From a virus: 64,000 nt of DNA. The notes under the pieces are model-generated. The model made no database searches and was not told the DNA's origin. It saw only the letters and a program-made list of their open reading frames with translations. Below are positions 1 through 64,000 of the stretch, piece after piece. Within the stretch, counting starts at the first letter, position 1, and the number at the start of each line of letters is the position of its first letter. The stretch lies in IMG/VR virus record IMGVR_UViG_3300028392_000038, positions 1 to 64,000 of that record. One strand, given 5' to 3'. Both the position numbers and the translations under genes were made by a program.

Positions 1-96
1 CAAGGAAGATACGGAAGTCAATTATATGATCCTTTAAATCATGAAAAAACTAATAAAAGACAACAAGAAGTTATCAATAAAATAAGTGATAAGTGA
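1..96 (+). CDS. 3' end of a gene entering from the left (partial)
   Basis: An open frame runs from the first base to a TGA at 94-96 and encodes the last 31 residues of a protein; the end is charged and closes with NKISDK. In T4 the gene before the portal is the tail tube gene 19, so a tail protein is possible by position, but nothing in this short stretch identifies it. The 3' end lies 73 bases before the portal start. Confidence 0.5.
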   Translation, partial: QGRYGSQLYDPLNHEKTNKRQQEVINKISDK

Positions 97-138
97 TAGA
101 ATACTCACTACTATTGACTTTGAAGGGACTTACCAAAT

Positions 139-148
139 TTAATATATA
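139..148 (+). promoter_or_regulatory. TTAATATATA element before the portal gene
   Basis: Exact TTAATATATA ending 21 nt before the ATG at 170. Proposed phage promoter box (recurring-element finding). Confidence 0.45.
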
Positions 149-169
149 ATATAAATTTTATAATTTTTA

Positions 170-1873
170 ATGGCAACATATAATTCATTTGGACAAAACA
201 ATAATAATAGTAATTTTAACACGAATTCGGCAGTTGAAAACAAAGGTCTATTCAGTAGAATACTAAGAGGACTATCATCATATGGTATGAACTATGATGA
301 TATGATTGTTAGAAATCAAGTAGGTGTTGGTATTAATGAAGATCCATATTCAGCTAGAGGAAACTCAATGTATGATTTCTTTTCACAAAGAGCTGTGGCT
401 TCGGTTTTAAATAGAAAATCTATTCCTTACTTAGATAAGGCTTATGCTGATAAAAGAAGAATTCTTAGAGAATATTCTATTAAAGATGAATTAAGAGATT
501 TTATAAGTTCACTAGCAGATGAATGTATCGTGTATTCAGATGACAATGATTTCTGCTCACCTAAAGCTCTTTCTAATGATTATCCACAAGAGGTTCAAGA
601 TAAATACCAAGAATATTTTGAAAAGATATATAACAAATTTGGATTCTCTGATAGTATCACCGCTTGGATGATGATAAAAGATTTCTTAATAGATGGATAT
701 GTAGCTGTTGAGATTATTTATGATGACAAAAAGAAAAATATTATTGGATTTAATAGATTAAGACCCGAAACATTAGTTCCAGCATTTGAACCTAATATTG
801 GTCATCTTTGGATTCAATTTCCAGAAGATCCTCAACTAAGAAGAATATTCTTAGATTCTCAAATAGTTTATATTTCATATTCTACACAAAATGATTATTC
901 AGAAACATCTTATGTTGAAGGTTTAATTAAACCATATAATCAATTAAAGATTCTTGAGCAAACAAGAATTATGTTTAATATAATTAACGCTACAATTTAT
1001 CAAAAGTTTACTATTCCTATTAAAGGTATGTCTCGTCAAAGAGCTGAAGAACAAATCGGCCAATTAATTCATGATTACTCTGAAGAAGTTGAATGGGATG
1101 ACTCATTAGGAACTTTAACAATGAATGGTTCTAAACATTTACCATATAATAAACAAATCTGGTTCCCAGAAGGAGATGCAGGTACACCAAATATGGAATT
1201 AATGTCTCCAACAGGACATGACTTAAATGATGAAACTATGTTATCTTGGTTCTATAAGTCATTAAAGAGAGCTTCTAGAATACCTATGAATAGATTTGAA
1301 GCTGAGAATGGTGGTGGTAATTTAGTAACAGATGCTGCTGAGATGACAAGAGATGAGATTAAATTTTATAATTTTATCAATAGAATAAGAGCTAACTTTA
1401 AAGAGTTAATAGTTAAACCAATTAAATTACAAATGTTAATTGAGTTTCCTGAGTTAAAGCAAGATGAGAGATTTATAAATGAAGTAGATATTAAATTCAA
1501 TTCAAATCAAGTATTTGAAGAATGGAAGAAGATAGGTAATCTAGCTAAGAAATCTGAAATAGTTGGAACATTATTAGGTGTAATGAATGGTGAAAAACCT
1601 TACTTCCACATTGAATGGATTATGGATAGAATATTCAAATTAACACCAGAAGAAAAAGCAGAGAATCAAAAATACTGGGCTAAAGACGCAGGAGCTGGAG
1701 CAGGAGCTACTGCGGAAGGTCAAGCAACACCAGAAGGTGGAGAAGCTCAAGCAGCACCAGAAGGTGGTGGAGAAGCTCAAGCAGCACCAGAAGCTCAAGC
1801 AGCACCGGAAGCACAAGCAGCACCAGAAGCACCAGCTGAGGGTGGAGAAGCAAATTCTGAATTTGAGTTTTAA
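170..1873 (+). CDS. gp20: Portal vertex protein (T4 gp20-like)
   Basis: This 567-aa protein is the likely portal, the dodecameric ring at the unique capsid vertex through which DNA is packaged and ejected and to which the tail joins. The call rests on overall resemblance to the gp20 family (T4 gp20 is 524 aa) and on position just before the prohead protease and major capsid genes, as in T4. Residues about 85-115 (YSIKDELRDFISSLADE) and the region to about 500 look like the portal body. Residues 506-562 are an added low-complexity tail of Ala/Gly/Glu/Pro repeats (AQAAPE units), disordered and acidic, not typical of T4. No Shine-Dalgarno sequence is seen; a TTAATATATA element lies upstream. Confidence 0.88.
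   Translation: MATYNSFGQNNNNSNFNTNSAVENKGLFSRILRGLSSYGMNYDDMIVRNQVGVGINEDPYSARGNSMYDFFSQRAVASVLNRKSIPYLDKAYADKRRILREYSIKDELRDFISSLADECIVYSDDNDFCSPKALSNDYPQEVQDKYQEYFEKIYNKFGFSDSITAWMMIKDFLIDGYVAVEIIYDDKKKNIIGFNRLRPETLVPAFEPNIGHLWIQFPEDPQLRRIFLDSQIVYISYSTQNDYSETSYVEGLIKPYNQLKILEQTRIMFNIINATIYQKFTIPIKGMSRQRAEEQIGQLIHDYSEEVEWDDSLGTLTMNGSKHLPYNKQIWFPEGDAGTPNMELMSPTGHDLNDETMLSWFYKSLKRASRIPMNRFEAENGGGNLVTDAAEMTRDEIKFYNFINRIRANFKELIVKPIKLQMLIEFPELKQDERFINEVDIKFNSNQVFEEWKKIGNLAKKSEIVGTLLGVMNGEKPYFHIEWIMDRIFKLTPEEKAENQKYWAKDAGAGAGATAEGQATPEGGEAQAAPEGGGEAQAAPEAQAAPEAQAAPEAPAEGGEANSEFEF
1681..1860 (+). repeat. Imperfect GAAGCTCAAGCAGCACCA repeats coding the portal tail
   Basis: Tandem imperfect units (GAAGCTCAAGCAGCACCA and variants) encode repeated EAQAAP blocks at the portal C-terminus. 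They stay in frame and are interrupted by glycine-rich variants. Confidence 0.7.
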
Positions 1874-1876
1874 TTT

Positions 1877-1886
1877 TTAATATATA
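1877..1886 (+). promoter_or_regulatory. TTAATATATA element before the GIY-YIG gene
   Basis: Exact TTAATATATA starting just after the portal stop codon and ending 5 nt before the ATG at 1892. If it is a -10-type box the transcript would be nearly leaderless. Confidence 0.4.
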
Positions 1887-1891
1887 GAAAT

Positions 1892-2533
1892 ATGTATATT
1901 ATTTATGTATTGAGATGCCCCATTTCAAATGAAGTTAGATATGTTGGACAAACAAGAGCTAGAATAGAAAAACGATTAAGCAATCATATATGGGAATCTA
2001 AAAAGATTAAGAAAAAGTATTCTCATAAAGATAATTGGATTCTAAAACTATCTAAATTAGAACTAAAACCAATTATTGAAAAGATAGAAGAGATATCACT
2101 TGATTATAGTCTATCATATGTTTTAGAAAAAGAAACATATTGGATTTTGAAATATAGAAATAATTCTAATTTAGTAAATGCAACTGATGGTGGTGAATAT
2201 AGTATAAATAATAGACAAGGTATTCATAAACCGATGCACGGTGAAAATAATCCAATGTGGAATAAAAAACATAGCGATAGTGCCAAAAAAATTATGAGTG
2301 AAAAAAAATTTGGACTATATGATGGTATTAATAATCCAAGATCAAAGTCAATTTATCAGTATGATAAAAATTTAAAACTTTTGAAAAAATGGAGTTACGC
2401 AAAGGAATGTGCAGATTTTTATAAAATATCAAGAGGTAATATTTCAACAGCATCAAAATTTAATTCAACTAAAATAAAAGATAATAAATATATAACCTGT
2501 TCGGGTTTTATATTTTCCTTCGTACCTATATAA
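1892..2533 (+). CDS. GIY-YIG homing endonuclease with NUMOD motifs
   Basis: This 213-aa protein is a probable free-standing homing endonuclease. The N-terminus has the GIY-YIG core in variant form (YIIYVLR, then RYVGQT at residues 16-21). Arginines at 22-28 and the glutamates at 79-81 are candidate catalytic residues. Residues 115-138 match NUMOD3 (HGENNPMW...HSDSAKKIMSE) and residues 153-190 match NUMOD1 (IYQYDKN...ECADFYKISRGNIS), the DNA-recognition modules of such enzymes. It sits between portal and protease genes, a common homing location in T4-like head modules. An imperfect hairpin with a T-run follows. Confidence 0.88.
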   Translation: MYIIYVLRCPISNEVRYVGQTRARIEKRLSNHIWESKKIKKKYSHKDNWILKLSKLELKPIIEKIEEISLDYSLSYVLEKETYWILKYRNNSNLVNATDGGEYSINNRQGIHKPMHGENNPMWNKKHSDSAKKIMSEKKFGLYDGINNPRSKSIYQYDKNLKLLKKWSYAKECADFYKISRGNISTASKFNSTKIKDNKYITCSGFIFSFVPI

Positions 2534-2573
2534 AATTTTATTTAAATTAAATGGTAATTATTAAGTAAGATTG

Positions 2574-2599
2574 AAATCTCTCAATTGAAAGGTTTTTTT
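2574..2599 (+). terminator. Imperfect terminator hairpin after the GIY-YIG gene
   Basis: AAATCTCTC / GAAAGGTTT arms around AATT, with one C-A mismatch and one G-T pair, followed by seven Ts on the plus strand. The T-run overlaps the TAA of the minus-strand gene ending at 2598. Confidence 0.4.
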
Positions 2600-3032
2600 A
2601 TGCGGCTTGATTTGGAAAACTTATATAGAAATATATCATTGAATCAGATGCTTTATAATAGTCTAATATGAAATCAATATCAGCATCTATTAATGATTGT
2701 ATAGTCTTACCATATTCTGTATTCAATGATTCTATTCTAACTTCTAAACTAAGAACATCTTGATCTTTTATAAGAAAGAGAATCTCCTTTATAAGGAATG
2801 ATATTTTTTTTATTTCAACAATATGACCTGATTGTTCTAATAACCCATAGATAGGATTCTGAGCGGAATTTATATCTTCAATAAGATATTCTATTTTTTT
2901 TCCTTCTAATATAGATGATAATTTAATTTCTCTTTTGAATTGTGTCCAGTTTGAAAATGGACTTAAAATAGGTTCAAAATCAGAAATTTTAGAATCTTCT
3001 GGTATATTGACCTTTATTCTTTTAGTTATCAT
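2598..3032 (-). CDS. Hypothetical protein, 144 aa
   Basis: Not recognised. The sequence is soluble-looking, mixed alpha/beta, with a central hydrophobic run (ISFLIKEILFLIK, about residues 77-89) too charged for a clear membrane segment. The ATG overlaps the 3' end of the gene at 3022-3417 by 11 bases, so the two are probably co-transcribed and perhaps translationally coupled. It lies inside the head module on the opposite strand from the structural genes, in the position of the T4 core genes 67/68, but shows no visible resemblance to them. It may be cargo of the homing-endonuclease insertion. Confidence 0.6.
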   Translation of the reverse strand: MITKRIKVNIPEDSKISDFEPILSPFSNWTQFKREIKLSSILEGKKIEYLIEDINSAQNPIYGLLEQSGHIVEIKKISFLIKEILFLIKDQDVLSLEVRIESLNTEYGKTIQSLIDADIDFILDYYKASDSMIYFYISFPNQAA

Positions 3033-3417
3033 TTATTATTTTATCTTTCTTAGATATATTATCTACTCCATATTTTTCCATAAGAGTATTTTGCATTTTT
3101 GAAAGAACTTTTTTATTCTGAATCGGATAATCAACACCAAAGTTTTCTCTTAGTGTTTTTTTTCTTTTAACCTCTGAACATTTTCTACAATAGTATTCAC
3201 CCCACTTATTATCATACTTAACATAGTTTTTGAATATAACTTGTTTTTCAACACCACATCCATCACACTGACAATTTATCTTATAATGAGACCCCTTAGA
3301 CATTAATTCAATAGGAATTACTATTTCTTCACCTATAGTGACATCATATCCCAAATCATCATAGTATTGATAATTTGATTCATTTATTTTAATATTTATC
3401 TCTCTAGTTAGGATCAT
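3022..3417 (-). CDS. Truncated zinc-ribbon homing-endonuclease-like protein
   Basis: This 131-aa protein has a zinc-ribbon pair (CQCDGC, then YYCRKC) followed by two copies of a short motif (LRENFGVDYPIQN; LMEKYGVDNISKK). That layout is seen in phage proteins where the ribbon and EKYG repeats precede a nuclease domain. Here the chain stops right after the second repeat, so it looks like a remnant without catalytic domain. The frame could start at ATG 3466-3468, but ATG 3415-3417 (MILTREINIKINESNY) fits the usual beginning of such proteins better and is chosen. It overlaps the next gene by 11 bases. Confidence 0.6.
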   Translation of the reverse strand: MILTREINIKINESNYQYYDDLGYDVTIGEEIVIPIELMSKGSHYKINCQCDGCGVEKQVIFKNYVKYDNKWGEYYCRKCSEVKRKKTLRENFGVDYPIQNKKVLSKMQNTLMEKYGVDNISKKDKIINDN

Positions 3418-3506
3418 AAAAAACCACTCAATTTCTTTATTTATTAAAAATGGTCCTCTTCCTACCATGTCACCTAAACATTTTATTTATCAGATGTCTT
3501 GAAAAA

Positions 3507-3547
3507 CTATAAAAAATCCACCTTTATTAAAATAGGATTTTTTATAG
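3507..3547. promoter_or_regulatory. Hairpin and CTATAAAAAATCCAC block upstream of the protease gene
   Basis: CTATAAAAAATCC (3507-3519) pairs perfectly with GGATTTTTTATAG (3535-3547) across a 15-nt loop. The first 15 bases, CTATAAAAAATCCAC, recur at 5702-5716 before the capsid gene, each 28 nt before an AATATATA box. The structure resembles a terminator but lies between divergent genes, so it may instead be regulatory. Confidence 0.45.
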
Positions 3548-3549
3548 GC

Positions 3550-3557
3550 AATATATA
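3550..3557 (+). promoter_or_regulatory. AATATATA box before the protease-scaffold gene
   Basis: AATATATA followed by C, ending 28 nt before the ATG at 3586. Same layout as the box at 5745-5752. Confidence 0.42.
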
Positions 3558-3585
3558 CTACACGACAAAAAATAAATTATTTTAA

Positions 3586-5700
3586 ATGAAACCAGTTTTA
3601 ATTGTAGAAAATTCAACTACATCTCTTATTAGAGAGAGTAGCACTGGTAAGAAGGATTATATAATGGGTGGAACATTCACAGAATTCGGAGTAAAAAACC
3701 GAAATGAAAGAGTATACACTGCTGATAAATTTCTTCCTGCTTTAGAAGAACTTAATGAAAGAATGAACACACTTGGTGCTGTTTATGGTGAGTTTGATCA
3801 TCCAGATGTATTTGATACATCACTTTCAAGAGCTTCTCACATAATCACCAAAGCTGATTATGTAAAAGAATCTAACCTGATTTCAGGTGAGATTAGATTA
3901 CTAAGTACTTACTGGGGTAAAGAGGCTAAATCATTAGTAGATGATGGATGTCCTGTATTCGTTTCTTCAAGAGCGGCAGGTATCACAGAAGCTGATGGTT
4001 CAGTTGCATTAAAAAAATTATTCACTTATGATATTGTTGCTGACCCAGGTTTTGCATCAGCTAAAATGAGTGTAAAAGTTCTTAATGAATCTTTAGGATA
4101 CACAAACCCAAAATCTAACTTCAGGATATATGAAATGTCCGATGAGTCAAAAATTAACGAATTATTTAACATGAACAAAAGTGATTATGTTACAAAGCAA
4201 CAATTAACTGACTACTCTAAGTACTTAGTTAATGAACTAGCTTCTACTAAGAAAGAAGTTAAAGGCGCAATTTCTAAAGGCAATATGAATCCTAAGAAAT
4301 TAGAGCAACTATTAGAATACTATGAAGAATTAAATACAACTAATTCTCAAGTAGTTAAATATTTAGATTATTTAGCTGAGAAGTTTCAAGTTATGGTTAA
4401 TGAAAATAAATCATTAAAAGAAACTGCTGATAAACTAATTAAACACAATGACTATCTAGCTGAAAGTCTTGAAAAATCAATCAACTATTCTGAATATTTA
4501 GGTGAGAACTTAGATAAGAATATTGCTTACTCTGAATACTTAGCTGAAAGTTTAGATAAGAACATTTCTTATTCTGAATACATCGCTGAAAATTTAGATA
4601 AGAATATCGCTTATTCTGAATACATCGCTGAAAGTTTAGATAAGAACATTGCTTATTCTGAATACATCGCTGAAAACTTAGACAAAAATATTTCTTACTC
4701 TGAATACTTAGCTGAGCATGTTGATAATTCAATTGCTTATTCTGAATATTTAGCTGAGCATGTTGAAGGTAACATCGCTTATTCTGAGTATATCGCTGAA
4801 CATTTAGATGACAATATTGCTTATTCTGAATACATCGCTGAAAACTTAGACAAATCAATTTCTTACCAAGGAATGATTGTAGAAAGATTAAACGGTTCTA
4901 AATTAAATGAAAACTTTGGAAGTGAAGAATCTTTTCCTTCATTAGACGCTGCTGGATTTGAAGTTGTAGAAAATGAAAAAGAAGAAGAAAAAGAAGAAGT
5001 GATGAATGGTATTGCACCAGCTCACGAAGAAGAAGCTTATGATAAAGAAGAATCACACACAGAAGAAGAAATAATGAATGGTATTGCACCAGCTCATGAA
5101 GAAGAAGCTTATAATAAAGAAGAAAATGAAGAAAAAGAAGAAGAAAAAGAAGAAGAAGTTTACATGAATAATATGAACACTGAATCTGAATTATCTGAAT
5201 CTATTAATAAATTAATTGAAGAAGCTAAAAAACGTAAGGTTTCTGAAACAACTGACTTGAATTTTTTAAAGTTCTTAAACAAGTCACAAGTTGACAGCTT
5301 TTATGCACTATCAGATGAAGAACAGGAAACTGTTAAATTTCACATAAACGAAAGAAGTTATTTCACACAGAAAGAAGTACTTACTCTGATCGCTGAAGCG
5401 TTATCTACAAAGAATGAATCTCTTGAAGAAAGAGTAATCAGATTGATGCCTGAAAACATTAAGCCAATCTGGGAACAGTTAAATGACTCTTCTAAAAAAT
5501 CTGCGCTTTCACAAGCTAGATTATATCCTGAAGATGTATTAAAAACTGAAAATCAAGTTGAACATTTCTGGTTAACTAGAAATTTCAAGAAAAATGAATC
5601 TGTAACTAAAAAGTTAGTAGCTCACGAAAGTTTAATTCAAGAAGATAAACTTTCTGACAAAGATGTTACTGCAATTATGGAAAGATTCAAAAACATCTAA
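3586..5700 (+). CDS. gp21: Prohead protease fused to a scaffold-like domain (T4 gp21 + gp22-like)
   Basis: A 704-aa protein. Residues 1-175 match the T4 gp21 prohead protease: GEFDHP with His72, SSRAAG with Ser127/128, and DIVADPGFASA with Asp149/153. The His-to-Ser spacing of 55 fits the T4 enzyme. This protease matures the capsid by cutting after hydrophobic-x-Glu sites. Residues about 195-430 are helical and include nine 14-residue repeats; residues about 460-530 are very acidic (Glu/Lys, two copies of NGIAPAHEEEAY); residues about 535-704 are helical, like a scaffold end. T4 makes protease (gp21) and scaffold (gp22) separately; here one frame encodes both. No separate scaffold gene lies before the capsid gene. 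Confidence 0.85.
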   Translation: MKPVLIVENSTTSLIRESSTGKKDYIMGGTFTEFGVKNRNERVYTADKFLPALEELNERMNTLGAVYGEFDHPDVFDTSLSRASHIITKADYVKESNLISGEIRLLSTYWGKEAKSLVDDGCPVFVSSRAAGITEADGSVALKKLFTYDIVADPGFASAKMSVKVLNESLGYTNPKSNFRIYEMSDESKINELFNMNKSDYVTKQQLTDYSKYLVNELASTKKEVKGAISKGNMNPKKLEQLLEYYEELNTTNSQVVKYLDYLAEKFQVMVNENKSLKETADKLIKHNDYLAESLEKSINYSEYLGENLDKNIAYSEYLAESLDKNISYSEYIAENLDKNIAYSEYIAESLDKNIAYSEYIAENLDKNISYSEYLAEHVDNSIAYSEYLAEHVEGNIAYSEYIAEHLDDNIAYSEYIAENLDKSISYQGMIVERLNGSKLNENFGSEESFPSLDAAGFEVVENEKEEEKEEVMNGIAPAHEEEAYDKEESHTEEEIMNGIAPAHEEEAYNKEENEEKEEEKEEEVYMNNMNTESELSESINKLIEEAKKRKVSETTDLNFLKFLNKSQVDSFYALSDEEQETVKFHINERSYFTQKEVLTLIAEALSTKNESLEERVIRLMPENIKPIWEQLNDSSKKSALSQARLYPEDVLKTENQVEHFWLTRNFKKNESVTKKLVAHESLIQEDKLSDKDVTAIMERFKNI
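4480..4857 (+). repeat. Nine tandem 42-bp repeats (14-aa I-A-Y-S-E-Y units)
   Basis: Nine in-frame units, consensus IAYSEYIAENLDKN, with degenerate copies on both sides (KHNDYLAESLEKS before, ISYQGMIVERLNGS after). The 14-residue period (four helical turns) and the regular hydrophobics at unit positions 1, 7 and 11 suggest a long amphipathic helix within the scaffold part. The bases vary at third positions while the protein is kept. Confidence 0.9.
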
Positions 5701-5701
5701 T

Positions 5702-5733
5702 CTATAAAAAATCCACTCTTGAAAAATAAGAGT
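5702..5733 (+). terminator. CTATAAAAAATCCAC block and small hairpin between protease and capsid genes
   Basis: Starts with the same 15 bases as 3507-3521. ACTCTT (5715-5720) pairs with AAGAGT (5728-5733) and is followed by TTTT, so it may end or attenuate transcription after the protease gene, or be part of the capsid promoter region. Confidence 0.4.
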
Positions 5734-5744
5734 TTTAAGAGGAG

Positions 5745-5752
5745 AATATATA
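5745..5752 (+). promoter_or_regulatory. AATATATA box before the major capsid gene
   Basis: AATATATA followed by G, preceded by GGAG, ending 27 nt before the ATG at 5780. The leader between box and ATG is nearly all A/T with no Shine-Dalgarno sequence. Confidence 0.42.
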
Positions 5753-5779
5753 GATCATAAAAAAAAATAATAAAATAAT

Positions 5780-7501
5780 ATGTCACACATTAGAATAGAC
5801 AAACAAAAAGCAGTTAAGAAGTGGTCTCCAGTATTAGAGAACATGGGTGTAACTGGCGAAAGAGCTGAATGGATGGCTGAATATGCTGAATTTCACTCAA
5901 TCAATGAAAATGCGTATGTAAACGCATCAAACGTAGGCGGTATGGGAGCAGTATTAAACCCAGTACTTGGCGCAAATAACCTACCTGGAACAACAAATGG
6001 TTCAGCATGGTCAAACGGTGGCGGTCTCGCAGGTTCAGGGGATGTAGGTCAAAACTTACTTCCAGTAGCTATGAAAATTGCAGCTCAAACAATCGGTTTA
6101 GATTTAGTAGCTGTAAAACCAACTCCAGGTCCAAAAATTGACTTACTTTATATTGATTTTCAATATGATGATACAGTTTCTAACGAAAGACCTCAAGTTT
6201 TCAAAGTTGACGCAACTAATATTACAACTATCAACGCAGCTTTAACAGCTGGTTTATCAGCATCTAGCATTAGACAAAATTCTGGTGGTTTACAAAACGG
6301 TAGATTATGGACTGCATTAAACTTCACAGTTCAATCAGCATCACCTTTCAGTGGAGCTGGTTACTTAGCAGGAGCACAAACTGATTCATCTTTCACATCT
6401 AAAGCAGGTGTAGTTGAATTTTTAGGTTTCTCTCGTATTGACGGACAACCTATGTTCAAAGCTTACAGACAAGCTAATACTGCTGGTCAATTAAATTACT
6501 TCGCATTTGATGCTACATTAAACACATTCGACGCTTCTCAGACTTTAGTAGCTGGTGTTGCTAGAATTGCTGGTATAACTGTATCTAGTTGTGCAATCAG
6601 TTTAGTTTCAGCTTTAGAAGATCATATCCCAGGTTTCTCTGCAAACTGGTCAATGAATACTGCTGGAAACGCAGGTTATGCACAAGGTGCTTACCCAATG
6701 GACAGAAGTGAAGATGATAACTCATATGCAGGTGTTATCGGACCAAAAATTTCTTCTAAAACTATTGCAGTTGGTACTATTGAAGTATCTTCAGCTCTAA
6801 GAAGAACTGAAATTGAAGATATCAAAGCTAACACAGGTATGGATATCGTTCAAAAAATGGAGTCAATCCTTGTTAACGAATTATCTCAAACAATCTCTAA
6901 ACAAATTGTTGCTAAGATTTTCGAAATGGGTGCTCTAAACGCAACTAACGCTCCAGCTTCTACAGCAGGTGGGTCAGCTACAACTATTTTTGACTTAGAT
7001 ACAGCTTATGCTACATCTACTTTAGGTGGTGAAACTACTCACGCAGTTCAAAGAAAATTAGTTACTAAGATTGCTCACGCGTCTAACTACATCGCAACTG
7101 AAGGACGTGTTGGTCCAGCTCAATACCTTATCACAAACGGAGGTCTTGCTGCAGCTTTATCTGATATCTCTGGTTACACAATTAACCCAGTTAAATCTAA
7201 GATGAACTCTCAAGGTCAACTTTACCCAGTAGGTTCTATTGGAGATATTTCAATCTATGTTGATCCATATATGAAGTATAATGACAACAGAATCGTTCTT
7301 GGTAGAAAGAACAATCCTGACCAACCAGGTATCATTTTCGTACCTTATTTAATGGCTCAGTCTATCTCTGTAATTTCTGAAGCGACTTTCGCACCAAGAA
7401 TGTTACTAAGATCAAGATATGCAGTTGCTGAAGTGGGTTGGTATCCTCAAAAACAATTTATGACTATTACAGTTACAGATGCTAAACAGTACCTTAACTA
7501 A
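5780..7501 (+). CDS. gp23: Major capsid protein (T4 gp23-like)
   Basis: 573 aa, the main shell protein. It resembles gp23: an N-terminal charged helical delta region (KKWSPVLENMGVTGERAEWMAEYAEFHS), then NLLPVAMKIAAQTIGLDLVAVKPTPGP at about 92-118, and conserved late segments (QKMESILVNELSQTISKQIVAKIF; IFVPYLMAQSISVISEATFAPRMLLRSRYAV; YFPQ-type end WYPQKQFMTITVTD). SINE at residues 40-43 is a good hydrophobic-x-Glu maturation site, which would remove 43 residues (T4 removes 65). The gene follows the protease, as in T4, and ends in a strong terminator. Codons are G/C-richer than those of the neighbours, as expected for a highly expressed gene. Confidence 0.92.
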   Translation: MSHIRIDKQKAVKKWSPVLENMGVTGERAEWMAEYAEFHSINENAYVNASNVGGMGAVLNPVLGANNLPGTTNGSAWSNGGGLAGSGDVGQNLLPVAMKIAAQTIGLDLVAVKPTPGPKIDLLYIDFQYDDTVSNERPQVFKVDATNITTINAALTAGLSASSIRQNSGGLQNGRLWTALNFTVQSASPFSGAGYLAGAQTDSSFTSKAGVVEFLGFSRIDGQPMFKAYRQANTAGQLNYFAFDATLNTFDASQTLVAGVARIAGITVSSCAISLVSALEDHIPGFSANWSMNTAGNAGYAQGAYPMDRSEDDNSYAGVIGPKISSKTIAVGTIEVSSALRRTEIEDIKANTGMDIVQKMESILVNELSQTISKQIVAKIFEMGALNATNAPASTAGGSATTIFDLDTAYATSTLGGETTHAVQRKLVTKIAHASNYIATEGRVGPAQYLITNGGLAAALSDISGYTINPVKSKMNSQGQLYPVGSIGDISIYVDPYMKYNDNRIVLGRKNNPDQPGIIFVPYLMAQSISVISEATFAPRMLLRSRYAVAEVGWYPQKQFMTITVTDAKQYLN

Positions 7502-7530
7502 TAACTAATCATAAAATGATTATAATTTTG

Positions 7531-7556
7531 AAAAAAGACTCTTCGGAGTCTTTTTT
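7531..7556 (+). terminator. Strong terminator after the capsid gene
   Basis: AAAAAAGACTC and GAGTCTTTTTT form an 11-bp stem closed by a C(TTCG)G tetraloop, 30 nt after the capsid stop codon. Confidence 0.92.
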
Positions 7557-7568
7557 CTTTTTAAATAA

Positions 7569-7578
7569 TTAATATATA
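7569..7578 (+). promoter_or_regulatory. TTAATATATA element before the NFACT-R gene
   Basis: Exact match ending 4 nt before the ATG at 7583 and directly after the capsid terminator, so a new transcript must start about here. Confidence 0.5.
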
Positions 7579-7582
7579 CAAT

Positions 7583-7999
7583 ATGAAACATATTAATAAT
7601 TTCAAATTATATTTAGAATCAAAAAAGGATAAATTTCCAAATATACAAAAGAAGGAAATAGATGGATTTACAGTCTATATTGGTAAAGATGCCAAGTCTA
7701 ATGATTATCTAACATTTAATATGGCTGATAATGATGATATATGGATGCATGTAAAAGGTATACCAGGTAGTCATGTTGTAGTTAAAACAAAAGAAATATC
7801 ATCAACTAAAGAAATGTTTATACCCTCTAAAGAAATTTTAAGAAAAGCAGCAGAATTAGCTAAAAAGAATAGCAAGTCTCCAAAAGATGAAAAATCAACA
7901 GTTGTTTATTGTCAAAGAAAGTTTGTTAAGAAAGAAAAAGGAATGAATGATGGTCAAGTCAAAGTAGATTATGTTAATTCCTACGAAATTATAATTTAA
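7583..7999 (+). CDS. Stand-alone NFACT-R (DUF814) RNA-binding domain protein
   Basis: A 138-aa protein. Residues 26-65 (DGFTVYIGKDAKSNDYLTFN, then DDIWMHVKGIPGSHVVVK) carry the hallmark of the NFACT-R domain found in RqcH/Rqc2/FbpA-type proteins: G-x-x-V-x-x-G-K, N-D-x-L-T, D-x-W-x-H-V-K-x-x-P-G-S-H-V-V. In those large proteins the domain binds 60S/50S ribosome-tRNA complexes for quality control of stalled chains. Here the NFACT-N, helix-hairpin-helix and coiled-coil parts are all missing, so tRNA recruitment as in RqcH cannot be assumed. The start MKHINNFKLYLES resembles a capsid-targeting sequence. It is close to a phage tmRNA, a second ribosome-rescue element. Confidence 0.85.
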   Translation: MKHINNFKLYLESKKDKFPNIQKKEIDGFTVYIGKDAKSNDYLTFNMADNDDIWMHVKGIPGSHVVVKTKEISSTKEMFIPSKEILRKAAELAKKNSKSPKDEKSTVVYCQRKFVKKEKGMNDGQVKVDYVNSYEIII

Positions 8000-8002
8000 T
8001 AT

Positions 8003-8012
8003 TTAATATATA
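8003..8012 (+). promoter_or_regulatory. TTAATATATA element before the exopeptidase gene
   Basis: Exact match just after the NFACT-R stop codon, 22 nt before the ATG at 8035. Confidence 0.42.
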
Positions 8013-8034
8013 CTCTAATAAAATTATTATAGAA

Positions 8035-9384
8035 ATGGCAGATCAAACACCAGAAAGAATTAAAATGATATTTACTGAAGAATTTTATAACATTCTAAAA
8101 AAATTAGAAGCTGAAAATAATTATTTAGCCTTTGAATTACTTTGGATGATTGAACCAGATTCTAAATTTCACAATGGATTAAAAATATCAAAAGTAGATG
8201 TATCTAAACAAGATTGGTCATTTGATGTAACAGTAGATGGCAAAGTTATACCTATGAAAATAGGTAAATTTGTGAGATATTATTTTGCAGGAATAATAAG
8301 TGATAAAGAAGCTAGTGAATTTTCAAGATTATATAATAAAATAAGAAAAGGAGAACCTGTTCAACCAGGAAATCAAATTGAAATTAAAGAATTTTCTTAT
8401 AATCCAAAAGATGTTAGGTCTACATTCCTTTCTTTAGTTACTAAAACATATCCACACGGACATGAAGATGAAGTTCTTAAATTCTTACCTTCTTTACAAA
8501 AAGATGAAGTAGGAAACTATTATAAAATAATAGGTAAAACTCCTCAAACAATGTTTACATCTCACTTAGACACAGCCGATAGAGAACAAAAAGATACTAA
8601 ACTATACTCTATGATTGAGAATGATGAGGAGTATATTGTAACAGATGAAAGTACTATATTAGGAGCAGATGATAAGTCTGGTGTGGCAGTAATGTTATAT
8701 ATGATGTCACATAATATACCAGGTCTTTATTACTTCTTTATAGGAGAAGAAAGAGGTGGTATTGGTTCAAATAAGTTATCTAGAATATACGATACAGTAT
8801 CTTATTTAAAGGAAATTAAAAGATGTGTTTCATTTGATAGAAGAAATTATCATTCTGTTATTACTTCACAATTAGGAAGAAGATGTTGTTCTGATGAGTT
8901 TGGAACTGCTTTATGTAAAGAATATAACAAAAATGGACTAGATTTATCATTAGATCCTACAGGAATATACACAGATTCGGCATCATTTATAGATGATATT
9001 AGAGAATGTACTAATATATCAGTAGGTTATTTTCATGAACACACTGGTCAAGAATATCAAAATATGAATTATCTTATCTCACTATGCGAGGCTTCTATAA
9101 AAGTTAATTGGAATTCACTACCAACAATAAGAAAAGTTGGTATAAATCAAGAAATTATACAAAAACACAAAGGATTAATTGCTGATGTTAAATCAACAGT
9201 ATTTGAATTAGAAGTTAAAATGATTGGAGATAATGGTAAAGTCTTTATAAGAGTAGATTTAGATGATTCTGATATAGAATCAATATCTGATGGGTTATCA
9301 TCATTAAAATCACTTCTAATGAAATATAAAATGGATCCAGATATTATTTTTGATGGAACATATCTAAAAATTGAATTGAAATAA
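8035..9384 (+). CDS. M20/M28/M42-type zinc exopeptidase
   Basis: A 449-aa protein with the metal-binding set of di-zinc exopeptidases in order: SHLDT (His177, Asp179), GADDKSG (Asp212/213), GEERGGIGS (Glu238/239), FDRR (Asp268), and a late histidine in YFHEHTG (His334/336). Such enzymes remove amino acids from peptide ends. The peptidase part spans about residues 125-360. Residues 1-110 form an extra domain not recognised, and residues 370-449 a small alpha/beta tail. It lies between the NFACT-R protein and the tmRNA, so it might process short peptides, but the substrate is unknown. It ends one base before the next gene's ATG. Confidence 0.82.
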   Translation: MADQTPERIKMIFTEEFYNILKKLEAENNYLAFELLWMIEPDSKFHNGLKISKVDVSKQDWSFDVTVDGKVIPMKIGKFVRYYFAGIISDKEASEFSRLYNKIRKGEPVQPGNQIEIKEFSYNPKDVRSTFLSLVTKTYPHGHEDEVLKFLPSLQKDEVGNYYKIIGKTPQTMFTSHLDTADREQKDTKLYSMIENDEEYIVTDESTILGADDKSGVAVMLYMMSHNIPGLYYFFIGEERGGIGSNKLSRIYDTVSYLKEIKRCVSFDRRNYHSVITSQLGRRCCSDEFGTALCKEYNKNGLDLSLDPTGIYTDSASFIDDIRECTNISVGYFHEHTGQEYQNMNYLISLCEASIKVNWNSLPTIRKVGINQEIIQKHKGLIADVKSTVFELEVKMIGDNGKVFIRVDLDDSDIESISDGLSSLKSLLMKYKMDPDIIFDGTYLKIELK

Positions 9385-9385
9385 T

Positions 9386-9838
9386 ATGAAACTAAAGAAT
9401 TATAAAGAACTATTCGAAAAATACGAGGATACTGATTATGATGATGAGTCATATTATAATGATGATGAATATCTTTTTGGTAGACCAAATCATTCAAAGA
9501 AAGGAACCGAAGAAGAAGAGGAAGAGGAAGAAATGATTGGTGATTCTGATATGGATAACCTTCTATATTTATTAAGAACTATGTTCAAGAATAAAGGTAT
9601 TAAAGATGTTTATGTTGAACATGATGAACTTGATATAACAATATCAGTTACTATGGGTTATAGAGAAAAGATAGAATCAATTATTAGTGTTTTTGATACA
9701 GCTAAAAGATTGAAAAGAGATATTCTACCTCAATATGATTCAGAATTTGAAATGTGGGAAACTAAAGATGGTAAACCACTTCTAGTATTTAACTTCTATT
9801 ATGGAGAAGGATTAGAAGATGATAATACTCCTTTTTAA
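9386..9838 (+). CDS. Hypothetical acidic protein, 150 aa
   Basis: Function unknown. It starts MKLKNYKELFEKYED, which could be a capsid-targeting-like N-terminus. Residues about 17-50 are extremely acidic, ending in a run of eight or so Glu. The C-terminal 95 residues look folded (DNLLYLLRTMFKNKGIKDV, then ISVTMGYREKIESIISVFD). It sits immediately after the exopeptidase stop and is probably in the same transcript. The end is 55 bases before the tmRNA. Confidence 0.62.
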   Translation: MKLKNYKELFEKYEDTDYDDESYYNDDEYLFGRPNHSKKGTEEEEEEEEMIGDSDMDNLLYLLRTMFKNKGIKDVYVEHDELDITISVTMGYREKIESIISVFDTAKRLKRDILPQYDSEFEMWETKDGKPLLVFNFYYGEGLEDDNTPF

Positions 9839-9855
9839 TTTTAAATTAAACTTTT

Positions 9856-9883
9856 TTGACTTTTAGAATATTATATATATTAC
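9856..9883 (+). promoter_or_regulatory. Possible promoter of the tmRNA gene
   Basis: TTGACT at 9856-9861 and TATTAC at 9878-9883, with a 16-bp AT-rich spacer, place a start close to the GGGG at 9894. The -10 region is a run of TA repeats, so its exact frame is uncertain. Confidence 0.35.
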
Positions 9884-9893
9884 AACAACACTT

Positions 9894-10273
9894 GGGGATG
9901 TTTTAGAATCGATTGGTAGTGTGGTGGTAGTTATGCAGGTATCGGGTGGTTAAGTGTCCGATTAATAAATTAAGTAACACGTCGTAAATGGCAAAACAAA
10001 TGAAGTAGGAACTCGTGAAGATTTAGTAGCGGCTCTACAAAACAACATGATCTTGGTAGAAGATCTAGCAACTGTCTAATAAATAGTTACTATCAAAAAA
10101 TTCTCCAACCTGATTCACACAGGATAAAAAAGGTGAGACCATTTTTTGTAACTTTTTAGAGTCTGTCCAAAAAAGTATCTATTTTGTTGATTTAGAAAAA
10201 TTAACTAAGCTTGTAAACGAATAATTATAAACAACTATTAAGACACCGGACGCAATATCTGGTCATCTCCACA
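9894..10273 (+). ncRNA. ssrA: Phage tmRNA (transfer-messenger RNA)
   Basis: About 380 nt, normal tmRNA size. The 5' end GGGGATG pairs with CATCTCC at 10264-10270 as a 7-bp acceptor stem. It is followed by TTTTAGAATCGATTGGTAG, close to the conserved tmRNA 5' segment. The 3' side has CTAAGCTTGTAAACGA and CACCGGACGC, close to conserved 3' segments. TGGTAGTT (9925-9932) pairs with AACTATTA (10233-10240) as helix 2. ATCGG/CCGAT (9941-9945, 9958-9962) fits the first pseudoknot stem. A tag frame starts at GGC 9990 and ends TAATAA. CCA is not encoded after the A at 10271. The T-arm is odd: ACCGG/CTGGT with a 9-nt loop lacking TTCAA. tmRNA rescues stalled ribosomes and tags the nascent chains. Confidence 0.9.
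9990..10079 (+). other. tmRNA tag reading frame (29 aa, ends in ATV)
   Basis: From resume codon GGC (9990-9992) the frame reads GKTNEVGTREDLVAA, then LQNNMILVEDLATV, then TAA TAA. The Bacteroidota tag starts GENN and ends ALAA; here the start is similar (AAATGGCAAAACAAA against the Bacteroidota AACTGGCGAAAACAA). The tag is about three times the usual length and does not end in the LAA that ClpXP recognises. An internal LVAA sits at residues 12-15. Other frames hit a stop within a few codons. Confidence 0.75.
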
Positions 10274-10275
10274 AG

Positions 10276-10308
10276 AACAAAAGACCATTTCTGGTCTTTT
10301 GTTGTTTT
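10276..10308 (+). terminator. tmRNA terminator
   Basis: AACAAAAGACCA pairs with TGGTCTTTTGTT as a 12-bp perfect stem with loop TTTC, followed by GTTTT, right after the tmRNA 3' end. Confidence 0.9.
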
Positions 10309-10334
10309 AAACAAGGTAAACTTTATTCCTTTAA

Positions 10335-10344
10335 TTAATATAAT
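10335..10344 (+). promoter_or_regulatory. TTAATATAAT element before the NADAR gene
   Basis: One-base variant of TTAATATATA, ending 4 nt before the ATG at 10349 and right after the tmRNA terminator. Confidence 0.35.
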
Positions 10345-10348
10345 AAGT

Positions 10349-10867
10349 ATGATAAATAAATTTGAAGGCAGATATAGATTCTTATCTAATTTTTACCCTT
10401 GTGAAATAGAACATCAAGGTATTAAATACCCATCAGTAGAAAACTTTTATGTAGCAATGAAAGTCAATGACCAACAATTAATAAATGGTAAATACTACAC
10501 ACCCGGAGATTTTAGAGAAATGATAGCTCTTATTAAAAACCCATCTGAGGTTAAAAAAATTGGAAGTAAAGTTAAACTAAGAAGTAATTGGAATGAAAAG
10601 AAATTAGAAGCAATGAACTGGGCAGTTAGACAAAAATTCAAAAACAATCAAGAACTAAAAGAAATGTTACTTAGTACATCAAACCAAGAATTAGTTGAAG
10701 AGAATTATTGGCACGATGTTTACTGGGGAATATGCACCTGTGGTAAATGTGGTAATAAAGGAGAGAATAATCTTGGTAAAATTCTAATGGAAGTTAGAGA
10801 TGAATTAACACCAAGAAATCAAAGACCTTCATTGGAAGATCAAATTAAGAAAAACTCTTTGAAATAA
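10349..10867 (+). CDS. NADAR-family protein (YbiA-like N-glycosidase)
   Basis: A 172-aa protein matching the NADAR (DUF1768) family along most of its length: FEGRYRFLSNFYPCEI at 5-20, GIKYPSVENFYVAMK at 24-38 with the conserved Glu31, and YWHDVYWG at 120-127, then NNLGKILMEVR at 140-150. NADAR domains cleave N-glycosidic bonds of ADP-ribose-linked substrates. Family members have been reported to remove ADP-ribose from guanine bases and to be linked to anti-phage conflict. A phage copy could reverse host ADP-ribosylation; that role is inferred. An unusual CTCGKC cluster is inserted at 129-134. The gene has its own promoter-like box and terminator. Confidence 0.9.
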   Translation: MINKFEGRYRFLSNFYPCEIEHQGIKYPSVENFYVAMKVNDQQLINGKYYTPGDFREMIALIKNPSEVKKIGSKVKLRSNWNEKKLEAMNWAVRQKFKNNQELKEMLLSTSNQELVEENYWHDVYWGICTCGKCGNKGENNLGKILMEVRDELTPRNQRPSLEDQIKKNSLK

Positions 10868-10916
10868 TATCCTCTTTTAAAAATGGCTGACATACATGTA
10901 AGAAATCTTTTACTTT

Positions 10917-10949
10917 AAGATCATTGTTTTTACAATGGTCTTTTATTTT
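10917..10949 (+). terminator. Terminator after the NADAR gene
   Basis: AAGATCATTGT pairs with ACAATGGTCTT (11 bp, one G-T pair, TTTT loop), followed by TTATTTTT. Confidence 0.8.
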
Positions 10950-10990
10950 TATGAAAATTATCAAATAACTTCGGAGGGAACTATATATTT

Positions 10991-11000
10991 TTTATATATA
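10991..11000 (+). promoter_or_regulatory. TTTATATATA element before the LAGLIDADG gene
   Basis: One-base variant of the TTAATATATA element, ending 4 nt before the ATG at 11005. Confidence 0.33.
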
Positions 11001-11004
11001 GTAT

Positions 11005-11826
11005 ATGAGAAAATTAAGAAAGTTAACATATGATCAAGAATTGGAAGTTTTTAACGAACGAGAATCAGATAATAGAAGAAATGATATTATATCAAAATGG
11101 GGAATATCAGAAAGACATTATAAAAATATAATTTTAAAATTTGGAGGTGAGTTAAAAAAAATACCAACTTGGTGTAATTTTAATATAGATTACTTTGAAT
11201 CTATAGATACCGAAGATAAAGCTTACTTTTTAGGATTTATTGTTGCAGATGGGTGTGTTAGTGATAGCACAAATAACATTAGAATAACACAGAAAGAAAC
11301 TGATATTTTATATGAATTTAAAAAATATACTAATTCAGAAGGTAATGTATTTACTTCAAAAAGTAGAAATATTTCAAGTTTTGGTTTATCATCCGCTAAA
11401 ACTAAGAGTGATTTGGAAAAATTAGGAATACATTCAAATAAAACAATGGTAGTTAAATATCCAAATATACCTGATAACTTACATAATCACTTCATGAGAG
11501 GAGTATTTGATGGAGATGGGTGTATATCTATACATCATGATAAAAGAGATAATAGTGACAGAGGACAAGTTAATATATGTTCTGGTAGTTATGATTTTAT
11601 AAAAGAATACTATGATAAATTGGTTGAATTTGCTAATTTAAGTGGTAAAAATAAAATAAGATGCCCTAAAGGAACATATTATGTTATTGATTGGGGTGGT
11701 TTAACTGATGTTGAGAACATTTACTATTTTTTATATAAAGACGCGAATGTGTTTTTAAAAAGAAAAAAGGAAACTTTTGATAAAGTAGTATCTATAACTA
11801 AAGATAAAAATAAATATAGAAAATAA
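11005..11826 (+). CDS. LAGLIDADG homing endonuclease
   Basis: A 273-aa protein with two LAGLIDADG motifs: YFLGFIVADGC at residues 74-84 and FMRGVFDGDGC at 163-173, both with the catalytic acidic residue in place. The spacing fits a single-chain enzyme with two half domains. Residues 5-48 resemble a helix-turn-helix (RRNDIISKWGISERHYKNII), a common DNA-binding extension. The stop codon is directly followed by the ATG of the Dam-like methylase, so the gene is wedged in front of it. No intron was recognised: both genes look complete, so it is probably free-standing. Confidence 0.88.
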   Translation: MRKLRKLTYDQELEVFNERESDNRRNDIISKWGISERHYKNIILKFGGELKKIPTWCNFNIDYFESIDTEDKAYFLGFIVADGCVSDSTNNIRITQKETDILYEFKKYTNSEGNVFTSKSRNISSFGLSSAKTKSDLEKLGIHSNKTMVVKYPNIPDNLHNHFMRGVFDGDGCISIHHDKRDNSDRGQVNICSGSYDFIKEYYDKLVEFANLSGKNKIRCPKGTYYVIDWGGLTDVENIYYFLYKDANVFLKRKKETFDKVVSITKDKNKYRK

Positions 11827-12774
11827 ATGTGTGCAGCAATTTCTTACTTTGGAGGCAAGTCCTCAAATGTTTTCATGGAATTAATAAATTCAAAAATACC
11901 AAAAGATGGTAGTATAAAAACATACTTAGAACCATTTAGTGGTAGTTTTGCAACATATATGGATGACCCAAAACTAAAGTTTGATGTTGTTATCTATAAT
12001 GATAAAAATCGTCACCAGACGAATTTATATAAGTGTTGTGCTACTCCAGTTGAGTTTGTTATTCACTTAGAAAATCTTAAAAAAACTTTATTACACACAA
12101 CAGAAACAGACCCTTTGAAAAAATGGGATTTCTATAAAAAAGTTTATAATGAGTATATCAAAAATGACTTTTTAGATAATATGGATTTTGAGATAGGCGA
12201 TTTTGAAAAAGCTGCTATTTATGCTTTCTTAATCACATCTAGTTTTTCAAGTGTATATCCAAGGGGAGGTGGTTTCTCAGGCTATAAAAAAGATAAAGAC
12301 CGTTTGAAATTAGAAGTTCTTATTGATAAGTTAAAGAAAAATAAATACACCGATAAGTTATCTAGTATTAAAGAGTTTCTTAATATTGATTTTGAAGAGC
12401 TTATTAATAAATATGACTCAGAAGATACTTACTTGTATTTGGACCCACCATATCACAGACCTGATGAAAATGGTGATGATGATGCTAAAAGATTATCTTG
12501 GTATGGTGCTGATAAAGAAGGTATGTTTGGACCAGCATCACATAGAAGATTATTAGACTTGATTAAAAAATCAAAATGTCGTTGGTCATTATCTTATTAT
12601 TATTTTCCTTTATTAGAAGAATTATTACCAAGAGATAAATATATTTGGACTGAGAAAGAAGTATTTAGAAGTTCAGCACAAGGTGGTAATAATTCAGGAG
12701 GTAAAGGTGAACAAGCTAAGGGAGTTGAGTTATTAATTATGAATTATGATCCAACAACTGGTAAAAAATTATAA
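11827..12774 (+). CDS. D12-class DNA adenine N6-methyltransferase (Dam-like)
   Basis: A 315-aa protein with the Dam/D12 class motifs in order: YFGGKSS at 7-13, EPFSGSFA at 35-42 (motif I, S-adenosylmethionine binding) and YLDPPYH at 204-210 (motif IV, catalytic). The long insert between motif I and DPPY (about 165 residues) carries the target-recognition region. It methylates adenine in an unknown short site, usually to hide phage DNA from host restriction. A second methyltransferase of another class lies at 54260. The gene is followed after 2 bases by a small gene and shares its terminator. Confidence 0.9.
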   Translation: MCAAISYFGGKSSNVFMELINSKIPKDGSIKTYLEPFSGSFATYMDDPKLKFDVVIYNDKNRHQTNLYKCCATPVEFVIHLENLKKTLLHTTETDPLKKWDFYKKVYNEYIKNDFLDNMDFEIGDFEKAAIYAFLITSSFSSVYPRGGGFSGYKKDKDRLKLEVLIDKLKKNKYTDKLSSIKEFLNIDFEELINKYDSEDTYLYLDPPYHRPDENGDDDAKRLSWYGADKEGMFGPASHRRLLDLIKKSKCRWSLSYYYFPLLEELLPRDKYIWTEKEVFRSSAQGGNNSGGKGEQAKGVELLIMNYDPTTGKKL

Positions 12775-12776
12775 TT

Positions 12777-12998
12777 ATGGCAAGAGCAATCAATAATACA
12801 TTTCAAATTACCAATCCAGGTGGAACAAATGCTATAAATGTTGATTCTGATGGTCATACTGTTATTAGTAAGTTAGTTCTTTTAGATGAGAAGACTGGTA
12901 ATAAATGGGAGATTAAAATATCAGATGGTGAGTTAATAGCCGAGCCTCTTGAATTAGAAGATAAAAGAGAATATAAACTAAATAAAATACTTAAATAA
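12777..12998 (+). CDS. Small hypothetical protein, 73 aa
   Basis: Function unknown. It has beta-strand-like segments (LVLLDEKTGNKWEIKISDGELIAEPL), a pattern seen in small phage structural or fibre-associated proteins, but that is only a resemblance. It starts 2 bases after the methylase stop and ends at a bidirectional terminator. Confidence 0.6.
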   Translation: MARAINNTFQITNPGGTNAINVDSDGHTVISKLVLLDEKTGNKWEIKISDGELIAEPLELEDKREYKLNKILK

Positions 12999-13031
12999 TA
13001 AAAAACCTCAGATTTCTCTGAGGTTTTTTAT
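12998..13031. terminator. Bidirectional terminator between convergent genes
   Basis: A perfect 13-bp core stem, AAAAAACCTCAGA / TCTGAGGTTTTTT, with loop TTTC and AT flanks that extend it. A-run and T-run serve both strands. Confidence 0.92.
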
Positions 13032-13033
13032 TA

Positions 13034-13417
13034 TTATTTCTTTATTAGTTTCATTATATCATCATAACCTGCCTGAATACTGGTGTGATTTTGGTATAAG
13101 TCTACTACAATATCCCATATTTTATCATCTATAGATGATTCACCTTCTTTATATCTGTCAGAAAATACACCTTCATTAGTTTCTTCTAATTCATCAATAG
13201 AATCTAATTTATCTTGAACTTCTTTAGGACTTAAATCATCCATTTTACGAGTAACTTTGTTGAATTTATATCTACCGTTACCGATGTGTTGTTGTCCATC
13301 AGGAGTATTAGGAACGGTTGATCTTCTAACCTTTTTTAATTCTTCTTTTTCAGATTCTATATTATTTGAAAAATCACCAAAAGTGGCTACTTTTCTATTT
13401 ACATTATAACTATCCAT
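13034..13417 (-). CDS. Hypothetical protein, 127 aa
   Basis: Not recognised. It is highly charged and mostly helical. The N-terminus contains ATFGDFSNNIES, which has an aromatic-x-x-aromatic run and hydrophobic-x-Glu as in the capsid-targeting-like set, but starting later (residues 11-22). The middle (PNTPDGQQHIGNGRYKFNKVTRKM) looks disordered. A TTAATATATA box lies 18 nt upstream. Confidence 0.6.
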   Translation of the reverse strand: MDSYNVNRKVATFGDFSNNIESEKEELKKVRRSTVPNTPDGQQHIGNGRYKFNKVTRKMDDLSPKEVQDKLDSIDELEETNEGVFSDRYKEGESSIDDKIWDIVVDLYQNHTSIQAGYDDIMKLIKK

Positions 13418-13435
13418 TTTTATTATTAGTTTTTT

Positions 13436-13445
13436 TATATATTAA
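13436..13445 (-). promoter_or_regulatory. TTAATATATA element (minus) before the gene at 13034-13417
   Basis: Exact on the minus strand, ending 18 nt before the ATG, between this gene and the end of its upstream neighbour. Confidence 0.45.
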
Positions 13446-13453
13446 ATATTTTT

Positions 13454-14098
13454 TTACTTTTTTAGAGTAATTGTAACGGTTGCACTTTTATGACCATATC
13501 CATCAGTAGTAATTTTTTTATCAACATTAAATTTTGAAAAATCTACACCTCTAAAAAGACCATTCCATTTTCTATCAGTATATTCAGAATTTCCAAAATT
13601 ACCACCACAAGTAACAACAATCTTTAATTCATCAGGATATAATCTTTTAACTAATCCATAGTTGAAATCACTTTTAGCATCATTTGTTTTAGCACTCATA
13701 TCATTATAAAGTTTTTGAATTGTGAATAAATCACCTTCTACTTTAGCTTTTTGTACAAAATTAATAACTATATAATTTTTCCAATTTGAATTAATAGAAA
13801 CTCTTGAACTTTCTAGTCTATTCTTAAGAGCTATTAGTTCATCTAAAAAGTCCCAAAATCTTTCATCTACAATTCTTTCAGAATTTTCACCAAGTTTAAA
13901 ATCATTTTTAAAATGAATACTCATTGATTTATATCCTGCAAATTCACCATCAGTTATGGTACTTGGTGTTGAGAAATCATATTCAACTCCTAAATCATTA
14001 ATAGGGATAAGTAAATCATCTAATTGTTCTTTAGTTAAATCAGTTATATCTTCAGTAGATTCATTTATATATGTAACAAACTTTTCTAAATATCTCAT
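13454..14098 (-). CDS. Hypothetical protein with capsid-targeting-like N-terminus, 214 aa
   Basis: Function unknown. It begins MRYLEKFVTYINES, one of the clearest examples of the shared N-terminal motif, with INE at residues 11-13, the same tripeptide as the proposed capsid cleavage site. The remainder looks like a folded alpha/beta protein (ELKIVVTCGGNFGNSEY; SATVTITLKK end). Its ATG overlaps the stop of the upstream gene by one base (TAATG), so the two are translationally coupled. Confidence 0.65.
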   Translation of the reverse strand: MRYLEKFVTYINESTEDITDLTKEQLDDLLIPINDLGVEYDFSTPSTITDGEFAGYKSMSIHFKNDFKLGENSERIVDERFWDFLDELIALKNRLESSRVSINSNWKNYIVINFVQKAKVEGDLFTIQKLYNDMSAKTNDAKSDFNYGLVKRLYPDELKIVVTCGGNFGNSEYTDRKWNGLFRGVDFSKFNVDKKITTDGYGHKSATVTITLKK

Positions 14099-14790
14099 TA
14101 TTTATTCTTTAGTTTTCTATCTAAGAGTTTAGCAACATTATCACCTATAAAATAATGTAGGTTTTTAAGTGTATCTGTTTCTACTGTTTGAATTTCATCC
14201 ATAAATTTAAATTGAAATTTATAAGAGTCTAATTCTTCTTCTTCATCTCTATCTATTTTATAAATAGATAAATCTATATTGTAATTATTATTAATATTGA
14301 TTTTGAAATCAAATGTGGTTTTGTCACATGGTTGAGTTTTAAATTTAGGTTGATACTCTACATCAAAAACAGAATAATCTGTTATCTTAGCTCTTCTCAT
14401 ATAGTAATTTAAAAACATTGCCGGAGATTCTATAAAATCTGACAAAATTTGCATATCTTCTCCAAAATCATTAGACTTTATAATATCCTCAATCTTTTTC
14501 TTTAAGTCTATAACATTATCAAATTCCATTTTATGATAAACACAGTTAATATCATATAAGTAAATAAAAGAATCTTCAATAATATTTCTCTTTTCCATAT
14601 CTACTTTAAATATAAATTTAGTATGTATGATAGATATATCTTCAACTGATAAACCTTGAATAGAAATTATTAATTTAAGAAACTCACCATGTTTTGGTGT
14701 TTCATAAATTGTTTCAACAGAGTTAACAACTCCTTTTTCTTCATCAAAGACATCTTTGAATACTTGTTCTATTTCTGAAATTTTAATCAT
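14098..14790 (-). CDS. Hypothetical protein, 230 aa
   Basis: Not recognised. It is acidic, with repeated beta-type segments (LKLIISIQGLSVEDI; FDFKININNNYNIDLSIYKI), soluble and without clear catalytic motifs. It overlaps the downstream gene by one base and starts 3 bases after the nucleotidyltransferase stop, so the three genes at 13454-15540 form one operon. Confidence 0.6.
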   Translation of the reverse strand: MIKISEIEQVFKDVFDEEKGVVNSVETIYETPKHGEFLKLIISIQGLSVEDISIIHTKFIFKVDMEKRNIIEDSFIYLYDINCVYHKMEFDNVIDLKKKIEDIIKSNDFGEDMQILSDFIESPAMFLNYYMRRAKITDYSVFDVEYQPKFKTQPCDKTTFDFKININNNYNIDLSIYKIDRDEEEELDSYKFQFKFMDEIQTVETDTLKNLHYFIGDNVAKLLDRKLKNK

Positions 14791-14793
14791 AAT

Positions 14794-15540
14794 TTATTTA
14801 AATTGTTTATCATAAGACTTTCTTTTTAAGTCCATTATTTTTTCAATATACCCATTTCTCCTAAGTAATTTGAAAACTAAATTACCAATAGATAACTCAC
14901 CACCTTCACTTTCCAACCCACTCTTTCTATAGTTTTTAACTTTATCCCATACTTTTTGAACCTTTTCAACAAAAGCATCATATTTATCTTCATCAACTTC
15001 ATCTTCTAAATCATCAACTAACATCATAACAGACTTGCCCTTTTCAGATATCATATCTTCATCAGGAGTAAATTCTATTTTTTCAGGTTTAACATTCCAT
15101 TTATTATTTAATAAGGAAAATATACCTGTTGATTTATGTGGCTCAGATATGTCTTGTATATAAACTTCTACTTCATACCCTTTTATTTTAATATCATGAT
15201 TTTTATTCCAAATATTCTTAACACTATCAGCATATTTTTTAACCAATTCAACATCTTGGTTAATATCATTAAAATCTATTAATATATGTAAATCATAATC
15301 AGAATATTTTTCAGACCAGTTATAATTAGCCAAAGATCCTGTAAGAATAATGTCTTTAACATCGGCCTTTAATTCAGTAGACTCATAGAAATCTTGAGCG
15401 ATTTTTAAAAGGTCTTCTCTGACTTCTCCATTAATTTCAAAGTTATCCCAAAGTTTAGGGTTTAAACTTTCTTTGATTCTGAATGATTTAACAGCGTTCA
15501 AATCAGATTGGTTGAATTCTAAATACTTCACAAGTTTCAT
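14794..15540 (-). CDS. Nucleotidyltransferase-fold protein
   Basis: A 248-aa protein with the DNA-polymerase-beta-type nucleotidyltransferase signature: LTGSLANYNWSEKYSDYDLHILID, i.e. GS at residues 68-69 and the metal-binding pair Asp81-x-Asp83. A third acidic residue may lie in YEVEVYIQDI (about 122-131). Such proteins transfer nucleotides to RNA, small molecules or proteins; the target is unknown. The frame extends to a TTG at 15561, but the ATG at 15540 is chosen because a TTAATATATA box (15546-15555) lies inside the extension. The chosen start reads MKLVKYLEFNQS, like the shared N-terminal motif. Confidence 0.78.
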   Translation of the reverse strand: MKLVKYLEFNQSDLNAVKSFRIKESLNPKLWDNFEINGEVREDLLKIAQDFYESTELKADVKDIILTGSLANYNWSEKYSDYDLHILIDFNDINQDVELVKKYADSVKNIWNKNHDIKIKGYEVEVYIQDISEPHKSTGIFSLLNNKWNVKPEKIEFTPDEDMISEKGKSVMMLVDDLEDEVDEDKYDAFVEKVQKVWDKVKNYRKSGLESEGGELSIGNLVFKLLRRNGYIEKIMDLKRKSYDKQFK

Positions 15541-15545
15541 AAATG

Positions 15546-15555
15546 TATATATTAA
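15546..15555 (-). promoter_or_regulatory. TTAATATATA element (minus) before the nucleotidyltransferase operon
   Basis: Exact on the minus strand, ending 5 nt before the ATG at 15540; it supports that start over the upstream TTG. Confidence 0.48.
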
Positions 15556-15606
15556 TTCCAAATTCTCATTTAGTAAAACTTATTATATTATATAGATATA
15601 ATTGAT

Positions 15607-16272
15607 ATGGAAAATAAAATTGAAAGTAGAATTGATATCATTAACTTTTTATCAGAAAGATTTAACTATAAAAATTATTTAGAAATAGGTCTTAGAGAAC
15701 CATCACATTGCTTTAATCATATTAAATGTGAATCAAAAGATTCGGTAGATCCTGGGTTAGAGACAAATAATAATAGAGCTAAATATAAATACACATCCGA
15801 TAATTTTTTCTCAATGATTGATAATGGTTTATTAGATAAACCTCTTGATTATAAATGGGATATAGTATTTATAGATGGATTACACATTTCTGACCAAGTG
15901 GAAAGAGATATAAACAATGCTCTAAATCATCTTTCAGAAAACGGTAGTATAGTTTTACATGATTGTAATCCACCTACTGAGCATCATGCTAGAGTTTATT
16001 ATAATGATATTAGTACTACTGCAGGAGGTTTGTGGAATGGAACTGTTTGGAAGGCTATATATAAGATGAGATGCACAAGACCAGATTTAGATATTTGTGT
16101 AGTTGATAAGGATTGGGGTTGTGGTATCATCAGAAAAGGAAATCAAACAATTTGTCAATTTAATAATCCATATTTTGACTATGACAAATTTGACAAAAAT
16201 AGAGCAAAAGATTTGAATATAATATCAAATTTGGAATTACCCAATTGGGTAGAAAAACCATTTTATAAATAA
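15607..16272 (+). CDS. Class I SAM-dependent methyltransferase (family 24-like)
   Basis: A 221-aa protein with a Rossmann-type methyltransferase layout: NYLEIGLREPSHC at 18-30 as motif I (Glu-x-Gly), WDIVFIDGLHISDQVERDINNAL at about 89-111 and GSIVLHDCNPP at about 117-127. The FIDGxH and HDxNPP features are typical of the Methyltransf_24 family found in sugar and glycan gene clusters. It overlaps the glycosyltransferase gene by one base (TAATG), so it probably methylates a sugar in the same pathway. Confidence 0.78.
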   Translation: MENKIESRIDIINFLSERFNYKNYLEIGLREPSHCFNHIKCESKDSVDPGLETNNNRAKYKYTSDNFFSMIDNGLLDKPLDYKWDIVFIDGLHISDQVERDINNALNHLSENGSIVLHDCNPPTEHHARVYYNDISTTAGGLWNGTVWKAIYKMRCTRPDLDICVVDKDWGCGIIRKGNQTICQFNNPYFDYDKFDKNRAKDLNIISNLELPNWVEKPFYK

Positions 16273-17915
16273 TGAAAAGAAAACTATTATTCATAACACC
16301 ACACTTATCTACGGGTGGTCAACCACAATACTTACTACAAAAAATTAAATCATTTATAAATGAATTTGATATTTATTGTGTTGAGTATACTTATTATGGA
16401 GATGCTTATGTTGTTCAAAGAAATCAAGTTAAAAATTTATTAGGTGATAAGTTTTTTGGTCTATCTTCAGATAAACAATATCTATTAGAAATTATTGATA
16501 AAGTAAATCCGGATATAATACACTTTGAAGAAATACCCGACACTTTTGTTGATGAGTCTATCTTGAAAAAGATATATGATGAAAGCAGAAACTATTATAT
16601 TTTAGCAACTACACATTCATCCAATACTAAACCAGAAAATATTAAATATACAGCTGATAAGTTTATATTAGTATCAGAATGGAGTAAAGGAGTATTTGAC
16701 AATGTATTCAAAGGAAGTATTCCTTGTGATATATGGGAATATCCTATTATAAAAATTGATTATGATAAAGATAAGGCTAAAGAAGAATTAGGATTTGATA
16801 AGGAGTATAAACATATTCTAAATGTTGGTTTATTTACTTCAGGTAAAAATCAAAAACATATAATAGAATTGGCTAAAATTTGTGTAAATGAAAGGATTAA
16901 ATTTCATTTTGTAGGAAATCAGGCTGTTAATTTCAAAGATTATTGGGAACCTCTAATGGTTAATTTACCAGAGAATTGTATAATACATGGTGAGAGAGAT
17001 GATGTTGAAAAATTCTATATGGCTAGTGATTTATTTTACTTTCCATCATTATGGGAACTAAATCCAATCTCTATAAAAGAAGCTCTTAGTTTTAATCTTC
17101 CAATTTTCACAAAAGACTTAGAAACATATCCGAAATATAAAGAAGCTAATTACATAACAGATAATATATCAGCTAATAAAAATATTATATTAGAACACTT
17201 TGGAATCACAATTGAAAATGATTCTATTTGTTTAGTTGTAGCACATGCTGATACAAATTATAGAAAGAAGTTATTAAATGAGTGTTTAGGTTCTATTAAT
17301 TTACCAGTTGTTCTATCTACAAACTATCCAGTAAGTGAAGAAAATCAGTTACTATGTGATTATTATATTTATAATAAAAATAACCCTTTATTATATAAAG
17401 AGGAATTTAGCAAATATAATGTAAGTTATAATTATTGGCACATAGACAACACTGGGAAAAAGACAACAACATCATTTAATTTTGAGCATGGGTATGCTGC
17501 TTACTCTTTAATAAGAGATGGTTTAGAGTTTATAGAAAAACTGGGTTATAAAAAAGTTCACATCATAAACTATGATTATCAAATGTCAAATAAAACACTT
17601 AATGATAATTCTAAATCTTTAGATAATTGTGATATTATTGTTTATCAATATGATGCTAATAATTATGATGGTGATAGTTATTGTTCTGGATTCTTATCAT
17701 CAAGAATGGAACATATACTACCATTTTTCACCAAATTCAAAAGCAGAGAATCTTATTATACATCAGGTGATCCATTTAATATTTTAGAAATAAAGTTAAA
17801 AAAATCTATAGATGCTCAAAATTTAAATATCTATAAAACAGCATTTGATTCTCTAAAAGAAGATAATAAATTAAATCAAGAAGGACTCCTCCAATTTTCA
17901 AAATCAAAAGAATAA
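16272..17915 (+). CDS. GT4-like glycosyltransferase with a second C-terminal domain
   Basis: A 547-aa protein. Residues 1-310 look like a GT-B enzyme: N-terminal KLLFITPHLSTGGQPQYLLQKI, a second Rossmann half beginning HILNVGLFTSGKNQKHIIELAK (about 180-202), and the E-x7-E-like donor-site segment LWELNPISIKEAL. Residues about 320-547 form an additional domain beginning NDSICLVVAHADTNYRKKLLNECL, which I do not recognise; its opening resembles a sugar-nucleotide-binding GT-A start. It could be a two-domain glycosyltransferase. It lies 1 base before the heptosyltransferase-like gene in one operon. Confidence 0.8.
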   Translation: MKRKLLFITPHLSTGGQPQYLLQKIKSFINEFDIYCVEYTYYGDAYVVQRNQVKNLLGDKFFGLSSDKQYLLEIIDKVNPDIIHFEEIPDTFVDESILKKIYDESRNYYILATTHSSNTKPENIKYTADKFILVSEWSKGVFDNVFKGSIPCDIWEYPIIKIDYDKDKAKEELGFDKEYKHILNVGLFTSGKNQKHIIELAKICVNERIKFHFVGNQAVNFKDYWEPLMVNLPENCIIHGERDDVEKFYMASDLFYFPSLWELNPISIKEALSFNLPIFTKDLETYPKYKEANYITDNISANKNIILEHFGITIENDSICLVVAHADTNYRKKLLNECLGSINLPVVLSTNYPVSEENQLLCDYYIYNKNNPLLYKEEFSKYNVSYNYWHIDNTGKKTTTSFNFEHGYAAYSLIRDGLEFIEKLGYKKVHIINYDYQMSNKTLNDNSKSLDNCDIIVYQYDANNYDGDSYCSGFLSSRMEHILPFFTKFKSRESYYTSGDPFNILEIKLKKSIDAQNLNIYKTAFDSLKEDNKLNQEGLLQFSKSKE

Positions 17916-17916
17916 T

Positions 17917-19074
17917 ATGTATAATAATTTAGTTAAAAACACAAGTATAATAAGGAAAAGGAAACCTATAATAAATGTTAATTATATAAAAGGTCCTTTT
18001 GTAGAAATATTAAATTCACCGGGAGATGAATTTGAAGTTTCTTTTATAGATAAAAGGACAAGTAAATTACAACATAGAGGATCAATAACAGAAAATCATT
18101 GGATTAAAGCAAGTAAGTCATATTTCATAGATTGGTCTATATCTATAAATAAGAATAATGGTGAGGAAATCTATAATATAGATTTAGACCTAAAGGATAA
18201 AAGAGTTTTTATATGTTTTGATTCGTCTTCTTTAGGAGATAATTTAGCATGGATTCCATATGTAGATGAGTTTAGAAAGAAACATAATTGTCATGTCATC
18301 TGTTCTACATTTTGGAATAATCTATTTGAGAAAGAATACCCTGAAATAGAATTTATACCTAGAGGATTACCAGCGAACAATATATCAGCCCAATATAATA
18401 TTGGTTGGTATTATGAAGATGGCGAGATTAATACAAATAGTAACCCTACTAATTTCAGATTAAGACCTCTTCAACAAGCAGCTAGTGATATATTAGGATT
18501 AGAACATAAAGAAATTAAAACAAAAATAACTATAGATAATTCTATACAAAAAGAAAATATAGTAAGTATTGCTATTCATGGAACAGCTCAATCAAAATAT
18601 TGGAATAATGAAGAAGGTTGGCAACAAGTGGTTGATTATTTAAAATCCAAAGGATGGAGAGTTATTTTAATTTCTAGAGAAGAAGATGGATATATGGGAA
18701 ATAAACACCCTAATGGTATTGAAAAACATCCACAAGGAAGTATAGAGGAAGTAATAAAAGTACTTCAAAAAAGTAAATTATTTATTGGAATAGGATCTGG
18801 CTTGAGTTGGTTAAGTTGGGCAACAGGAACAACAACTTGTATTATTTCTGGATTTAGTTACCCTTATACAGAAACACTCCAAAACACAATTAGAATAGAA
18901 ACACCTAAAGGAAAATGCACTGGATGTTTTAATGATTTTAAGTTAGATGCTGGTGATTGGAACTGGTGTCCTGTAAATAAAGGAACTGATAAACAATTTG
19001 AGTGTAGTAAGTCAATAACTGGAGAAATGGTAATAGAAAAGATTAAGGATATAATAGAAAAAAACCCACTTTAG
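17917..19074 (+). CDS. TibC/BAHT-type protein O-heptosyltransferase-like protein
   Basis: A 385-aa protein. The core is a GT9-type fold (VFICFDSSSLGDNLAWIPYVDEF, then VSIAIHGTAQSKYWN, LFIGIGSGLSWLSWATGTTTCIISGFSYPYTE). The N-terminal strand-rich domain and a late four-cysteine cluster, Cys334-x2-Cys337, Cys351 and Cys363, match the iron-finger layout of autotransporter heptosyltransferases (TibC/AAH), which O-glycosylate serines on beta-solenoid repeats of adhesins. The neighbouring phage fibres carry comparable solenoid repeats and Ser/Thr-rich stalks, so they are plausible substrates (inference). It is the last gene of the 15607-19074 operon; its stop is inside a terminator. Confidence 0.82.
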   Translation: MYNNLVKNTSIIRKRKPIINVNYIKGPFVEILNSPGDEFEVSFIDKRTSKLQHRGSITENHWIKASKSYFIDWSISINKNNGEEIYNIDLDLKDKRVFICFDSSSLGDNLAWIPYVDEFRKKHNCHVICSTFWNNLFEKEYPEIEFIPRGLPANNISAQYNIGWYYEDGEINTNSNPTNFRLRPLQQAASDILGLEHKEIKTKITIDNSIQKENIVSIAIHGTAQSKYWNNEEGWQQVVDYLKSKGWRVILISREEDGYMGNKHPNGIEKHPQGSIEEVIKVLQKSKLFIGIGSGLSWLSWATGTTTCIISGFSYPYTETLQNTIRIETPKGKCTGCFNDFKLDAGDWNWCPVNKGTDKQFECSKSITGEMVIEKIKDIIEKNPL

Positions 19075-19086
19075 AGTGGGTTTTTT
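19059..19086. terminator. Bidirectional terminator overlapping the heptosyltransferase stop
   Basis: AAAAAACCCACT / AGTGGGTTTTTT stem (12 bp) with loop TTAG; the TAG stop at 19072-19074 is in the loop. It serves the convergent sulfotransferase gene too. Confidence 0.92.
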
Positions 19087-19088
19087 AT

Positions 19089-19907
19089 TTAATAATATTT
19101 AAATTCATCATAGAACCATTTGTAATTATTTTTAATCCAATCACAAGCTGCTTGTCCTAAAATTTCTTTATAATCATTTTTAAGAGGTTCTATTTTACTT
19201 TTTATATTATGATCACCATAAATACCATAAACAGAATCATCTTCTACAGTTATTTGTTGAACATTATTAAAGTCATGTGCAAATGGATTAACACCTAAGT
19301 AGTCATAAACTCTATCTATTTCTTTTTGAGGATTTGATGTTAAGTCTTCAAATCTAATAAATAACATTTTTTGATTTATACCTTCTCTAAATACTTGGTA
19401 TAATCTTTCTATTGAAATACCAACAGGTTGACCCGTTGACCAAATATCAATTCTTTTTTCAGTTGTAGTTCCGGTCATTTGAGCATGATTTACAATACCG
19501 GAATCTAAGTGTTGATTCTTTCTAAAGTTTTTCTCCATTGAAGCGAAAATTCCTCTTAAATCTCTAACCATACAAATAATCTTTGGTTCTGGATAAAATG
19601 AATTTAAAAATTGATAATGTACTCCCCAACCTCTACTCTTATCAATAACATATGGTTTATCAGTTATAGAATTAAAGAATCCATTAATACCTGAATTGCA
19701 AAAATTAGCAAAACCTCTCTTCATAAGTTCAGAATCTTGAGCTTTGAATTCTGGTGAGTTTGTGTAATTATTTCTAGCAGCATAAACAAGTTCTAATACC
19801 CCACTAGTAGGAGTTACATAAAATTCAGGATTTTGACCCATTATATTTTGTAGAAGTGTTGATCCTGCTCTAGGCAATGAACTTTGAAAGAATATCTTTT
19901 TTGGCAT
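19089..19907 (-). CDS. Sulfotransferase (PAPS-dependent)
   Basis: A 272-aa protein with both PAPS-binding elements of the sulfotransferase family: the 5'-phosphosulfate loop SSLPRAGSTLL at residues 9-19 and the 3'-phosphate segment VRDLRGIFASMEKNFR at 114-129 (Arg115, Ser123). LFIRFEDLTSNPQKEIDRVYDYLGV is a further family hallmark. It would add sulfate to a sugar, protein or lipid. Position between two glycosyltransferase genes and beside the fibre cluster suggests sulfation of a fibre glycan, which is inference. It is separated by one base from the upstream GT9-like gene. Confidence 0.88.
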   Translation of the reverse strand: MPKKIFFQSSLPRAGSTLLQNIMGQNPEFYVTPTSGVLELVYAARNNYTNSPEFKAQDSELMKRGFANFCNSGINGFFNSITDKPYVIDKSRGWGVHYQFLNSFYPEPKIICMVRDLRGIFASMEKNFRKNQHLDSGIVNHAQMTGTTTEKRIDIWSTGQPVGISIERLYQVFREGINQKMLFIRFEDLTSNPQKEIDRVYDYLGVNPFAHDFNNVQQITVEDDSVYGIYGDHNIKSKIEPLKNDYKEILGQAACDWIKNNYKWFYDEFKYY

Positions 19908-19908
19908 A

Positions 19909-20793
19909 TTATAAATTAATTTTTTGTATTATTAAATTAGGATCAAATATTTCTGATTCTAAAGAAGGGTATTCATGTAAAAGACCTTCAAAACTATAAT
20001 CAAATAAATAACTATCTGGTAGTTTTACAATATCTTTTGGAAGATCCGCTACAATATTTTTGTGTATATTATAACCAAATACCTTAGGTGATGTTCCCAC
20101 CCAAAGAACAACCGATGATAAACCAAGAGCAGCAGAGGCATGTTGTAAACAAGAATCTATTAAAACTCTTTTTTGAGATACCAATAATAAGGAAAATAAT
20201 TCCATATTAGGCATACTATCTGATACAACTTCTACTCCTTGCATAGCAACCGATCCTGCTCTACAAATTTGAATAATATGATAATCATTTCTATAATGGT
20301 TAACTAATATTTCAGATAAGTATACCGGAATATCTCTTGTCCATGAATTAATGTGGGGTTGATTAACCAAAGGACCACCATTGGTCTGAATAACCATTAT
20401 AGGTTTTTCTCTTGTCCACTTATTAATACCTAATTGTTTTTGTTTTGAATTAAATATCAAAGAAGGCATCTCTCCGTTATAATTTAGATTATAAAGTTTA
20501 CACCAATTTTCAATTAGAGGCATTTTTTTATGAATATGATCAGTTGTGAAGTAAGGCTCGTGTTTAAATATTAATGAATCTTTACCATCAATATAATCAT
20601 TATAGAAGTAAGGAGTCATTCCAATTTTATATACTCTATCAATAAATTTTAGATTTAAGAAAACTTCTGCGTAAGCACACACAACTATAAGTTTTCTATC
20701 AGGGTAGTTGTTTTTTATACACTCAGCAACAGCTGTTGAGGCTACATGTTTTCCCAATCCACCTTCAATGTGAAATATTGCAAATTTATCCAT
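19909..20793 (-). CDS. GT9-like glycosyltransferase
   Basis: A 294-aa protein resembling ADP-heptose-type GT9 enzymes: IEGGLGKHVASTAVAECIKNNYPDRKLIVV at the N-terminus (glycine-rich first Rossmann half) and PNMELFSLLLVSQKRVLIDSCLQHASAALGLSSVVLWVGTSPKVFGY late, the usual 'player on a list of stalled sugars' region in which D-S-x-x-x-H-x-x-A-A is conserved. The donor sugar cannot be read from sequence. It is co-transcribed with the sulfotransferase and downstream of the fibre genes on the same strand. Confidence 0.75.
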   Translation of the reverse strand: MDKFAIFHIEGGLGKHVASTAVAECIKNNYPDRKLIVVCAYAEVFLNLKFIDRVYKIGMTPYFYNDYIDGKDSLIFKHEPYFTTDHIHKKMPLIENWCKLYNLNYNGEMPSLIFNSKQKQLGINKWTREKPIMVIQTNGGPLVNQPHINSWTRDIPVYLSEILVNHYRNDYHIIQICRAGSVAMQGVEVVSDSMPNMELFSLLLVSQKRVLIDSCLQHASAALGLSSVVLWVGTSPKVFGYNIHKNIVADLPKDIVKLPDSYLFDYSFEGLLHEYPSLESEIFDPNLIIQKINL

Positions 20794-20830
20794 AGTTATT
20801 ATACTATGAATTTAATAAAATGTTTAAGAA

Positions 20831-23017
20831 TTATAGTTCTATCCAAGTGTTGTCTGGGTTAAATCGTAAAATGTATACTCCATTGGTTTGATTACCACTG
20901 TTCCAAAAAGTATGACCAACTAATCTAACTATGTTACCTGCTGCTGAAGGAGCTATGTAAGTCATCTCACCAGCGGTAGCTTTCATGTACATCGGATCTC
21001 CAATTTTAAACTCACTTATATAAGTAGTTGTAACAAATCCATTAATTAATATTGATGTTGCTTCGCCCTCTCCATGATTCCCAGCTACACAAATACCTAA
21101 CATAGATTTTGATGATATTCCAGAAGAGCTTGCGTCAGCTAAACCCCATTTACCACCTATTGTTCTATAACATAACTGACCAAAACTCAATCCTTCACTT
21201 GATATTTCTGAATATAATACATCTCCAGAATAAGAGGTACTGGCCCAACTCTGTAAATCACCCAATACTGATGTTATACCATCTAATATTGTTCCTTGTA
21301 ATGGAGTTTGACTATATCCACCAACTATAGATGTTCCATTATCCAGTATATTACTATTACCAATTGTACTAGATGATGTAAATTTAACCACATAATTACT
21401 TGATCCTGATACAGAAACGGATGTTCCAGAGCTACCTGATGATCCACTTGATCCAGTAGACCCACTTGATCCGGATGATCCACTTGATCCGGATGATCCA
21501 CTTGATCCGGATGATCCACTTGATCCAGTAGAACCAGTTAGTCCGGATGATCCACTTGATCCGGTAGAACCACTTGACCCGGATGATCCACTTGATCCTG
21601 AAGATCCACTTGATCCATTAGATCCACTTGATCCATTAGATCCATTATATCCTGATGATCCACTTGATCCTGAAGATCCACTTGATCCATTAGATCCACT
21701 TGATCCATTAGATCCATTATATCCTGATGATCCACTTGATCCATTAGATCCATTAGATCCGGATGATCCACTTGATCCTGATGGTCCACTTGATCCTGAA
21801 GATCCACTTGATCCATTAGATCCATTAGATCCTGATGATCCACTTGTTCCAGAAGATCCTGAAGATCCTGAATATCCTGAAGATCCTGGTATAGAAGCTG
21901 TCCAAGTAGCAACACCATTAGTATCACTAATTAAAATATAATTATTACCTTGTGTACCATCTTGTAATCTAAATGCGCCTGATTGTGTAGCATAAACATG
22001 TAATTTAGTAGATGGGTTTGATGTCCCAATACCTACATTTCCACCCATAAATGATCCAGCGTAAACAATAGATGATTGTGTTGTTGTAACAGCAGATACA
22101 TCGGTATAAATTCCATATAATCCATAGGATGTATTTCGTGGACTAAAACTACCACCCATTACAGAAGAAATTCCATATCTATTACCTGCATTTCCAATTA
22201 AAGGTAAATTATCAACAAGTCTTATACCCCATCTATCCGCGTTTCCTGGATCGGCAGTAGTATCCGAATCCATTTTAAGTGTTAGCAAAGCACTTCCAGA
22301 TGAATAAGTAGCTCCCATAGAAAATAATCCTGATGATAAAGCTTGGAATTGTGATATTTTGCCATTATATCCTGATATAACTCTTAAAGTAGTAGCCCCT
22401 GGTGTTCCACCAGCTCTATTAGTATGTTCTATTGTAACAACAGATGCTGTTGTCCCAGCATTATCTAAATTTCTTTTAAAGTAAGCTGCATGTCCACCTG
22501 TTTGGCTATTACTAGAAGGACCATCAACCAATAAAATTGTTGAATATGTTGTGTCACCTTGGTATTTAATGTGAACTCTACCGTCTGGTGATATAGTTCC
22601 AATACCAACATTTGTGCTTGTTACATAAATAGAACTTGTAGATGAAAGTGTTGTCGTTGATGTATAATAAGGTACATAATTATTTTGCCCTGATAAAGAA
22701 ACGCTTGTTCCTGATGATCCGCTTGATCCACTTGATCCTGATGATCCACTTGATCCTGAAGATCCTGAAGATCCTGAAGATCCACTTGATCCTGATGATC
22801 CAGATGTACCAGATGTACCAGCCCCAGAAGCCCATTCAGTTCCTGTAAATCTATAAATCTGGTTAGTAGTATCATCAAATACTAAAGAACCTTTACTAAC
22901 ACCCGACGTACTATTTGTACTAGCGTTATCGACAACTGGTAGATTTAGTCCTTTATTACCGGTACCGGTTCCTGTTATAAGTTGAATTCCACCACTATTC
23001 TTAATTATATAAGCCAT
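20831..23017 (-). CDS. Collagen-like tail fibre protein, 728 aa
   Basis: A probable fibre or adhesin. Residues 1-64 form a small N-terminal domain; 65-105 and about 375-532 are Gly-X-Y stretches with X/Y almost only Ser (some Thr, Asn, Tyr) and no proline apart from one or two. Between them lie NNYVPYYTSTTTLSSTSSIYVTSTNVGIGT and a carbohydrate-module-like region, and just before the second stretch is the shared KLHVYATQSGAFRLQDGTQG module. The C-terminus (533-728) holds SNYVVKFTSSSTIGNSNIL and a domain ending GVYILRFNPDNTWIEL. A promoter-like box lies 29 nt upstream. Confidence 0.8.
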   Translation of the reverse strand: MAYIIKNSGGIQLITGTGTGNKGLNLPVVDNASTNSTSGVSKGSLVFDDTTNQIYRFTGTEWASGAGTSGTSGSSGSSGSSGSSGSSGSSGSSGSSGSSGSSGTSVSLSGQNNYVPYYTSTTTLSSTSSIYVTSTNVGIGTISPDGRVHIKYQGDTTYSTILLVDGPSSNSQTGGHAAYFKRNLDNAGTTASVVTIEHTNRAGGTPGATTLRVISGYNGKISQFQALSSGLFSMGATYSSGSALLTLKMDSDTTADPGNADRWGIRLVDNLPLIGNAGNRYGISSVMGGSFSPRNTSYGLYGIYTDVSAVTTTQSSIVYAGSFMGGNVGIGTSNPSTKLHVYATQSGAFRLQDGTQGNNYILISDTNGVATWTASIPGSSGYSGSSGSSGTSGSSGSNGSNGSSGSSGSSGPSGSSGSSGSNGSNGSSGSSGYNGSNGSSGSNGSSGSSGSSGSSGYNGSNGSSGSNGSSGSSGSSGSSGSSGSTGSSGSSGLTGSTGSSGSSGSSGSSGSSGSSGSSGSTGSSGSSGSSGTSVSVSGSSNYVVKFTSSSTIGNSNILDNGTSIVGGYSQTPLQGTILDGITSVLGDLQSWASTSYSGDVLYSEISSEGLSFGQLCYRTIGGKWGLADASSSGISSKSMLGICVAGNHGEGEATSILINGFVTTTYISEFKIGDPMYMKATAGEMTYIAPSAAGNIVRLVGHTFWNSGNQTNGVYILRFNPDNTWIEL
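21421..21893 (-). repeat. Gly-Ser-Ser/Gly-Ser-Asn triplet tract (second collagen-like stretch)
   Basis: Tandem 9-bp in-frame repeats (GGATCATCT, GGATCAAGT, GGATCTAAT and variants) encoding G-S-S and G-S-N triplets with scattered GYN and GLT. Confidence 0.88.
22703..22825 (-). repeat. Short Gly-Ser-Ser triplet tract (first collagen-like stretch)
   Basis: About 13 Gly-X-Y triplets coded by GGATCA/GGATCT-type units, in the N-terminal part of the 728-aa fibre. Confidence 0.85.
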
Positions 23018-23046
23018 TCAGGTTCTTTAATTTTTATTTATATTTC

Positions 23047-23056
23047 TATATATTAA
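23047..23056 (-). promoter_or_regulatory. TTAATATATA element (minus) before the 728-aa fibre gene
   Basis: Exact on the minus strand, ending 29 nt before the ATG at 23017. Confidence 0.45.
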
Positions 23057-23079
23057 TTTTTCTATAATATTATATTCAA

Positions 23080-26000
23080 TTAAAATAGTGTTTGTGTATA
23101 TCTCACATAACAAACAAAATTTGCGGCGGTACTACCACTATTAATTGCCTCAACTACCAAATTGTTACCAGATACATTAATATTAACATCATGTATAGTT
23201 GAAACCGACTCAGCAACTACAATTTTAGTAACACCGGTAAATCCACCAACTATAGTAGCTGTTCCGGTAGGATTTGTAGCCGCCCCAAAAAGTTGTAGAT
23301 AAGTAGCATTATTTGAACCGCTTTCTAAAACAGCGATTTGCATTTCCAATGCTAACATACCACCAAGAGGAACATCAATCTGACCAGATGAAGATAAAGG
23401 ATTTGAATATAAAACTCCATTACCTACATGAACTGTATTTTTTAATATTATCTGGTTAGTCTGAGCATCTGCTTTAATAGATATATTACCTTTAGCGTGA
23501 GCAATTTGACCATATGTAAGAGCATCATTATCTGTTGATGGACCAAGTAATAAAGTACCAGCGGTTGGATCCTCATGTATATTATATGATGTATCACCAA
23601 TTGTGGTTGCTGATGTAAATTTAGTAAATACATTAGTTGTGCCAGAAAAAGTAGATCCACCACCAGATGATGTTGCTACTAATAATCCATTAGTTCCTAC
23701 TGTTACAAAACAAGAAACTGATGATGCCATTGATGTTATAATGATGTCATTAGCATGTGCTGTGTATTGTCTACTAGCGGTTATACCAGATCCAATAATA
23801 ACAGAACTAGTCATGCTATTAATATTATTATTAACACCACCAAGTATAGAAGCGAATGGAGAATTTGTAATTGTATTATTATTACCACCACCTATGGTTG
23901 AAAATTGTGAACTATAACCAGAGATTGTATTAGACATACCACCAGATATAGTTGAATTAAATGAATTGGTACCGGATATTGTATTAGTTAGACCACCACT
24001 TATAGTTGATTGAGATGAATTAAATGCAGAGATTGTATTACTATAACCACCACTTATGGTTGAATGACATGAATAATGTCCAGAGATTGTATTACATTGA
24101 CCACCACCTATAGATGAATTACGTGAATAATAACCGGAAATTGTATTGAGAGCACCACCACTTATAGTTGATTGATATGAATTATAATCAGCGATTGTAT
24201 TACAATAACCACCACTTATAGTTGAATAACATGAGCAATATCCAGAGATTGTATTAAAACCACCACCACCTATGGTTGAATGATATGAAAAAGCACCAGA
24301 GATTGTATTACATTGACCACCACTTATGGTTGATTGATCTGAATTAAATCCAGAGATTGTATTAATATAACCACCACTTATAGTTGATTGAGCTGAATTA
24401 AATCCAGAGATTGTATTAATATAACCACCACTAATGGTTGATTGATATGAACTAGCACCAGAGATTGTATTTTGATAACCACCACTAATGGTTGAATGAC
24501 ATGAAAAAGCACCAGAGATTGTATTTTGATAACCACCACTTATAGTAGAAAAAGGTGAATAACAACCGGATATTGTATTAAGACCACCACCACTAATGGT
24601 TGAATTAAATGAATACTGACCGGAGATTGTATTATTATTACCGCCACCTATAGTTGACCAATATGAATATTTTCCTGAGATTGTATTACAGTAACCACCA
24701 CCTATACTTGATTGAAATGATAAATATCCTGAGATTGTATTTCTGCAACCACCACTTATAGTTGAATTATATGATGAATATCCTGAGATTGTATTAATAG
24801 TTCCTCCACCGATAGTTGATAATTGTGAACACTGACCGGAAATTGTATTAATATAACCACCACTTATAGTTGATTGGCATGAATAAGTACCAGAGATTGC
24901 GTTAGATTTACCACCACCTATAGTTGAATTAAGTGATTGCTGTCCAGAGATTGTATTACTAGAACCACCACCTATAGTTGAATTAAATGACGAACGTCCT
25001 GAGATTGTATTCTCACTACCTCCACCTATAGTTGATTGACATGAATACTGACCGGAAATTGTATTAGTAATACCACCACCTATAGTTGATTGACATGAAT
25101 TAGTACCAGAGATTGTATTACAACAACCACCAGATATAGTGGAATCTCCACTAGTTGATATTAAATTTTTACGACCACCACTTATAGTTGAACGATTTGA
25201 ACCACTAAGAATTATATTAGAATTACCACCACCTATTGTTGAGGACAAAGCAGATGCTGTATTTCCACCACCACCACCTATTGTTGATCCAGTAGCGGAT
25301 GATGTATTAAGATAACCACCACTTATAACAGAATAAACACCGGAAGTGTCATTTTCACTACCACCGCCTATTGTTGATCCAGTAGCGGATGATGTATTAG
25401 AATTACCACCACCTATTGTTGAACTTACACCAGATACTATATTTTTATAACCACCACTTATAGTTGACCAATATGAACACTGACCGGAGATTGTATTACA
25501 TTGACCACCACTTATGGTTGATAAATATGAAAAGGTACCAGATATGGTATTACAACATCCACCACTTATAGTTGATTGATATGAGATATCACCGGAGATT
25601 GTATTATATTGACCACCACTTATAGTTGATAATTGTGAATCACCACCACAGATTGTATTATATCCACCACCTCCAATGGTTGATTGATATGAACTACCAC
25701 TAGATATTGTATTGCTTTCACCACCACTTATTGTTGAACGAGATGAACTATATCCAGAGATTGTATTTTGATAACCCCCACTAATGGTTGAATGACATGA
25801 ATAATGACCGGAAATTGTATTTTGTTGACCACCACCTATAGATGAATTACGTGAATAATGACCGGAAATTGTATTGCTTTCACCACCACTTATAGTTGAT
25901 AGATATGAACTATATCCTGAGATTGTATTACATTGACCGCCACCTATAGTTACTAATTGTGAATTAACACCGGAGATTGTATTAAATTGACCACCACCTA

Positions 26001-27231
26001 TAGTTACTAATTGTGAATACTTACCAGATATGGTATTACAACATCCACCACTTATAGTTGATTGATATGAGATATCACCGGAGATTGTATTAAGTTCACC
26101 ACCACTTATAGTTGAACGATATGAATTAGTACCGGAGATTGCATTACCATAACCACCACTTATAGTTGATTGATATGAACAATATCCTGAGATTGTATTA
26201 TTACCACCACCACTAATGGTTGAATGACATGAATAATGACCGGAAATTGTATTTTGATAACCACCACTTATAGTTGATTGACATGAACAATGACCGGAGA
26301 TTGTATTAGTATAACCACCACTAATGGTTGAATGAAATGAATAACAACCGGAAATTGTATTAGTATAACCACCACTAATGGTTGAATTTTGTGAATAATG
26401 ACCGGAGATTGTATTAAGTTCACCACCACTTATAGTTGAACGATATGAAGTATATCCAGAGATTGTATTAATATAACCACCACTTATAGTTGATTGACAT
26501 GAATAATGTCCAGAGATTGTATTAATATAACCACCACCTATAGATGAGTATTCCGAATGATATCCAGACACTGTATTAGATGAACCACCAGCGATTGTTG
26601 AGTAATAACCAGAAGATGTATTTTTATAACCACCAGAAATTGTTGAAAGATCACCACCTGCGGCATTTTGAAAACCACCGCTTATAGTAGAACAAGCTCC
26701 AGTAGAATTATTACCTAATCCACATCTAACACTTGATCCAGCACCAGCTCCCAATAAAATAACAGCTGAACCACCTCCACCACCAGCACTAGCAGACCAA
26801 CTACCAACACCACTAGCATCAGAAACTAAAACATAACCAGAACCTTCACTACCATCTTGTAGTCTGAAAGCATCAGATTGTGTTGAATAAATATGAAGTT
26901 TATTACTTGGAGCAGTTAGACCAATACCCACTTTATCGGTAGCAACAGATAAAGCATATTTATCCCATTTTCCTAACTGAACATAATCCCAAGAATAAAC
27001 TTGTAAAATAGGTAAACCAGATACATCATTAACTGAATGTAAAAGTCCAAACTTTTCATCAGTTACATTGAAAAGAACACCATAAGTACCAGTATAAACA
27101 ACTGTACCATCATCATCAACTTTCAATTTAATAGTTGATGCACTTAATCCACCAAAATCAATGTTTGGGTAATCATTTGATGCTGTAGATCCTAACTTAG
27201 GGGTTATTCTTATATCTCTTTGTGATGCCAT
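23080..27231 (-). CDS. Giant beta-solenoid repeat adhesin/fibre, 1383 aa
   Basis: Residues 1-100 are an N-terminal domain; 101-150 carry the VGIGLTAPSNKLHIYSTQSD / FRLQDG module shared with other fibres, followed by a Gly-rich linker. Residues 181-1137 consist of about 55 tandem repeats, mostly 18 aa, consensus STISGGYxNTISGxYSxx, some 15 aa. The regular Gly and Asn and alternating small/hydrophobic residues suggest a beta-solenoid like YadA-head or autotransporter passenger repeats. Many units carry Cys (GGCCNT, YSCH, CSCQ). The C-terminal 246 residues are a separate domain (TTNVFTKFTSATTIGDTS; VGNGVLYSNPLSSSGQIDVPLGGMLALEMQI). It is a likely receptor-binding protein; no enzyme motif is seen. 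Confidence 0.82.
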   Translation of the reverse strand: MASQRDIRITPKLGSTASNDYPNIDFGGLSASTIKLKVDDDGTVVYTGTYGVLFNVTDEKFGLLHSVNDVSGLPILQVYSWDYVQLGKWDKYALSVATDKVGIGLTAPSNKLHIYSTQSDAFRLQDGSEGSGYVLVSDASGVGSWSASAGGGGGSAVILLGAGAGSSVRCGLGNNSTGACSTISGGFQNAAGGDLSTISGGYKNTSSGYYSTIAGGSSNTVSGYHSEYSSIGGGYINTISGHYSCQSTISGGYINTISGYTSYRSTISGGELNTISGHYSQNSTISGGYTNTISGCYSFHSTISGGYTNTISGHCSCQSTISGGYQNTISGHYSCHSTISGGGNNTISGYCSYQSTISGGYGNAISGTNSYRSTISGGELNTISGDISYQSTISGGCCNTISGKYSQLVTIGGGQFNTISGVNSQLVTIGGGQCNTISGYSSYLSTISGGESNTISGHYSRNSSIGGGQQNTISGHYSCHSTISGGYQNTISGYSSSRSTISGGESNTISSGSSYQSTIGGGGYNTICGGDSQLSTISGGQYNTISGDISYQSTISGGCCNTISGTFSYLSTISGGQCNTISGQCSYWSTISGGYKNIVSGVSSTIGGGNSNTSSATGSTIGGGSENDTSGVYSVISGGYLNTSSATGSTIGGGGGNTASALSSTIGGGNSNIILSGSNRSTISGGRKNLISTSGDSTISGGCCNTISGTNSCQSTIGGGITNTISGQYSCQSTIGGGSENTISGRSSFNSTIGGGSSNTISGQQSLNSTIGGGKSNAISGTYSCQSTISGGYINTISGQCSQLSTIGGGTINTISGYSSYNSTISGGCRNTISGYLSFQSSIGGGYCNTISGKYSYWSTIGGGNNNTISGQYSFNSTISGGGLNTISGCYSPFSTISGGYQNTISGAFSCHSTISGGYQNTISGASSYQSTISGGYINTISGFNSAQSTISGGYINTISGFNSDQSTISGGQCNTISGAFSYHSTIGGGGFNTISGYCSCYSTISGGYCNTIADYNSYQSTISGGALNTISGYYSRNSSIGGGQCNTISGHYSCHSTISGGYSNTISAFNSSQSTISGGLTNTISGTNSFNSTISGGMSNTISGYSSQFSTIGGGNNNTITNSPFASILGGVNNNINSMTSSVIIGSGITASRQYTAHANDIIITSMASSVSCFVTVGTNGLLVATSSGGGSTFSGTTNVFTKFTSATTIGDTSYNIHEDPTAGTLLLGPSTDNDALTYGQIAHAKGNISIKADAQTNQIILKNTVHVGNGVLYSNPLSSSGQIDVPLGGMLALEMQIAVLESGSNNATYLQLFGAATNPTGTATIVGGFTGVTKIVVAESVSTIHDVNINVSGNNLVVEAINSGSTAANFVCYVRYTQTLF
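23821..26691 (-). repeat. About 55 tandem ~54-bp repeats in the solenoid gene
   Basis: In-frame units, mostly 54 bp, seen on the plus strand as AGAGATTGTATTA...CCACCACTTATAGTTGA... with varied residues at three or four positions per unit. Copies differ from each other, so the array is old or diversified rather than a recent perfect expansion. Confidence 0.93.
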
Positions 27232-27235
27232 AATC

Positions 27236-27245
27236 TATATATTAT
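27236..27245 (-). promoter_or_regulatory. ATAATATATA element (minus) before the solenoid gene
   Basis: One-base variant of TTAATATATA on the minus strand, ending 4 nt before the ATG at 27231. Confidence 0.38.
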
Positions 27246-27246
27246 T

Positions 27247-27900
27247 TTATAAAAACCTCCATTTTAATTTATTGTAGTTATGTAGTATTTCTTGAGGTGT
27301 TAAAGCTCTATTATAATATTTAATATTTGAAATTTTACCATTGAATACATTAGTCGTCCCATCACGTGAAATCTCACTAACACCTTGAACATAGTTTGTG
27401 GTGACTGTTCCACTAACAACAGAAACGTTGTTATAGTATATGTTAGCGGTAGTTCCACTTCGTCTTATCACAACATTAGTCCATTCATTTGATTTTGGAA
27501 AGGTTGTAGTTTGCAAATCATCGGCGATGTTATAAGCTCTTAGCACAAAGTTTGTTGCATTTTTTCCAATCCAAAATCCACTTGTTGTGGTTGTTGTAAA
27601 TAATGGACTATAAGTACTGATCCAGTTTGTTGGATTGATCCAAAAATCAATTACAAACTCACCAGTACCAGGTGCTATTTGTGGTATATTACCTAAATTG
27701 ACATAATCATCTACACCATCAAATACAATAGAACCAATCTTAGAAGGATCAAATGTTGGACCATTTGTCAAAACACCATTATTAAAGTTTGATGATAAGT
27801 CATATAAGTCTGTACCAGATCCAGAATATGACTTATCATTACCAGCATCTACACAGAATACTAATCCATCTGTTATTATATCTAAACTACCTACTGACAT
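27247..27900 (-). CDS. Single LamG-like (concanavalin fold) protein, 217 aa
   Basis: One jelly-roll domain of the LamG/Laminin_G_3 type: start ITDGLVFCVDAGNDKSYSGSGTDLYDLS, middle SIVFDGVDDYVNLGN, strands to SNEWTNVVIRRSGTTANIYYNNVSV, and end ISNIKYYNRALTPQEILHNYNKLKWRF. Such domains bind carbohydrates or other surface ligands. No signal peptide; as a phage protein it would be a virion decoration. Its ATG overlaps the stop of the upstream three-domain gene by one base. Confidence 0.82.
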   Translation of the reverse strand: MSVGSLDIITDGLVFCVDAGNDKSYSGSGTDLYDLSSNFNNGVLTNGPTFDPSKIGSIVFDGVDDYVNLGNIPQIAPGTGEFVIDFWINPTNWISTYSPLFTTTTTSGFWIGKNATNFVLRAYNIADDLQTTTFPKSNEWTNVVIRRSGTTANIYYNNVSVVSGTVTTNYVQGVSEISRDGTTNVFNGKISNIKYYNRALTPQEILHNYNKLKWRFL

Positions 27901-29972
27901 TATAAACCATATCTACTTTTTTGAGCATTGTAATTCTGAAGAACTTCAGAATCAGAAAGGCTTTTCTTATATATTCTAACAACAGGTATTTTGCCTTGGA
28001 ATCTTCTACTAGAATAGTCATATCCATCTCCAATTCTCATATTATTGATATATCCAACAAATCCACCAGTGACTGATTGACTATTTACTAACTTTTGATT
28101 ATTTATATAGATAGAGCAGTTAGTACCATCATATGTAACAACTAAGTTATACCAAGTATTATCAGTAATTACACCCGGACAATCACCACCAAATCCAAAG
28201 GAGAAGTCACCACTAACATTAAGATTAATACTTAATCTAGCTCTACCTGCTCCAAAATTTACCCAAGTAGCGTAGTATCCAGGACTAGTATACTGCTCTA
28301 TTCTCAACATTGTATTACCGCCATTAAAATCTATTATATTTTTATAGTCAGTCACACTACCCGAATTAGCCCACATATCTAATGTAAATATTCCAAATCC
28401 GCTTCCTAAACTACCAACATTTGCATAATCATCAACACCATCAAAAACCATAACACCACTATCAGATGGATCATAATAAGCACCATTTGTTAATGTTGCA
28501 TTATGAGAGTTTGCGGTTAAATCATACCAAGTTGTTCCACTACCAGGATAAGATAAAACATCAGCAGCATCTAAACTTAAATATAATTGGTCAGTTACAA
28601 TTGGCGCAACTGGAGGTAGGTTATCATTTAAAAATCTCCATTTAGTTATATTATAATTATATAGTATTTCAGATGCGGGAAGAGCTCTTCTATAAATTTG
28701 AGAAATTGCTATTTTACCATCAATTGTTGATATAGGTGTAGTGTTGTCACCTGATGTATAAGCACCAACTCTAGCTGGATTATTAGACTGAAAATCCAAT
28801 CCATTCCAAGATGATATTGCAGAACTACCAGTTAATGCTTCTAAAACACCGTTATAATATATCTTTATATTAGAACTTCTATCATAAACATAAGTAGCCA
28901 TAAACCACTGATAAGTAGGTATTGTAGTTGATCCATATGGTAAAACATCTGATCCTCCATTACCTTGCATAAAAGCCCATAATTTTTGACTAGAGGAGTT
29001 AAATCCAATAGCATATCTATAATTTTGAGTACCTGATAAACCTTTACTAAAAAACCATTGGTCACTACTTGTTGCTGATATCTTAACCCAAGTATTAATT
29101 GTATAACTATATGTTCCCATATCTAGTACATCACCAAGTTCTACAAAATCATCAACACCATCAAATCCCATATTATTAGCATCAATAGAACTAAAAGAAG
29201 CACCATTTGTTAATGTACCATCATATGAATTTGCTGTTAAGTCATACCAAGTTGTTCCTGTTCCAGAATAAGATGTTAGGTCACCAGCATCTAAATTTAA
29301 TACTAAATCACTTGTTGTTATACTAGGAAAAGTATTGTTATTGAAATATCTAAATTTAATAGCATTATAATTATGCTCAACTTCATCGGAAGAAAGAACT
29401 CTATCATAAATTAAAAAACTTGAAACTTTACCATTAAATGGATAAAGAGAACTGGTCGTCTCATCACCTATAATAGAAAATATAGAATCATTTGTAGTTG
29501 ATATAGTCATTGTACCAACTGATACACCATCTACAAATATCTGATGACTATTTCCATTTCTAACACAAACAATATTATGCCAAACATCCTTTGATAAAGT
29601 ATAAGATAAACTACCAAATGCTCCACCATAATTTATATAAAATTGAGAACCATCATTATAAACCATATAATAGTTTGCTATATTACTACCAACTATAACA
29701 CCACTAAATGCTCTAGCGTTTATCCATATTGACCAACTACCAACTGTTCCTATATTTACATCATTCAACTTAACATAATCACTAAGACCATCAAAATCAA
29801 TAGCACCATCATTCCAAGGAGCATAGTAAGCACCATTGGTTAATACATTAGGAGTTACTGTCTTTAGATCATACCAGTTCAGTCCTATACCGGGATAAGA
29901 CTTATTGTTAGCAGCATCTAAGCAGAAAACTAAACCATTAGTTATTATAGGTGGAAAAGTATTATATGCCAT
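27900..29972 (-). CDS. Triple LamG-like domain protein, 690 aa
   Basis: Three consecutive LamG-like domains at about residues 8-210, 217-440 and 453-690. Each opens with a TxGLVxxLDA(A/G)xxxSYPGxGxxWYDL motif, carries FDGxxDYV and closes with a (Y)xxxLxxxEVLxNYNxxKxR motif. The repetition reflects tandem gene duplication. The likely role is binding a host polysaccharide as part of the tail fibre region. It is followed by an overlapping gene for the single-domain protein at 27247-27900 and preceded by an overlapping 94-aa gene. Confidence 0.82.
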   Translation of the reverse strand: MAYNTFPPIITNGLVFCLDAANNKSYPGIGLNWYDLKTVTPNVLTNGAYYAPWNDGAIDFDGLSDYVKLNDVNIGTVGSWSIWINARAFSGVIVGSNIANYYMVYNDGSQFYINYGGAFGSLSYTLSKDVWHNIVCVRNGNSHQIFVDGVSVGTMTISTTNDSIFSIIGDETTSSLYPFNGKVSSFLIYDRVLSSDEVEHNYNAIKFRYFNNNTFPSITTSDLVLNLDAGDLTSYSGTGTTWYDLTANSYDGTLTNGASFSSIDANNMGFDGVDDFVELGDVLDMGTYSYTINTWVKISATSSDQWFFSKGLSGTQNYRYAIGFNSSSQKLWAFMQGNGGSDVLPYGSTTIPTYQWFMATYVYDRSSNIKIYYNGVLEALTGSSAISSWNGLDFQSNNPARVGAYTSGDNTTPISTIDGKIAISQIYRRALPASEILYNYNITKWRFLNDNLPPVAPIVTDQLYLSLDAADVLSYPGSGTTWYDLTANSHNATLTNGAYYDPSDSGVMVFDGVDDYANVGSLGSGFGIFTLDMWANSGSVTDYKNIIDFNGGNTMLRIEQYTSPGYYATWVNFGAGRARLSINLNVSGDFSFGFGGDCPGVITDNTWYNLVVTYDGTNCSIYINNQKLVNSQSVTGGFVGYINNMRIGDGYDYSSRRFQGKIPVVRIYKKSLSDSEVLQNYNAQKSRYGL

Positions 29973-30246
29973 TCATTAAAAAGCTTTGTGTTCCAACCCA
30001 TTCTACTGTTGATGCAATCTGTAGAATTTGTGGATGTGTAAAGTATTTATTATTATCATAAGACACCAATTTACCATTAGTATCTAAAGATTGAATTGTT
30101 GCTGGTTTATTACCATCATACTTTAGAATAAATTTTGTCAGCTCTGTGTTCTTTCTAACAGTATCTGCTGATGTTTGTGATACCTGAGAATAATCTACAT
30201 TATTCAATTCAGATATGTTTGCTATTACATAAGTGTTTGTGTTCAT
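29962..30246 (-). CDS. Small hypothetical protein between LamG genes, 94 aa
   Basis: Not recognised. Sequence is polar with a hydrophobic C-terminus (ILQIASTVEWVGTQSFLMNGI). KFILKYDGNKPATIQSLDTNGKLVSYDNNKYFTHPQIL suggests beta structure. It overlaps the next gene by 11 bases and starts 4 bases after the double-LamG gene ends, so it belongs to the fibre operon and may be a linker or assembly protein. Confidence 0.65.
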   Translation of the reverse strand: MNTNTYVIANISELNNVDYSQVSQTSADTVRKNTELTKFILKYDGNKPATIQSLDTNGKLVSYDNNKYFTHPQILQIASTVEWVGTQSFLMNGI

Positions 30247-30250
30247 ATTT

Positions 30251-31639
30251 TTAATATCTATTTTTTATTGCATTATAATTTTGAAGAACTTCAGCTCCGG
30301 TTAATCCTATTGAATAAACTCTCAATATTGATATTTTACCATTTGCAAATCCATTGGGAAGATTCCAACTAGCACAACCTAAAGTAATCTGAATATTACT
30401 ACTATTAGAAATACTCATTGATCCTGTTTGATATAAAACACTATCTAAATATATTCTAATAACTCCAGATATACTAGTTATCACAAAATGATACCATTGT
30501 CCGGTATTCATTGTTGGAACCGTCGCTGTTACATTTGTTGTTGTGCTATTACTATATATTGCCAATGATGTTGAATTTGGAATATATAAACACCAATCAA
30601 AATTAGATCCATTTGTATCTTTACCTATTAAAATTTGACCGGATGAGAATGAACTAGAATTAAACCAACCTTCTAATGTATAGTCAGTAATTGATAAATC
30701 AAATCCAGAATTATAAGACATTGTACCATAAGTGCTAACACCATCAAATACCAAACTACCACCATTTAATGAGCTATATACAGGACCATTTATTAATATA
30801 ACATCATTGTTATTAACTGTTAAATCATTCCAATTAGTCCCTGTTCCGGGATAAGATGTTGAGTTACCAGCATCTAAATTTAATATTAATCCAGTAGTTA
30901 TTATAGGGGGAATAGATGGAACAATAGGTGAAACTACATCAACAGTTTCTCTAAATCTTCTTACTGTTATATTGTAGTTTTCAGTTATCTCTAATTGAGA
31001 TAATGCTTTATTATAAACTAATAATTGTTCTATATTACCTTTATAGTAAAAAGTAGGTATTCCATTTCCTCTTCCTATTTCCAATGGATTACTTGTCACT
31101 TGAGCATTTATAGTTTGAGATACTGTAGTTGCATCAGAAACACCATTCAAATATATGTTTAATGATGTTCCATCCCAAACAAAAGTAAAGTGATACCAAG
31201 TATCAGTAGTTAAAGTAGTTGCACCTCCTATAGTGTTTATAGTAGCACCATCACTTATTGATCCTCTCAAATTAACACCTGTTGAATCCAAATCTACTTG
31301 GTAATCAAAATCAGATGCTGCGGAACCTATCCTTTTAGCTATAATAGTACCAAAAGAATTAGGAGAACTTGACATTTTTATCCAACCTGATATAGAACCA
31401 GTAGATGTCAACTCTAAACTTGTAGATGAAGACATAGTACCATATCCACTCATACCATCAAATATAATACTATTAGCTAGTGATATAGATGATTGTGTAG
31501 TTGAAAGTGAAGCATTGTTTGAGTTATTAGTTAGGTCATACCAGATATTAACTCCTGAAAATGACTTTTTATTAGGAACATCCAAATACAAGACCAATCC
31601 ATTAGTAACAATAGGTTTAAAAGGATAAGAGGTACTCAT
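30251..31639 (-). CDS. Double LamG-like domain protein, 462 aa
   Basis: Two LamG-like domains at about residues 8-222 and 245-462. The first opens IVTNGLVLYLDVPNKKSFSGVNIWYDLTNNSNN and the second IITTGLILNLDAGNSTSYPGTGTNWNDLTVNNND; both contain IFDGMSGYGTM or VFDGVSTYGTM and end ALSQLEITENYN or LTGAEVLQNYNAIKNRY. The linker has SPIVPSIPP. It ends one base after the next gene's start region in a tightly packed operon with the giant collagen-like gene upstream. Confidence 0.82.
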   Translation of the reverse strand: MSTSYPFKPIVTNGLVLYLDVPNKKSFSGVNIWYDLTNNSNNASLSTTQSSISLANSIIFDGMSGYGTMSSSTSLELTSTGSISGWIKMSSSPNSFGTIIAKRIGSAASDFDYQVDLDSTGVNLRGSISDGATINTIGGATTLTTDTWYHFTFVWDGTSLNIYLNGVSDATTVSQTINAQVTSNPLEIGRGNGIPTFYYKGNIEQLLVYNKALSQLEITENYNITVRRFRETVDVVSPIVPSIPPIITTGLILNLDAGNSTSYPGTGTNWNDLTVNNNDVILINGPVYSSLNGGSLVFDGVSTYGTMSYNSGFDLSITDYTLEGWFNSSSFSSGQILIGKDTNGSNFDWCLYIPNSTSLAIYSNSTTTNVTATVPTMNTGQWYHFVITSISGVIRIYLDSVLYQTGSMSISNSSNIQITLGCASWNLPNGFANGKISILRVYSIGLTGAEVLQNYNAIKNRY

Positions 31640-31640
31640 A

Positions 31641-34600
31641 TTATTTTTCTATTATAATTTTAGGTATATCTTTTCTTTCAGCATATACTACATAATAACA
31701 ATTAGGATAACCACCATTATCTGATTTAACATAAACTTTATTATCTTCTACCTTTTCAACAAATAATCTTTGATATGATCCAAAAGGAGTCAATTCAACA
31801 CTAATTGTAGAATTATCAACTAAATCAACCCAATAATAAGGAAGTTCTATAATATGTCCATTTAATTTACCTCTATAATAAACACCATATTCAGGTCCCT
31901 CTAATGATCCATAAGTTAATCTCTTAGTAGGATCAGAAGGGTGAACAATATCAAATGATTTTGATATAGCAAAGAACTTTCCTTGTACATTAACATCACC
32001 AAGAACATCAACTTTGAAAGGACTACCAGTAGAAGGAACAAGACCAATACCAACATTAACACCATCATCCCATATAGAACTAGTAGATGATAAAGTAGTA
32101 GATGATGTATAATATGGAGTGTAATTAGTAACACCTGTTAAAGAAACAGATGATCCACTTGATCCAGATGATCCATTAGATCCTGATGATCCATTAGATC
32201 CTGATGATCCACTTGATCCAGATGATCCACTTGATCCAGATGATCCACTCGATCCAGATGATCCACTTGATCCAGAAGTACCATTAGTTCCGTCAGTACC
32301 ATTAACACCAGATAAACCAGATGTTCCACTTGATCCAGAAGTACCAGAAGAGCCGGATGTACCAGATGATCCAGAAGTACCAGATGATCCAGATGTACCA
32401 TTTGATCCATCAATACCATTTACACCACTAATACCTGATGATCCAGAAGTACCAGATGATCCAGAAGTACCAGATGATCCAGAAGTACCAGATGATCCAC
32501 TTGTACCAGAAGAGCCGGATGTACCAGAAGAGCCGGATGTACCAGATGATCCAGAAGTACCAGATGATCCAGAAGTACCAGAAGAGCCGGATGTACCAGA
32601 AGAGCCGGATGTACCAGATGATCCAGAAGTACCAGATGATCCAGAAGTACCAGATGATCCAGAAGTACCAGATGATCCAGAAGTACCAGATGATCCAGAA
32701 GTACCAGATGATCCAGAAGTACCACTTGATCCACTTGTACCGGAACTACCAGATGTACCATTAGATCCATCAATACCATTCACTCCACTGATACCACTTG
32801 ATCCACTTGTACCTGATGATCCACTTGTGCCTGATGATCCAGATGTTCCACTTGATCCACTTGTGCCTGATGATCCAGATGTTCCACTTGATCCACTTGT
32901 GCCAGAAGAACCAGATGTTCCACTTGATCCAGAAGTACCAGATGATCCAGATGTACCAGATGAACCAGAAGTACCACTTGAGCCGCTCGTACCAGATGAT
33001 CCAGAAGTACCACTTGATCCACTTGTACCAGATGATCCAGAAGTACCACTTGATCCACTTGTACCAGATGAACCAGATGTTCCACTTGATCCAGATGTAC
33101 CAGAAGAACCAGAAGTACCTGATGATCCACTTGTACCGGAACTACCAGATGTACCTGATGATCCACTTGATCCAGAAGTACCATTTGTACCATCTGTTCC
33201 ATCTATACCAGATAATCCAGAAGTACCACTTGATCCACTTGATCCAGATGATCCAGATGATCCAGATGTACCAGATGAACCACTTGTACCTGATGATCCA
33301 GATGTTCCACTTGATCCAGATGTACCATTAGATCCATCAATACCATTCACTCCACTGATACCACTTGAGCCGCTCGTACCTGATGATCCACTTGTACCAG
33401 ATGTACCTGATGATCCACTTGTACCAGATGTACCTGATGATCCACTTGTACCTGATGATCCACTTGTACCTGATGATCCACTTGTACCAGAAGTACCAGA
33501 TGATCCAGAAGTACCAGATGATCCACTTGTACCAGATGATCCACTTGTACCAGATGATCCACTTGTACCAGATGATCCACTTGTACCAGAAGTACCAGAT
33601 GATCCACTTGTACCAGATGATCCAGAAGTACCATTTGATCCATCAATACCATTTACACCGCTAATACCAGAAGATCCAGATGTTCCACTTGATCCAGATG
33701 TACCAGATGATCCAGAAGTACCACTTGATCCAGATGAACCAGATGAACCAGATGTACCTGAACTACCACTTGTACCGGATGATCCAGATGATCCAGAAGA
33801 ACCAGATGTACCTGAACTACCACTTGTACCGGATGATCCAGATGTACCACTTGATCCAGATGTACCTGAACTACCACTTGTACCGGATGATCCAGAAGTA
33901 CCAGATGATCCACTTGATCCACTTGATCCACTTGTACCGGAACTACCAGATGTACCATTTGATCCATCAATACCATTTACACCGCTAATACCAGATGATC
34001 CACTTGAACCAGATGTTCCACTTGTACCAGATGATCCACTTGTACCAGATGATCCACTTGATCCAGAAGAACCAGATGATCCACTTGAACCAGATGTTCC
34101 ACTTGTACCAGATGATCCACTTGTACCAGATGATCCACTTGATCCAGAAGTACCTGATGATCCACTTGTACCAGAAGTACCAGATGATCCAGAACTACCT
34201 GAACTACCACTTGATCCAGAAGTACCTGAACTACCACTTGTACCGGAAGATCCACTTGTTCCATTTGATCCATCAATACCATTAACACCGCTAACTCCAG
34301 AGGATCCACTTGTACCAGATGTACCAGATGAACCACTTGTACCAGATGATCCAGAAGTACCAGATGATCCAGAAGTACCAGATGATCCAGAAGTACCAGA
34401 TGATCCAGATGTACCAGATGATCCAGAAGTACCAGATGTTCCAGATGATCCAGATGTTCCAGATGATCCAGATGTACCGGATGATCCACTTGTGCCATTA
34501 GACCCGTCAATACCATTCACTCCACTGACACCAGAAGATCCAGAAGTACCAGATGATCCACTTGAACCAGAAGTTCCGGATGATCCACTCGTGCCAGATG

Positions 34601-37600
34601 AACCAGAAGATCCACTTGTACCAGAAGATCCACTTGTACCAGATGATCCAGAAGTACCTGAACTACCACTTGTACCACTTGATCCAGATGTACCAGAAGA
34701 ACCAGATGTACCACTTGATCCAGATGTACCAGAAGAACCAGAAGAACCAGAAGAACCAGATGTACCACTTGATCCAGAAGAACCAGATGTACCACTTGAT
34801 CCAGAAGTACCAGATGTTCCACTTGATCCAGATGTACCAGAAGAACCAGATGTACCAGATGTACCACTTGATCCAGAAGTACCAGATGTACCACTTGATC
34901 CAGAAGTACCAGATGTTCCACTTGATCCAGATGTACCAGATGTACCACTTGATCCAGAAGTACCTGATGTTCCACTTGATCCAGATGTACCTGATGATCC
35001 AGATGTACCTGATGATCCAGATGTACCTGATGACCCAGAAGTACCAGAAGATCCACTTGTACCTGATGATCCAGATGATCCAGAAGTACCTGATGACCCA
35101 GAAGTACCAGATGATCCAGAAGAACCGCTTGATCCAGAAGAACCGCTTGTACCTGATGATCCACTTGATCCAGATGTACCATTTGATCCATCAATACCAT
35201 TTACACCGCTAATACCAGATGATCCAGATGAACCGCTTGTACCAGAAGAACCAGATGATCCACTTGTACCAGATGATCCACTTGATCCAGAAGTACCAGA
35301 AGATCCACTTGTACCTGATGATCCAGAAGAACCAGATGTACCGGATGTACCTGATGAACCACTTGATCCAGATGTTCCACTTGACCCAGATGTACCAGAA
35401 GAACCACTTGTACCAGATGTTCCACTTGATCCTGAAGATCCACTTGTACCAGAAGAACCGGATGTACCAGAAGTACCAGATGATCCAGAAGTACCAGATG
35501 ACCCACTTGTACCAGAAGTACCCGATGATCCAGAAGACCCACTTGTACCAGAAGTACCCGATGATCCTGCTGATCCACTAGATCCTGCTTGAGCTAAAAG
35601 ATTCCAATATGCCAAATTGATTGGATATGGTCCATATGATGGAGCAATACAAATATAAGATGAACCATTATATTGTACAACATCATTGATGCTAAAACTA
35701 TGGTTTATATCCCAATCTCCATACCAATGAATAGAAGTACCTGAACTACCACTTGTACCAGATGATCCAGAAGTACCAGATGATCCAGAAGTACCAGATG
35801 ATCCAGAAGTACCGGATGATCCAGATGATCCAGATGTACCTGATGATCCACTTGTACCGGATGAACCACTTGTACCAGATGATCCAGAAGTACCAGATGA
35901 TCCAGAAGTACCGGATGATCCAGATGATCCAGATGTACCGGATGAACCACTTGTACCGGATGATCCAGATGATCCAGAAGTACCAGATGTACCGGATGAT
36001 CCAGATGTACCGGATGATCCACTTGTGCCATTAGACCCGTCAATACCATTCACTCCACTGACACCAGAAGATCCAGAAGTACCAGAAGTACCAGATGATC
36101 CACTTGATCCAGAAGTACCAGATGATCCACTTGTACCAGAAGATCCGGAAGTACCTGATGATCCAGAAGTACCAGATGATCCACTTGATCCAGATGTACC
36201 AGATGTACCAGATGATCCAGATGTACCAGAAGATCCAGAAGTACCAGATGAACCAGAAGTACCGGATGTACCTGAAGTACCACTTGATCCAGATGTACCA
36301 GAAGAACCAGATGTCCCACTTGATCCAGATGTACCAGAAGAACCAGAAGAACCAGAAGTACCTGATGATCCACTTGTACCAGAAGATCCAGAAGTACCTG
36401 ATGATCCACTTGTACCGGAACTACCAGATGTACCACTTGATCCAGAAGTACCGGATGAACCACTTGTACCGGAAGAACCACTTGATCCAGATGTACCATT
36501 TGATCCATCAATACCATTCACACCACTAACTCCAGATGATCCAGATGTACCGGATGAACCAGAAGTACCACTTGATCCAGATGTACCAGAAGAACCAGAA
36601 GATCCAGAAGTACCAGATGATCCACTTGTACCAGATGATCCACTTGTACCAGATGATCCACTTGTACCAGATGATCCACTTGTACCAGATGATCCACTTG
36701 TACCAGATGATCCACTTGTACCAGATGATCCACTTGTACCTGATGATCCACTTGTACCTGATGATCCACTTGTACCTGATGATCCACTTGTACCACTTGA
36801 TCCAGAAGTACCTGATGATCCACTTGTACCAGATGATCCACTTGTACCAGATGATCCACTTGTACCAGATGATCCGGAAGTACCAGAAGTACCAGATGAT
36901 CCACTTGTACCTGATGATCCAGATGATCCAGAAGTACCAGATGATCCACTTGTACCAGAAGAACCAGATGATCCAGAAGATCCAGAAGTACCTGATGATC
37001 CGGAAGTACCAGATGATCCACTTGTACCAGATGATCCAGATGATCCAGATGTACCACTTGTACCTGAACTACCAGAAGTACCTGATGATCCACTTGATCC
37101 ACTTGTACCAGAAGATCCACTTGATCCAGAAGTACCGGAAGATCCAGAAGTACCTGAACTACCACTTGTACCTGAACTACCAGAAGTACCTGATGATCCA
37201 GATGAACCACTTGTACCTGATGTTCCAGAAGTACCTGATGATCCACTTGTACCGGAGGATCCACTTGTTCCATTTGATCCATCAATACCATTAACACCGC
37301 TAACTCCAGAGGATCCACTTGTACCACTTGATCCAGATGATCCAGAAGTACCGGATGATCCAGAAGTACCGGATGATCCAGATGAACCACTTGTACCTGA
37401 TGTTCCAGAAGTACCAGATGATCCGGATGTGCCTGAACTACCACTTGTACCACTTGATCCAGAAGTACCAGATGATCCAGAAGATCCAGAAGATCCACTT
37501 GTACCAGATGTACCAGAAGATCCAGAAGTACCTGAACTACCACTTGTACCAGAAGAACCAGATGATCCAGAAGATCCAGAAGTACCTGATGATCCAGATG

Positions 37601-38987
37601 ATCCACTTGTACCACTTGATCCAGAAGTACCACTTGATCCAGAAGTACCGGATGATCCAGAAGTACCGGATGATCCAGAAGTACCGGATGATCCAGAAGT
37701 ACCGGATGATCCAGAAGTACCGGATGATCCAGAAGTACCGGATGATCCAGAAGTACCAGTTGATCCAGAAGTACCAGTTGATCCAGAAGTACCACTTGAT
37801 CCAGAAGTACCACTTGATCCAGAAGTACCACTTGATCCAGAAGTACCACTTGATCCAGAAGTACCGGATGATCCACTTGTACCATTAGACCCGTCAATAC
37901 CATTCACTCCACTGACACCAGAAGAACCAGAAGTACCAGATGATCCAGATGAACCAGAAGTACCGGATGATCCACTTGTACCGGATGACCCAGAAGTACC
38001 TGATGATCCAGAAGTACCAGAAGAACCAGAAGATCCGCTTGTACCACTTGTACCACTTGTACCTGATGATCCAGAAGTACCGGATGATCCAGAAGTACCT
38101 GATGATCCACTTGATCCAGAAGTACCTGATGATCCACTTGATCCAGAAGTACCTGATGATCCACTTGATCCAGATGTACCTGATGATCCACTTGATCCAG
38201 ATGTACCTGATGATCCACTTGTACCTGATGTTCCAGAAGTACCAGATGATCCGGATGTGCCTGAACTACCACTTGTACCTGATGTTCCAGAAGTACCAGA
38301 TGATCCGGATGTGCCTGAACTACCACTTGTACCGGATGTACCTGAACTACCACTTGTACCGGATGTACCACTTGTACCGGATGATCCAGATGTTCCACTT
38401 GTACCGGATGATCCGCTTGTACCACTTGATCCAGAAGAACCAGATGTTCCAGATGATCCAGAAGTACCTGAACTACCACTTGTACCAGAAGAACCAGATG
38501 ATCCAGATGATCCAGAAGTACCTGAACTACCACTTGATCCAGATGTACCATTTGATCCATCAATACCATTCACACCACTAACTCCAGAAGAACCAGATGT
38601 TCCAGAAGTACCTGAAGTACCTGAAGTACCAGAAGTACCAGAAGTACCAGAAGTACCTGATGATCCATCAAGACCACCTATTAACCAATTAGAACCATTA
38701 CTAGTTAAATATAAACTATCATATTGAGAGAGTGTTTTTGTTAAAGATCCATCTATAGTTTGAGAAGAAGTAGTATTAACTGTAATAACACCACTACCAC
38801 TATTTTTTACAATATAAAACTTACCTGCTACACCAACTGATGTTGGTAAAGTAACATTAAATGTCCCAGAACAATCTATAAAATGATCATTAACTCCTAT
38901 TACATAGGCTGTTATTGTTGAATAATAAGGGAACGTAATTCCACCTAAAGATATAATACCGCGTCTAGTGACGAATTCATTAGCCAT
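31641..38987 (-). CDS. Giant proline-free collagen-like fibre protein, 2448 aa
   Basis: Residues 1-107 form a globular N-terminal domain (DHFIDCSGTFNVTLPT...GKFYIVKNSGSGVITVNTTSSQTIDGSLTKTLSQYDSLYLTSNGSNW), a beta-fold seen in phage and Bacteroidota fibres. Residues 108-2279 are Gly-X-Y triplets, nearly all G-S-S or G-T-S, interrupted about 13 times by GVNGIDGSNG blocks that keep the triplet frame, plus one carbohydrate-binding-like module near residues 1083-1133. The C-terminal 169 residues contain TNYTPYYTSSTTLSSTSSIW, GIGLVP and RLTYGSLEGPEYGVYYRGKL, like phage fibre tips. If triple helical, about 0.6 micrometre long. Probable long tail fibre; Ser/Thr residues are candidate glycosylation sites. 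Confidence 0.85.
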   Translation of the reverse strand: MANEFVTRRGIISLGGITFPYYSTITAYVIGVNDHFIDCSGTFNVTLPTSVGVAGKFYIVKNSGSGVITVNTTSSQTIDGSLTKTLSQYDSLYLTSNGSNWLIGGLDGSSGTSGTSGTSGTSGTSGTSGTSGSSGVSGVNGIDGSNGTSGSSGSSGTSGSSGSSGSSGTSGSSGTSGSSGTSGSSGSSGTSGSSGTSGTSGSSGTSGTSGTSGSSGTSGTSGSSGTSGSSGTSGTSGTSGSSGTSGSSGTSGTSGTSGSSGTSGSSGSSGTSGSSGSSGTSGSSGSSGTSGSSGSSGTSGSSGTSGSSGTSGTSGTSGSSGSSGTSGSSGTSGSSGTSGSSGTSGSSGSSGTSGSSGVSGVNGIDGSNGTSGSSGTSGSSGTSGSSGTSGSSGTSGSSGTSGSTGTSGSTGTSGSSGTSGSSGTSGSSGTSGSSGTSGSSGTSGSSGTSGSSGTSGSSGTSGSSGSSGTSGSSGSSGSSGTSGSSGTSGSSGTSGTSGSSGSSGSSGTSGSSGTSGSSGTSGSSGTSGTSGTSGSSGSSGTSGSSGTSGSSGSSGTSGSSGVSGVNGIDGSNGTSGSSGTSGSSGTSGTSGTSGSSGSSGTSGSSGTSGSSGTSGSSGTSGSSGSSGTSGSSGSSGTSGSSGTSGTSGSSGSSGTSGSSGTSGSSGTSGSSGSSGSSGTSGSSGTSGSSGSSGTSGSSGTSGTSGSSGTSGSSGTSGSSGTSGSSGTSGSSGTSGSSGTSGSSGTSGSSGTSGSSGTSGSSGTSGSSGTSGSSGTSGSSGTSGSSGTSGSSGTSGSSGSSGTSGSSGTSGSSGTSGSSGVSGVNGIDGSNGTSGSSGSSGTSGSSGTSGSSGTSGSSGTSGSSGTSGSSGTSGSSGTSGSSGSSGTSGSSGTSGSSGTSGSSGTSGTSGTSGSSGTSGSSGTSGSSGTSGTSGSSGSSGTSGSSGTSGSSGTSGSSGTSGSSGSSGTSGTSGSSGVSGVNGIDGSNGTSGSSGTSGSSGTSGTSGSSGSSGTSGSSGTSGSSGSSGTSGSSGTSGSSGTSGSSGTSGSSGTSGSSGSSGTSGSSGTSGSSGTSGSSGTSGSSGTSIHWYGDWDINHSFSINDVVQYNGSSYICIAPSYGPYPINLAYWNLLAQAGSSGSAGSSGTSGTSGSSGSSGTSGTSGSSGTSGSSGTSGTSGSSGTSGSSGSSGTSGTSGSSGTSGSSGTSGSSGSSGTSGTSGSSGSSGTSGSSGTSGSSGSSGTSGSSGSSGTSGSSGSSGISGVNGIDGSNGTSGSSGSSGTSGSSGSSGSSGSSGTSGSSGTSGSSGSSGTSGSSGTSGSSGTSGSSGTSGSSGTSGSSGTSGTSGSSGTSGTSGSSGTSGTSGSSGTSGTSGSSGTSGTSGSSGTSGSSGTSGTSGSSGTSGSSGSSGTSGSSGSSGSSGTSGSSGTSGSSGTSGSSGTSGSSGTSGSSGTSGSSGTSGSSGSSGTSGSSGTSGSSGSSGTSGSSGVSGVNGIDGSNGTSGSSGTSGSSGTSGSSGTSGTSGSSGTSGSSGTSGSSGTSGSSGTSGSSGTSGSSGTSGTSGSSGVSGVNGIDGSNGTSGSSGTSGSSGTSGSSGSSGSSGSSGTSGTSGSSGTSGSSGSSGTSGSSGTSGTSGSSGSSGSSGSSGSSGTSGSSGTSGTSGSSGSSGISGVNGIDGSNGTSGSSGTSGSSGSSGSSGTSGSSGTSGSSGTSGSSGTSGSSGTSGSSGTSGSSGSSGSSGTSGSSGTSGSSGSSGSSGTSGSSGTSGSSGTSGSSGISGVNGIDGSNGTSGSSGTSGSSGTSGTSGSSGTSGSSGTSGSSGTSGSSGTSGSSGTSGTSGSSGTSGSSGTSGSSGTSGTSGSSGTSGTSGSSGTSGSSGISGVNGIDGSNGTSGSSGTSGSSGTSGSSGTSGSSGSSGSSGSSGTSGLSGIDGTDGTNGTSGSSGSSGTSGSSGTSGSSGTSGSSGTSGSSGTSGSSGTSGSSGTSGSSGTSGSSGTSGSSGTSGSSGTSGSSGTSGSSGTSGSSGTSGSSGTSGSSGTSGSSGTSGSSGTSGSSGTSGSSGTSGSSGISGVNGIDGSNGTSGSSGTSGSSGTSGSSGTSGSSGTSGSSGTSGSSGTSGSSGTSGSSGTSGSSGTSGSSGTSGSSGTSGSSGTSGSSGTSGSSGTSGSSGTSGSSGTSGSSGTSGSSGISGVNGIDGSNGTSGSSGTSGSSGTSGSSGTSGSSGTSGLSGVNGTDGTNGTSGSSGSSGSSGSSGSSGSSGSSGSSGSNGSSGSNGSSGSSGSSVSLTGVTNYTPYYTSSTTLSSTSSIWDDGVNVGIGLVPSTGSPFKVDVLGDVNVQGKFFAISKSFDIVHPSDPTKRLTYGSLEGPEYGVYYRGKLNGHIIELPYYWVDLVDNSTISVELTPFGSYQRLFVEKVEDNKVYVKSDNGGYPNCYYVVYAERKDIPKIIIEK
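32151..38666 (-). repeat. 6.5-kb Gly-Ser-Ser/Gly-Thr-Ser triplet repeat tract
   Basis: Continuous in-frame 9-bp units such as GGATCATCT, GGATCAAGT, GGTACTTCT and GGTACAAGT. Both serine codon types (TCN and AGT) are mixed throughout. The complement strand reads as long false open frames. Assembly of this stretch may be compressed or expanded. Confidence 0.93.
35586..35740 (-). other. CBM5/12-like module inside the giant collagen-like fibre
   Basis: About 51 residues, HWYGDWDINHSFSINDVVQYNGSSYIC...YPINLAYWNLLAQ, with the W-x-x-x-Y/F-x-x-x-D-x-V-x-Y-x-G-x-x-Y...W spacing of small carbohydrate-binding modules. It breaks the triplet tract once. Confidence 0.6.
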
Positions 38988-39055
38988 CTATCAATTTTTT
39001 TCTTTTTTCACTCTCCAAAAGAAAAGTCGTTTAAGCAGAATAACTCCACTTGTTG

Positions 39056-39065
39056 TATATATAAA
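39056..39065 (-). promoter_or_regulatory. TTTATATATA element (minus) in the gap before the giant fibre gene
   Basis: One-base variant on the minus strand, 68 nt before the ATG at 38987. Farther than the other sites, so weak. Confidence 0.25.
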
Positions 39066-39113
39066 ATTGTAAATGCTTATTTTAGGAATATAGTTGAAAA
39101 TTAAGTAGAAAAA

Positions 39114-41774
39114 TTAAATAATTCTTATACCCGTATCTACTGACCATGTACCAGAAGTTACAACAGATTGAAGTGTTACATTACCAGCAATTATAACAAC
39201 ATTAAACTCAATTCCTATTGTAGAACCATTCAAGTCAGGTGTAGATGTATCAGTAAAGGCAACATTAGTTCCGTTCCAAGTAGCCATTACAGTACCAGTT
39301 CTTCTTTGATTAGAAGAACCAGAAAGATGATAATCAAAATAAACACCATTACCAGCAGAAGATGTAAATGAAACTATTGAAGTTGTACCAGATGTAAGAC
39401 CTGATGTAGCACTAGTATTAAGAATAAGTTGACCGGAAACTGAGAATGTAAACCCATCATATGTCAATCCAGTATTTGCTAATGCTGAATTTGTAGATGA
39501 TCCAGTAGCTGTTAATATTCTATAATCGGATGGATTTATAATAGAATTGAATCCTGTTCCAGAAGTACCACTAGTTCCTGATGTACCTGATGATCCACTT
39601 GTTCCAGAAGATCCACTTGTACCATTAGAACCATCTGTGCCATTAACACCAGATAAACCGGAAGTACCAGAAGATCCGCTTGTACCTGAAGATCCACTTG
39701 TACCTGAAGATCCACTTGATCCAGATGTTCCACTTGTACCAGATGTACCACTTGTACCAGATGATCCGGAAGTACCAGAACTACCACTTGTACCAGATGA
39801 TCCGGAAGTACCAGAACTACCACTTGTACCAGAAGATCCAGATGTACCAGAAGATCCAGAAGTACCAGAAGTACCAGAAGATCCAGAAGTACCAGAACTA
39901 CCACTTGTACCAGAAGATCCAGATGTACCAGAAGATCCAGATGTACCAGAAGATCCAGATGTACCAGAAGATCCAGATGTACCAGAAGATCCAGATGTAC
40001 CAGAAGATCCAGATGTACCATTAGATCCATCAATACCATTAACACCACTAATTCCGGATGATCCAGAAGTACCAGATGATCCAGAAGTACCAGATGATCC
40101 AGAAGTACCACTTGATCCAGAAGTACCAGATGATCCAGAAGTACCAGATGATCCAGAAGTACCACTTGATCCACTTGTACCCGAACTACCACTTGTACCT
40201 GAGCTACCGGATGATCCGCTTGTACCACTTGACCCAGAAGTACCAGAACTACCACTTGTACCAGATGATCCAGAAGTACCGGATGTACCAGAAGATCCAC
40301 TTGATCCACTTGTACCAGATGATCCAGAAGTACCAGATGATCCAGAAGTACCAGATGATCCAGAAGATCCAGAAGATCCAGAAGATCCAGATGTGCCTGA
40401 ACTACCAGATGTACCAGAAGATCCAGATGATCCACTTGTACCTGAGCTACCACTTGTACCTGAGCTACCGGATGTACCTGAGCTACCGGATGTACCGGAT
40501 GATCCGCTTGTACCACTTGATCCAGAAGTACCAGAAGATCCACTTGTGCCACTTGATCCAGAAGTACCAGAAGATCCACTTGTACCTGAACTACCACTCG
40601 TGCCGGATGATCCACTTGTACCTGAACTACCAGATGTACCAGAAGACCCACTTGTACCACTTGTACCACTTGATCCAGAAGTACCGGATGATCCGGATAT
40701 AACCATTAGGTCCCAATTAGGATTTACATCAGGTGTAGAAGCACCAGCCAATATATTAGCAGTCGCTATATATACAGAATATGGAGAACCATATTTAACA
40801 ACATCATTTATACCATAAGGTAGTGAAGATGACCAAAGACCTAGCCAATTTATATCTAAACCATTAAACCCAGATGATCCACTTGTACCAGAACTACCAG
40901 AACTACCAGAAGATCCACTTGTACCAGAAGATCCACTTGTACCTGATGATCCAGATGTGCCACTTGTACCTGATGATCCAGATGTGCCACTTGTACCTGA
41001 TGATCCAGATGTACCAGATGATCCAGATGATCCAGATGATCCAGAAGATCCAGAAGATCCACTTGATCCAGAAGATCCATTAGAACCATCTGTACCATTA
41101 ACACCAGATAAACCGGAAGTACCGGATGACCCAGAAGATCCACTTGACCCACTTGATCCTGATGATCCAGAAGTACCTGATGATCCACTTGACCCACTTG
41201 ATCCTGATGATCCAGAAGTACCTGATGATCCACTTGTTCCAGATGATCCAGTTGATCCTGATGATCCACTTGATCCACTTGATCCTGATGATCCACTTGT
41301 ACCAGAAGATCCTGATGATCCACTTGATCCTGATGATCCACTTGATCCACTTGTTCCAGATGATCCACTTGATCCACTTGATCCTGATGATCCAGTTGAT
41401 CCTGATGATCCACTTGATCCACTTGTTCCAGATGATCCACTTGATCCAGATGATCCACTTGATCCACTTGATCCTGATGATCCAGATGTACCTGATGATC
41501 CAGGTATTGATGCTGTCCAAGTAGCAACACCATTAGTATCACTAATTAAAATATAATTAGAACCTTGAGTACCATCTTGTAATTGAAATGCCCCAGATTG
41601 TGTTGAATATATATGGACTTTTGTGTTAGGAGAAGCAGTACCAATACCTAGTCTGTTATTCGTGAAATCCCAATGTAATTGATTAGAATTCTCACTTACA
41701 GTGCTATTAGTTCCTAAGAATAAAATTGACCCTTGTGTGCCTCCTCTAACTTGTTTGATATTCAACTGACCCAT
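39114..41774 (-). CDS. Collagen-like fibre protein, 886 aa
   Basis: Residues 1-90 include LGIGTASPNTKVHIYSTQSG and FQLQDGTQGSNYILISD, the module shared with two other fibres. Residues 92-738 are Gly-Ser-Ser and Gly-Thr-Ser triplets, interrupted by GVNGTDGSNG-type blocks and one carbohydrate-module-like insert (about 303-360). The C-terminal 148 residues form a beta-rich domain (TSIVSFTSSAGNGVYFDYHLSGSSNQRRTGTVMATWN), which I would place as the tip domain. It is probably a shorter companion fibre to the 2448-aa protein. A promoter-like box lies 27 nt upstream. Confidence 0.82.
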   Translation of the reverse strand: MGQLNIKQVRGGTQGSILFLGTNSTVSENSNQLHWDFTNNRLGIGTASPNTKVHIYSTQSGAFQLQDGTQGSNYILISDTNGVATWTASIPGSSGTSGSSGSSGSSGSSGSSGSSGTSGSSGSSGSTGSSGSSGSSGSSGTSGSSGSSGSSGSSGSSGTSGSSGSSGSSGSSGSTGSSGTSGSSGTSGSSGSSGSSGSSGTSGSSGSSGSSGSSGSSGTSGLSGVNGTDGSNGSSGSSGSSGSSGSSGSSGSSGTSGSSGTSGTSGSSGTSGTSGSSGTSGSSGTSGSSGSSGSSGTSGSSGFNGLDINWLGLWSSSLPYGINDVVKYGSPYSVYIATANILAGASTPDVNPNWDLMVISGSSGTSGSSGTSGTSGSSGTSGSSGTSGSSGTSGSSGTSGSSGTSGSSGTSGSSGTSGSSGTSGSSGTSGSSGTSGSSGTSGSSGTSGSSGSSGTSGSSGTSGSSGSSGSSGSSGTSGSSGTSGSSGTSGSSGSSGTSGTSGSSGTSGSSGTSGSSGTSGSSGSSGTSGSSGTSGSSGTSGSSGTSGSSGTSGSSGTSGSSGTSGSSGTSGSSGISGVNGIDGSNGTSGSSGTSGSSGTSGSSGTSGSSGTSGSSGTSGSSGTSGSSGTSGSSGTSGTSGSSGTSGSSGTSGSSGTSGSSGTSGSSGTSGSSGTSGTSGTSGTSGSSGSSGTSGSSGTSGSSGTSGLSGVNGTDGSNGTSGSSGTSGSSGTSGTSGTSGTGFNSIINPSDYRILTATGSSTNSALANTGLTYDGFTFSVSGQLILNTSATSGLTSGTTSIVSFTSSAGNGVYFDYHLSGSSNQRRTGTVMATWNGTNVAFTDTSTPDLNGSTIGIEFNVVIIAGNVTLQSVVTSGTWSVDTGIRII
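39561..41501 (-). repeat. Gly-Ser-Ser/Gly-Thr-Ser triplet tract of the 886-aa fibre
   Basis: In-frame 9-bp units as in the giant fibre, richest in GSS near the N-terminal end and in alternating GSS-GTS near the C-terminal end. Confidence 0.92.
40695..40868 (-). other. CBM5/12-like module inside the 886-aa fibre
   Basis: About 58 residues, FNGLDINWLGLWSSSLPYGI, then NDVVKYGSPYSVYIATANILAG and PNWDLMV, with aromatic spacing like the module in the giant fibre. Confidence 0.55.
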
Positions 41775-41801
41775 TAATTAGCGTAATTATATTTTATCTT
41801 G

Positions 41802-41811
41802 TATATATTAA
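41802..41811 (-). promoter_or_regulatory. TTAATATATA element (minus) before the 886-aa fibre gene
   Basis: Exact on the minus strand, ending 27 nt before the ATG at 41774. Confidence 0.47.
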
Positions 41812-41845
41812 TTAACCATAATGCTTTTTAATAAAAGAAATAAAA

Positions 41846-41869
41846 AAAAGGGAAGTTTTCTTCCCTTTT
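41846..41869 (-). terminator. Terminator after the 376-aa structural gene
   Basis: AAAAGGGAAG / CTTCCCTTTT 10-bp stem with TTTT loop; on the minus strand it follows the stop at 41892 and is followed by a T-run. Confidence 0.85.
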
Positions 41870-41891
41870 GAAATATAAAAATTATTTTTTA

Positions 41892-43022
41892 TTAGTATTC
41901 ATAGATAATATCAACCTTATCAATTGCGGCTAAACTGAATCCAGATGTAGCAGCGTTCCAATAAAGTTCATCCCCTGATGTTATAGAACTAAATGTTCTA
42001 ATAATAAGACTATCAGGACTAAAATAACAATCAACTGATGAGTATGTACCATCACCTATTCTTTGAAGTTGACCATTAATAAAAACTTGAACTCTAGAAT
42101 AATCAGTAGGTGTATAACTAATTGTTATTCCGGTTGGTGAATATTCATATAAACAAGATGTTGGTGTACCATATTGATAATAAGGTGTTCCACCACCACC
42201 GATAGCTTGTAATTGACCTAAGTTATTAATTGTGATTGTAGTTTCATCTACAGAAACACTTAAAGTAGCTCCAGCACTAAGAGTTAAACCGGGACCAGCT
42301 GTAAAACCTGTACCAGAACCAATTGTATAATTGGAAAGTAATTGTCCTACATATTGAAATGCTAATCCTTTAGGACCTAGTGATAATCCACCACCTGGAG
42401 ATGGACCAAGACCTTTCATAAAGTCTATTTTAGCAGTACCAACAAGTGATAAACCCTCAAATGTAGTTACATCAAATTGAAAGTTATACCCAGTTGTTGC
42501 TGCTAGATCCTTAGGTGTATAACCTGGATCAAATCTAATTAGACCAGAGAAGTAATCTACCTCATAATTAGCATTCGGATATGTTATCCATGAACCATCA
42601 CTTGGGTGATAAAGTCTAAACTCTAATCCTGTAGATGGAAAACCTTCAGCATTTGGAGCATCTGATGGGTTTATTAATGGTTTATTCCAATCAACAGAAG
42701 GCTCAAATCCATCAACCACAGGAGATGGAGTACCTGAGTCAAAAAACCAAGTTTGGTAATTTGAGTTAGGCAAAGGATATAAGTAAGCCAAAGAAGATGT
42801 TGATCCAACAGCTCTAATAGTAATATTATCAGCAAATGAAGAAGCTGAAGCAATAGTAGAACCACAATATGGTACTGGACTCATCCATACTTCATTGGAT
42901 TTAACATTATGAGCACTCTTATATCTTTCATTACCAGCTGTATTTGTTGATAATGTAAGAACCTTACCTAGTGCGTGGAAAAAACCACCTTTTAGCTGTA
43001 CTGTTGAATTTAAATTAGGCAT
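41892..43022 (-). CDS. Virion/fibre-associated structural protein, 376 aa
   Basis: Beta-rich with many Gly/Ser/Thr, no enzyme motif. Contains GFEPSVDWNKPLINPSDAPNAEGF and RLYHPSDGSWITYPNANYEVDYFSGLIRFDPGYTPKDL, typical of phage baseplate or fibre proteins. The C-terminal 85 residues (VQVFINGQLQRIGDGTYSS, CYFSPDSL, GDELYWNAATSGF) are homologous to the C-terminus of the protein at 45891-46901. It ends in a clear terminator. It probably binds or supports the collagen-like fibres encoded downstream. Confidence 0.7.
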   Translation of the reverse strand: MPNLNSTVQLKGGFFHALGKVLTLSTNTAGNERYKSAHNVKSNEVWMSPVPYCGSTIASASSFADNITIRAVGSTSSLAYLYPLPNSNYQTWFFDSGTPSPVVDGFEPSVDWNKPLINPSDAPNAEGFPSTGLEFRLYHPSDGSWITYPNANYEVDYFSGLIRFDPGYTPKDLAATTGYNFQFDVTTFEGLSLVGTAKIDFMKGLGPSPGGGLSLGPKGLAFQYVGQLLSNYTIGSGTGFTAGPGLTLSAGATLSVSVDETTITINNLGQLQAIGGGGTPYYQYGTPTSCLYEYSPTGITISYTPTDYSRVQVFINGQLQRIGDGTYSSVDCYFSPDSLIIRTFSSITSGDELYWNAATSGFSLAAIDKVDIIYEY

Positions 43023-43036
43023 ATCTTAATTTATTT

Positions 43037-43228
43037 TTATTTTATATCATTACTTTGTTCATCACTAGGCAAACTATTATAAATTTGTCTAACTGACACA
43101 TAAAAGAAATTGAATTGTTCCTTTGTCATAGGAATTACTTGATAATTACCATCCATTTTCATAGATAAAAAGTAAACATCTTCTCCAACTTCATTTTTAA
43201 ACATTTTATTAAATTTTACATCAACCAT
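43037..43228 (-). CDS. Small hypothetical protein, 63 aa
   Basis: Function unknown; soluble, with VYFLSMKMDGNYQVIPMTKEQFNFFYVSVRQIYNSL suggesting one compact domain. It lies between two structural genes with short gaps, so it may be an assembly helper for the fibre complex. It ends 14 bases before the next gene. Confidence 0.6.
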   Translation of the reverse strand: MVDVKFNKMFKNEVGEDVYFLSMKMDGNYQVIPMTKEQFNFFYVSVRQIYNSLPSDEQSNDIK

Positions 43229-43271
43229 ATTGTCTTTTTATTTTTTAATTACTTATTAGATCTAACTTTTC

Positions 43272-45803
43272 TTACGATGGTGTAACAAATGTTATTTCAC
43301 TCATATATAAATTTTTTGAAGCAGCAGTACCAATAGTTGATCCATCTGCTATACCAACAAATAACCAAACCTTTCTACAAGTAAAACTTAAAGATTGTCT
43401 ATTGTAAGCGATTGCATAACCACCACCAGAACCTAAATAGTAAGTATTAGCTGTTGCTCTACCTGGATATGTAGCTGCGTTACCAGATAAGAATAAAAAC
43501 TTATCAGGTAGTGAATTACTACCACTGGAGTCAAATCCAGCCAAGATAACCAAATCTTGAGTACCTGCTGAAGATGTTTGAGTATCTCTATCTAAATATG
43601 CTTCTAAGAAGTTTGAAGGATTAAATACAAAACGACCAGTAGAGATATCAGATGAATATCCACTATTAGCTCCATAAGAAGTAACATGCCATCTATATCC
43701 ATTAAATACTAAAGGAGTTGTTGTACCAGATCCAGATCCAATATTATCATAAATATTAAATGTTTTATTTGATCCTGATAAACTAGAATAGTTAACAGAG
43801 TTAGTTTGATTTATCAAAGGAAAAAAGTTTTGAAAATTAGTTTGTGGATAAATAACTCTACCAAAAATATATTGTAACTCATCAGAAGGTAAAGTAACAT
43901 TTGATACAAAAGCAGCACTACCATTAGTAGTCAAAACACTACCTGTTAACAATCTACCTGTTTCACTTTCCAAAGGATCATTAAAGTATGACTTTGAGGC
44001 TGAGTTAACAGTATCAAATAACATAGCCTTATATCCTGAGTTATATGATGCAACAGAAGCCCAATCATATAATGTAGATGTTACTCTAGTAACACCAGAA
44101 GATGATATAGTATTATTAGATGAAAAACCAGGTATCCAATATCCTGTAGCATTTACAGTAGATGTTCTTGAATATGTTAATCCTGATTTATCCCAATTAA
44201 GATTCCAACCGGTAATAGCTGTTCCAGCGGCTTTAGTTCCATCTGAATGACCATCTAAAGTTCCAGTTGTAGACATATTAGTTGTACTAAAATCTATTTG
44301 TTTACTACTTGGAAATGTTATATCATTTAGTAAATCAACACCTGATGCTGTTAATGCAAAAGTTGAACCACTATCATAAAAAGCAACACCAGAATAATAA
44401 ACTAAAGTAGGTGTCAATTCATCAAAAACAACCGAACCAGATAAATTAGCACTAGAAGGTGATAAATCATTATCAAAGAAATAACCTGTAAGAGTAGAGA
44501 ATCTATATTCACCTGGAACCAAAGGTGAACCAGCACCCGGACCATATCCACTATTATAATGTGTAACTTTCCAACCAGTATATTTACCACCATTCGGAAA
44601 AATAGTTGATAGGTTAATAGAACCAGAAGCAGCTGCTTTATATCTATCACTATCAGGAAGAAAACTACTAACATTTATTGATAAACCAGCTGGAGTACTA
44701 TTAAAAGTACCAGTACCAGTTAATGATATTGTCATACCTCTAATTTCTGTTCCAACATCGTCAAATAATTGAAATTGTAAAGTTGTAGATAAATCATAAC
44801 AAGCAAATTCAGCCTCACTAAAAGCGGATGAAATTGTACTTGTAGCATTTCCTACAACAGGTCTTGTTGTACTAGCCGTAAAATCAGTAGAAGGTACCCA
44901 AGTACCAGTTGAATAAGAACCTGTATTACCAGGAGTAGAATTATAAGTATTTGATGTAGGATCAGCAATATATCTAGATGTAGCAGCAGTATTTAAACTA
45001 GGAGCAAAATATGCAACATAATCAGGTTGTGGTATCCATACTGTTACCGTAACTGGAGTATCTTGTGTAACTAAAACAGCTGAAGATGTTGTACCAGGAT
45101 GAGCGGGTACAGTAATAACACCACCTCTAAATATAATGTTTTCAACATTACTATAAGTCATACCGGTATTATAATCAGCAACTGATAAGTTAAATGAACC
45201 ACCCAATGATGTGAATTGCACCCAAACAATATCAGTAGTACCAATAATAGCAGTGGTATCAGGAGATGAAACAACCCAACCTTGATCAGCGTATGAATTA
45301 CCTTCTTTGATAAAACAATATTCACCACCATCTACTTCAGCAGATGGATCACCATCAAAGTCAGTAGATCTAGTTAATAAATTAGTAGTTGTGTAATCAT
45401 ATATACCATTTACCCATCTATCAGTTGTTGAGTTAACAACAATTCTATCACCAGCACTAAATGATGCTGAGTTTATACCATCAATTGAAGAAAATGAAAA
45501 TGAAAGTGTAGCTCCTACACCAGAAACACCATTACTATATGTATATCCAAATTCAGTAGTAACATCACCAATATAAATAACTCTAGCAGCTTCTTTTGGA
45601 TTTAAACCAACAGCAACAGCATCAACATATTCCTTGTTAACAACATCATTACCAACTAAAATATCAGAAGTTTCTCTTCTTAAAAAAGTACCAGAAGCAA
45701 AACTCATGGTAGCAGAGGCTGTAAATGTTACTAAACCTGAACCATTTAATTTATCTAATGATGTCGATGTATCTCTAATTTGTTTACCGTCCAACAAACC
45801 CAT
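43272..45803 (-). CDS. Tail fibre/baseplate-type structural protein, 843 aa
   Basis: The N-terminus has SDILVGNDVVNKEYVDAVAVGLNPKEAARVI (about 47-75), the NKEYVD-type module common at the start of phage tail fibre and baseplate proteins. The remainder is beta-rich repeats of similar segments: three related blocks with GWKVTHYNSGYGPGAGSP, GWNLNWDKSGLTYSRTSTV and GYRWHVTSYGANSGYSSDI. The C-terminus ends KVWLFVGIADGSTIGTAASKNL. No catalytic motif. The probable role is a host-binding or connector protein. A promoter-like box lies 30 nt upstream. Confidence 0.75.
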   Translation of the reverse strand: MGLLDGKQIRDTSTSLDKLNGSGLVTFTASATMSFASGTFLRRETSDILVGNDVVNKEYVDAVAVGLNPKEAARVIYIGDVTTEFGYTYSNGVSGVGATLSFSFSSIDGINSASFSAGDRIVVNSTTDRWVNGIYDYTTTNLLTRSTDFDGDPSAEVDGGEYCFIKEGNSYADQGWVVSSPDTTAIIGTTDIVWVQFTSLGGSFNLSVADYNTGMTYSNVENIIFRGGVITVPAHPGTTSSAVLVTQDTPVTVTVWIPQPDYVAYFAPSLNTAATSRYIADPTSNTYNSTPGNTGSYSTGTWVPSTDFTASTTRPVVGNATSTISSAFSEAEFACYDLSTTLQFQLFDDVGTEIRGMTISLTGTGTFNSTPAGLSINVSSFLPDSDRYKAAASGSINLSTIFPNGGKYTGWKVTHYNSGYGPGAGSPLVPGEYRFSTLTGYFFDNDLSPSSANLSGSVVFDELTPTLVYYSGVAFYDSGSTFALTASGVDLLNDITFPSSKQIDFSTTNMSTTGTLDGHSDGTKAAGTAITGWNLNWDKSGLTYSRTSTVNATGYWIPGFSSNNTISSSGVTRVTSTLYDWASVASYNSGYKAMLFDTVNSASKSYFNDPLESETGRLLTGSVLTTNGSAAFVSNVTLPSDELQYIFGRVIYPQTNFQNFFPLINQTNSVNYSSLSGSNKTFNIYDNIGSGSGTTTPLVFNGYRWHVTSYGANSGYSSDISTGRFVFNPSNFLEAYLDRDTQTSSAGTQDLVILAGFDSSGSNSLPDKFLFLSGNAATYPGRATANTYYLGSGGGYAIAYNRQSLSFTCRKVWLFVGIADGSTIGTAASKNLYMSEITFVTPS

Positions 45804-45833
45804 AATTTATTATTTATTTTTTAATTTATAGTG

Positions 45834-45843
45834 TATATATTAT
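45834..45843 (-). promoter_or_regulatory. ATAATATATA element (minus) before the 843-aa gene
   Basis: Minus-strand variant differing in the first base, ending 30 nt before the ATG at 45803. Confidence 0.38.
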
Positions 45844-45890
45844 TTATAAAATATCTGTTTTAACTTTTTTAATTATTTTTTAATTCTTTT

Positions 45891-46901
45891 TTATACTAAA
45901 TAATGAACTGAAATTCTCCAACTTGTGTATAAATCTATTCCAGCAACCAAACCATTCCAATAAAGACCATCACCTGCCTGAACAGCATTAATACCCACAA
46001 AATCTTTAGCACTAGCACCAGAATCATTACTAAAGTAACAAGAACTACTCATAGTAGAACCATCACCAACTTCAAATTCTTGACCATTAACATAAACTGA
46101 AATATAAGATTTATTAATAGGAACATTTGATAAGGTTAATCCAGAAAATTGACCATCCCCAGTTGTGTCATATGACATAATATAATTCTTATCAGCATTA
46201 CTCATTAAACCACCACCGGTAATCGGACTAACCCAATTAAATATACCATTACTATCAACCGATAATAAGTATCCGGCAGTTGGACCACTTAGTGAACTAA
46301 GAACACTAGCTGTTAAACTATTAGGTAAAACAAAAGAGGAAACAGATGGACCATAAACCGTATTTTGAACCGTATATCCAATTGTATCACTATCATTAAA
46401 ACTAGTAGTAGCACCAGCAACAAAGCTAACAAAAGCAAGGGATCCATAGTTAGAGAAAGATCCACCACTCATTACTAAACCACCATTTGCAATAACAACT
46501 TGTCCATAATTAACAAAATTACCAGCAATAGTTAAATCACCATATATCCAGTATTGATAATTTAACGGAACTAAAATATTATCACTCGGTTCAATATAAT
46601 ACTTAACACTAAGTCCTCCCCCACCGGAACCACTAAATACCTCCCAGTTATTATTATCCGTAATATCAGTGCCACCTGGATTCAATAAATTATATTGTAG
46701 TTGATATGTTTGATGATCATCAATCACATAACACATCATACCCCAATCTCTTCTCTCAACTATAATAGCATCTCTATCAGTACTAGATGTAGCGAAATGC
46801 AAACCACCTTTTATTTCAGTAGCATAAGCGGATGCTATCGGCATTGTGTCCGTTAGTGGTCTAATCGCTGCGCCTACAAGTGTACCTACATTTTGAGCCA
46901 T
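45891..46901 (-). CDS. Structural protein with shared C-terminal domain, 336 aa
   Basis: The N-terminal 95 residues (TEIKGGLHFATSSTDRDAIIVERRDWGMMCYVIDD...YQLQYNLLN...NNNWEVFSG) are typical of phage fibre or baseplate subunits. A middle beta-helical part (LTIAGNFVNYGQVVIANGG, SFSNYGSLAF) follows. The C-terminal 85 residues (ISVYVNGQEFEVGDG, CYFSNDS, GDGLYWNG) match the end of the protein at 41892-43022. It is co-directional with the fibre genes and separated by 18 bases from the upstream gene. Confidence 0.7.
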   Translation of the reverse strand: MAQNVGTLVGAAIRPLTDTMPIASAYATEIKGGLHFATSSTDRDAIIVERRDWGMMCYVIDDHQTYQLQYNLLNPGGTDITDNNNWEVFSGSGGGGLSVKYYIEPSDNILVPLNYQYWIYGDLTIAGNFVNYGQVVIANGGLVMSGGSFSNYGSLAFVSFVAGATTSFNDSDTIGYTVQNTVYGPSVSSFVLPNSLTASVLSSLSGPTAGYLLSVDSNGIFNWVSPITGGGLMSNADKNYIMSYDTTGDGQFSGLTLSNVPINKSYISVYVNGQEFEVGDGSTMSSSCYFSNDSGASAKDFVGINAVQAGDGLYWNGLVAGIDLYTSWRISVHYLV

Positions 46902-46919
46902 TTTTTAATTTTTATTTTT

Positions 46920-47942
46920 TTAACTTATAGTGAATAATGATGCCATACCATAAGTAGTATTACTTACCCACACTTCATAATTCGATGTAATACCATACTG
47001 ATTAACAAGTGGTGAATTTGTTCTAACTCTTGTAAAAGCGGTATTTGGTAATCCATTTACTGAAAAAGATGGTGTGTAAGAACTGGCTACGCTACTAGGC
47101 CATGCAAATATTAAATACCAACCATTACCATCTATTCCATCATATGTTTTAGTTTTTGTTGCTGAAAGTTCACTTCCAAATGCTTGTCCATTAGCACTAG
47201 CTCCTGTTAATGATCTTATAACAGAATCTGTAGTAACAGTAGAAACCAATGATGCTAATCCCGGATTACTAGTAAGATTTGGATTTCCTATACTACTTAA
47301 ATCAATCCTACCCCAATATCTTTTATTTTGCCAATATAATGTAGCACTAGTAGAAGGAGATGAAACACCATCACTAACAGACATATAAAATGTATTTGTC
47401 TGTTGAACAGATGAGTTTATAGTAGCAACACTATAAGTACCTAAAACATTAGTTTTTGTTCCAGTTTGTGAGTTACCAGTAGGTATAATACCAGTACCAT
47501 CAACTGTTATAACAGTAATAGGAGTATTTCCATTCCTAGTAACTGACCAATTTAAACTTAATAAAGTACTATAACCAAACTCTCTTGGATTAGGAGATGA
47601 AACTGATAGAGAAACCGAAGGAGAAGCGTATGGATAGAATACTCTATCTAAAGCGTCTTGGACAGTTCCACTAAATGTAGAACCAGTAGGAACGCCACCG
47701 ATAGTAGCAGCTGTTGAAGGAAGTGTTCTGTTATAAGTAACATCATTACTACCTATACTAGCACTAAGTCCAGAAATTTTTTCCCATAAGGTAAATACGG
47801 AATCTCTAACATCTTTAGCTTGAATCTGATTAGCAGTATTATCCGGAATTTTAACCAATAGTTCCTGAATAGTACTATAACTATTAGCAGATGAACTACC
47901 ACCAGTTGGTGCGGGTGGTCCAGAATAGGTTCCTATTAACAT
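46920..47942 (-). CDS. Structural protein at the start of the fibre region, 340 aa
   Basis: The first gene of the minus-strand fibre cluster. A helical start (STIQELLVKIPDNTANQIQAKDVRDSVFTLWEKIS) is followed by a Gly/Ser/Thr-rich beta part with an Ig-like section (SVSLSVSSPNPREFGYSTLLSLNWSVTRNGNTPITV) and an end (FSVNGLPNTAFTRVRTNSPLVNQYGITSNYEVWVS) common in phage virion proteins. No catalytic motif. A promoter-like box is 19 nt upstream. Confidence 0.7.
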   Translation of the reverse strand: MLIGTYSGPPAPTGGSSSANSYSTIQELLVKIPDNTANQIQAKDVRDSVFTLWEKISGLSASIGSNDVTYNRTLPSTAATIGGVPTGSTFSGTVQDALDRVFYPYASPSVSLSVSSPNPREFGYSTLLSLNWSVTRNGNTPITVITVDGTGIIPTGNSQTGTKTNVLGTYSVATINSSVQQTNTFYMSVSDGVSSPSTSATLYWQNKRYWGRIDLSSIGNPNLTSNPGLASLVSTVTTDSVIRSLTGASANGQAFGSELSATKTKTYDGIDGNGWYLIFAWPSSVASSYTPSFSVNGLPNTAFTRVRTNSPLVNQYGITSNYEVWVSNTTYGMASLFTIS

Positions 47943-47961
47943 ATTTTAAAACGCATTTTCT

Positions 47962-47971
47962 TATATATTAA
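47962..47971 (-). promoter_or_regulatory. TTAATATATA element (minus) before the fibre cluster
   Basis: Exact on the minus strand, ending 19 nt before the ATG at 47942, in the divergent gap with the gene at 48027. Confidence 0.5.
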
Positions 47972-48014
47972 AAATATAAAATCTATAATCATTTTAGTTT
48001 CTAATTATTTATCA

Positions 48015-48022
48015 TATATTTG
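48015..48022 (+). promoter_or_regulatory. TATATTTG element before the RlaP-like gene
   Basis: TATATTTG matches the Bacteroidota -7 consensus TAnnTTTG and ends 4 nt before the ATG at 48027. No convincing -33 TTTG is seen. The same octamer at the same distance precedes the gene at 61810. Confidence 0.35.
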
Positions 48023-48026
48023 TAAT

Positions 48027-49190
48027 ATGAAAGAAAATCTAATTAATTTTATTGATCAAAAGTCTCCAGGTGCAATTCCACTACTTATTGTAATAAGAGG
48101 ATCTCACGCATATGGGACTAATATTGAAACTTCAGATACTGATTATTCAGGTATATTTGTTCAATCAGAAGATGATATTTTAGGAAATAAATATCTTGAA
48201 CAAATAAATGATGATAAAAATGATACTGTTATTTATGAGGTTCGTAGATTTTTAGAATTGGTTTCTAAAAATAATCCTACAGTTTTAGAATTACTTAACA
48301 CACCAGAAGATTGTATTCTATACAAAGATCCTGCTTTTGATATTATTCTTGAAAATAAAGATAAATTCATTACTAAAATTTGTGCTAATTCTTTTGGTGG
48401 ATATGCTAAGATGCAAATTCAAAAAGCTAAAGGTCAAAATAAAAAACAAAACTGGGAAAAAGATAAAGTAACTAGAAAGACCCCTCTTGATTTTTGTTAT
48501 TTGCATAAAGGAGAGAAATCATTTAATTTATCAGACTTCTTAGAAAGTAACAATATGGATCAAAAGTTTGGAGGATTATCTAAATCACCACACGGAAGAG
48601 ATGTGTATTCATTTTTCTATGATTTTATATCAGATAGTTACTTCAATGATAAAAAAAGTTTATTATTTAGATTTTTAAAACTAAAAACTATCTATCTAAA
48701 CAGAGAACCTATCGGTTTTAAAGGTATATCATTCGAAGACTCAAATGATATAAGACTGAGTTCAATACCATTCAATTGTCCAAAAAGTTTCTTTATTGGT
48801 CATGTATCTTACAATAAAGATGCTTATACTCAACATTGTAATGATTATAAATCTTACCAAACTTGGTTAAATGAGAGAAATGAGGCTCGATGGGTAGATG
48901 TTAAATCTCAAAAAATTGACGGTAAGAATATGATGCATTGTAAAAGATTAATGCAAATGTCTAGAGAGATTGCTGAAGGAAAAGGTATTATTATCCGTAG
49001 AGAAAATGCTAAAGAACTTATTTCTATTAGAAAAGGAGAGATTGATTTACAAACTTTAATTGATTCTGTTGAATTAGAAATTGTAGAAATTGATAAACTT
49101 TTTACTAATTCTAAACTACCAGATAGTGTAGATAACAATTTTATTCATGAATTGATTGTTAAAATAAGGAAACAATTATATAATAAATAG
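48027..49190 (+). CDS. RlaP-type nucleotidyltransferase (PF10127-like)
   Basis: A 387-aa protein with a polymerase-beta-type signature: IRGSHAYGTNIETSDTDYSGIFV at residues 23-45, giving GSHAYG (25-30) and Asp37-x-Asp39. The extended family (RlaP, RNA-repair pathway nucleotidyltransferase) shares the GSxAYG...SDxDxxG motif, and further matches such as SPHGRDVYSFFYDFISDSYF are not enough to define substrate. It likely transfers a nucleotide to RNA or another acceptor, possibly to repair tRNA cut by host defences (inference). It is followed after 3 bases by a membrane protein gene. Confidence 0.75.
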   Translation: MKENLINFIDQKSPGAIPLLIVIRGSHAYGTNIETSDTDYSGIFVQSEDDILGNKYLEQINDDKNDTVIYEVRRFLELVSKNNPTVLELLNTPEDCILYKDPAFDIILENKDKFITKICANSFGGYAKMQIQKAKGQNKKQNWEKDKVTRKTPLDFCYLHKGEKSFNLSDFLESNNMDQKFGGLSKSPHGRDVYSFFYDFISDSYFNDKKSLLFRFLKLKTIYLNREPIGFKGISFEDSNDIRLSSIPFNCPKSFFIGHVSYNKDAYTQHCNDYKSYQTWLNERNEARWVDVKSQKIDGKNMMHCKRLMQMSREIAEGKGIIIRRENAKELISIRKGEIDLQTLIDSVELEIVEIDKLFTNSKLPDSVDNNFIHELIVKIRKQLYNK

Positions 49191-49193
49191 ATT

Positions 49194-49808
49194 ATGGGAA
49201 AAATACAAATAGAAGGATTGATATTTATAAGTGGATTACTAATTGGTTGTCTTATAACTTATATACTTTCTAATTTAATTAGTAGGTCTAAAAATAAAAG
49301 TATATTAAAAGATAATATAAATCAATTTATTCAAATACTTAAAAATATAAAATCAGATAAAACTAAATTCAAAAGTAGAGTAAATAACACAATCTACATA
49401 GAAACTAATTTAAGTAATTATGGTGATGTTGGTCTTGTTTGTCTTTTAGATAAAAAAGACATCTCTATTTTTAAAGATGAAAAATGCATCTATACATCTA
49501 ATCTAATAAATAGGGATTTAATAAATGAAATAACAAAAGCCATTGAATTAAAACACAATAAAGATATAAATGATGTTGTTGAGATATTAGGATTTGTTTT
49601 TTCAAGAGAAGATTTTGAAAAGTCATTCAATGTTAATATTAAAGAAATAAAAAATGGTGTTAAAAAAGAGGAGTCTGATATTGAAAAAATTCTTAAAAAG
49701 AATAAGAAAAGATTTGATATTGATGAAATCTTAGATAAGATAAGTAAAGTAGGTATTAAAAATTTAACAGAAGAAGAAAAACAATTTTTAAACAACTATA
49801 ACAAATAA
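49194..49808 (+). CDS. Single-pass membrane-anchored hypothetical protein, 204 aa
   Basis: Residues 8-29 (GLIFISGLLIGCLITYILSNLI) form a clear membrane segment after a short charged start. Residues 30-204 are Lys/Glu-rich and helical, with a folded middle (YIETNLSNYGDVGLVCLLDKKDISIFKDEK). No enzyme motif. It sits between the RlaP-like gene and a set of small genes, probably in one operon. Confidence 0.65.
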   Translation: MGKIQIEGLIFISGLLIGCLITYILSNLISRSKNKSILKDNINQFIQILKNIKSDKTKFKSRVNNTIYIETNLSNYGDVGLVCLLDKKDISIFKDEKCIYTSNLINRDLINEITKAIELKHNKDINDVVEILGFVFSREDFEKSFNVNIKEIKNGVKKEESDIEKILKKNKKRFDIDEILDKISKVGIKNLTEEEKQFLNNYNK

Positions 49809-49813
49809 AACTT

Positions 49814-50041
49814 ATGATAAAAGAACTAACACTGAAAAGTTACGAGTATTTAATGATTGAAACATTTAAAAGGATAAAAGAAAATAAACATTATGATGTA
49901 AACTTCAAACCTTATAGAAAAGAATTACTTAAAAATTTACTCACATTCTTTGAGGAAAGAGAAGAATATGAAAAGTGTAAAATGATACATGAACTTATGA
50001 CATCAAGATATAATCACGAATTAAACTATAAAAAAATATAA
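49814..50041 (+). CDS. Small helical protein, 75 aa
   Basis: Not recognised. It is basic and rich in helix-forming residues (LLTFFEEREEYEKCKMIHELM). It is packed between neighbours with gaps of 5 and 1 bases, so it is probably translated as part of the operon at 48027-51039. Confidence 0.6.
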   Translation: MIKELTLKSYEYLMIETFKRIKENKHYDVNFKPYRKELLKNLLTFFEEREEYEKCKMIHELMTSRYNHELNYKKI

Positions 50042-50042
50042 T

Positions 50043-50360
50043 ATGATAGAAGGATCAACAATGAGAGTAGGAGGAAGACCTCTAAAACACTGGATTGGAA
50101 CAAAGTTACAATCTTGGGGAGCAAAAATTGCAAACAAAAATAAACATATAGTGGTAACAAATCCATCTTGTAAGTTATTTAATCCATTCACTTTAGTAGT
50201 AAATTTCACAGTGGATAATATTGATAAATATCAAGTTGTTCTACAAGGAGATTATAAAAAAATATACAAAGAGGTTGGTGATAATATACCGGAACTGACC
50301 GAAAGAGAATTATTTCTTATAATATCTGAAAACAAAAGAGAATGGTTCAAAAAAGAATAA
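50043..50360 (+). CDS. Hypothetical protein, 105 aa
   Basis: No family recognised. The first half is basic (MRVGGRPLKHWIGTKLQSWGAKIANKNK), the second acidic. ATG lies 1 base after the upstream stop. Confidence 0.6.
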   Translation: MIEGSTMRVGGRPLKHWIGTKLQSWGAKIANKNKHIVVTNPSCKLFNPFTLVVNFTVDNIDKYQVVLQGDYKKIYKEVGDNIPELTERELFLIISENKREWFKKE

Positions 50361-50361
50361 T

Positions 50362-51039
50362 ATGAATATAGTTCAAAATCCAGATGGTTCAATTTCAATT
50401 ATAGATGATGAAATTGGTCAAATAAAAGATATATCTGATTTAACATATGAAAGATCTGAAATTCCTCAATATTTAATTGATGAGTGTAATAAATTATCAC
50501 AAATTGAAGATAAAACATATTTTATATTTGACAAATCTATTTCTTCTTCTATTAAATTAAAATATAATCCAAATAAAGAAACTATTAGAGATATTAAAAT
50601 TGATGAGATTTTAGAAGATACTGGTAAATATCATATTGATGATGAATTAGGATTCAAAGACCTACCATCTAGATTTTCATACTATGATACTGAAACAAAA
50701 CTATCTGATAGATATGTTAGATATAAATTTGTATTAGACTTCATAAAAAAATTAGGATTTATACCATCTGAATTTAACTTAGGACCTGAATATGAACAAA
50801 GTTATTCACTTGAGATAAATTATACATTAAATAAACAAAATGTAGCATTAGGTGAGTATATACATAAATATATCTTAAGATTAAGACCTAATTTATTTAT
50901 ATCTATAATTTCTGATAATTCTTTTGTATATGATACATTTTTTAATAAAAATAAAATTATCAATGTTCTAAATGAAACTTGTCCGATTGAATTCAAGTCA
51001 GTAATAAGAGATATAAAAATAGAAGAGATTATGAAATAA
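50362..51039 (+). CDS. Hypothetical protein, 225 aa
   Basis: Unknown. It is acidic and alpha/beta. Two related segments, ETIRDIKIDEILEDT in the first half and SVIRDIKIEEIMK at the very end, suggest an internal repeat. It ends in a bidirectional terminator shared with the endolysin gene on the other strand. Confidence 0.6.
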   Translation: MNIVQNPDGSISIIDDEIGQIKDISDLTYERSEIPQYLIDECNKLSQIEDKTYFIFDKSISSSIKLKYNPNKETIRDIKIDEILEDTGKYHIDDELGFKDLPSRFSYYDTETKLSDRYVRYKFVLDFIKKLGFIPSEFNLGPEYEQSYSLEINYTLNKQNVALGEYIHKYILRLRPNLFISIISDNSFVYDTFFNKNKIINVLNETCPIEFKSVIRDIKIEEIMK

Positions 51040-51066
51040 AAAGAGGAAGATTTACTTCCTCTTTTT
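51038..51066. terminator. Bidirectional terminator between convergent genes
   Basis: AAAAAGAGGAAG / CTTCCTCTTTTT stem (12 bp) with a 5-nt loop, touching the stop codons of both flanking genes. Confidence 0.92.
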
Positions 51067-51897
51067 TTATTTAAGTAAATTGTAATACTCGTTAAAATGT
51101 TTAATTCTATCCGGCAGTCCAATTGTTCCGCCATTTACTCTTTTTGTTACTGATGTTACGGTAGCATCATCAGCACCTTTATCACAGATAGACCAAAGTT
51201 TATTAGAATCAAAGAAGAAAGCGGCAGAAGCTAAAGGATATTTAGTAGCTACTAAATCTGGGTTACCAACTGTATCTTCTCCAATAAATTGAGCAAATTT
51301 TGTATAATTAGATTTTCCGGTTAATTGTATATAACCTCTGCCTCTAAATTTATAACCTTCTTTTGTAGACTCATCACCATTACCCATTCTATTACCATAA
51401 ACTCTTGATGCAATCATTTCTGGTTTTTTCTCATATTGAGCAGCAGTTGTTCCATCAAAATACTTACCAAAAGTTCCTAATAATCCTTTTGCACTGTAGT
51501 TTAAGTTTTCATTAACTGCTTTAAACCCACCACTTTCATGACCACATTGTGCCAGGAAGTGAGATAATCTTAAAGGATTAGTAATATTAAATTTAGCAGC
51601 AGTATCAGGTATTTGAGCGATAACAGAATCAGGAACATGTCCTTTTAATTTTTCTAATTTAAAATCACTTGGTGGAATAACAACATTTGCAACTGGTTGA
51701 CTTGTTGTAGTCTCTGATCCAAATAACTTAACCCAAGATGAATCACCAATTATACCATCAGCAGTTAAACCATTTTTTGATTGCCACTCTTTTACTAATT
51801 TTTCAGTACCAGGACCAAATGAACCATCAGCACTGGTTCCTAATTTCTCTTGGAGTTTTTTTACATCCTCTCCTTTAGATCCAACTTTTAATAACAT
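51067..51897 (-). CDS. Endolysin: peptidoglycan-binding domain plus GH19 catalytic domain
   Basis: 276 aa. Residues 3-58 are a PG_binding_1 domain (GSKGEDVKKLQEKLG...DGSFGPGTEKLVKEWQSKNGLTADGIIGDSSW). Residues about 85-276 match GH19 chitinase/lysozyme: AQCGHESGGF with catalytic candidate Glu121, NENLNYS with the second acid Glu130, and GYKFRGRGYIQLTGKSNYTKF. It cuts cell-wall glycan at lysis. No signal peptide is seen, so it would need a holin to reach the wall; none was recognised nearby. Confidence 0.92.
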   Translation of the reverse strand: MLLKVGSKGEDVKKLQEKLGTSADGSFGPGTEKLVKEWQSKNGLTADGIIGDSSWVKLFGSETTTSQPVANVVIPPSDFKLEKLKGHVPDSVIAQIPDTAAKFNITNPLRLSHFLAQCGHESGGFKAVNENLNYSAKGLLGTFGKYFDGTTAAQYEKKPEMIASRVYGNRMGNGDESTKEGYKFRGRGYIQLTGKSNYTKFAQFIGEDTVGNPDLVATKYPLASAAFFFDSNKLWSICDKGADDATVTSVTKRVNGGTIGLPDRIKHFNEYYNLLK

Positions 51898-51925
51898 AAT
51901 TTTATAATTTTTTTTTGTATATTTG

Positions 51926-51935
51926 TATATATTGA
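51926..51935 (-). promoter_or_regulatory. TCAATATATA element (minus) before the endolysin gene
   Basis: One-base variant on the minus strand, ending 28 nt before the ATG at 51897. The core AATATATA is intact. Confidence 0.38.
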
Positions 51936-51962
51936 ATATTAAAAAATTAAAATTTACAATTT

Positions 51963-52199
51963 ATGGATGAAAATATAGATAAGGTTAAACCGTATCAAAG
52001 GTTACAAGCGGTTTTATCAGATGGTAAATTTTCAAAAGATTTAAAACTAACTGATAGAGGATTATCTATAATAGATGATATATTAGATGGAGGTATAGAA
52101 AAAGAAACCTTTTGGATTAAAATTAAAAGCTTTTTTTTGAAAATAGACTCTAAGATATTTGTCAAACAAAAAATAGTTAATAATTTTCAAAAAAGATGA
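51963..52199 (+). CDS. Small hypothetical protein, 78 aa
   Basis: Unknown. It has a helix-rich start (DKVKPYQRLQAVLSDGKF) and a hydrophobic/basic C-terminus (FWIKIKSFFLKIDSKIF), amphipathic rather than transmembrane. It lies divergent to the endolysin gene. A holin-like role cannot be shown. Confidence 0.55.
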   Translation: MDENIDKVKPYQRLQAVLSDGKFSKDLKLTDRGLSIIDDILDGGIEKETFWIKIKSFFLKIDSKIFVKQKIVNNFQKR

Positions 52200-52219
52200 G
52201 TAAATTCAAAAAAACAAAC

Positions 52220-52807
52220 TCAAATGTCATAAACACCATTAAATTGGTGAAAATCTTCAAATCCATTAAGAGAATCTCTGTGTCTTTGCCAATTTTCCCA
52301 CATATTTAGTATAGGAGGTTTGGGTGGTAAATACTCACTCATTTGTCTTATTCTTTGATAATACATCATATCTACATCTTTGAAAATATTATTCATTCTT
52401 TCCAAGGCAAATTTATTAGCGTCTTTTTCTAACTCAATATAAGATTTGAAAAATTCTTCTTTATCTTTTCTAAATATTTCAGCATGAACATCATGACCTT
52501 CTCTTCTATATTGCATAACATGACCCATTTCATGAAATATTAAAAATATAACCATTGGGAATGTTTGTTCTGTTAAGAACTGACTATTCACTACAACCGA
52601 TTCATCTTTAAAATAATATCCAAAGAAATTTCTATTTAATTGTCTAAATTCAATTTTTACATCAGGATATTTAGAAAGTTCCTCCAAGAAAGAAGGAATA
52701 AGTGTAGGGTATTTATTGGATATCCTATTTAAATAGACTTCTAACTCTTGTGGTATTTGATTATTATTCTCATTTTCAAAGATTTTATATCTTTTTAAGT
52801 ATTTCAT
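52220..52807 (-). CDS. HEMGH zinc-metallopeptidase-like protein
   Basis: A 195-aa protein. FHEMGHVMQ supplies the zinc motif HExxH (His92, Glu93, His96), and YIELEKDANKFALERM (about 123-138) has a Glu suitable as third ligand, as in gluzincin and ImmA/IrrE-like proteins. It would be a small metalloprotease of unknown substrate. Its start, MKYLKRYKIFENE, matches the shared capsid-targeting-like N-terminus, so it could be packaged and delivered into the host (inference). Confidence 0.75.
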   Translation of the reverse strand: MKYLKRYKIFENENNNQIPQELEVYLNRISNKYPTLIPSFLEELSKYPDVKIEFRQLNRNFFGYYFKDESVVVNSQFLTEQTFPMVIFLIFHEMGHVMQYRREGHDVHAEIFRKDKEEFFKSYIELEKDANKFALERMNNIFKDVDMMYYQRIRQMSEYLPPKPPILNMWENWQRHRDSLNGFEDFHQFNGVYDI

Positions 52808-52848
52808 ATTAGTATTAATATTTAGAATATATCATGATGTTACATGTT

Positions 52849-53556
52849 TTAAGAAATCCAGATAAAATGATCATTTGATTCTTTTTCAAATTTATAATCA
52901 CCTAAACAATCAGTTATTGTTTTAATTAGTTTTTCTTCAGTAAAAATATCAGACAATTTAGATTCAAATATATCTTTATCTATTAATCTGGACAATTCAA
53001 TAGAAATATCAGTAACTATTTCAAATTTACTTTTAGATATTTCATCATAAAGATGATCAAACATATTGTATTTAATTACATTTATTTCTTCTAAAGAATA
53101 AATTATAACATTACAATCTTGTTTTTCCCAATCAGAAATTTTGAATATGTGTTTATCAGAATCAACTGAATCAATATGACCTAAATTAGTATCAAAATAA
53201 TCAGCCAAAACTTTTTCCATTTTTTGAGTTGATTTTTCAATTCCCTTATATAAACATTCTTTCATAGAATGAATTTTGAATTCACTTGATTCAAATACTT
53301 TAAAAGATTCAAAAGTAATAACTCCATCTTTTTCCATAGCCTCTCTATCATCTAAAATATCTTTTAGAATTACATCAGCTCTTTTAATATCTTTCATCTT
53401 GTTCTTTTCTAAAAATCTACTAAATCTTTCAGAACCAGGTTGTAAATATCTTTTAAGATTTGATGGTCTTATTTTATGTTGTTCAGTATACTCATCAAGT
53501 AATCCATTTATTATTTGATAATACTTATTAACATCTTCTCTATTATTAATCGACAT
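52849..53556 (-). CDS. Hypothetical protein, 235 aa
   Basis: Not recognised. It is charged and mostly helical. An internal segment (VITFESFKVFESSEFK, about residues 96-111) resembles the N-terminal F-x-x-F motif of other phage proteins, so the C-terminal part may once have been a separate gene. It overlaps the zinc-ribbon gene at 53546 by 11 bases. Confidence 0.6.
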   Translation of the reverse strand: MSINNREDVNKYYQIINGLLDEYTEQHKIRPSNLKRYLQPGSERFSRFLEKNKMKDIKRADVILKDILDDREAMEKDGVITFESFKVFESSEFKIHSMKECLYKGIEKSTQKMEKVLADYFDTNLGHIDSVDSDKHIFKISDWEKQDCNVIIYSLEEINVIKYNMFDHLYDEISKSKFEIVTDISIELSRLIDKDIFESKLSDIFTEEKLIKTITDCLGDYKFEKESNDHFIWIS

Positions 53557-53842
53557 CTTGATTGTTATCTTTTTTCAAATCAAATAAGCTAACAGCTTCT
53601 TGATCCTCTTTTCTATCTTCTATATTAATACCTCTAACTTCAGCAATTTCATACCATTCATCTTCAGGTAATTCTTCAATTTCAGTTGAACCACATTTAC
53701 AAGATTTAGATTCTTTGTTAAATTCTTTCCAAATATTATCACACTCATCACATGAATAGTAACTAGTTAAAAAGTTTTTAGTAGTAACTGGAACCGTCTG
53801 TGAAAAGTCAAATGTTTCAAATTTTTTCAAATGTTTCATCAT
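53546..53842 (-). CDS. Small zinc-ribbon protein, 98 aa
   Basis: Residues 28-55 contain YYSCDECDNIWKEF and SCKCGSTE, a C-x2-C ... C-x-C set fitting a zinc ribbon. It starts MMKHLKKFETFDF, similar to the shared N-terminal motif but without a clear hydrophobic-x-Glu; ATG 53842 and ATG 53839 are both possible. The C-terminus is acidic. It is probably co-transcribed with the overlapping 235-aa gene. Confidence 0.65.
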   Translation of the reverse strand: MMKHLKKFETFDFSQTVPVTTKNFLTSYYSCDECDNIWKEFNKESKSCKCGSTEIEELPEDEWYEIAEVRGINIEDRKEDQEAVSLFDLKKDNNQDVD

Positions 53843-53862
53843 TGTGAATATTATGTTTCATC

Positions 53863-53872
53863 TATATATTAA
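53863..53872 (-). promoter_or_regulatory. TTAATATATA element (minus) before the zinc-ribbon gene
   Basis: Exact on the minus strand, ending 20 nt before the ATG at 53842, in the divergent gap with the lipoprotein gene. Confidence 0.47.
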
Positions 53873-53978
53873 ATAATTTTTACTCTTTTTATTAAAAAAC
53901 ATTGGAAATTTTAAAACAAAGACATATATTTTTTATATATAATACTCAAATACAAAAAAAACAAAAAATAAAATACCT

Positions 53979-54167
53979 ATGAAAAAAATCGCAATCGTAT
54001 TATTCGCAGTAATCTCTTTAACATCTTGTGGTGGTGGAGAAGCTAAATGTGAAGGTAGTAACTGTGACTCAACAGCAGTTGTAGCACCAGTAGCTGACTC
54101 TTTAGCTCCAGTAGCAGATACATTAGCAGTGGATACTACAGCAGTAGTTACTCCAACTGTTAAGTAA
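53979..54167 (+). CDS. Small predicted lipoprotein, 62 aa
   Basis: A classic type II signal peptide: MKKIAIVLFAVISLTSC, lipobox LTSC with Cys17 as the lipidated residue, followed by GGGEAKCEGSNCDS and an Ala/Val/Pro/Asp-rich tail with repeated APVAD segments. It has two more cysteines at 24 and 29. Such a phage product would sit in the host envelope, perhaps to exclude superinfecting phages; that is inference. It is preceded by a long A-rich leader and TTTATATATAATA sequence and followed by its own terminator. Codon use is like that of a strongly expressed gene. Confidence 0.82.
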   Translation: MKKIAIVLFAVISLTSCGGGEAKCEGSNCDSTAVVAPVADSLAPVADTLAVDTTAVVTPTVK

Positions 54168-54192
54168 TTATTAACTACTTCCGAATGAAACT

Positions 54193-54219
54193 AAAAGAGA
54201 GAATTAAATTCTCTCTTTT
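54193..54219 (+). terminator. Terminator after the lipoprotein gene
   Basis: AAAAGAGAGAA / TTCTCTCTTTT stem of 11 bp closed by a small TTAAA loop, followed by TTTATTTTT. Confidence 0.88.
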
Positions 54220-54245
54220 TTATTTTTAAACTTATTCAAGTAAAT

Positions 54246-54253
54246 TATAAATA
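54246..54253 (+). promoter_or_regulatory. TATAAATA box before the DNA methyltransferase gene
   Basis: TATAAATA, the exact T4 late promoter octamer, ending 6 nt before the ATG at 54260. A chance match is possible in such AT-rich DNA. Confidence 0.35.
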
Positions 54254-54259
54254 ATTAAT

Positions 54260-54985
54260 ATGAGAATTGAATGCCAAGATAATTTAATATTTATGAAATC
54301 AATAGAAGATAATTCTATTGATGTTATTTATTGTGATATTCTATACGGAACCGGTAGAAAATTTTCAGACTACCAAGATTTAAAACCAATCAAATCAGAT
54401 ATTGAAGAACACTATATACCTCGTATAAAAGAAATGCACCGTGTTCTAAAAGAAACAGGAACTATTTATCTTCAAATGGATACTAAAATAAATCATTGGA
54501 TCCGTTGTATTATGGATGATATCTTTGGATATGAAATGATGAGAAATGAAATTATTTGGTTTTATAATACCGCACCAAGAAAGAAAATGGACTTTGGAAA
54601 AAGACATGATATAATTCTAAGATATACAAAATCAGATAATTATAAATTTAATCCACCAAGAGAACCTTATTCACTATCAGCTCCAAGAGGATATGAAAAA
54701 GAAAAATACTACCATCCAGAAGGTAAAGTTATTGGTGATGTTTGGCAAATGAATATATTAGGTCAAAATGATAAGAAAGAAAGAGTAGGGTATGATACTC
54801 AAAAACCTAAACAACTTATAGAAAGAATTATAACTTCATCTTCTGATGAAGGAGATACAATTGCTGATTTCTACTTAGGAAGTGGAACAACAGCTTTAGT
54901 TGCTAAAGAATTAAATAGAGATTTTATTGGATGTGATATAAATCCAAAGGCAATTGAACTCACTAATCAAAGATTAAATAAATAG
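54260..54985 (+). CDS. DNA methyltransferase of the N6/N4 (beta-class-like) type with a variant motif IV
   Basis: 241 aa. DVIYCDILYGTG (residues 21-32) sits where the catalytic DPPY/SPPY motif IV should be but reads D-I-L-Y. TIADFYLGSGTTALVAKELNRDFIGCDINPKAIELT near residues 200-235 is a good S-adenosylmethionine motif I (F-x-G-S-G-T-T). TQKP precedes it as usual for this class. The change of both prolines makes activity uncertain; Tyr and Asp are kept. It may methylate phage DNA alongside the Dam-like enzyme at 11827. Confidence 0.82.
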   Translation: MRIECQDNLIFMKSIEDNSIDVIYCDILYGTGRKFSDYQDLKPIKSDIEEHYIPRIKEMHRVLKETGTIYLQMDTKINHWIRCIMDDIFGYEMMRNEIIWFYNTAPRKKMDFGKRHDIILRYTKSDNYKFNPPREPYSLSAPRGYEKEKYYHPEGKVIGDVWQMNILGQNDKKERVGYDTQKPKQLIERIITSSSDEGDTIADFYLGSGTTALVAKELNRDFIGCDINPKAIELTNQRLNK

Positions 54986-55016
54986 ATTCTTCAATTTTAT
55001 ATATAGATTATATACT

Positions 55017-55026
55017 TTAATATATA
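55017..55026 (+). promoter_or_regulatory. TTAATATATA element before the gene at 55031
   Basis: Exact, ending 4 nt before the ATG. Confidence 0.45.
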
Positions 55027-55030
55027 ATTT

Positions 55031-55933
55031 ATGAACTTAAAGCAAACAAGAGATTACTATAATAATAAACCCGTTGAATATGTGGTGAGAGAACATTATG
55101 AGTTAATTGAAGATAATGAGTATATTCCAAGATTTTCACTTAAAAATGTTAAAGACATCGCTGATATTCCTATCAATGAGCCTATTAAATATACTGAAGA
55201 AGTTATAAAGAAGTGTATTAAGTATGGTATGGTTATATTAATAAACTATAAAGGTGAAAAAGATTCTCATTTTGCAGGACATGAAAGGGTTGTTTACCCT
55301 ATGGTTCTTGGTAAATCAACACAAGGTAAAGTTCTTTTAAGAGGGTGGCACTTAAATGGTTGGTCTGTTTCAAATAAAAGACATATTAATAAAATCTGGC
55401 GTTTATTCAGAGCTGATAGAATTCTATCTGTTACTTTCACTGGTTCTTTTTACCGTTTACCTCCAGCTGGTTATAATATGAATGACAAAGGAATGAGAGG
55501 TGGTATTATAGTAAAAGCTGACTTTGCTCAAATTAGAAAGAATCAACAAGATTTAGTTAATAAGAATAAAATTCAAAATAGAGAAGAGGTTACTCTTGGA
55601 GATGAACAAAGAAAATTCATAACTATTAGAGTAAAAGAAACTGATACTAAATTAGATTTAATAAAACCATTTGAAAATGCTTATATCAATAATTCTAAAG
55701 ATATGGCAAATGTTAGATTATCATTTCTTAAAAGTGTTTATGGAAATAAATATGTCGCTATATTAGGAGCACTTGGTCAACCAGGTAATACTGTTAAAAT
55801 ATTAACAGATAAAGGTTCTCAATTAGGAGTTTATAAAGTATTAGATTCTATTACAGGTGAGGTACTAAAAAGCATTAAAAATGTAAAAGGAAACACTATT
55901 TATGATCTTTATCTGTTTGATAAAAAAGTTTAA
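55031..55933 (+). CDS. Hypothetical protein with WYL-like region, 300 aa
   Basis: Residues about 65-150 (GMVILINYKGEKDSHFAGHERVVYPMVLG, then LLRGWHLNGWSVSNKRHINKIWRLFRADRILSVTFTG) have the general pattern of a WYL domain: I-x-Y, R-x-V-x-P, L-R-G-W, and a final R-x-F-R-x-D-R-I. WYL domains bind nucleic acid or nucleotide ligands and act in regulators and defence systems. The match is by eye and tentative. No DNA-binding N-terminal helix-turn-helix is visible; the C-terminal half is an unknown beta-rich domain. Confidence 0.5.
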   Translation: MNLKQTRDYYNNKPVEYVVREHYELIEDNEYIPRFSLKNVKDIADIPINEPIKYTEEVIKKCIKYGMVILINYKGEKDSHFAGHERVVYPMVLGKSTQGKVLLRGWHLNGWSVSNKRHINKIWRLFRADRILSVTFTGSFYRLPPAGYNMNDKGMRGGIIVKADFAQIRKNQQDLVNKNKIQNREEVTLGDEQRKFITIRVKETDTKLDLIKPFENAYINNSKDMANVRLSFLKSVYGNKYVAILGALGQPGNTVKILTDKGSQLGVYKVLDSITGEVLKSIKNVKGNTIYDLYLFDKKV

Positions 55934-55941
55934 AAATAGAA

Positions 55942-55951
55942 TTAATATATA
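55942..55951 (+). promoter_or_regulatory. TTAATATATA element before the PPK2 gene
   Basis: Exact, ending 4 nt before the ATG at 55956. Confidence 0.45.
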
Positions 55952-55955
55952 GTTT

Positions 55956-57110
55956 ATGATACAGAATTTTAATAATTTCATTAATGAGGAATTAAGAATA
56001 GATAAGTTAGATGATAAATCGCTTAATCAATTAAAGTTAAATTTAATGGATAGGTTATCAGAATATAGAACTTACATTCTTAATAACATAATTTATAATA
56101 TGGCTACTAATAAAGTAGAGTATAAAGAATTTGAAAACATAGATATTGCAACTATATTAAGAGAACTTAATAATGAATTCACAAATGAAGTTGTTCAAGA
56201 TATGAACATAGAAACTTTTTTAAGAAAGTTAAATCAAATATTAGACCTTCAAAAAAGAAACACTAAAAGAAGAATAAGAGAAGAGTTTGATGAATATTAT
56301 AATTCAATTGAACAAAGAGTTTCTAAAATATCTAGAGGTGAAGATGAAGAACATTTTGATGCGGTTGAAGGTGAAGACTCTTTAATAACTAGAAAACAAT
56401 ATGAAACTGAGAAGTTTGGACTACAAGTTGAATTGTTAAAATTACAAGAATGGGTAGTTAAAAATAAGAAAAAAGTGGCTATTGTATTTGAAGGAAGAGA
56501 TGCTGCTGGTAAAGGATCTACTATTAAAAGATTTACAGAATACCTAAATCCAAGAGGATTTAAGATTGTAGCACTTGGATTACCAACTGATGAAGAAAAG
56601 AAAAATTGGTTTGCGAGATATGAAAAATATATGCCTCAACCAGGTGAAATAGTTTTCTTTGACCGTTCTTGGCACAATCGATCAATTGTTGAGCCAGCGA
56701 TGGGTTATTGTTCAGAAGAACAATATATTGACTTCATGAATAATGTAAATAAATGGGAGGATCACTTAGTGAAAGATGAAGATATTATCTTAATTAAGTT
56801 TTGGTTCTCTATCACTAAAGAAAAACAAGAGTTAAGATTTGATTTAAGAAAATCAAACCCATTAAAATATTGGAAGTTTTCTCCAAATGATGCTAAAGTA
56901 ATTGATAAATGGGATATTATTGGTAAATATAAAAACCAAATGTTTAGTAAAAATTCAACACCTTTGTGTCCGTGGGTAATTATAAATAGTAACGATAAAA
57001 AGATAGGTAGATTAAATGCCATCAGATATGTACTGAGTGTTATTCCATATGATGGAAGAGATGAAAAATCTTGTGAATATTACCCAGAAGTTGTAAATAT
57101 TTTAAAATAA
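55956..57110 (+). CDS. ppk2: Polyphosphate kinase 2 family protein with N-terminal extension
   Basis: A 384-aa protein. Residues about 172-375 are a PPK2 domain: Walker A FEGRDAAGKGST at 178-189, Walker B-like FFDRSWHNRS at 234-243, YKEFE-type lid residues and KFWFSITKEKQELRF. PPK2 enzymes move phosphate between polyphosphate and nucleotides, usually making NTPs or NDPs from polyphosphate. Residues 1-150 are a charged helical extension absent from ordinary PPK2 enzymes. The start MIQNFNNFINEE carries INE at 9-11, matching the proposed capsid cleavage tripeptide. The stop overlaps the next ATG (TAATG). Confidence 0.9.
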   Translation: MIQNFNNFINEELRIDKLDDKSLNQLKLNLMDRLSEYRTYILNNIIYNMATNKVEYKEFENIDIATILRELNNEFTNEVVQDMNIETFLRKLNQILDLQKRNTKRRIREEFDEYYNSIEQRVSKISRGEDEEHFDAVEGEDSLITRKQYETEKFGLQVELLKLQEWVVKNKKKVAIVFEGRDAAGKGSTIKRFTEYLNPRGFKIVALGLPTDEEKKNWFARYEKYMPQPGEIVFFDRSWHNRSIVEPAMGYCSEEQYIDFMNNVNKWEDHLVKDEDIILIKFWFSITKEKQELRFDLRKSNPLKYWKFSPNDAKVIDKWDIIGKYKNQMFSKNSTPLCPWVIINSNDKKIGRLNAIRYVLSVIPYDGRDEKSCEYYPEVVNILK

Positions 57111-58018
57111 TGGATAAAAGAATATTATCATTTGATAAGTTCAAATTACATTGTAACGACATATTTAATAATAAATATGATTATACTAAATCAGAGTATC
57201 TAGGGATGAAACACCCTATAGAAATAATATGTCCTATACATGGAGAGTTCACACAAAAGGCACATAGTCACTATTTGGGACATCACTGTTTTAAATGCTC
57301 AGGTAATAAAAAGTTAAAAAATGAGGAAATAATAGAACAATTTGTTAAAAAACATGGAGGTAGATATGACTACTCAAAAGTAAATTATGTAAATAATAAA
57401 ACGAGAGTTGAAATAGTATGTAAAATACACGGATCTTTCTACCAATCACCATATGAACATAAAAATGGACAAGGTTGTCCAAATTGTATTAAAAATAGGA
57501 AATTAGATAATAACATGTTTATAGAATTGGCTAATGATGTACACGATTTTAAATATAAATATAGTGATGATTATTTTAATAGTAAAACAAAGGTAAATAT
57601 TATCTGTTCAAAACATGGTGAATTTAAGATGACGCCAAATCATCACATAAGGGGACAAGGTTGTCCAAATTGCAAAAGTTCATTAGGTGAACTACTGGTT
57701 AGAAAATATTTAACTGATAATAAGATTAATTATGAAAGACAGAAGCTCTTTAAAGATTTGGTTAATAGTAATAAAAGACATTTATTTTTTGACTTCTATT
57801 TAACAGATCATAATATCTGTATAGAATATGATGGTATACAACACTTTCAACCAGTTGTCGCATTTGGTGGTCAAAATTCATTTAATAAAATTTTAAAAAA
57901 TAATGAAATAAAAAATAAATATTGTCTAATTAATAATATAAAGCTAATAAGGATACCATATTTTAAAATAAAGGAGATTAAAAATATTCTAGATATAGAA
58001 ATTAATATAAAAAATTAA
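57110..58018 (+). CDS. Homing endonuclease with zinc-ribbon repeats and EDxHD/VSR-like nuclease
   Basis: A 302-aa protein. It has three related segments with a C-P-x-H-G-x-F motif and a CxxC ribbon: IICPIHGEFTQKAHSHYLG..CFKCSG, VCKIHGSFYQSPYEHKNG..CPNCIK and ICSKHGEFKMTPNHHIRG..CPNCKS. The C-terminal domain has GELLVRKYL, RHLFFDFYLTDHNICIEYDGIQHFQP, the E-Y-D-G-x-Q-H-F core of the EDxHD/VSR nucleases. It overlaps the PPK2 stop by one base, so it is probably inserted behind that gene. It likely targets a site near it. Confidence 0.85.
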   Translation: MDKRILSFDKFKLHCNDIFNNKYDYTKSEYLGMKHPIEIICPIHGEFTQKAHSHYLGHHCFKCSGNKKLKNEEIIEQFVKKHGGRYDYSKVNYVNNKTRVEIVCKIHGSFYQSPYEHKNGQGCPNCIKNRKLDNNMFIELANDVHDFKYKYSDDYFNSKTKVNIICSKHGEFKMTPNHHIRGQGCPNCKSSLGELLVRKYLTDNKINYERQKLFKDLVNSNKRHLFFDFYLTDHNICIEYDGIQHFQPVVAFGGQNSFNKILKNNEIKNKYCLINNIKLIRIPYFKIKEIKNILDIEINIKN

Positions 58019-58024
58019 TATATA
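58015..58024 (+). promoter_or_regulatory. TTAATATATA element before the gene at 58068
   Basis: Exact, overlapping the stop of the homing endonuclease, 43 nt before the ATG at 58068. Confidence 0.38.
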
Positions 58025-58067
58025 ATAAAATAAAGGTTATTAACCTAGAAAAAATAAATATAATAAA

Positions 58068-58652
58068 ATGAGTATTAAATCATTCGATTCATTTAATGAA
58101 AAAAAATGGATACAAGACGCGATTAAAAATCCAGGAGCATTGAAAAAGTCAATGGGTAAAGGTGAAGATGAGAAACTTACTAAAGCTGAAATAGAATCTG
58201 AGTTAAAAGAACTTAAAGCTAAAGATAAAGATCCTAAAAAACCAGGAGCTCAATTAGGTAAAAAAGATGCTACTAAAAAAAGAAGATTAGAGTTAGCTAA
58301 AACCTTAAGATCATTCAAAGAACACCAAGAAACAGATAATTATATGTTCTTTGGTAATTTAGAAACTATGAAAAGATTAGTTGATGAGTTATTAGAAATG
58401 GATCATTCACAAATTGACTCTATCTTAAATGAACATGATTGGGCATCTGACCATATTTCAGTAGCTACTGAAAACCTAGAACAAGTATTTGATTTCTTAG
58501 CAGGACATAATTTACCAGATGGTGAAATGGAACATGAAATGGAAGAACATGAAGAAGAACACCACGAAGAAGAACACCACGAAGAAGAGGAAGAACACGA
58601 AGAGGAAGAAGAAAATGGTGGTTTAATGAAATTCGGAGAATTCGGATCTTAA
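58068..58652 (+). CDS. Virion/packaging-associated-looking protein with His/Glu tail, 194 aa
   Basis: It starts MSIKSFDSFNEKKWIQDAIKNPGALKKSMG. The W-I-x-D-A-I-K-x-P-G-A-L motif is one I know from many T4-like phage proteins of unknown function. A basic helical region (KDPKKPGAQLGKKDATKKRRLELAKTL, 56-82) follows; residues 95-150 are a folded helical part; residues 152-185 are almost only His and Glu (HEEEHHEEEHHEEEEEHEEEE), a possible metal-binding tail. It resembles internal or DNA-binding phage proteins, but no function is proven. Confidence 0.65.
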   Translation: MSIKSFDSFNEKKWIQDAIKNPGALKKSMGKGEDEKLTKAEIESELKELKAKDKDPKKPGAQLGKKDATKKRRLELAKTLRSFKEHQETDNYMFFGNLETMKRLVDELLEMDHSQIDSILNEHDWASDHISVATENLEQVFDFLAGHNLPDGEMEHEMEEHEEEHHEEEHHEEEEEHEEEEENGGLMKFGEFGS

Positions 58653-58671
58653 AAAAAAATAAATAAAACAA

Positions 58672-59259
58672 ATGTCATACACAAGAGAACAAATACAATC
58701 TGCTATTTTAGCAAAAGGATATCTTTGGTTTGAAGATGATTCAAAGGGTCCAAACATTGTTGGGGTCAGAAACTCAGCAACTGGTCAAGTGGTAACAAAC
58801 GCATTTGATGATACTTTAACAATATCTTATAAAGAAAATGGTGAATGGAAATTTAATTCTTGGCCAGCAACTACTGACCCTGGTAAAAAAGGTGTTTTAG
58901 AATACCACAATGCTGCTGGTGTTGCTAGATTAGTTGAAGGTCAATATATCGGATCACATGGAATTGGATTACACCAAGGAAAATATGAAGCTCTTAGACA
59001 AGCAAAAAATGTTAAAGTTTATAGAGATGCTAATAAGGACTTAACTTATAATGAGGATAAAACACAAGAAGGTGTTTTTGGTATTAATATTCATAAGGCT
59101 GGAGCTGATTCTACCTATGTAGAAAACTGGTCAGAAGGATGTCAAGTATTCAAAAAATCTGCCGACTTTGATGCGTTTATGATTATATGTAATAAGTTCA
59201 AATCTAAAAATGGTAACTCATTTACTTATACTTTAATTGAATCATCTGATATAAAATAA
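58672..59259 (+). CDS. L,D-transpeptidase-like or wall-active protein, 195 aa
   Basis: The segment VFGINIHKAGADSTYVENWSEGCQVF (135-160) has the H-x12-S-x-G-C pattern of L,D-transpeptidase (YkuD) active sites: His141, Ser154, Gly156, Cys157. The N-terminal part is beta-rich (GPNIVGVRNSATGQVVTNAFDDTLTI). Many phages carry a similar protein among lysis or wall-related genes. No signal peptide is seen. It is followed by a terminator at 59274-59301, and the exact wall reaction is uncertain. Confidence 0.68.
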   Translation: MSYTREQIQSAILAKGYLWFEDDSKGPNIVGVRNSATGQVVTNAFDDTLTISYKENGEWKFNSWPATTDPGKKGVLEYHNAAGVARLVEGQYIGSHGIGLHQGKYEALRQAKNVKVYRDANKDLTYNEDKTQEGVFGINIHKAGADSTYVENWSEGCQVFKKSADFDAFMIICNKFKSKNGNSFTYTLIESSDIK

Positions 59260-59273
59260 TTAAAACATAATAA

Positions 59274-59301
59274 AAAAGACCTCTCATTTGGGAGGTTTTT
59301 T
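59274..59301 (+). terminator. Terminator after the L,D-transpeptidase-like gene
   Basis: AAAAGACCTCTC / GGGAGGTTTTTT stem with two G-T pairs and loop ATTT, followed by GTTTTT. Confidence 0.82.
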
Positions 59302-59347
59302 GTTTTTAAATAACTAAACAAAAGTTGATATTTAAGATACAAAATAA

Positions 59348-59758
59348 ATGGAAGAGCTGGATAGATTTTTACATTTCTTATTAGAGAATATAGATGATAG
59401 AAGAGTGCATATTTCTAAGAAAGTAAAATATGGGTTCCAACATTTCTATCTAACATTTAATATAGACCAGGTAGATAAAGATGGACAAAAGTTGTATCAC
59501 AATAACATACTATCTATTACAATAGATAACAGAAATAATTGTATTGATATAGATTCAGAGATAAATGGTAAGTCTATTGTTATAGAAGATGAAGAGTTTG
59601 TTAGAAGGTGGTCTACTATCTTAGATGAATTTTTAAGTAGAGAGATTACTCAAAAGATATCTGGTATTATAGATATAACTCTAAGCTCTTGTGAGAATAA
59701 GAATTTACACAGAGATTATAAAATGAAAAAAATATTTAAAGACGATGAATCTATATAA
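59348..59758 (+). CDS. Hypothetical protein, 136 aa
   Basis: Unknown. It is acidic with beta strands (HFYLTFNIDQVDKDGQKLYHNNILSITIDNRNNCIDIDSEINGKSI). Its 3' end overlaps the next gene by 14 bases. Confidence 0.6.
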   Translation: MEELDRFLHFLLENIDDRRVHISKKVKYGFQHFYLTFNIDQVDKDGQKLYHNNILSITIDNRNNCIDIDSEINGKSIVIEDEEFVRRWSTILDEFLSREITQKISGIIDITLSSCENKNLHRDYKMKKIFKDDESI

Positions 59759-60239
59759 TCAAGAAGAAGTAGATAGAATTAATAAAGTTAAAGATACCAA
59801 TGATAAATTAGAAGATTTCTTTAATGGAAAAAGAGGAGAGTGGAATAAAATTGTTGAACCACTTTTTAAAGTTCTCACTACCGATTTATCTAATCCTTCA
59901 AATTCTAAACACATATTAGAAGCTCAGTCTTTAGCTCTAACACATAGACAACAGATTAATGAACAGATTAATTTCTTCTTAAATAAAAGAAGTAAGGAGA
60001 CTACTAAGATTAAGAAATTAAGACAAGATAAGTTTGTATTTTATGCTACTGGATTTGGAATCAAAACAAACTTGGGTGAAAAAGGAATTCTTATTGACGG
60101 TCACTTAGCAGAAAATGATAGATCATTGGAACTAATAGAATCTTATATTGAATTCCTAAGAGATACTGTGAGAAATTTAGAAAGTTTATCTTATTCAATT
60201 AAGAATATGATTGAGTTATTGAATTACTTAGGTAAGTAA
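59745..60239 (+). CDS. Hypothetical helical protein, 164 aa
   Basis: Unknown. Long helical stretches, Lys/Glu/Asn-rich, with a central hydrophobic segment (KFVFYATGFGIKTNLGEKGILIDG). The end overlaps the convergent gene at 60224 by 16 bases. Confidence 0.6.
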   Translation: MNLYNQEEVDRINKVKDTNDKLEDFFNGKRGEWNKIVEPLFKVLTTDLSNPSNSKHILEAQSLALTHRQQINEQINFFLNKRSKETTKIKKLRQDKFVFYATGFGIKTNLGEKGILIDGHLAENDRSLELIESYIEFLRDTVRNLESLSYSIKNMIELLNYLGK

Positions 60240-61366
60240 TGCTTAACTTCTATTCCAAGCTTTTTAAGTTCTTCATGTCCTTGGCAACAATCATCACAAA
60301 GTTCATCTTTACCATATGAACCAGGATAAACTAAATTCATGTATAATTTACCGTTGCAACGATCACAAGGATCACATTCACCTGTTACAGAATGTAACAT
60401 ATAATCACCCTCACTTGGTAGGTTAGAAAGTAGTTTTTTCTTTTCATCTAAGAAACACATAGTATCAATAAATGGATAATGTTTAAAGTCACCATCTAAT
60501 TTAACAGTTACCTCACCAAAGACATCTTTGCCCTTATATACAAATAAAACATTGTTTTCAATATATGAGTTCATTTTCTTTTTATATAGGAACCCATTAT
60601 CTTCAGCGAATTTCTTAAATCTTAATTCATCAGAATCACGATTAACATAAACTCTGTCCATGAAATACTTAGCCTCACAAGGAGAACTTTTTAATTTCCA
60701 AACAATAGCTCTTCCGTGTATCATATCATCTTTATCTACATAAATAAGCAATTGAACCTTTGATTCATTTTCTGTATAAATATCAAATGTTTTCTTACTC
60801 TCATCCGACATACAAGATCCACCTAAACTACCAGATCTACTAAAGTATTTTTTCTCATTATAATATTTTGCAATATCAGATCCTTTAACTAATTTGAATG
60901 ACATAGAAGTATCTATTTTAGATGCTTTGAAAGCATTAACAAAGTTTTCTATATCTTTATCTTTAACATCATCAAGATCACCACTATCATCATTGATTAA
61001 ATCAACAAGATATTTAATTATCTTTCCAATTTTAACCTCGTTTCTACCTTTCATTGTATATGGTAGGGAAGCATCATCATCCGGATCCCAATCTTCAGGA
61101 ACCTTAGTATTCATTATAAATGATAACTTATCATTTGAATCAGTTAGATCAAAATAGTTTTGTTTAACATCAGAATCATCAAAATAATTCTGATCATCAA
61201 TAATATCAATAATAGCTTGTGATATTTCACCTACTTTACCTTTTTCTTTTGAAAGGTTTTGTAACTTAAACATGAAATCGGATGACCCATAAATTTCAGC
61301 TTCTAAAAGTAATAATAAATTACTCTTGAAACTCTCTAACAAAAAACTATTGTATTTCTTAATCAT
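60224..61366 (-). CDS. Hypothetical protein with late cysteine cluster, 380 aa
   Basis: The N-terminus MIKKYNSFLLESFKS fits the shared capsid-targeting-like motif with LLE at residues 9-11. The central part has IYTENESKVQLLIYVDKDDMIHGRAIVWKL and YFMDRVYVNRDSDELRFKKFAEDNGF, which is typical of a phage-conserved protein I cannot name. The C-terminus holds CDPCDRCNG and LCDDCCQGH, a likely zinc site. No catalytic motif. It is a good candidate for a packaged internal protein (inference). Confidence 0.65.
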   Translation of the reverse strand: MIKKYNSFLLESFKSNLLLLLEAEIYGSSDFMFKLQNLSKEKGKVGEISQAIIDIIDDQNYFDDSDVKQNYFDLTDSNDKLSFIMNTKVPEDWDPDDDASLPYTMKGRNEVKIGKIIKYLVDLINDDSGDLDDVKDKDIENFVNAFKASKIDTSMSFKLVKGSDIAKYYNEKKYFSRSGSLGGSCMSDESKKTFDIYTENESKVQLLIYVDKDDMIHGRAIVWKLKSSPCEAKYFMDRVYVNRDSDELRFKKFAEDNGFLYKKKMNSYIENNVLFVYKGKDVFGEVTVKLDGDFKHYPFIDTMCFLDEKKKLLSNLPSEGDYMLHSVTGECDPCDRCNGKLYMNLVYPGSYGKDELCDDCCQGHEELKKLGIEVKHYLPK

Positions 61367-61415
61367 ATAACTAAATAATTTTGATTACATATATATAAAA
61401 AATTAAATATCATAA

Positions 61416-61790
61416 ATGAAATTACCAAAATTTATTCTTAAAAAAGATTGGAATATAGAACCTGAATTTGCCGGTATAAAAAATAAAATACTAATATTTA
61501 GTAAAGGTAAAGTATTTGAGGCGGATGATAATGGTGATTACATTATTGAATCACTTTATGGTAGAATGGTATCAGATGTTGAAGGTATGAAATCAGCTAA
61601 TGATAATGGTGATATTCTTTTTGATATAATAGAAGAAAAGAAAGATATTGAAATTAAAGTTGAAGAAGTATCTGATAATGATGAAGAAATAATTAAAAAC
61701 TGGAGGATCCAATTAGATGTTAAGACTTCAAGAAAGAAGTTAAAGGAAATTGAAAAAATCATCAATGAAAAAGTAAAAGAAATATTATAA
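61416..61790 (+). CDS. Hypothetical protein, 124 aa
   Basis: Unknown. It has a short beta start (KILIFSKGKVFEADDNGDYIIESLYG) and an acidic middle (EEKKDIEIKVEEVSDNDEE), ending in a charged helix. Divergent from the 380-aa gene and 19 bases before the next gene. Confidence 0.6.
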   Translation: MKLPKFILKKDWNIEPEFAGIKNKILIFSKGKVFEADDNGDYIIESLYGRMVSDVEGMKSANDNGDILFDIIEEKKDIEIKVEEVSDNDEEIIKNWRIQLDVKTSRKKLKEIEKIINEKVKEIL

Positions 61791-61798
61791 TTTATCCG

Positions 61799-61806
61799 TA
61801 TATTTG
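61799..61806 (+). promoter_or_regulatory. TATATTTG element before the membrane protein gene
   Basis: The second TATATTTG octamer, ending 3 nt before the ATG at 61810; compare 48015-48022. It would favour the ATG over the upstream TTG. Confidence 0.35.
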
Positions 61807-61809
61807 TAT

Positions 61810-62160
61810 ATGAATCTATCTCTTATATTTATAAGTATATTACCAGTAGTAATAATCATCTATCTATTTTTTAAAATGTATTTAAATAGTAGAAAGAGAG
61901 AACAGCAATTAGATATAATAGACCATTGGTCAGAGTTTAATCAAACATTAATAGATTGGGGAGAAGAAATATCAGATATTCATATGAAACATGAGTATAC
62001 ACACTTTTGTGCGTCCGAAATTTCTAGAGGATTTAAAAATGAGGATAACCATGAATGGGATAAGAGAATTAGAAAAGAAGTGATTGATAAGTTTATAAAT
62101 CACATACCTTCACTTAAACAAGAAGTAAGAGAAGAAAAAATAAACAAAATATTAAAATAA
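61810..62160 (+). CDS. Membrane-anchored hypothetical protein, 116 aa
   Basis: Residues 2-23 (NLSLIFISILPVVIIIYLFFKM) are a clear membrane segment at the very start; the rest is charged and cytoplasmic-looking with HxxH-type histidines (HMKHEYTHF, SEISRGFKNEDNHEW). A frame start at TTG 61804 is possible, but the ATG at 61810 gives a better N-terminus. Unknown role. Confidence 0.6.
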   Translation: MNLSLIFISILPVVIIIYLFFKMYLNSRKREQQLDIIDHWSEFNQTLIDWGEEISDIHMKHEYTHFCASEISRGFKNEDNHEWDKRIRKEVIDKFINHIPSLKQEVREEKINKILK

Positions 62161-62170
62161 CTAAAAATAT

Positions 62171-63250
62171 ATGAAAGTAAACACCTCTCCAGTAACTTAT
62201 TCATCCATCGTTGAGATTGGAGAATTAGCAGCAAAATTAGAAAAAGAAACCGGTGACAAATATCTTAAACTTCATCGTGGAGTTATGGATGTCACAACAA
62301 TAGACTTGAACTCGTTTTCTCAAAAAATTGATTTCAATCAAAAGAAAATCCAACAATATGGTGGCAATGATGGTGATGCCAACCTTATTGAAACTATAAA
62401 AGATAAATTTCATCTTAAAGACCATTATGTAATGACTGTTCCTGGTGGAATGGCTACATTAGACGTAGTTATCAACTCACTATCAGATAAAACATTCTGG
62501 GTTCCTAAATATCATTGGGGTTCTTGGAATAAGATTCTTACTATTCACGGTAAAGACATCAAAACATTTAATGACTTTGATATTAGAAATGCTGCAGTTG
62601 GTGAAGGTGTTGTAATGTTATGTTACCCTTCAAATCCAACAGGTTATGCTCCTAAATTTGAAGACTTAAAAGCATTTGCTGATGTTTGTAAAGAAAGAAA
62701 TCAAACTCTTATTCTAGACTTACCATACTATTACTTATTCAATGAAATGTCTGATAAAATCTATGAACTTTATTCAGATAATGTTATTGTTATTTCTTCA
62801 TTTTCTAAATCAGTTGGTTTATCGGGATTAAGAGTTGGTTATATCGCTACTAAGAATAAAGAATTATATGATACTATGAAGATTCGTTCTTTATATAAGT
62901 ATAACTCTATCTCAACAATTCCTCAAGAAATTATCAATCAGTTACTTACTTCTAATCAAGGTCAAACGGCATTTGATAATTACAGAATGAAAACAAAAGA
63001 ACATGTTACAAAGAACATTCAATATTTATCAGAGAATGGTTTGTTATTTGATGAATATACGGATATTCCAACCGGTCCATTTGCTATTATCAATAAAACT
63101 TTTGATGAATTACTTTCAGTTAAAATTTCAAGTGTTCCCCTAAATAAATTCACATTCAAAAATACTGAAGAACATTTAAAAAACTTATCAAGAATTTCTG
63201 TATCAGTAGACCATGATTTGTTTGTGGAGTATTTTGATAGACTGAAATGA
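62171..63250 (+). CDS. PLP-dependent aminotransferase-like protein (class I/II fold)
   Basis: A 359-aa protein with a fold-type I aminotransferase layout: TVPGGMATLDVVINSLSDK at about 95-113 (Gly-rich loop), LCYPSNPTGYAPKFEDLKAFADVCKERNQTLILDLPYY at about 150-188 (N-P-T-G and D-x-P-Y), and VIVISSFSKSVGLSGLRVGYIAT at about 210-232, where Lys218 in SFSKS is the expected PLP lysine and Arg226 the phosphate contact. It likely transfers an amino group, perhaps to build a modified sugar or base. Phage copies are unusual. The gene ends at a bidirectional terminator. Confidence 0.85.
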   Translation: MKVNTSPVTYSSIVEIGELAAKLEKETGDKYLKLHRGVMDVTTIDLNSFSQKIDFNQKKIQQYGGNDGDANLIETIKDKFHLKDHYVMTVPGGMATLDVVINSLSDKTFWVPKYHWGSWNKILTIHGKDIKTFNDFDIRNAAVGEGVVMLCYPSNPTGYAPKFEDLKAFADVCKERNQTLILDLPYYYLFNEMSDKIYELYSDNVIVISSFSKSVGLSGLRVGYIATKNKELYDTMKIRSLYKYNSISTIPQEIINQLLTSNQGQTAFDNYRMKTKEHVTKNIQYLSENGLLFDEYTDIPTGPFAIINKTFDELLSVKISSVPLNKFTFKNTEEHLKNLSRISVSVDHDLFVEYFDRLK

Positions 63251-63259
63251 ATTAAAACT

Positions 63260-63289
63260 AAAAACCCTCTGATTAATCAGAGGGTTTTT
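63260..63289. terminator. Bidirectional terminator between convergent genes
   Basis: AAAAACCCTCTGA / TCAGAGGGTTTTT stem (13 bp) with TTAA loop; T-run TTTTTTATTTTTT on the plus strand. Confidence 0.92.
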
Positions 63290-64000
63290 TTATTTTTTAA
63301 AATTATCTGAATAGGTAAAATTAGCATTTAAGTTTGGCTGAGTAGGTTTATCATTCACAGGAACCTCAATATTTTTAAATTTTTCTTCAACTTCTTTTGG
63401 GTTACAGTATTTAGGATTCATTACTACAACCATATCATAATTCAAAGGTTCTGAGCTTAATATCTTTGGGTCTCCTGTTTTTATCCAAATATAATCACTT
63501 TCTTTGAATAAATGTTGATATACACTTTTTTTAACTTCTGGACTAGACCCGCTCTCACTTACTATATATCCAACATTTGGATCATCTAATAAAGCTCTAT
63601 AAACTTTATAACCAAAATGCTCAATGTCTAATGTCGGTAGATTTTCACCTTTTGAACCTTCAAATCCTGTTTCTTGATTTGGTTCGTATTTTTGACCACC
63701 TGGTTTTTTCCCATGATACCAATGTATTTGATTTTTAGGAGTCAATATAATATAGTTCATATTCTTCCAAACTTCCCAAGCAGTTGTATCAGCAGTCCAT
63801 TCATACTTAGTGTATTGATTATCGCGGTTAGTCTCTAATCCTTTGTACCAGAATGATTGCATAGAACCAGGTTCACCCATTTTATGATCTTTCATTTTTT
63901 TCATAACACTGATACCTTCCTCGTCATTAAAAAATATATCAAAAGATTTTGCACCAGGTTCACTTACACCACGTTTATCTTTTGATAACAAAACAGATAC
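63290..64000 (-). CDS. Hypothetical protein, partial (start outside the window)
   Basis: 236 residues of an open frame that continues past the right edge; the codon at 63989-63991 is TTG and is not needed as a start because the frame stays open to base 64000. Contains FDIFFNDEEGISVMKKMKDHKMGEPGSMQSFWYKGLETN and NYIILTPKNQIHWYHGKKPGG, then VYRALLDDPNVGYIVSESGSSPEVKKSVYQHLF. I do not recognise the family. It would be the C-terminal part of a longer phage protein. Confidence 0.6.
   Translation of the reverse strand, partial: VSVLLSKDKRGVSEPGAKSFDIFFNDEEGISVMKKMKDHKMGEPGSMQSFWYKGLETNRDNQYTKYEWTADTTAWEVWKNMNYIILTPKNQIHWYHGKKPGGQKYEPNQETGFEGSKGENLPTLDIEHFGYKVYRALLDDPNVGYIVSESGSSPEVKKSVYQHLFKESDYIWIKTGDPKILSSEPLNYDMVVVMNPKYCNPKEVEEKFKNIEVPVNDKPTQPNLNANFTYSDNFKK

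Follow-up and report, generated by a model that had tools for sequence, protein, structure and literature searches.

A phage tmRNA gene with a 29-codon tag frame and its relatives in huge phages

Can a phage bring its own tmRNA to stalled ribosomes and, if so, what fate would a tag that does not end in ALAA confer on the protein that receives it? The question arises from a locus in the window – the whole stretch of viral DNA analysed here, 64,000 nucleotides from the start of IMG/VR record IMGVR_UViG_3300028392_000038 – for which a first-pass annotation, made from the letters alone, had proposed a phage-encoded tmRNA with a long, non-ALAA tag. That observation is confirmed: positions 9894-10274 are a tmRNA gene. 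Sequence comparison establishes a covarying tmRNA anatomy, an open class A frame of 27-30 codons, a lineage-specific T stem of 6 bp and, in large relatives, SmpB. On these comparative grounds we are highly confident that the tmRNA is functional; the role first assigned to it, most likely ribosome rescue, is supported, the large relatives encoding SmpB as well. The fuller reading, to which we give a probability of about 0.7, is that this phage ssrA gene works and represents a distinct tmRNA lineage, one carried by huge phages of Bacteroidota type, and that the RNA adds a degron tag.

A scan of the whole window at the Rfam gathering score reported no tmRNA, ARAGORN found none in the window, and a genome-scale tmRNA search of the 116-kb record to which the window belongs (G000) returned no match at E<=10; each of these results counts against the gene. 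Because all three were negative, the case was left open by the covariance-score standard that the first-pass annotation had set. The finding was rescued by its relatives and by a local search, in which RF00023 aligned from end to end over 9894-10274 with 30.6 bits (E 1.5e-10; 621 bases searched), under the gathering score of 47 bits. The gathering cut-off is treated here as a detection limit and not as a property of the molecule. The parts of the gene are as follows.

9894..10274, + strand: tmRNA gene (ssrA-like), class A of huge phages (RF00023 positions 1-374 of 374; 44-gene alignment, pair counts)
9894..9900, + strand: acceptor stem, 5' strand, GGGGATG, with G3.U70; pairs with CATCTCC
9913..9940, + strand: helix 2, 5' strand (alignment, pair counts)
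9941..9962, + strand: PK1 stem, AUCGG (9941-9945) with CCGAU (9958-9962) (alignment, pair counts)
9985..9989, + strand: UAAAU directly 5' of the resume codon, its role presumed from work on E. coli tmRNA (TAAAY in 71/77 genes)
9990..10082, + strand: tag reading frame, 29 codons (9990-10076), then TAA TAA (reading, translation, codon counts)
10049..10065, + strand: hairpin within the tag frame, 10049-10054 with 10060-10065, linking codons 21 and 25 (pair counts)
10209..10241, + strand: helix 2, 3' strand (RF00023 alignment, pair counts)
10245..10263, + strand: T arm, 6-bp stem ACCGGA/UCUGGU (10245-10250 / 10258-10263) and 7-nt loop CGCAAUA
10264..10271, + strand: acceptor stem, 3' strand, CAUCUCC (10264-10270), then A73; CCA not encoded (ACAA)
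10273..10306, + strand: terminator-like hairpin, 15-nt arms, 93% complementary, T-rich 3' arm (reading and computation)

The 7-bp acceptor stem, the terminator and the 29-codon frame ending TAATAA (tag GKTNEVGTREDLVAALQNNMILVEDLATV) described at first pass are all found at these positions, and the helix 2 and pseudoknot-like stem described with them covary in 44 aligned genes.

The same RNA is carried, according to blastn, by LR745206 (634,780 b; 78.6% identity over 88% of the query) and LR756502 (642,428 b; 76.6% over 82%), and LR756501 (735,411 b) has a short match to the window tmRNA. Among viral contigs, a degenerate pattern for the middle of the tag was matched by 31 contigs, with a tag frame in 31/31; a relaxed tag pattern was matched by 66, with a tag-like end in 65, and a PK1 pattern by 82, with many of the relatives picked up through a pattern that contains part of the PK1 stem. 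A blastn match to another reference tmRNA was obtained for 110 of the 113 viral contigs from all patterns. As for the other three, L071 passes Rfam on its own, while L054 (a PK1-pattern match) and L107 (the one relaxed-tag match of 66 that is not a tmRNA) were rejected. In all, 111 viral contigs remain; each of them, like the three named huge phages (634, 642 and 735 kb), has such an RNA at least in part. Queried with one class B RNA and one of class C, the phage collection returned only the same huge phages plus LR756503, which is as long as LR756501.

From the loci as a whole, 77 distinct candidate genes with a complete acceptor stem were extracted, 64 of them of class A; the gene finder required seven acceptor pairs and gave a bonus for G3.U70, pair types being left free. 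For anchored counts the 77 were reduced to 74 (62 of class A) by removal of L003 (group I intron), L108 (3' end misplaced) and L016 (cut by the contig end). The 62 class A genes were thinned at 95% similarity to 44, which form alignment A1. One locus, L010, has a class A tag and 3' half with an unrecognisable 5' half, and may be an assembly chimera or a broken copy; it is counted among pattern matches and is absent from all structural counts.

The RF00023 gathering score was passed by 7/17 relatives scanned (up to 71.5 bits), among which only one of ten class A relatives, L094 (57.4 bits), with a class A-type tag; ARAGORN reported nothing in 36 sources (the window and 35 loci of relatives). 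The strict class A tag pattern matched nothing in a collection of 84,980 prokaryote species genomes, and all 13 matches to a relaxed pattern lay inside longer frames that lacked PK1 and the resume motif. With no tmRNA among either set, a host-derived class A tag was rejected.

In alignment A1 the acceptor stem, helix 2, PK1 stem, T arm and tag-frame hairpin all covary. Of all cells at the 47 named pairs, 94.3% are paired, compared to 82.7% after shuffling and 36-47% when the 3' partners are slid by 1-3 columns, a control that flatters the structure because the latter was partly derived from A1 itself. Cells in which both sides have changed number 240 against 69.7 in shuffles, and none of 500 shuffles scored as high on any of five measures; chance is rejected by the two controls. 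Helix 2 (columns 23-54 with 350-383) comprises 23 pairs in three runs, paired in 90.7-100% of cells, 17 of them with compensatory change. The five pairs of the PK1 stem form in every cell, two with compensatory change, and the tag-frame hairpin is paired in 83.6% of cells, its innermost pair being open in 23/42. Figures for the acceptor stem are lowered because the 5' end is shifted in several rows of A1 (three by two bases, three by one). G3.U70 is found in 74/74 genes, a count partly built in by the gene-finder bonus. The encoded 3' end is ACAA in 45/74 genes, ACTA in 16/74 and ACCA in 8/74, and most genes would thus need addition of CCA.

Prediction by RNAalifold from A1 gives 45 pairs, 30 with changes on both sides. 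Helix 2, the PK1 stem and five pairs of the T stem are recovered. Of the acceptor only three pairs are predicted, the tag hairpin is missing, and an alternative helix is offered at columns 130-161; all three results count against the proposal.

A tmRNA T arm typically has 5 bp and a UUCRANY loop. The window's loop has no UUCRA, which again counts against it, as does the unencoded CCA, and the arm had been described at first pass as abnormal, with a 9-nt loop, and the RNA as possibly degenerate in part. Neither the 9-nt loop nor degeneration is supported by the relatives. The arm (ACCGGA CGCAATA TCTGGT) is better drawn as a 6-bp stem closing a 7-nt loop, a stem that is kept: 46/62 class A genes have it fully paired, with a 7-nt loop that is mostly GGCAGTA. 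Across the 20 distinct class A T arms the first pair is always A-U, and each of the other five varies without loss of pairing; the sixth changes from G-C to A-U in two genes, the window's among them. The remaining 16 class A arms include canonical or intermediate arms of 16-18 nt and one arm with a single mismatch; TTCGA-type loops occur in several sisters of other classes (for example GCGGG TTCGAAT CCCGC). Compensatory changes preserve the 6-bp stem; the class A T arm is derived and maintained, and a degenerate arm was rejected on the same evidence.

A tag frame with a stop (TAA or TAG) is present in 77/77 candidate genes, two start sites having been set by hand. There are 55 distinct tags, 54 of them 27-37 residues long and one (L071) of 10; the tag is about three times the usual bacterial length. 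All 42 distinct class A tags have 27-30 residues. Those of class B have 28-29 (GxAHTHIxTSxS...VA and kin) and those of class C 32-37 (...EDMMSI.TS.T...LA and kin). In six of seven large records the tag occurs once, in the tmRNA itself, and in the seventh (W03) no match was found; a tag copied from a phage protein was rejected, the tmRNA being the sole match in each of the six.

Is the peptide, or the RNA that encodes it, the object of conservation? Over codons 1-19 of class A, pN/pS is 0.53 in frame and 0.77 and 1.25 in the shifted frames, a pattern that supports translation of the tag while being only moderately below 1; translation is, on sequence evidence, very likely. Over codons 20-29 the values are 0.74 in frame and 0.63 and 0.72 shifted, with no difference between frames. 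Codons 20-26 form a hairpin in which codons 21 and 25 change together – ATC-GAT (Ile-Asp), CTC or CTT-GAG (Leu-Glu), TTC-GAA (Phe-Glu) – in 30/30 distinct 29-codon tags, so that the peptide is evidently shaped by coding and RNA structure at once. Codons V6, V13, Q17 and N18 are invariant even at silent sites; these sites, with the hairpin, indicate that part of the conservation of the tag lies at the level of RNA. It is conceivable that most of it does: the frame RNA would fold or bind something, the peptide being nearly neutral save for its end. The coupled codons, the silent sites and the RNAalifold helix fit this explanation, but the frame-specific pN/pS of codons 1-19, length changes that are exclusively in-frame, and sister classes B and C with different tags of similar length all argue against it, and we consider it unlikely.

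The last residue is A (34) or V (21) in 55/55 distinct tags, compared to 3/53 ordinary ORFs of the window, a contrast for which the Fisher value is overstated because the 55 tags are related and not independent. Within class A, residues 27-28 vary more widely than the last one, which is V or A. That the Ala/Val end is constant across otherwise different tags favors a degron over a protective tag and is the chief argument for one; the tag is probably a degradation signal. Among E. coli ssrA tags the LVA, AAV and SVA variants are in use as degrons, according to the consulted part of PMC9382460, and the phage endings fall within that range. The first-pass annotation had suggested a different fate for tagged proteins, or their protection. 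Such a non-degradative tag, rescuing ribosomes while its length shields proteins or redirects them (by localisation or sequestration), would accord with the window's DLATV ending, which is not LAA, and with the long conserved middle. The invariable A or V – including LAA, LVA, VLA, ALA and SVA endings in sister classes – makes this less likely, as do the greater freedom of residues 27-28 and the Clp genes that these phages carry, and its probability is low.

Clp genes are frequent in the large records. ClpP, in one to three copies, was found in 5/7: in four of the six searched records of at least 385 kb and in the window's own (G000 79044-79577); neither W03 nor the L028 record gave a ClpP match. 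A Clp-type AAA_2 protein (frames of about 710-750 codons) was found in 6/7, G000 being the record in which it was not. In the one examined, from W01, two AAA modules are accompanied by a UVR motif and a D2-small domain, without a Clp N-domain, a ClpC-like layout. Loci noted for such an unfoldase and for ClpP in huge phages are L133 256-2361 and L131 1384-2061, and a VGF stretch seen by eye in the unfoldase examined could dock ClpP. Given phage-borne Clp genes and a conserved tag middle, a different protease or adaptor may read the tag; that the reader is the phage's own Clp is a tentative proposal, and on present indications doubtful.

The search for SmpB covered G000 and the 35 records from which L001-L035 come. 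SmpB is present in 6/6 of those that reach at least 385 kb (E<=7.8e-50), among them the 385-kb record of L028, whose tag is the same as the window's; the four large-record SmpB proteins that were read end in a VVKGKK..DKR.TIK.R tail. It was found in none of 29 smaller relatives, and none was found in G000 (116 kb, evidently a fragment); both results count against the proposal.

On the degron reading, the RNA would be transcribed, completed by addition of CCA and then alanylated by way of G3.U70. It would enter stalled ribosomes with phage SmpB and add Ala plus the 29-residue tag to the stalled chain, the Ala/Val C-terminus serving as a degron for a Clp-type protease, either host ClpXP or a phage unfoldase with ClpP. 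The middle of the tag (NEV...EDLVAALQNN) is conserved and probably serves to tune recognition by protease or adaptor. The benefit to the phage would be that ribosomes are recycled and truncated proteins cleared during infection.

A decoy that titrates host SmpB or EF-Tu and so blocks host trans-translation, its tag unimportant, would have a precedent in the TLD-only tmRNA of mycobacteriophage DS6A, for which such a role has been proposed (PMC4131195 and PMC11915505, each consulted in part), and would accord with the altered T arm; it is nevertheless very unlikely, given a full-length RNA with helix 2 and PK1 stem maintained, a tag frame with a stop in 77/77 genes, and large phages that encode their own SmpB, for which a decoy has no need. 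A decaying or chance copy of a host tmRNA, suggested by the sub-threshold Rfam score and the absent UUCRA loop, is already refuted for the family and very improbable for the window's own copy, since compensatory changes occur in the very T arm that looks odd, the RNA is found in 111 viral contigs and has conserved neighbours, and no tmRNA turned up when the prokaryote genomes were searched with the class A tag pattern.

TAnnTTTG is a consensus box of Bacteroidota type. This box lies 15-50 nt upstream in 38/71 upstream regions, compared to a Markov mean of 3.0 (maximum 9 in 200 runs), and on the reverse strand in none; the window's own upstream region lacks an exact box, which is counted against it.

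The neighbourhood of the gene is likewise conserved, the order being capsid, NFACT-R, peptidase-T-like protein, ORF150, tmRNA, NADAR. In the window these are:

5780..7501, + strand: major capsid protein gp23 (syntenic block)
7583..7999, + strand: stand-alone NFACT-R domain protein (PF05670, E 4.3e-15; in 6/7 large records)
8035..9384, + strand: peptidase-T / tripeptidase-like protein (PDB 3rza, tripeptidase, E 1.6e-6; 3gb0, Peptidase T, E 3.3e-5)
9386..9838, + strand: ORF150, directly upstream of the tmRNA (conserved there in 42/52 loci)
10349..10867, + strand: NADAR protein, directly downstream (PF08719, E 3.4e-29; 31/32 loci)

Among class A loci with enough flank, capsid is found in 29/32, NFACT-R in 27/33, peptidase in 36/41, ORF150 in 42/52 and NADAR in 31/32, all counted neighbours being on the tmRNA strand and each on its own side; at two loci (L007, L012) peptidase and ORF150 are present elsewhere than upstream on the tmRNA strand and were scored as missing. 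The 13 loci of other classes gave no match to any of the seven block proteins tried. Pfam gave no match for the peptidase-T-like protein or ORF150; SHLDTAD, GADDKSG and EERGG motifs are visible by eye in the former. In the ribosome quality-control factor RqcH/NEMF, NFACT-R is the domain that binds RNA; the phage protein lies about 2 kb upstream of the tmRNA, and the Bacteroides control genome gave no NFACT-R match at E<=0.01. Since some ADP-ribosylations can be undone by NADAR proteins, this neighbour may act in counter-defence. Homing-endonuclease-like genes of the GIY-YIG (1892-2533) and LAGLIDADG (11005-11826) types lie in or beside the portal-capsid-tmRNA block.

Taken together, these genes could be imagined as a phage-private quality control, orthogonal to the host's: tmRNA and SmpB would add the long degron, a phage Clp unfoldase (without an N-domain in the one examined) and ClpP would read its conserved middle and Ala/Val end, NFACT-R and the peptidase-T-like protein would handle split ribosomes and recycle peptides, and the 6-bp T stem would keep host SmpB from competing. 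As a whole this scheme is speculative and improbable.

How does this RNA relate to known systems? With the standard one-piece bacterial tmRNA (RF00023) it shares a 7-bp acceptor stem with G3.U70, A73, helix 2, the PK1 stem, a resume site, a tag frame with a stop and, in large relatives, an SmpB gene. Class A differs in its tag of 27-30 residues, its 6-bp T stem with a GGCAGUA-type loop and the hairpin in its tag frame; in the window, moreover, CCA is not encoded and the score falls below the gathering score. Phage tmRNAs are already known, as is the combination of tmRNA and SmpB in huge phages. The tag of Bxz1 is also long, and ends AALV. Mycobacteriophages of the Bxz1 group, Wildcat and Bacillus phage G likewise carry tmRNAs, in other hosts (listed by name in PMC4131195). 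The portion consulted of a 2025 database built on RefSeq viruses gives 79 unique phage tmRNA sequences and a most frequent tag length of 10 (PMC11915505). Al-Shayeb et al. 2020 reported huge phages with tmRNAs, called with ARAGORN, and SmpB, the largest genomes being placed in the Mahaphage clade with predicted Bacteroidetes hosts; the part consulted does not describe the tags or T arm of these tmRNAs (PMC7162821). As run here, ARAGORN found nothing in the stretches of the three named huge phages (L001, L002, L003) or 32 relatives. The marine megaphage Mar_Mega_1 is reported to have a 657-kb genome with one tmRNA (PMC9723777, in part).

Two further systems bear comparison, each known to us from part of the paper cited. 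Mycoplasma and Mesoplasma ssrA tags are also longer, with an altered end, and are read by a different protease, Lon (PMC9382460); unlike the phage tags they are cellular, end NYAFA and belong to organisms without active ClpXP, whereas the phages have genes for ClpP and a Clp-type unfoldase. The tmRNA of the OM43 phage Melnitz is phage-borne and is proposed to help maintain the hijacked translation machinery; unlike the window's it is two-piece, related to those of alphaproteobacteria and linked to a glutamine riboswitch (PMC9004378). In the literature searched, which took in few subscription papers and no supplementary tables, no account was found of this lineage, of the long conserved tags or of the T stem with 6 bp.

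The present genes add a large, clade-wide group of phage tmRNAs missed by ARAGORN as run here. They suggest that one more T-stem pair and a changed T loop are compatible with the tRNA-like domain, and that Mollicutes are not alone in having long tags. With a conserved tag and gene block at hand, it becomes possible to test why phages bring their own trans-translation, and whether private degron-protease pairs exist; such pairs, if real, would be useful as orthogonal degrons.

Two minor observations concern other features of these sequences. T-loop introns are known in bacterial tmRNAs (PMC11915505), the consulted portion of which gave no case of a phage tmRNA with one. In the 735-kb phage LR756501.1 a group I intron (RF00028, 96.1 bits; L003 3061-3292) interrupts the T loop of the tmRNA at GGGTTTGAT...ATCCCTG, the tag of this gene being GDYKMNAEDMMSIPTSLTGKVATESFVEDLVLA. 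In the window itself, 31641-38987 holds a frame of 2448 codons, with long open frames on the opposite strand too, that perhaps encodes a repetitive structural protein.

Follow-up and report, generated by a model that had tools for sequence, protein, structure and literature searches.

The window analysed here, a stretch of 64,000 nucleotides, is part of a virus record of 115,972 bases. This record most likely represents a piece of a megaphage genome, because its capsid protein shares about 70% identity with the capsid proteins of 635–642 kb megaphages (71% with the one from an uncultured phage of 642 kb) and its nearest IMG/VR relative is a sister contig of 385 kb. On the plus strand, three genes follow one another head to tail as a tight operon, overlapping or separated by 1 base: a class I SAM methyltransferase (15607–16272; Methyltransf_24, Pfam PF13578, 5e-8), whose stop overlaps the start of the following gene by 1 base; a GT4 glycosyltransferase (16272–17915; Glycos_transf_1, PF00534, 9e-16) with a 'PHLSTGG' N-terminus and a C-terminal half without assignment; and, last, the gene of a 385-aa predicted protein O-heptosyltransferase of the BAHT family (TibC/AAH-like; 17917–19074). 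The minus strand then carries a sulfotransferase (19089–19907; Sulfotransfer_3, PF13469, 5e-19), a putative glycosyltransferase of no assigned family (19909–20793) and a fibre module. Pfam agrees with the methyltransferase, GT4 and sulfotransferase named in an earlier sequence-only reading of this DNA; its 'GT9-like enzyme', 19909–20793, could not be upheld, as this product has no Pfam match and merely a weak match to a PHROG of unknown function. Sequence clustering ties this product to phage BAHT loci: the putative glycosyltransferase 'GGLGKHVASTAV' recurs in 9 of the 82 such loci nearest to ours.

The fibre module comprises, in order and all on the minus strand, a collagen-like fibre (20831–23017), a YadA-like solenoid (23080–27231), three concanavalin-A/Laminin_G-like adhesin proteins (27247–27900, 27900–29972 and 30251–31639; a homologous cluster, with Laminin_G_3 matching the first), with a small ORF (29962–30246) ahead of the third, and two further collagen-like fibres, the first of them giant (31641–38987 and 39114–41774). 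Triplet counts reveal long uninterrupted Gly-X-Y runs in all three collagen-like ORFs, confirming the Gly-Ser-Ser/Gly-Thr-Ser stalks noted earlier, and Pfam Collagen matches 20831–23017 at 3e-28. The three stalk proteins hold 65, 709 and 198 triplets, respectively, about 970 altogether, with mostly Ser in the third position (51, 658 and 185); in the giant fibre, X is Ser or Thr in 665, and the GTS pattern described below matches. We regard the last two of these fibres as prime candidate acceptors of the heptosyltransferase, 20831–23017 as a candidate and the solenoid as a secondary candidate.

The product of 17917–19074 had been described as a GT9-type, TibC-like enzyme with four cysteines, and this description was borne out. 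It matches TIGR04414 (Aah/TibC O-heptosyltransferase, NCBIfam) with 279.9 bits (E 2.9e-83) against a cut-off of 200, while the LPS heptosyltransferase models (WaaC/WaaF/WaaQ) score at most 28 bits, and phmmer matches the TibC chains in PDB (4rb4, 4rap) at about 1e-58, with 37% identity over the aligned region. As previously reported, TibC uses a catalytic Asp110, phosphate contacts by Thr226 and Lys230, a heptose contact by Trp305 and a four-Cys iron finger (PMC4358343). The corresponding residues here are D108, T223, K227 and W298, and Cys334, Cys337, Cys351 and Cys363 align with the iron-finger Cys339, Cys342, Cys358 and Cys370. The proposed structure-based search against TibC was run with an AlphaFold2 model built from a 14-row alignment (pLDDT 85), and Foldseek aligned the model with TibC over about 380 columns (TM 0.84–0.86, E 7.7e-36), including the N-terminal beta-barrel, with WaaC far behind (TM about 0.4–0.6). 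Profile, residues and predicted fold place the enzyme in the BAHT (TibC/AAH) family.

Two functional positions differ from TibC. Val279 replaces Arg286, which touches the adenine of ADP-heptose and is needed for activity, and Gly293 replaces Pro300, the stereoselectivity residue (PMC4358343). Among dereplicated sequences, the iron-finger cysteines are invariant (84 of 84 viral and 59 of 59 in the bacterial set), whereas the Arg286 position holds Arg in 51 of 59 bacterial-set sequences and Val in 64 of 84 viral ones. Because of this replacement, here and in most viral relatives, use of an ADP-sugar by the enzyme is not assured and would be the weakest step of the model presented below. Its family placement by profile and fold is unaffected.

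BAHT relatives are widespread in phages. An alignment-based scan found at least 588 viral contigs encoding them (270 in a single-sequence scan), and among annotated phage records only four match, including the isolate Microcystis phage Mel-JY01. Fibre, terminase, portal and sheath genes surround the BAHT region in related loci, and most of them share its strand. GT4 is the usual partner gene: the strict 'PHLSTGG' motif occurs in 97 of 167 viral BAHT loci, and related phages carry GT4–BAHT, MT–BAHT and GT4–BAHT–MT fusions (MT, methyltransferase) as well as a GT4–MT fusion (L041:7836–9998). A sulfotransferase homologue lies beside an APS-kinase-like gene in the distant phage L090. These last observations, namely the GT4–BAHT–MT and MT–BAHT fusions and the L090 gene pair, make methyl and sulfate decoration of the glycan plausible. 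Among the first 82 phage BAHT loci, i.e. the nearest relatives, an adenylyltransferase resembling HldE domain II was found in 33 and a kinase resembling domain I in 31, typically as a pair directly downstream of the BAHT gene. Their scores of 101 and 117 bits fall below the equivalog cut-offs, and TIGR02199 run on 40 BAHT records gave 14 matches, none above its equivalog cut-off; hence we call these genes HldE-like. Their position beside BAHT favours ADP-heptose as the donor. No match to the HldE-like adenylyltransferase was found in the present record nor, with TIGR02199, in the 385 kb sister, both of which may be incomplete.

A tree of 143 dereplicated sequences, several deep nodes of which are weakly supported, places most viral sequences in one large clade that includes a few contigs from bacterial assemblies. 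Several of these (L108, L112 and L114) are plainly phage, and others belong to bacterial chromosomes (Methylobacter, Methylomicrobium, Burkholderiales). Outside the viral clade, 6 gammaproteobacterial sequences and 44 classic bacterial sequences form a clade each, and a few divergent viral sequences are placed elsewhere.

The gene neighbours of these clades point to an acceptor. Classic BAHTs adjoin strand-loop-strand autotransporters. By inspection, at 12 of 13 bacterial loci from the two non-classic clades BAHT is accompanied by a short, exported protein of (GTS)n/(GSS)n type, often encoded by the next gene and otherwise within a few genes (L106, L107, L109, L110, L113, L116–L120 and L122), or by an SSG-rich one (L105); no GTS-type repeat protein was found near BAHT at L111. 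The repeat proteins beside BAHT begin with a signal peptide in methanotrophs and with a lipobox-like start in gammaproteobacteria. Under automated criteria, GTS-type repeats occur at 12 of 17 loci of the non-classic clades (three of the 12 being phage contigs) versus 0 of 63 others, and strand-loop-strand-like repeats at 0 of 17 versus 27 of 63. The grouping of the 17 loci agrees with the tree, although it was decided on post hoc, with the loci already inspected.

The same association appears in phages. BAHT was found in 9 of 33 phage contigs picked solely for a GTS repeat (9 of 15 if at least 50 kb long) versus 0 of 41 controls (p 3.5e-4), the controls being chosen by a different repeat pattern and not by phylogeny; conversely, the GTS pattern occurs in 27 of 43 BAHT records versus 0 of 41 controls. 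A terminase-based set intended as a control matched for lineage was set aside, as it consisted mostly of short contigs or known BAHT carriers. Among megaphage relatives, BAHT and GTS are both present in LR756501 (965 pattern matches) and in our record, and neither was found in LR756502, LR745206 or LR756500; LR756504 is the exception, with BAHT and no GTS match. The association is not strict in either direction, with many GTS contigs having no BAHT match and several BAHT contigs, some of at least 50 kb and some incomplete, having no detectable GTS/GSS repeats. The pattern of six G-[ST]-[ST] triplets is stricter than biology and missed L090, the stalk of which has 293 Gly-Ser/Thr triplets. Common lineage and habitat can account for part of the phage and megaphage co-occurrence, whereas shared ancestry explains the bacterial BAHT/GTS gene pairs less easily.

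The sequence-only reading had offered the solenoid or the stalks as the acceptor. Owing to the bacterial gene pairs and the phage co-occurrence, the Gly-Ser/Thr-Ser stalks are the better supported of the two, and the solenoid gains much less. The approximately 18-aa repeats described for 23080–27231 are real, with 43 spacings between successive I[SG]GG motifs of exactly 18 residues. The YadA-like head of UspA1 (3pr7) matches this protein at E 2e-12 to 6e-14 (the latter with a fragment), Pfam gave no YadA-type match, and its AlphaFold2 model is a beta-solenoid (pLDDT 71). Foldseek returned no match at E ≤ 0.001, a weak test with a single-sequence, single-chain model of a probable trimer. TIGR04415, the profile of the AIDA/TibA strand-loop-strand repeat, finds nothing at E ≤ 10 anywhere in the record and is above cut-off in 0 of 42 related records, and we rejected strand-loop-strand repeats as the acceptor in this phage. 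By these comparisons, the solenoid is a predicted YadA-type head and not a strand-loop-strand repeat.

The BAHT enzyme might still heptosylate this head as the counterpart of an autotransporter passenger, with the stalks incidental. The solenoid adjoins the enzyme in the window, in the sister L002 and in the distant L090/L091 lineage, in which a pair of solenoid genes clusters with a BAHT relative and with the same sulfotransferase and putative glycosyltransferase as here; it is rich in Ser and Thr (267 and 155 of 1383 residues); and the TibC-like BimC of Burkholderia has been published to work with the autotransporter BimA. However, apart from this phage, L002 and L090/L091, no solenoid was found at the other 79 nearest phage BAHT loci (within 10 kb of BAHT), so that co-occurrence gives no support for it as a general partner. 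Furthermore, its repeat is not of the strand-loop-strand type, solenoid-bearing L090 also has the long stalk, and the bacterial members of the non-classic clades adjoin GTS proteins rather than solenoids. We therefore consider the head unlikely as the principal substrate, although it could be a second acceptor beside the stalks. Searching DNA for the solenoid motif ISGGxxNTISG retrieved seven unrelated short stretches.

LPS and capsule loci likewise contain GT9 and GT4 enzymes, sulfotransferases and genes for ADP-heptose, and phage-encoded seroconversion enzymes are well known. The cluster could serve superinfection exclusion by altering glycans on the host surface (LPS core, capsule or O-antigen) instead of modifying virion proteins. 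We find this similarly improbable, since the equivalog matched is a protein O-heptosyltransferase, by a margin of 280 to at most 28 bits over the WaaC/WaaF/WaaQ models, the enzyme retains the complete four-Cys iron finger and the N-terminal beta-barrel region of TibC, related loci sit inside late structural gene blocks, and in bacteria the clade members have exported repeat proteins as gene partners. WaaC and WaaF (GT9) do share the GT-B fold and ADP-heptose chemistry with the family; nevertheless, they have no iron finger, act on an LPS acceptor and are the weaker match to the phage enzyme in both structure and profile. Least probable of all, BAHT would modify another virion protein, such as the approximately 2300-aa fibre L041:2–7030, a type that 31 of 82 phage loci encode some 3 kb upstream of BAHT and on its strand, and the GTS link would be a by-product of shared fibre modules; the long BAHT contigs lacking detectable repeats fit this, but some of them are incomplete, and the repeat-protein pairs on bacterial chromosomes would be left unexplained.

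Self-glycosylation of virion fibres, proposed in the sequence-only reading, thus fits best, with the stalks favoured over the solenoid as the acceptor. Specifically, the viral BAHT probably O-heptosylates the collagen-like fibre stalks of the phage itself, and the glycan is extended, methylated and sulfated by the neighbouring enzymes. The family, the fold, the conserved catalytic and iron residues, the operon, the fusions and the GTS/GSS association in phages and bacteria are established by the analysis; what follows on acceptor, sugar, sequence of reactions and gain for the phage is inferred. The cytoplasmic TibC-like enzyme, a member of the large clade with most of the viral sequences, would act late in infection, before fibres assemble into virions, and transfer heptose to Ser, and possibly Thr too, of newly made Gly-[Ser/Thr]-Ser stalks of the tail fibres. 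Since no HldE-like gene was found in this phage, the host would most likely supply the ADP-heptose. The adjacent GT4 would probably extend the heptose, and the methyltransferase and sulfotransferase would probably cap the glycan. The resulting dense, negatively charged coat may make the long stalks stiffer, shield them from proteases and influence adsorption.

On a broader scale, the evidence is about evenly poised for a model in which a widespread viral and bacterial branch of TibC/AAH enzymes gave up strand-loop-strand beta-helices as its acceptor for collagen-like Gly-[Ser/Thr]-Ser repeats, possibly along with a change of donor, given the loss of Arg286. Phages would use this branch together with GT4, methyl- and sulfotransferases for a capped stalk glycan, and some would supply ADP-heptose genes of their own. 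Judged by hundreds of relatives, the enzyme is likely to add sugar to the phage's own collagen-like fibres, which are not known as a target of the BAHT family. If so, they would represent a second acceptor class for these enzymes and a one-enzyme route to glycosylated Gly-Ser/Thr repeats in the cytoplasm. Phage fibre glycosylation has been little studied, though host range depends on fibre chemistry, and with an enzyme, a likely acceptor motif, a bacterial gene pair and the cultured phage Mel-JY01 now named, TibC-type virion glycosylation becomes directly testable. Our literature search, in a collection with few subscription journals, found no paper on phage BAHTs or on BAHT action on collagen-like repeats, and an earlier mention is possible.

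There are precedents for parts of this model. BclA-type collagen-like proteins of Bacillus spores carry O-glycans on Gly-X-Thr stalks that project from the particle surface. In this they resemble the system proposed here, but the enzymes and sugars differ, and the particle is a spore rather than a virion. In some mycobacteriophages, phage-encoded glycosyltransferases act on the phage's own capsid or tail proteins; to our knowledge, the glycosylated virion proteins of phages involve neither BAHT enzymes nor heptose. The closest relation is with TibC of ETEC and AAH of DAEC (PMC4358343; PDB 4RAP/4RB4), E. coli heptosyltransferases of surface adhesins, which share with the phage enzyme the profile, the fold with its N-terminal beta-barrel, the catalytic Asp, the Thr/Lys phosphate contacts, the Trp heptose contact, the four-Cys iron finger and a gene location beside a repetitive surface protein. 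In contrast to them, the present enzyme, apart from its sequence divergence and the two substitutions described above, is phage-encoded, has collagen-like stalks instead of strand-loop-strand autotransporters as partners, and is accompanied by a GT4, a methyltransferase and a sulfotransferase. TibC modifies Ser but not Thr, within a beta-helical passenger (PMC4358343). A collagen-like stalk differs in shape from that substrate, and the ring-and-helix mechanism need not apply to it. In the repeats of L107 and L113, the Thr at position X is the constant residue.

Pattern matching gave nearly a thousand GTS repeat matches in the single 735 kb phage LR756501.1, a megaphage relative that encodes both these Gly-[Ser/Thr]-Ser repeats and BAHT, the TibC/AAH-like protein O-heptosyltransferase. 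The matches lie on the minus strand from about 103,558 onward, and their number implies that the collagen-like stalks are extremely long or many. In the window, long plus-strand open frames at 32827-35592 and 36025-38727 (921 and 900 aa, with 'PDDPEVP' repeats) run antisense to the giant GTS/GSS repeat gene (31641-38987, minus strand). These frames could be mistaken for genes; evidently, they are a by-product of the repeat composition of that gene. Elsewhere in the window, an ORF resembling, by eye, a homing endonuclease (11005-11826) adjoins a probable DNA adenine methylase (11827-12774).

Among bacteria, the methanotroph chromosomes L107, L109, L110 and L113 pair a BAHT gene with a short exported (GTS)n/(GSS)n protein, as do the gammaproteobacterial contigs L116-L120 and L122, and several of the paired proteins across these loci appear lipoprotein-like.

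A different fibre, of about 2300 aa, is encoded upstream of BAHT at L041:2-7030 and at about 30 related loci. This fibre has a gp53-like tail-fibre C-terminus and segments matching intein/Hint-like families (PF14890, PF07591 and PF01079), and may contain an intein or Hint domain.

A group of small coiled-coil-like proteins, without clear family, borders both sides of the pair formed by BAHT and the glycosyltransferase GT4 in many phages; this group (for example L058:7505-7789 and L036:11196-11558) numbers 121 copies across 67 phage BAHT loci. Close to the BAHT/sulfotransferase cluster in the L090 and L045 loci, one gene is APS-kinase-like and the gene after it is NMN-adenylyltransferase-like (L090:16080-16996; L045:35-842). 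Possibly, this gene pair lets the phage supply PAPS for sulfation.
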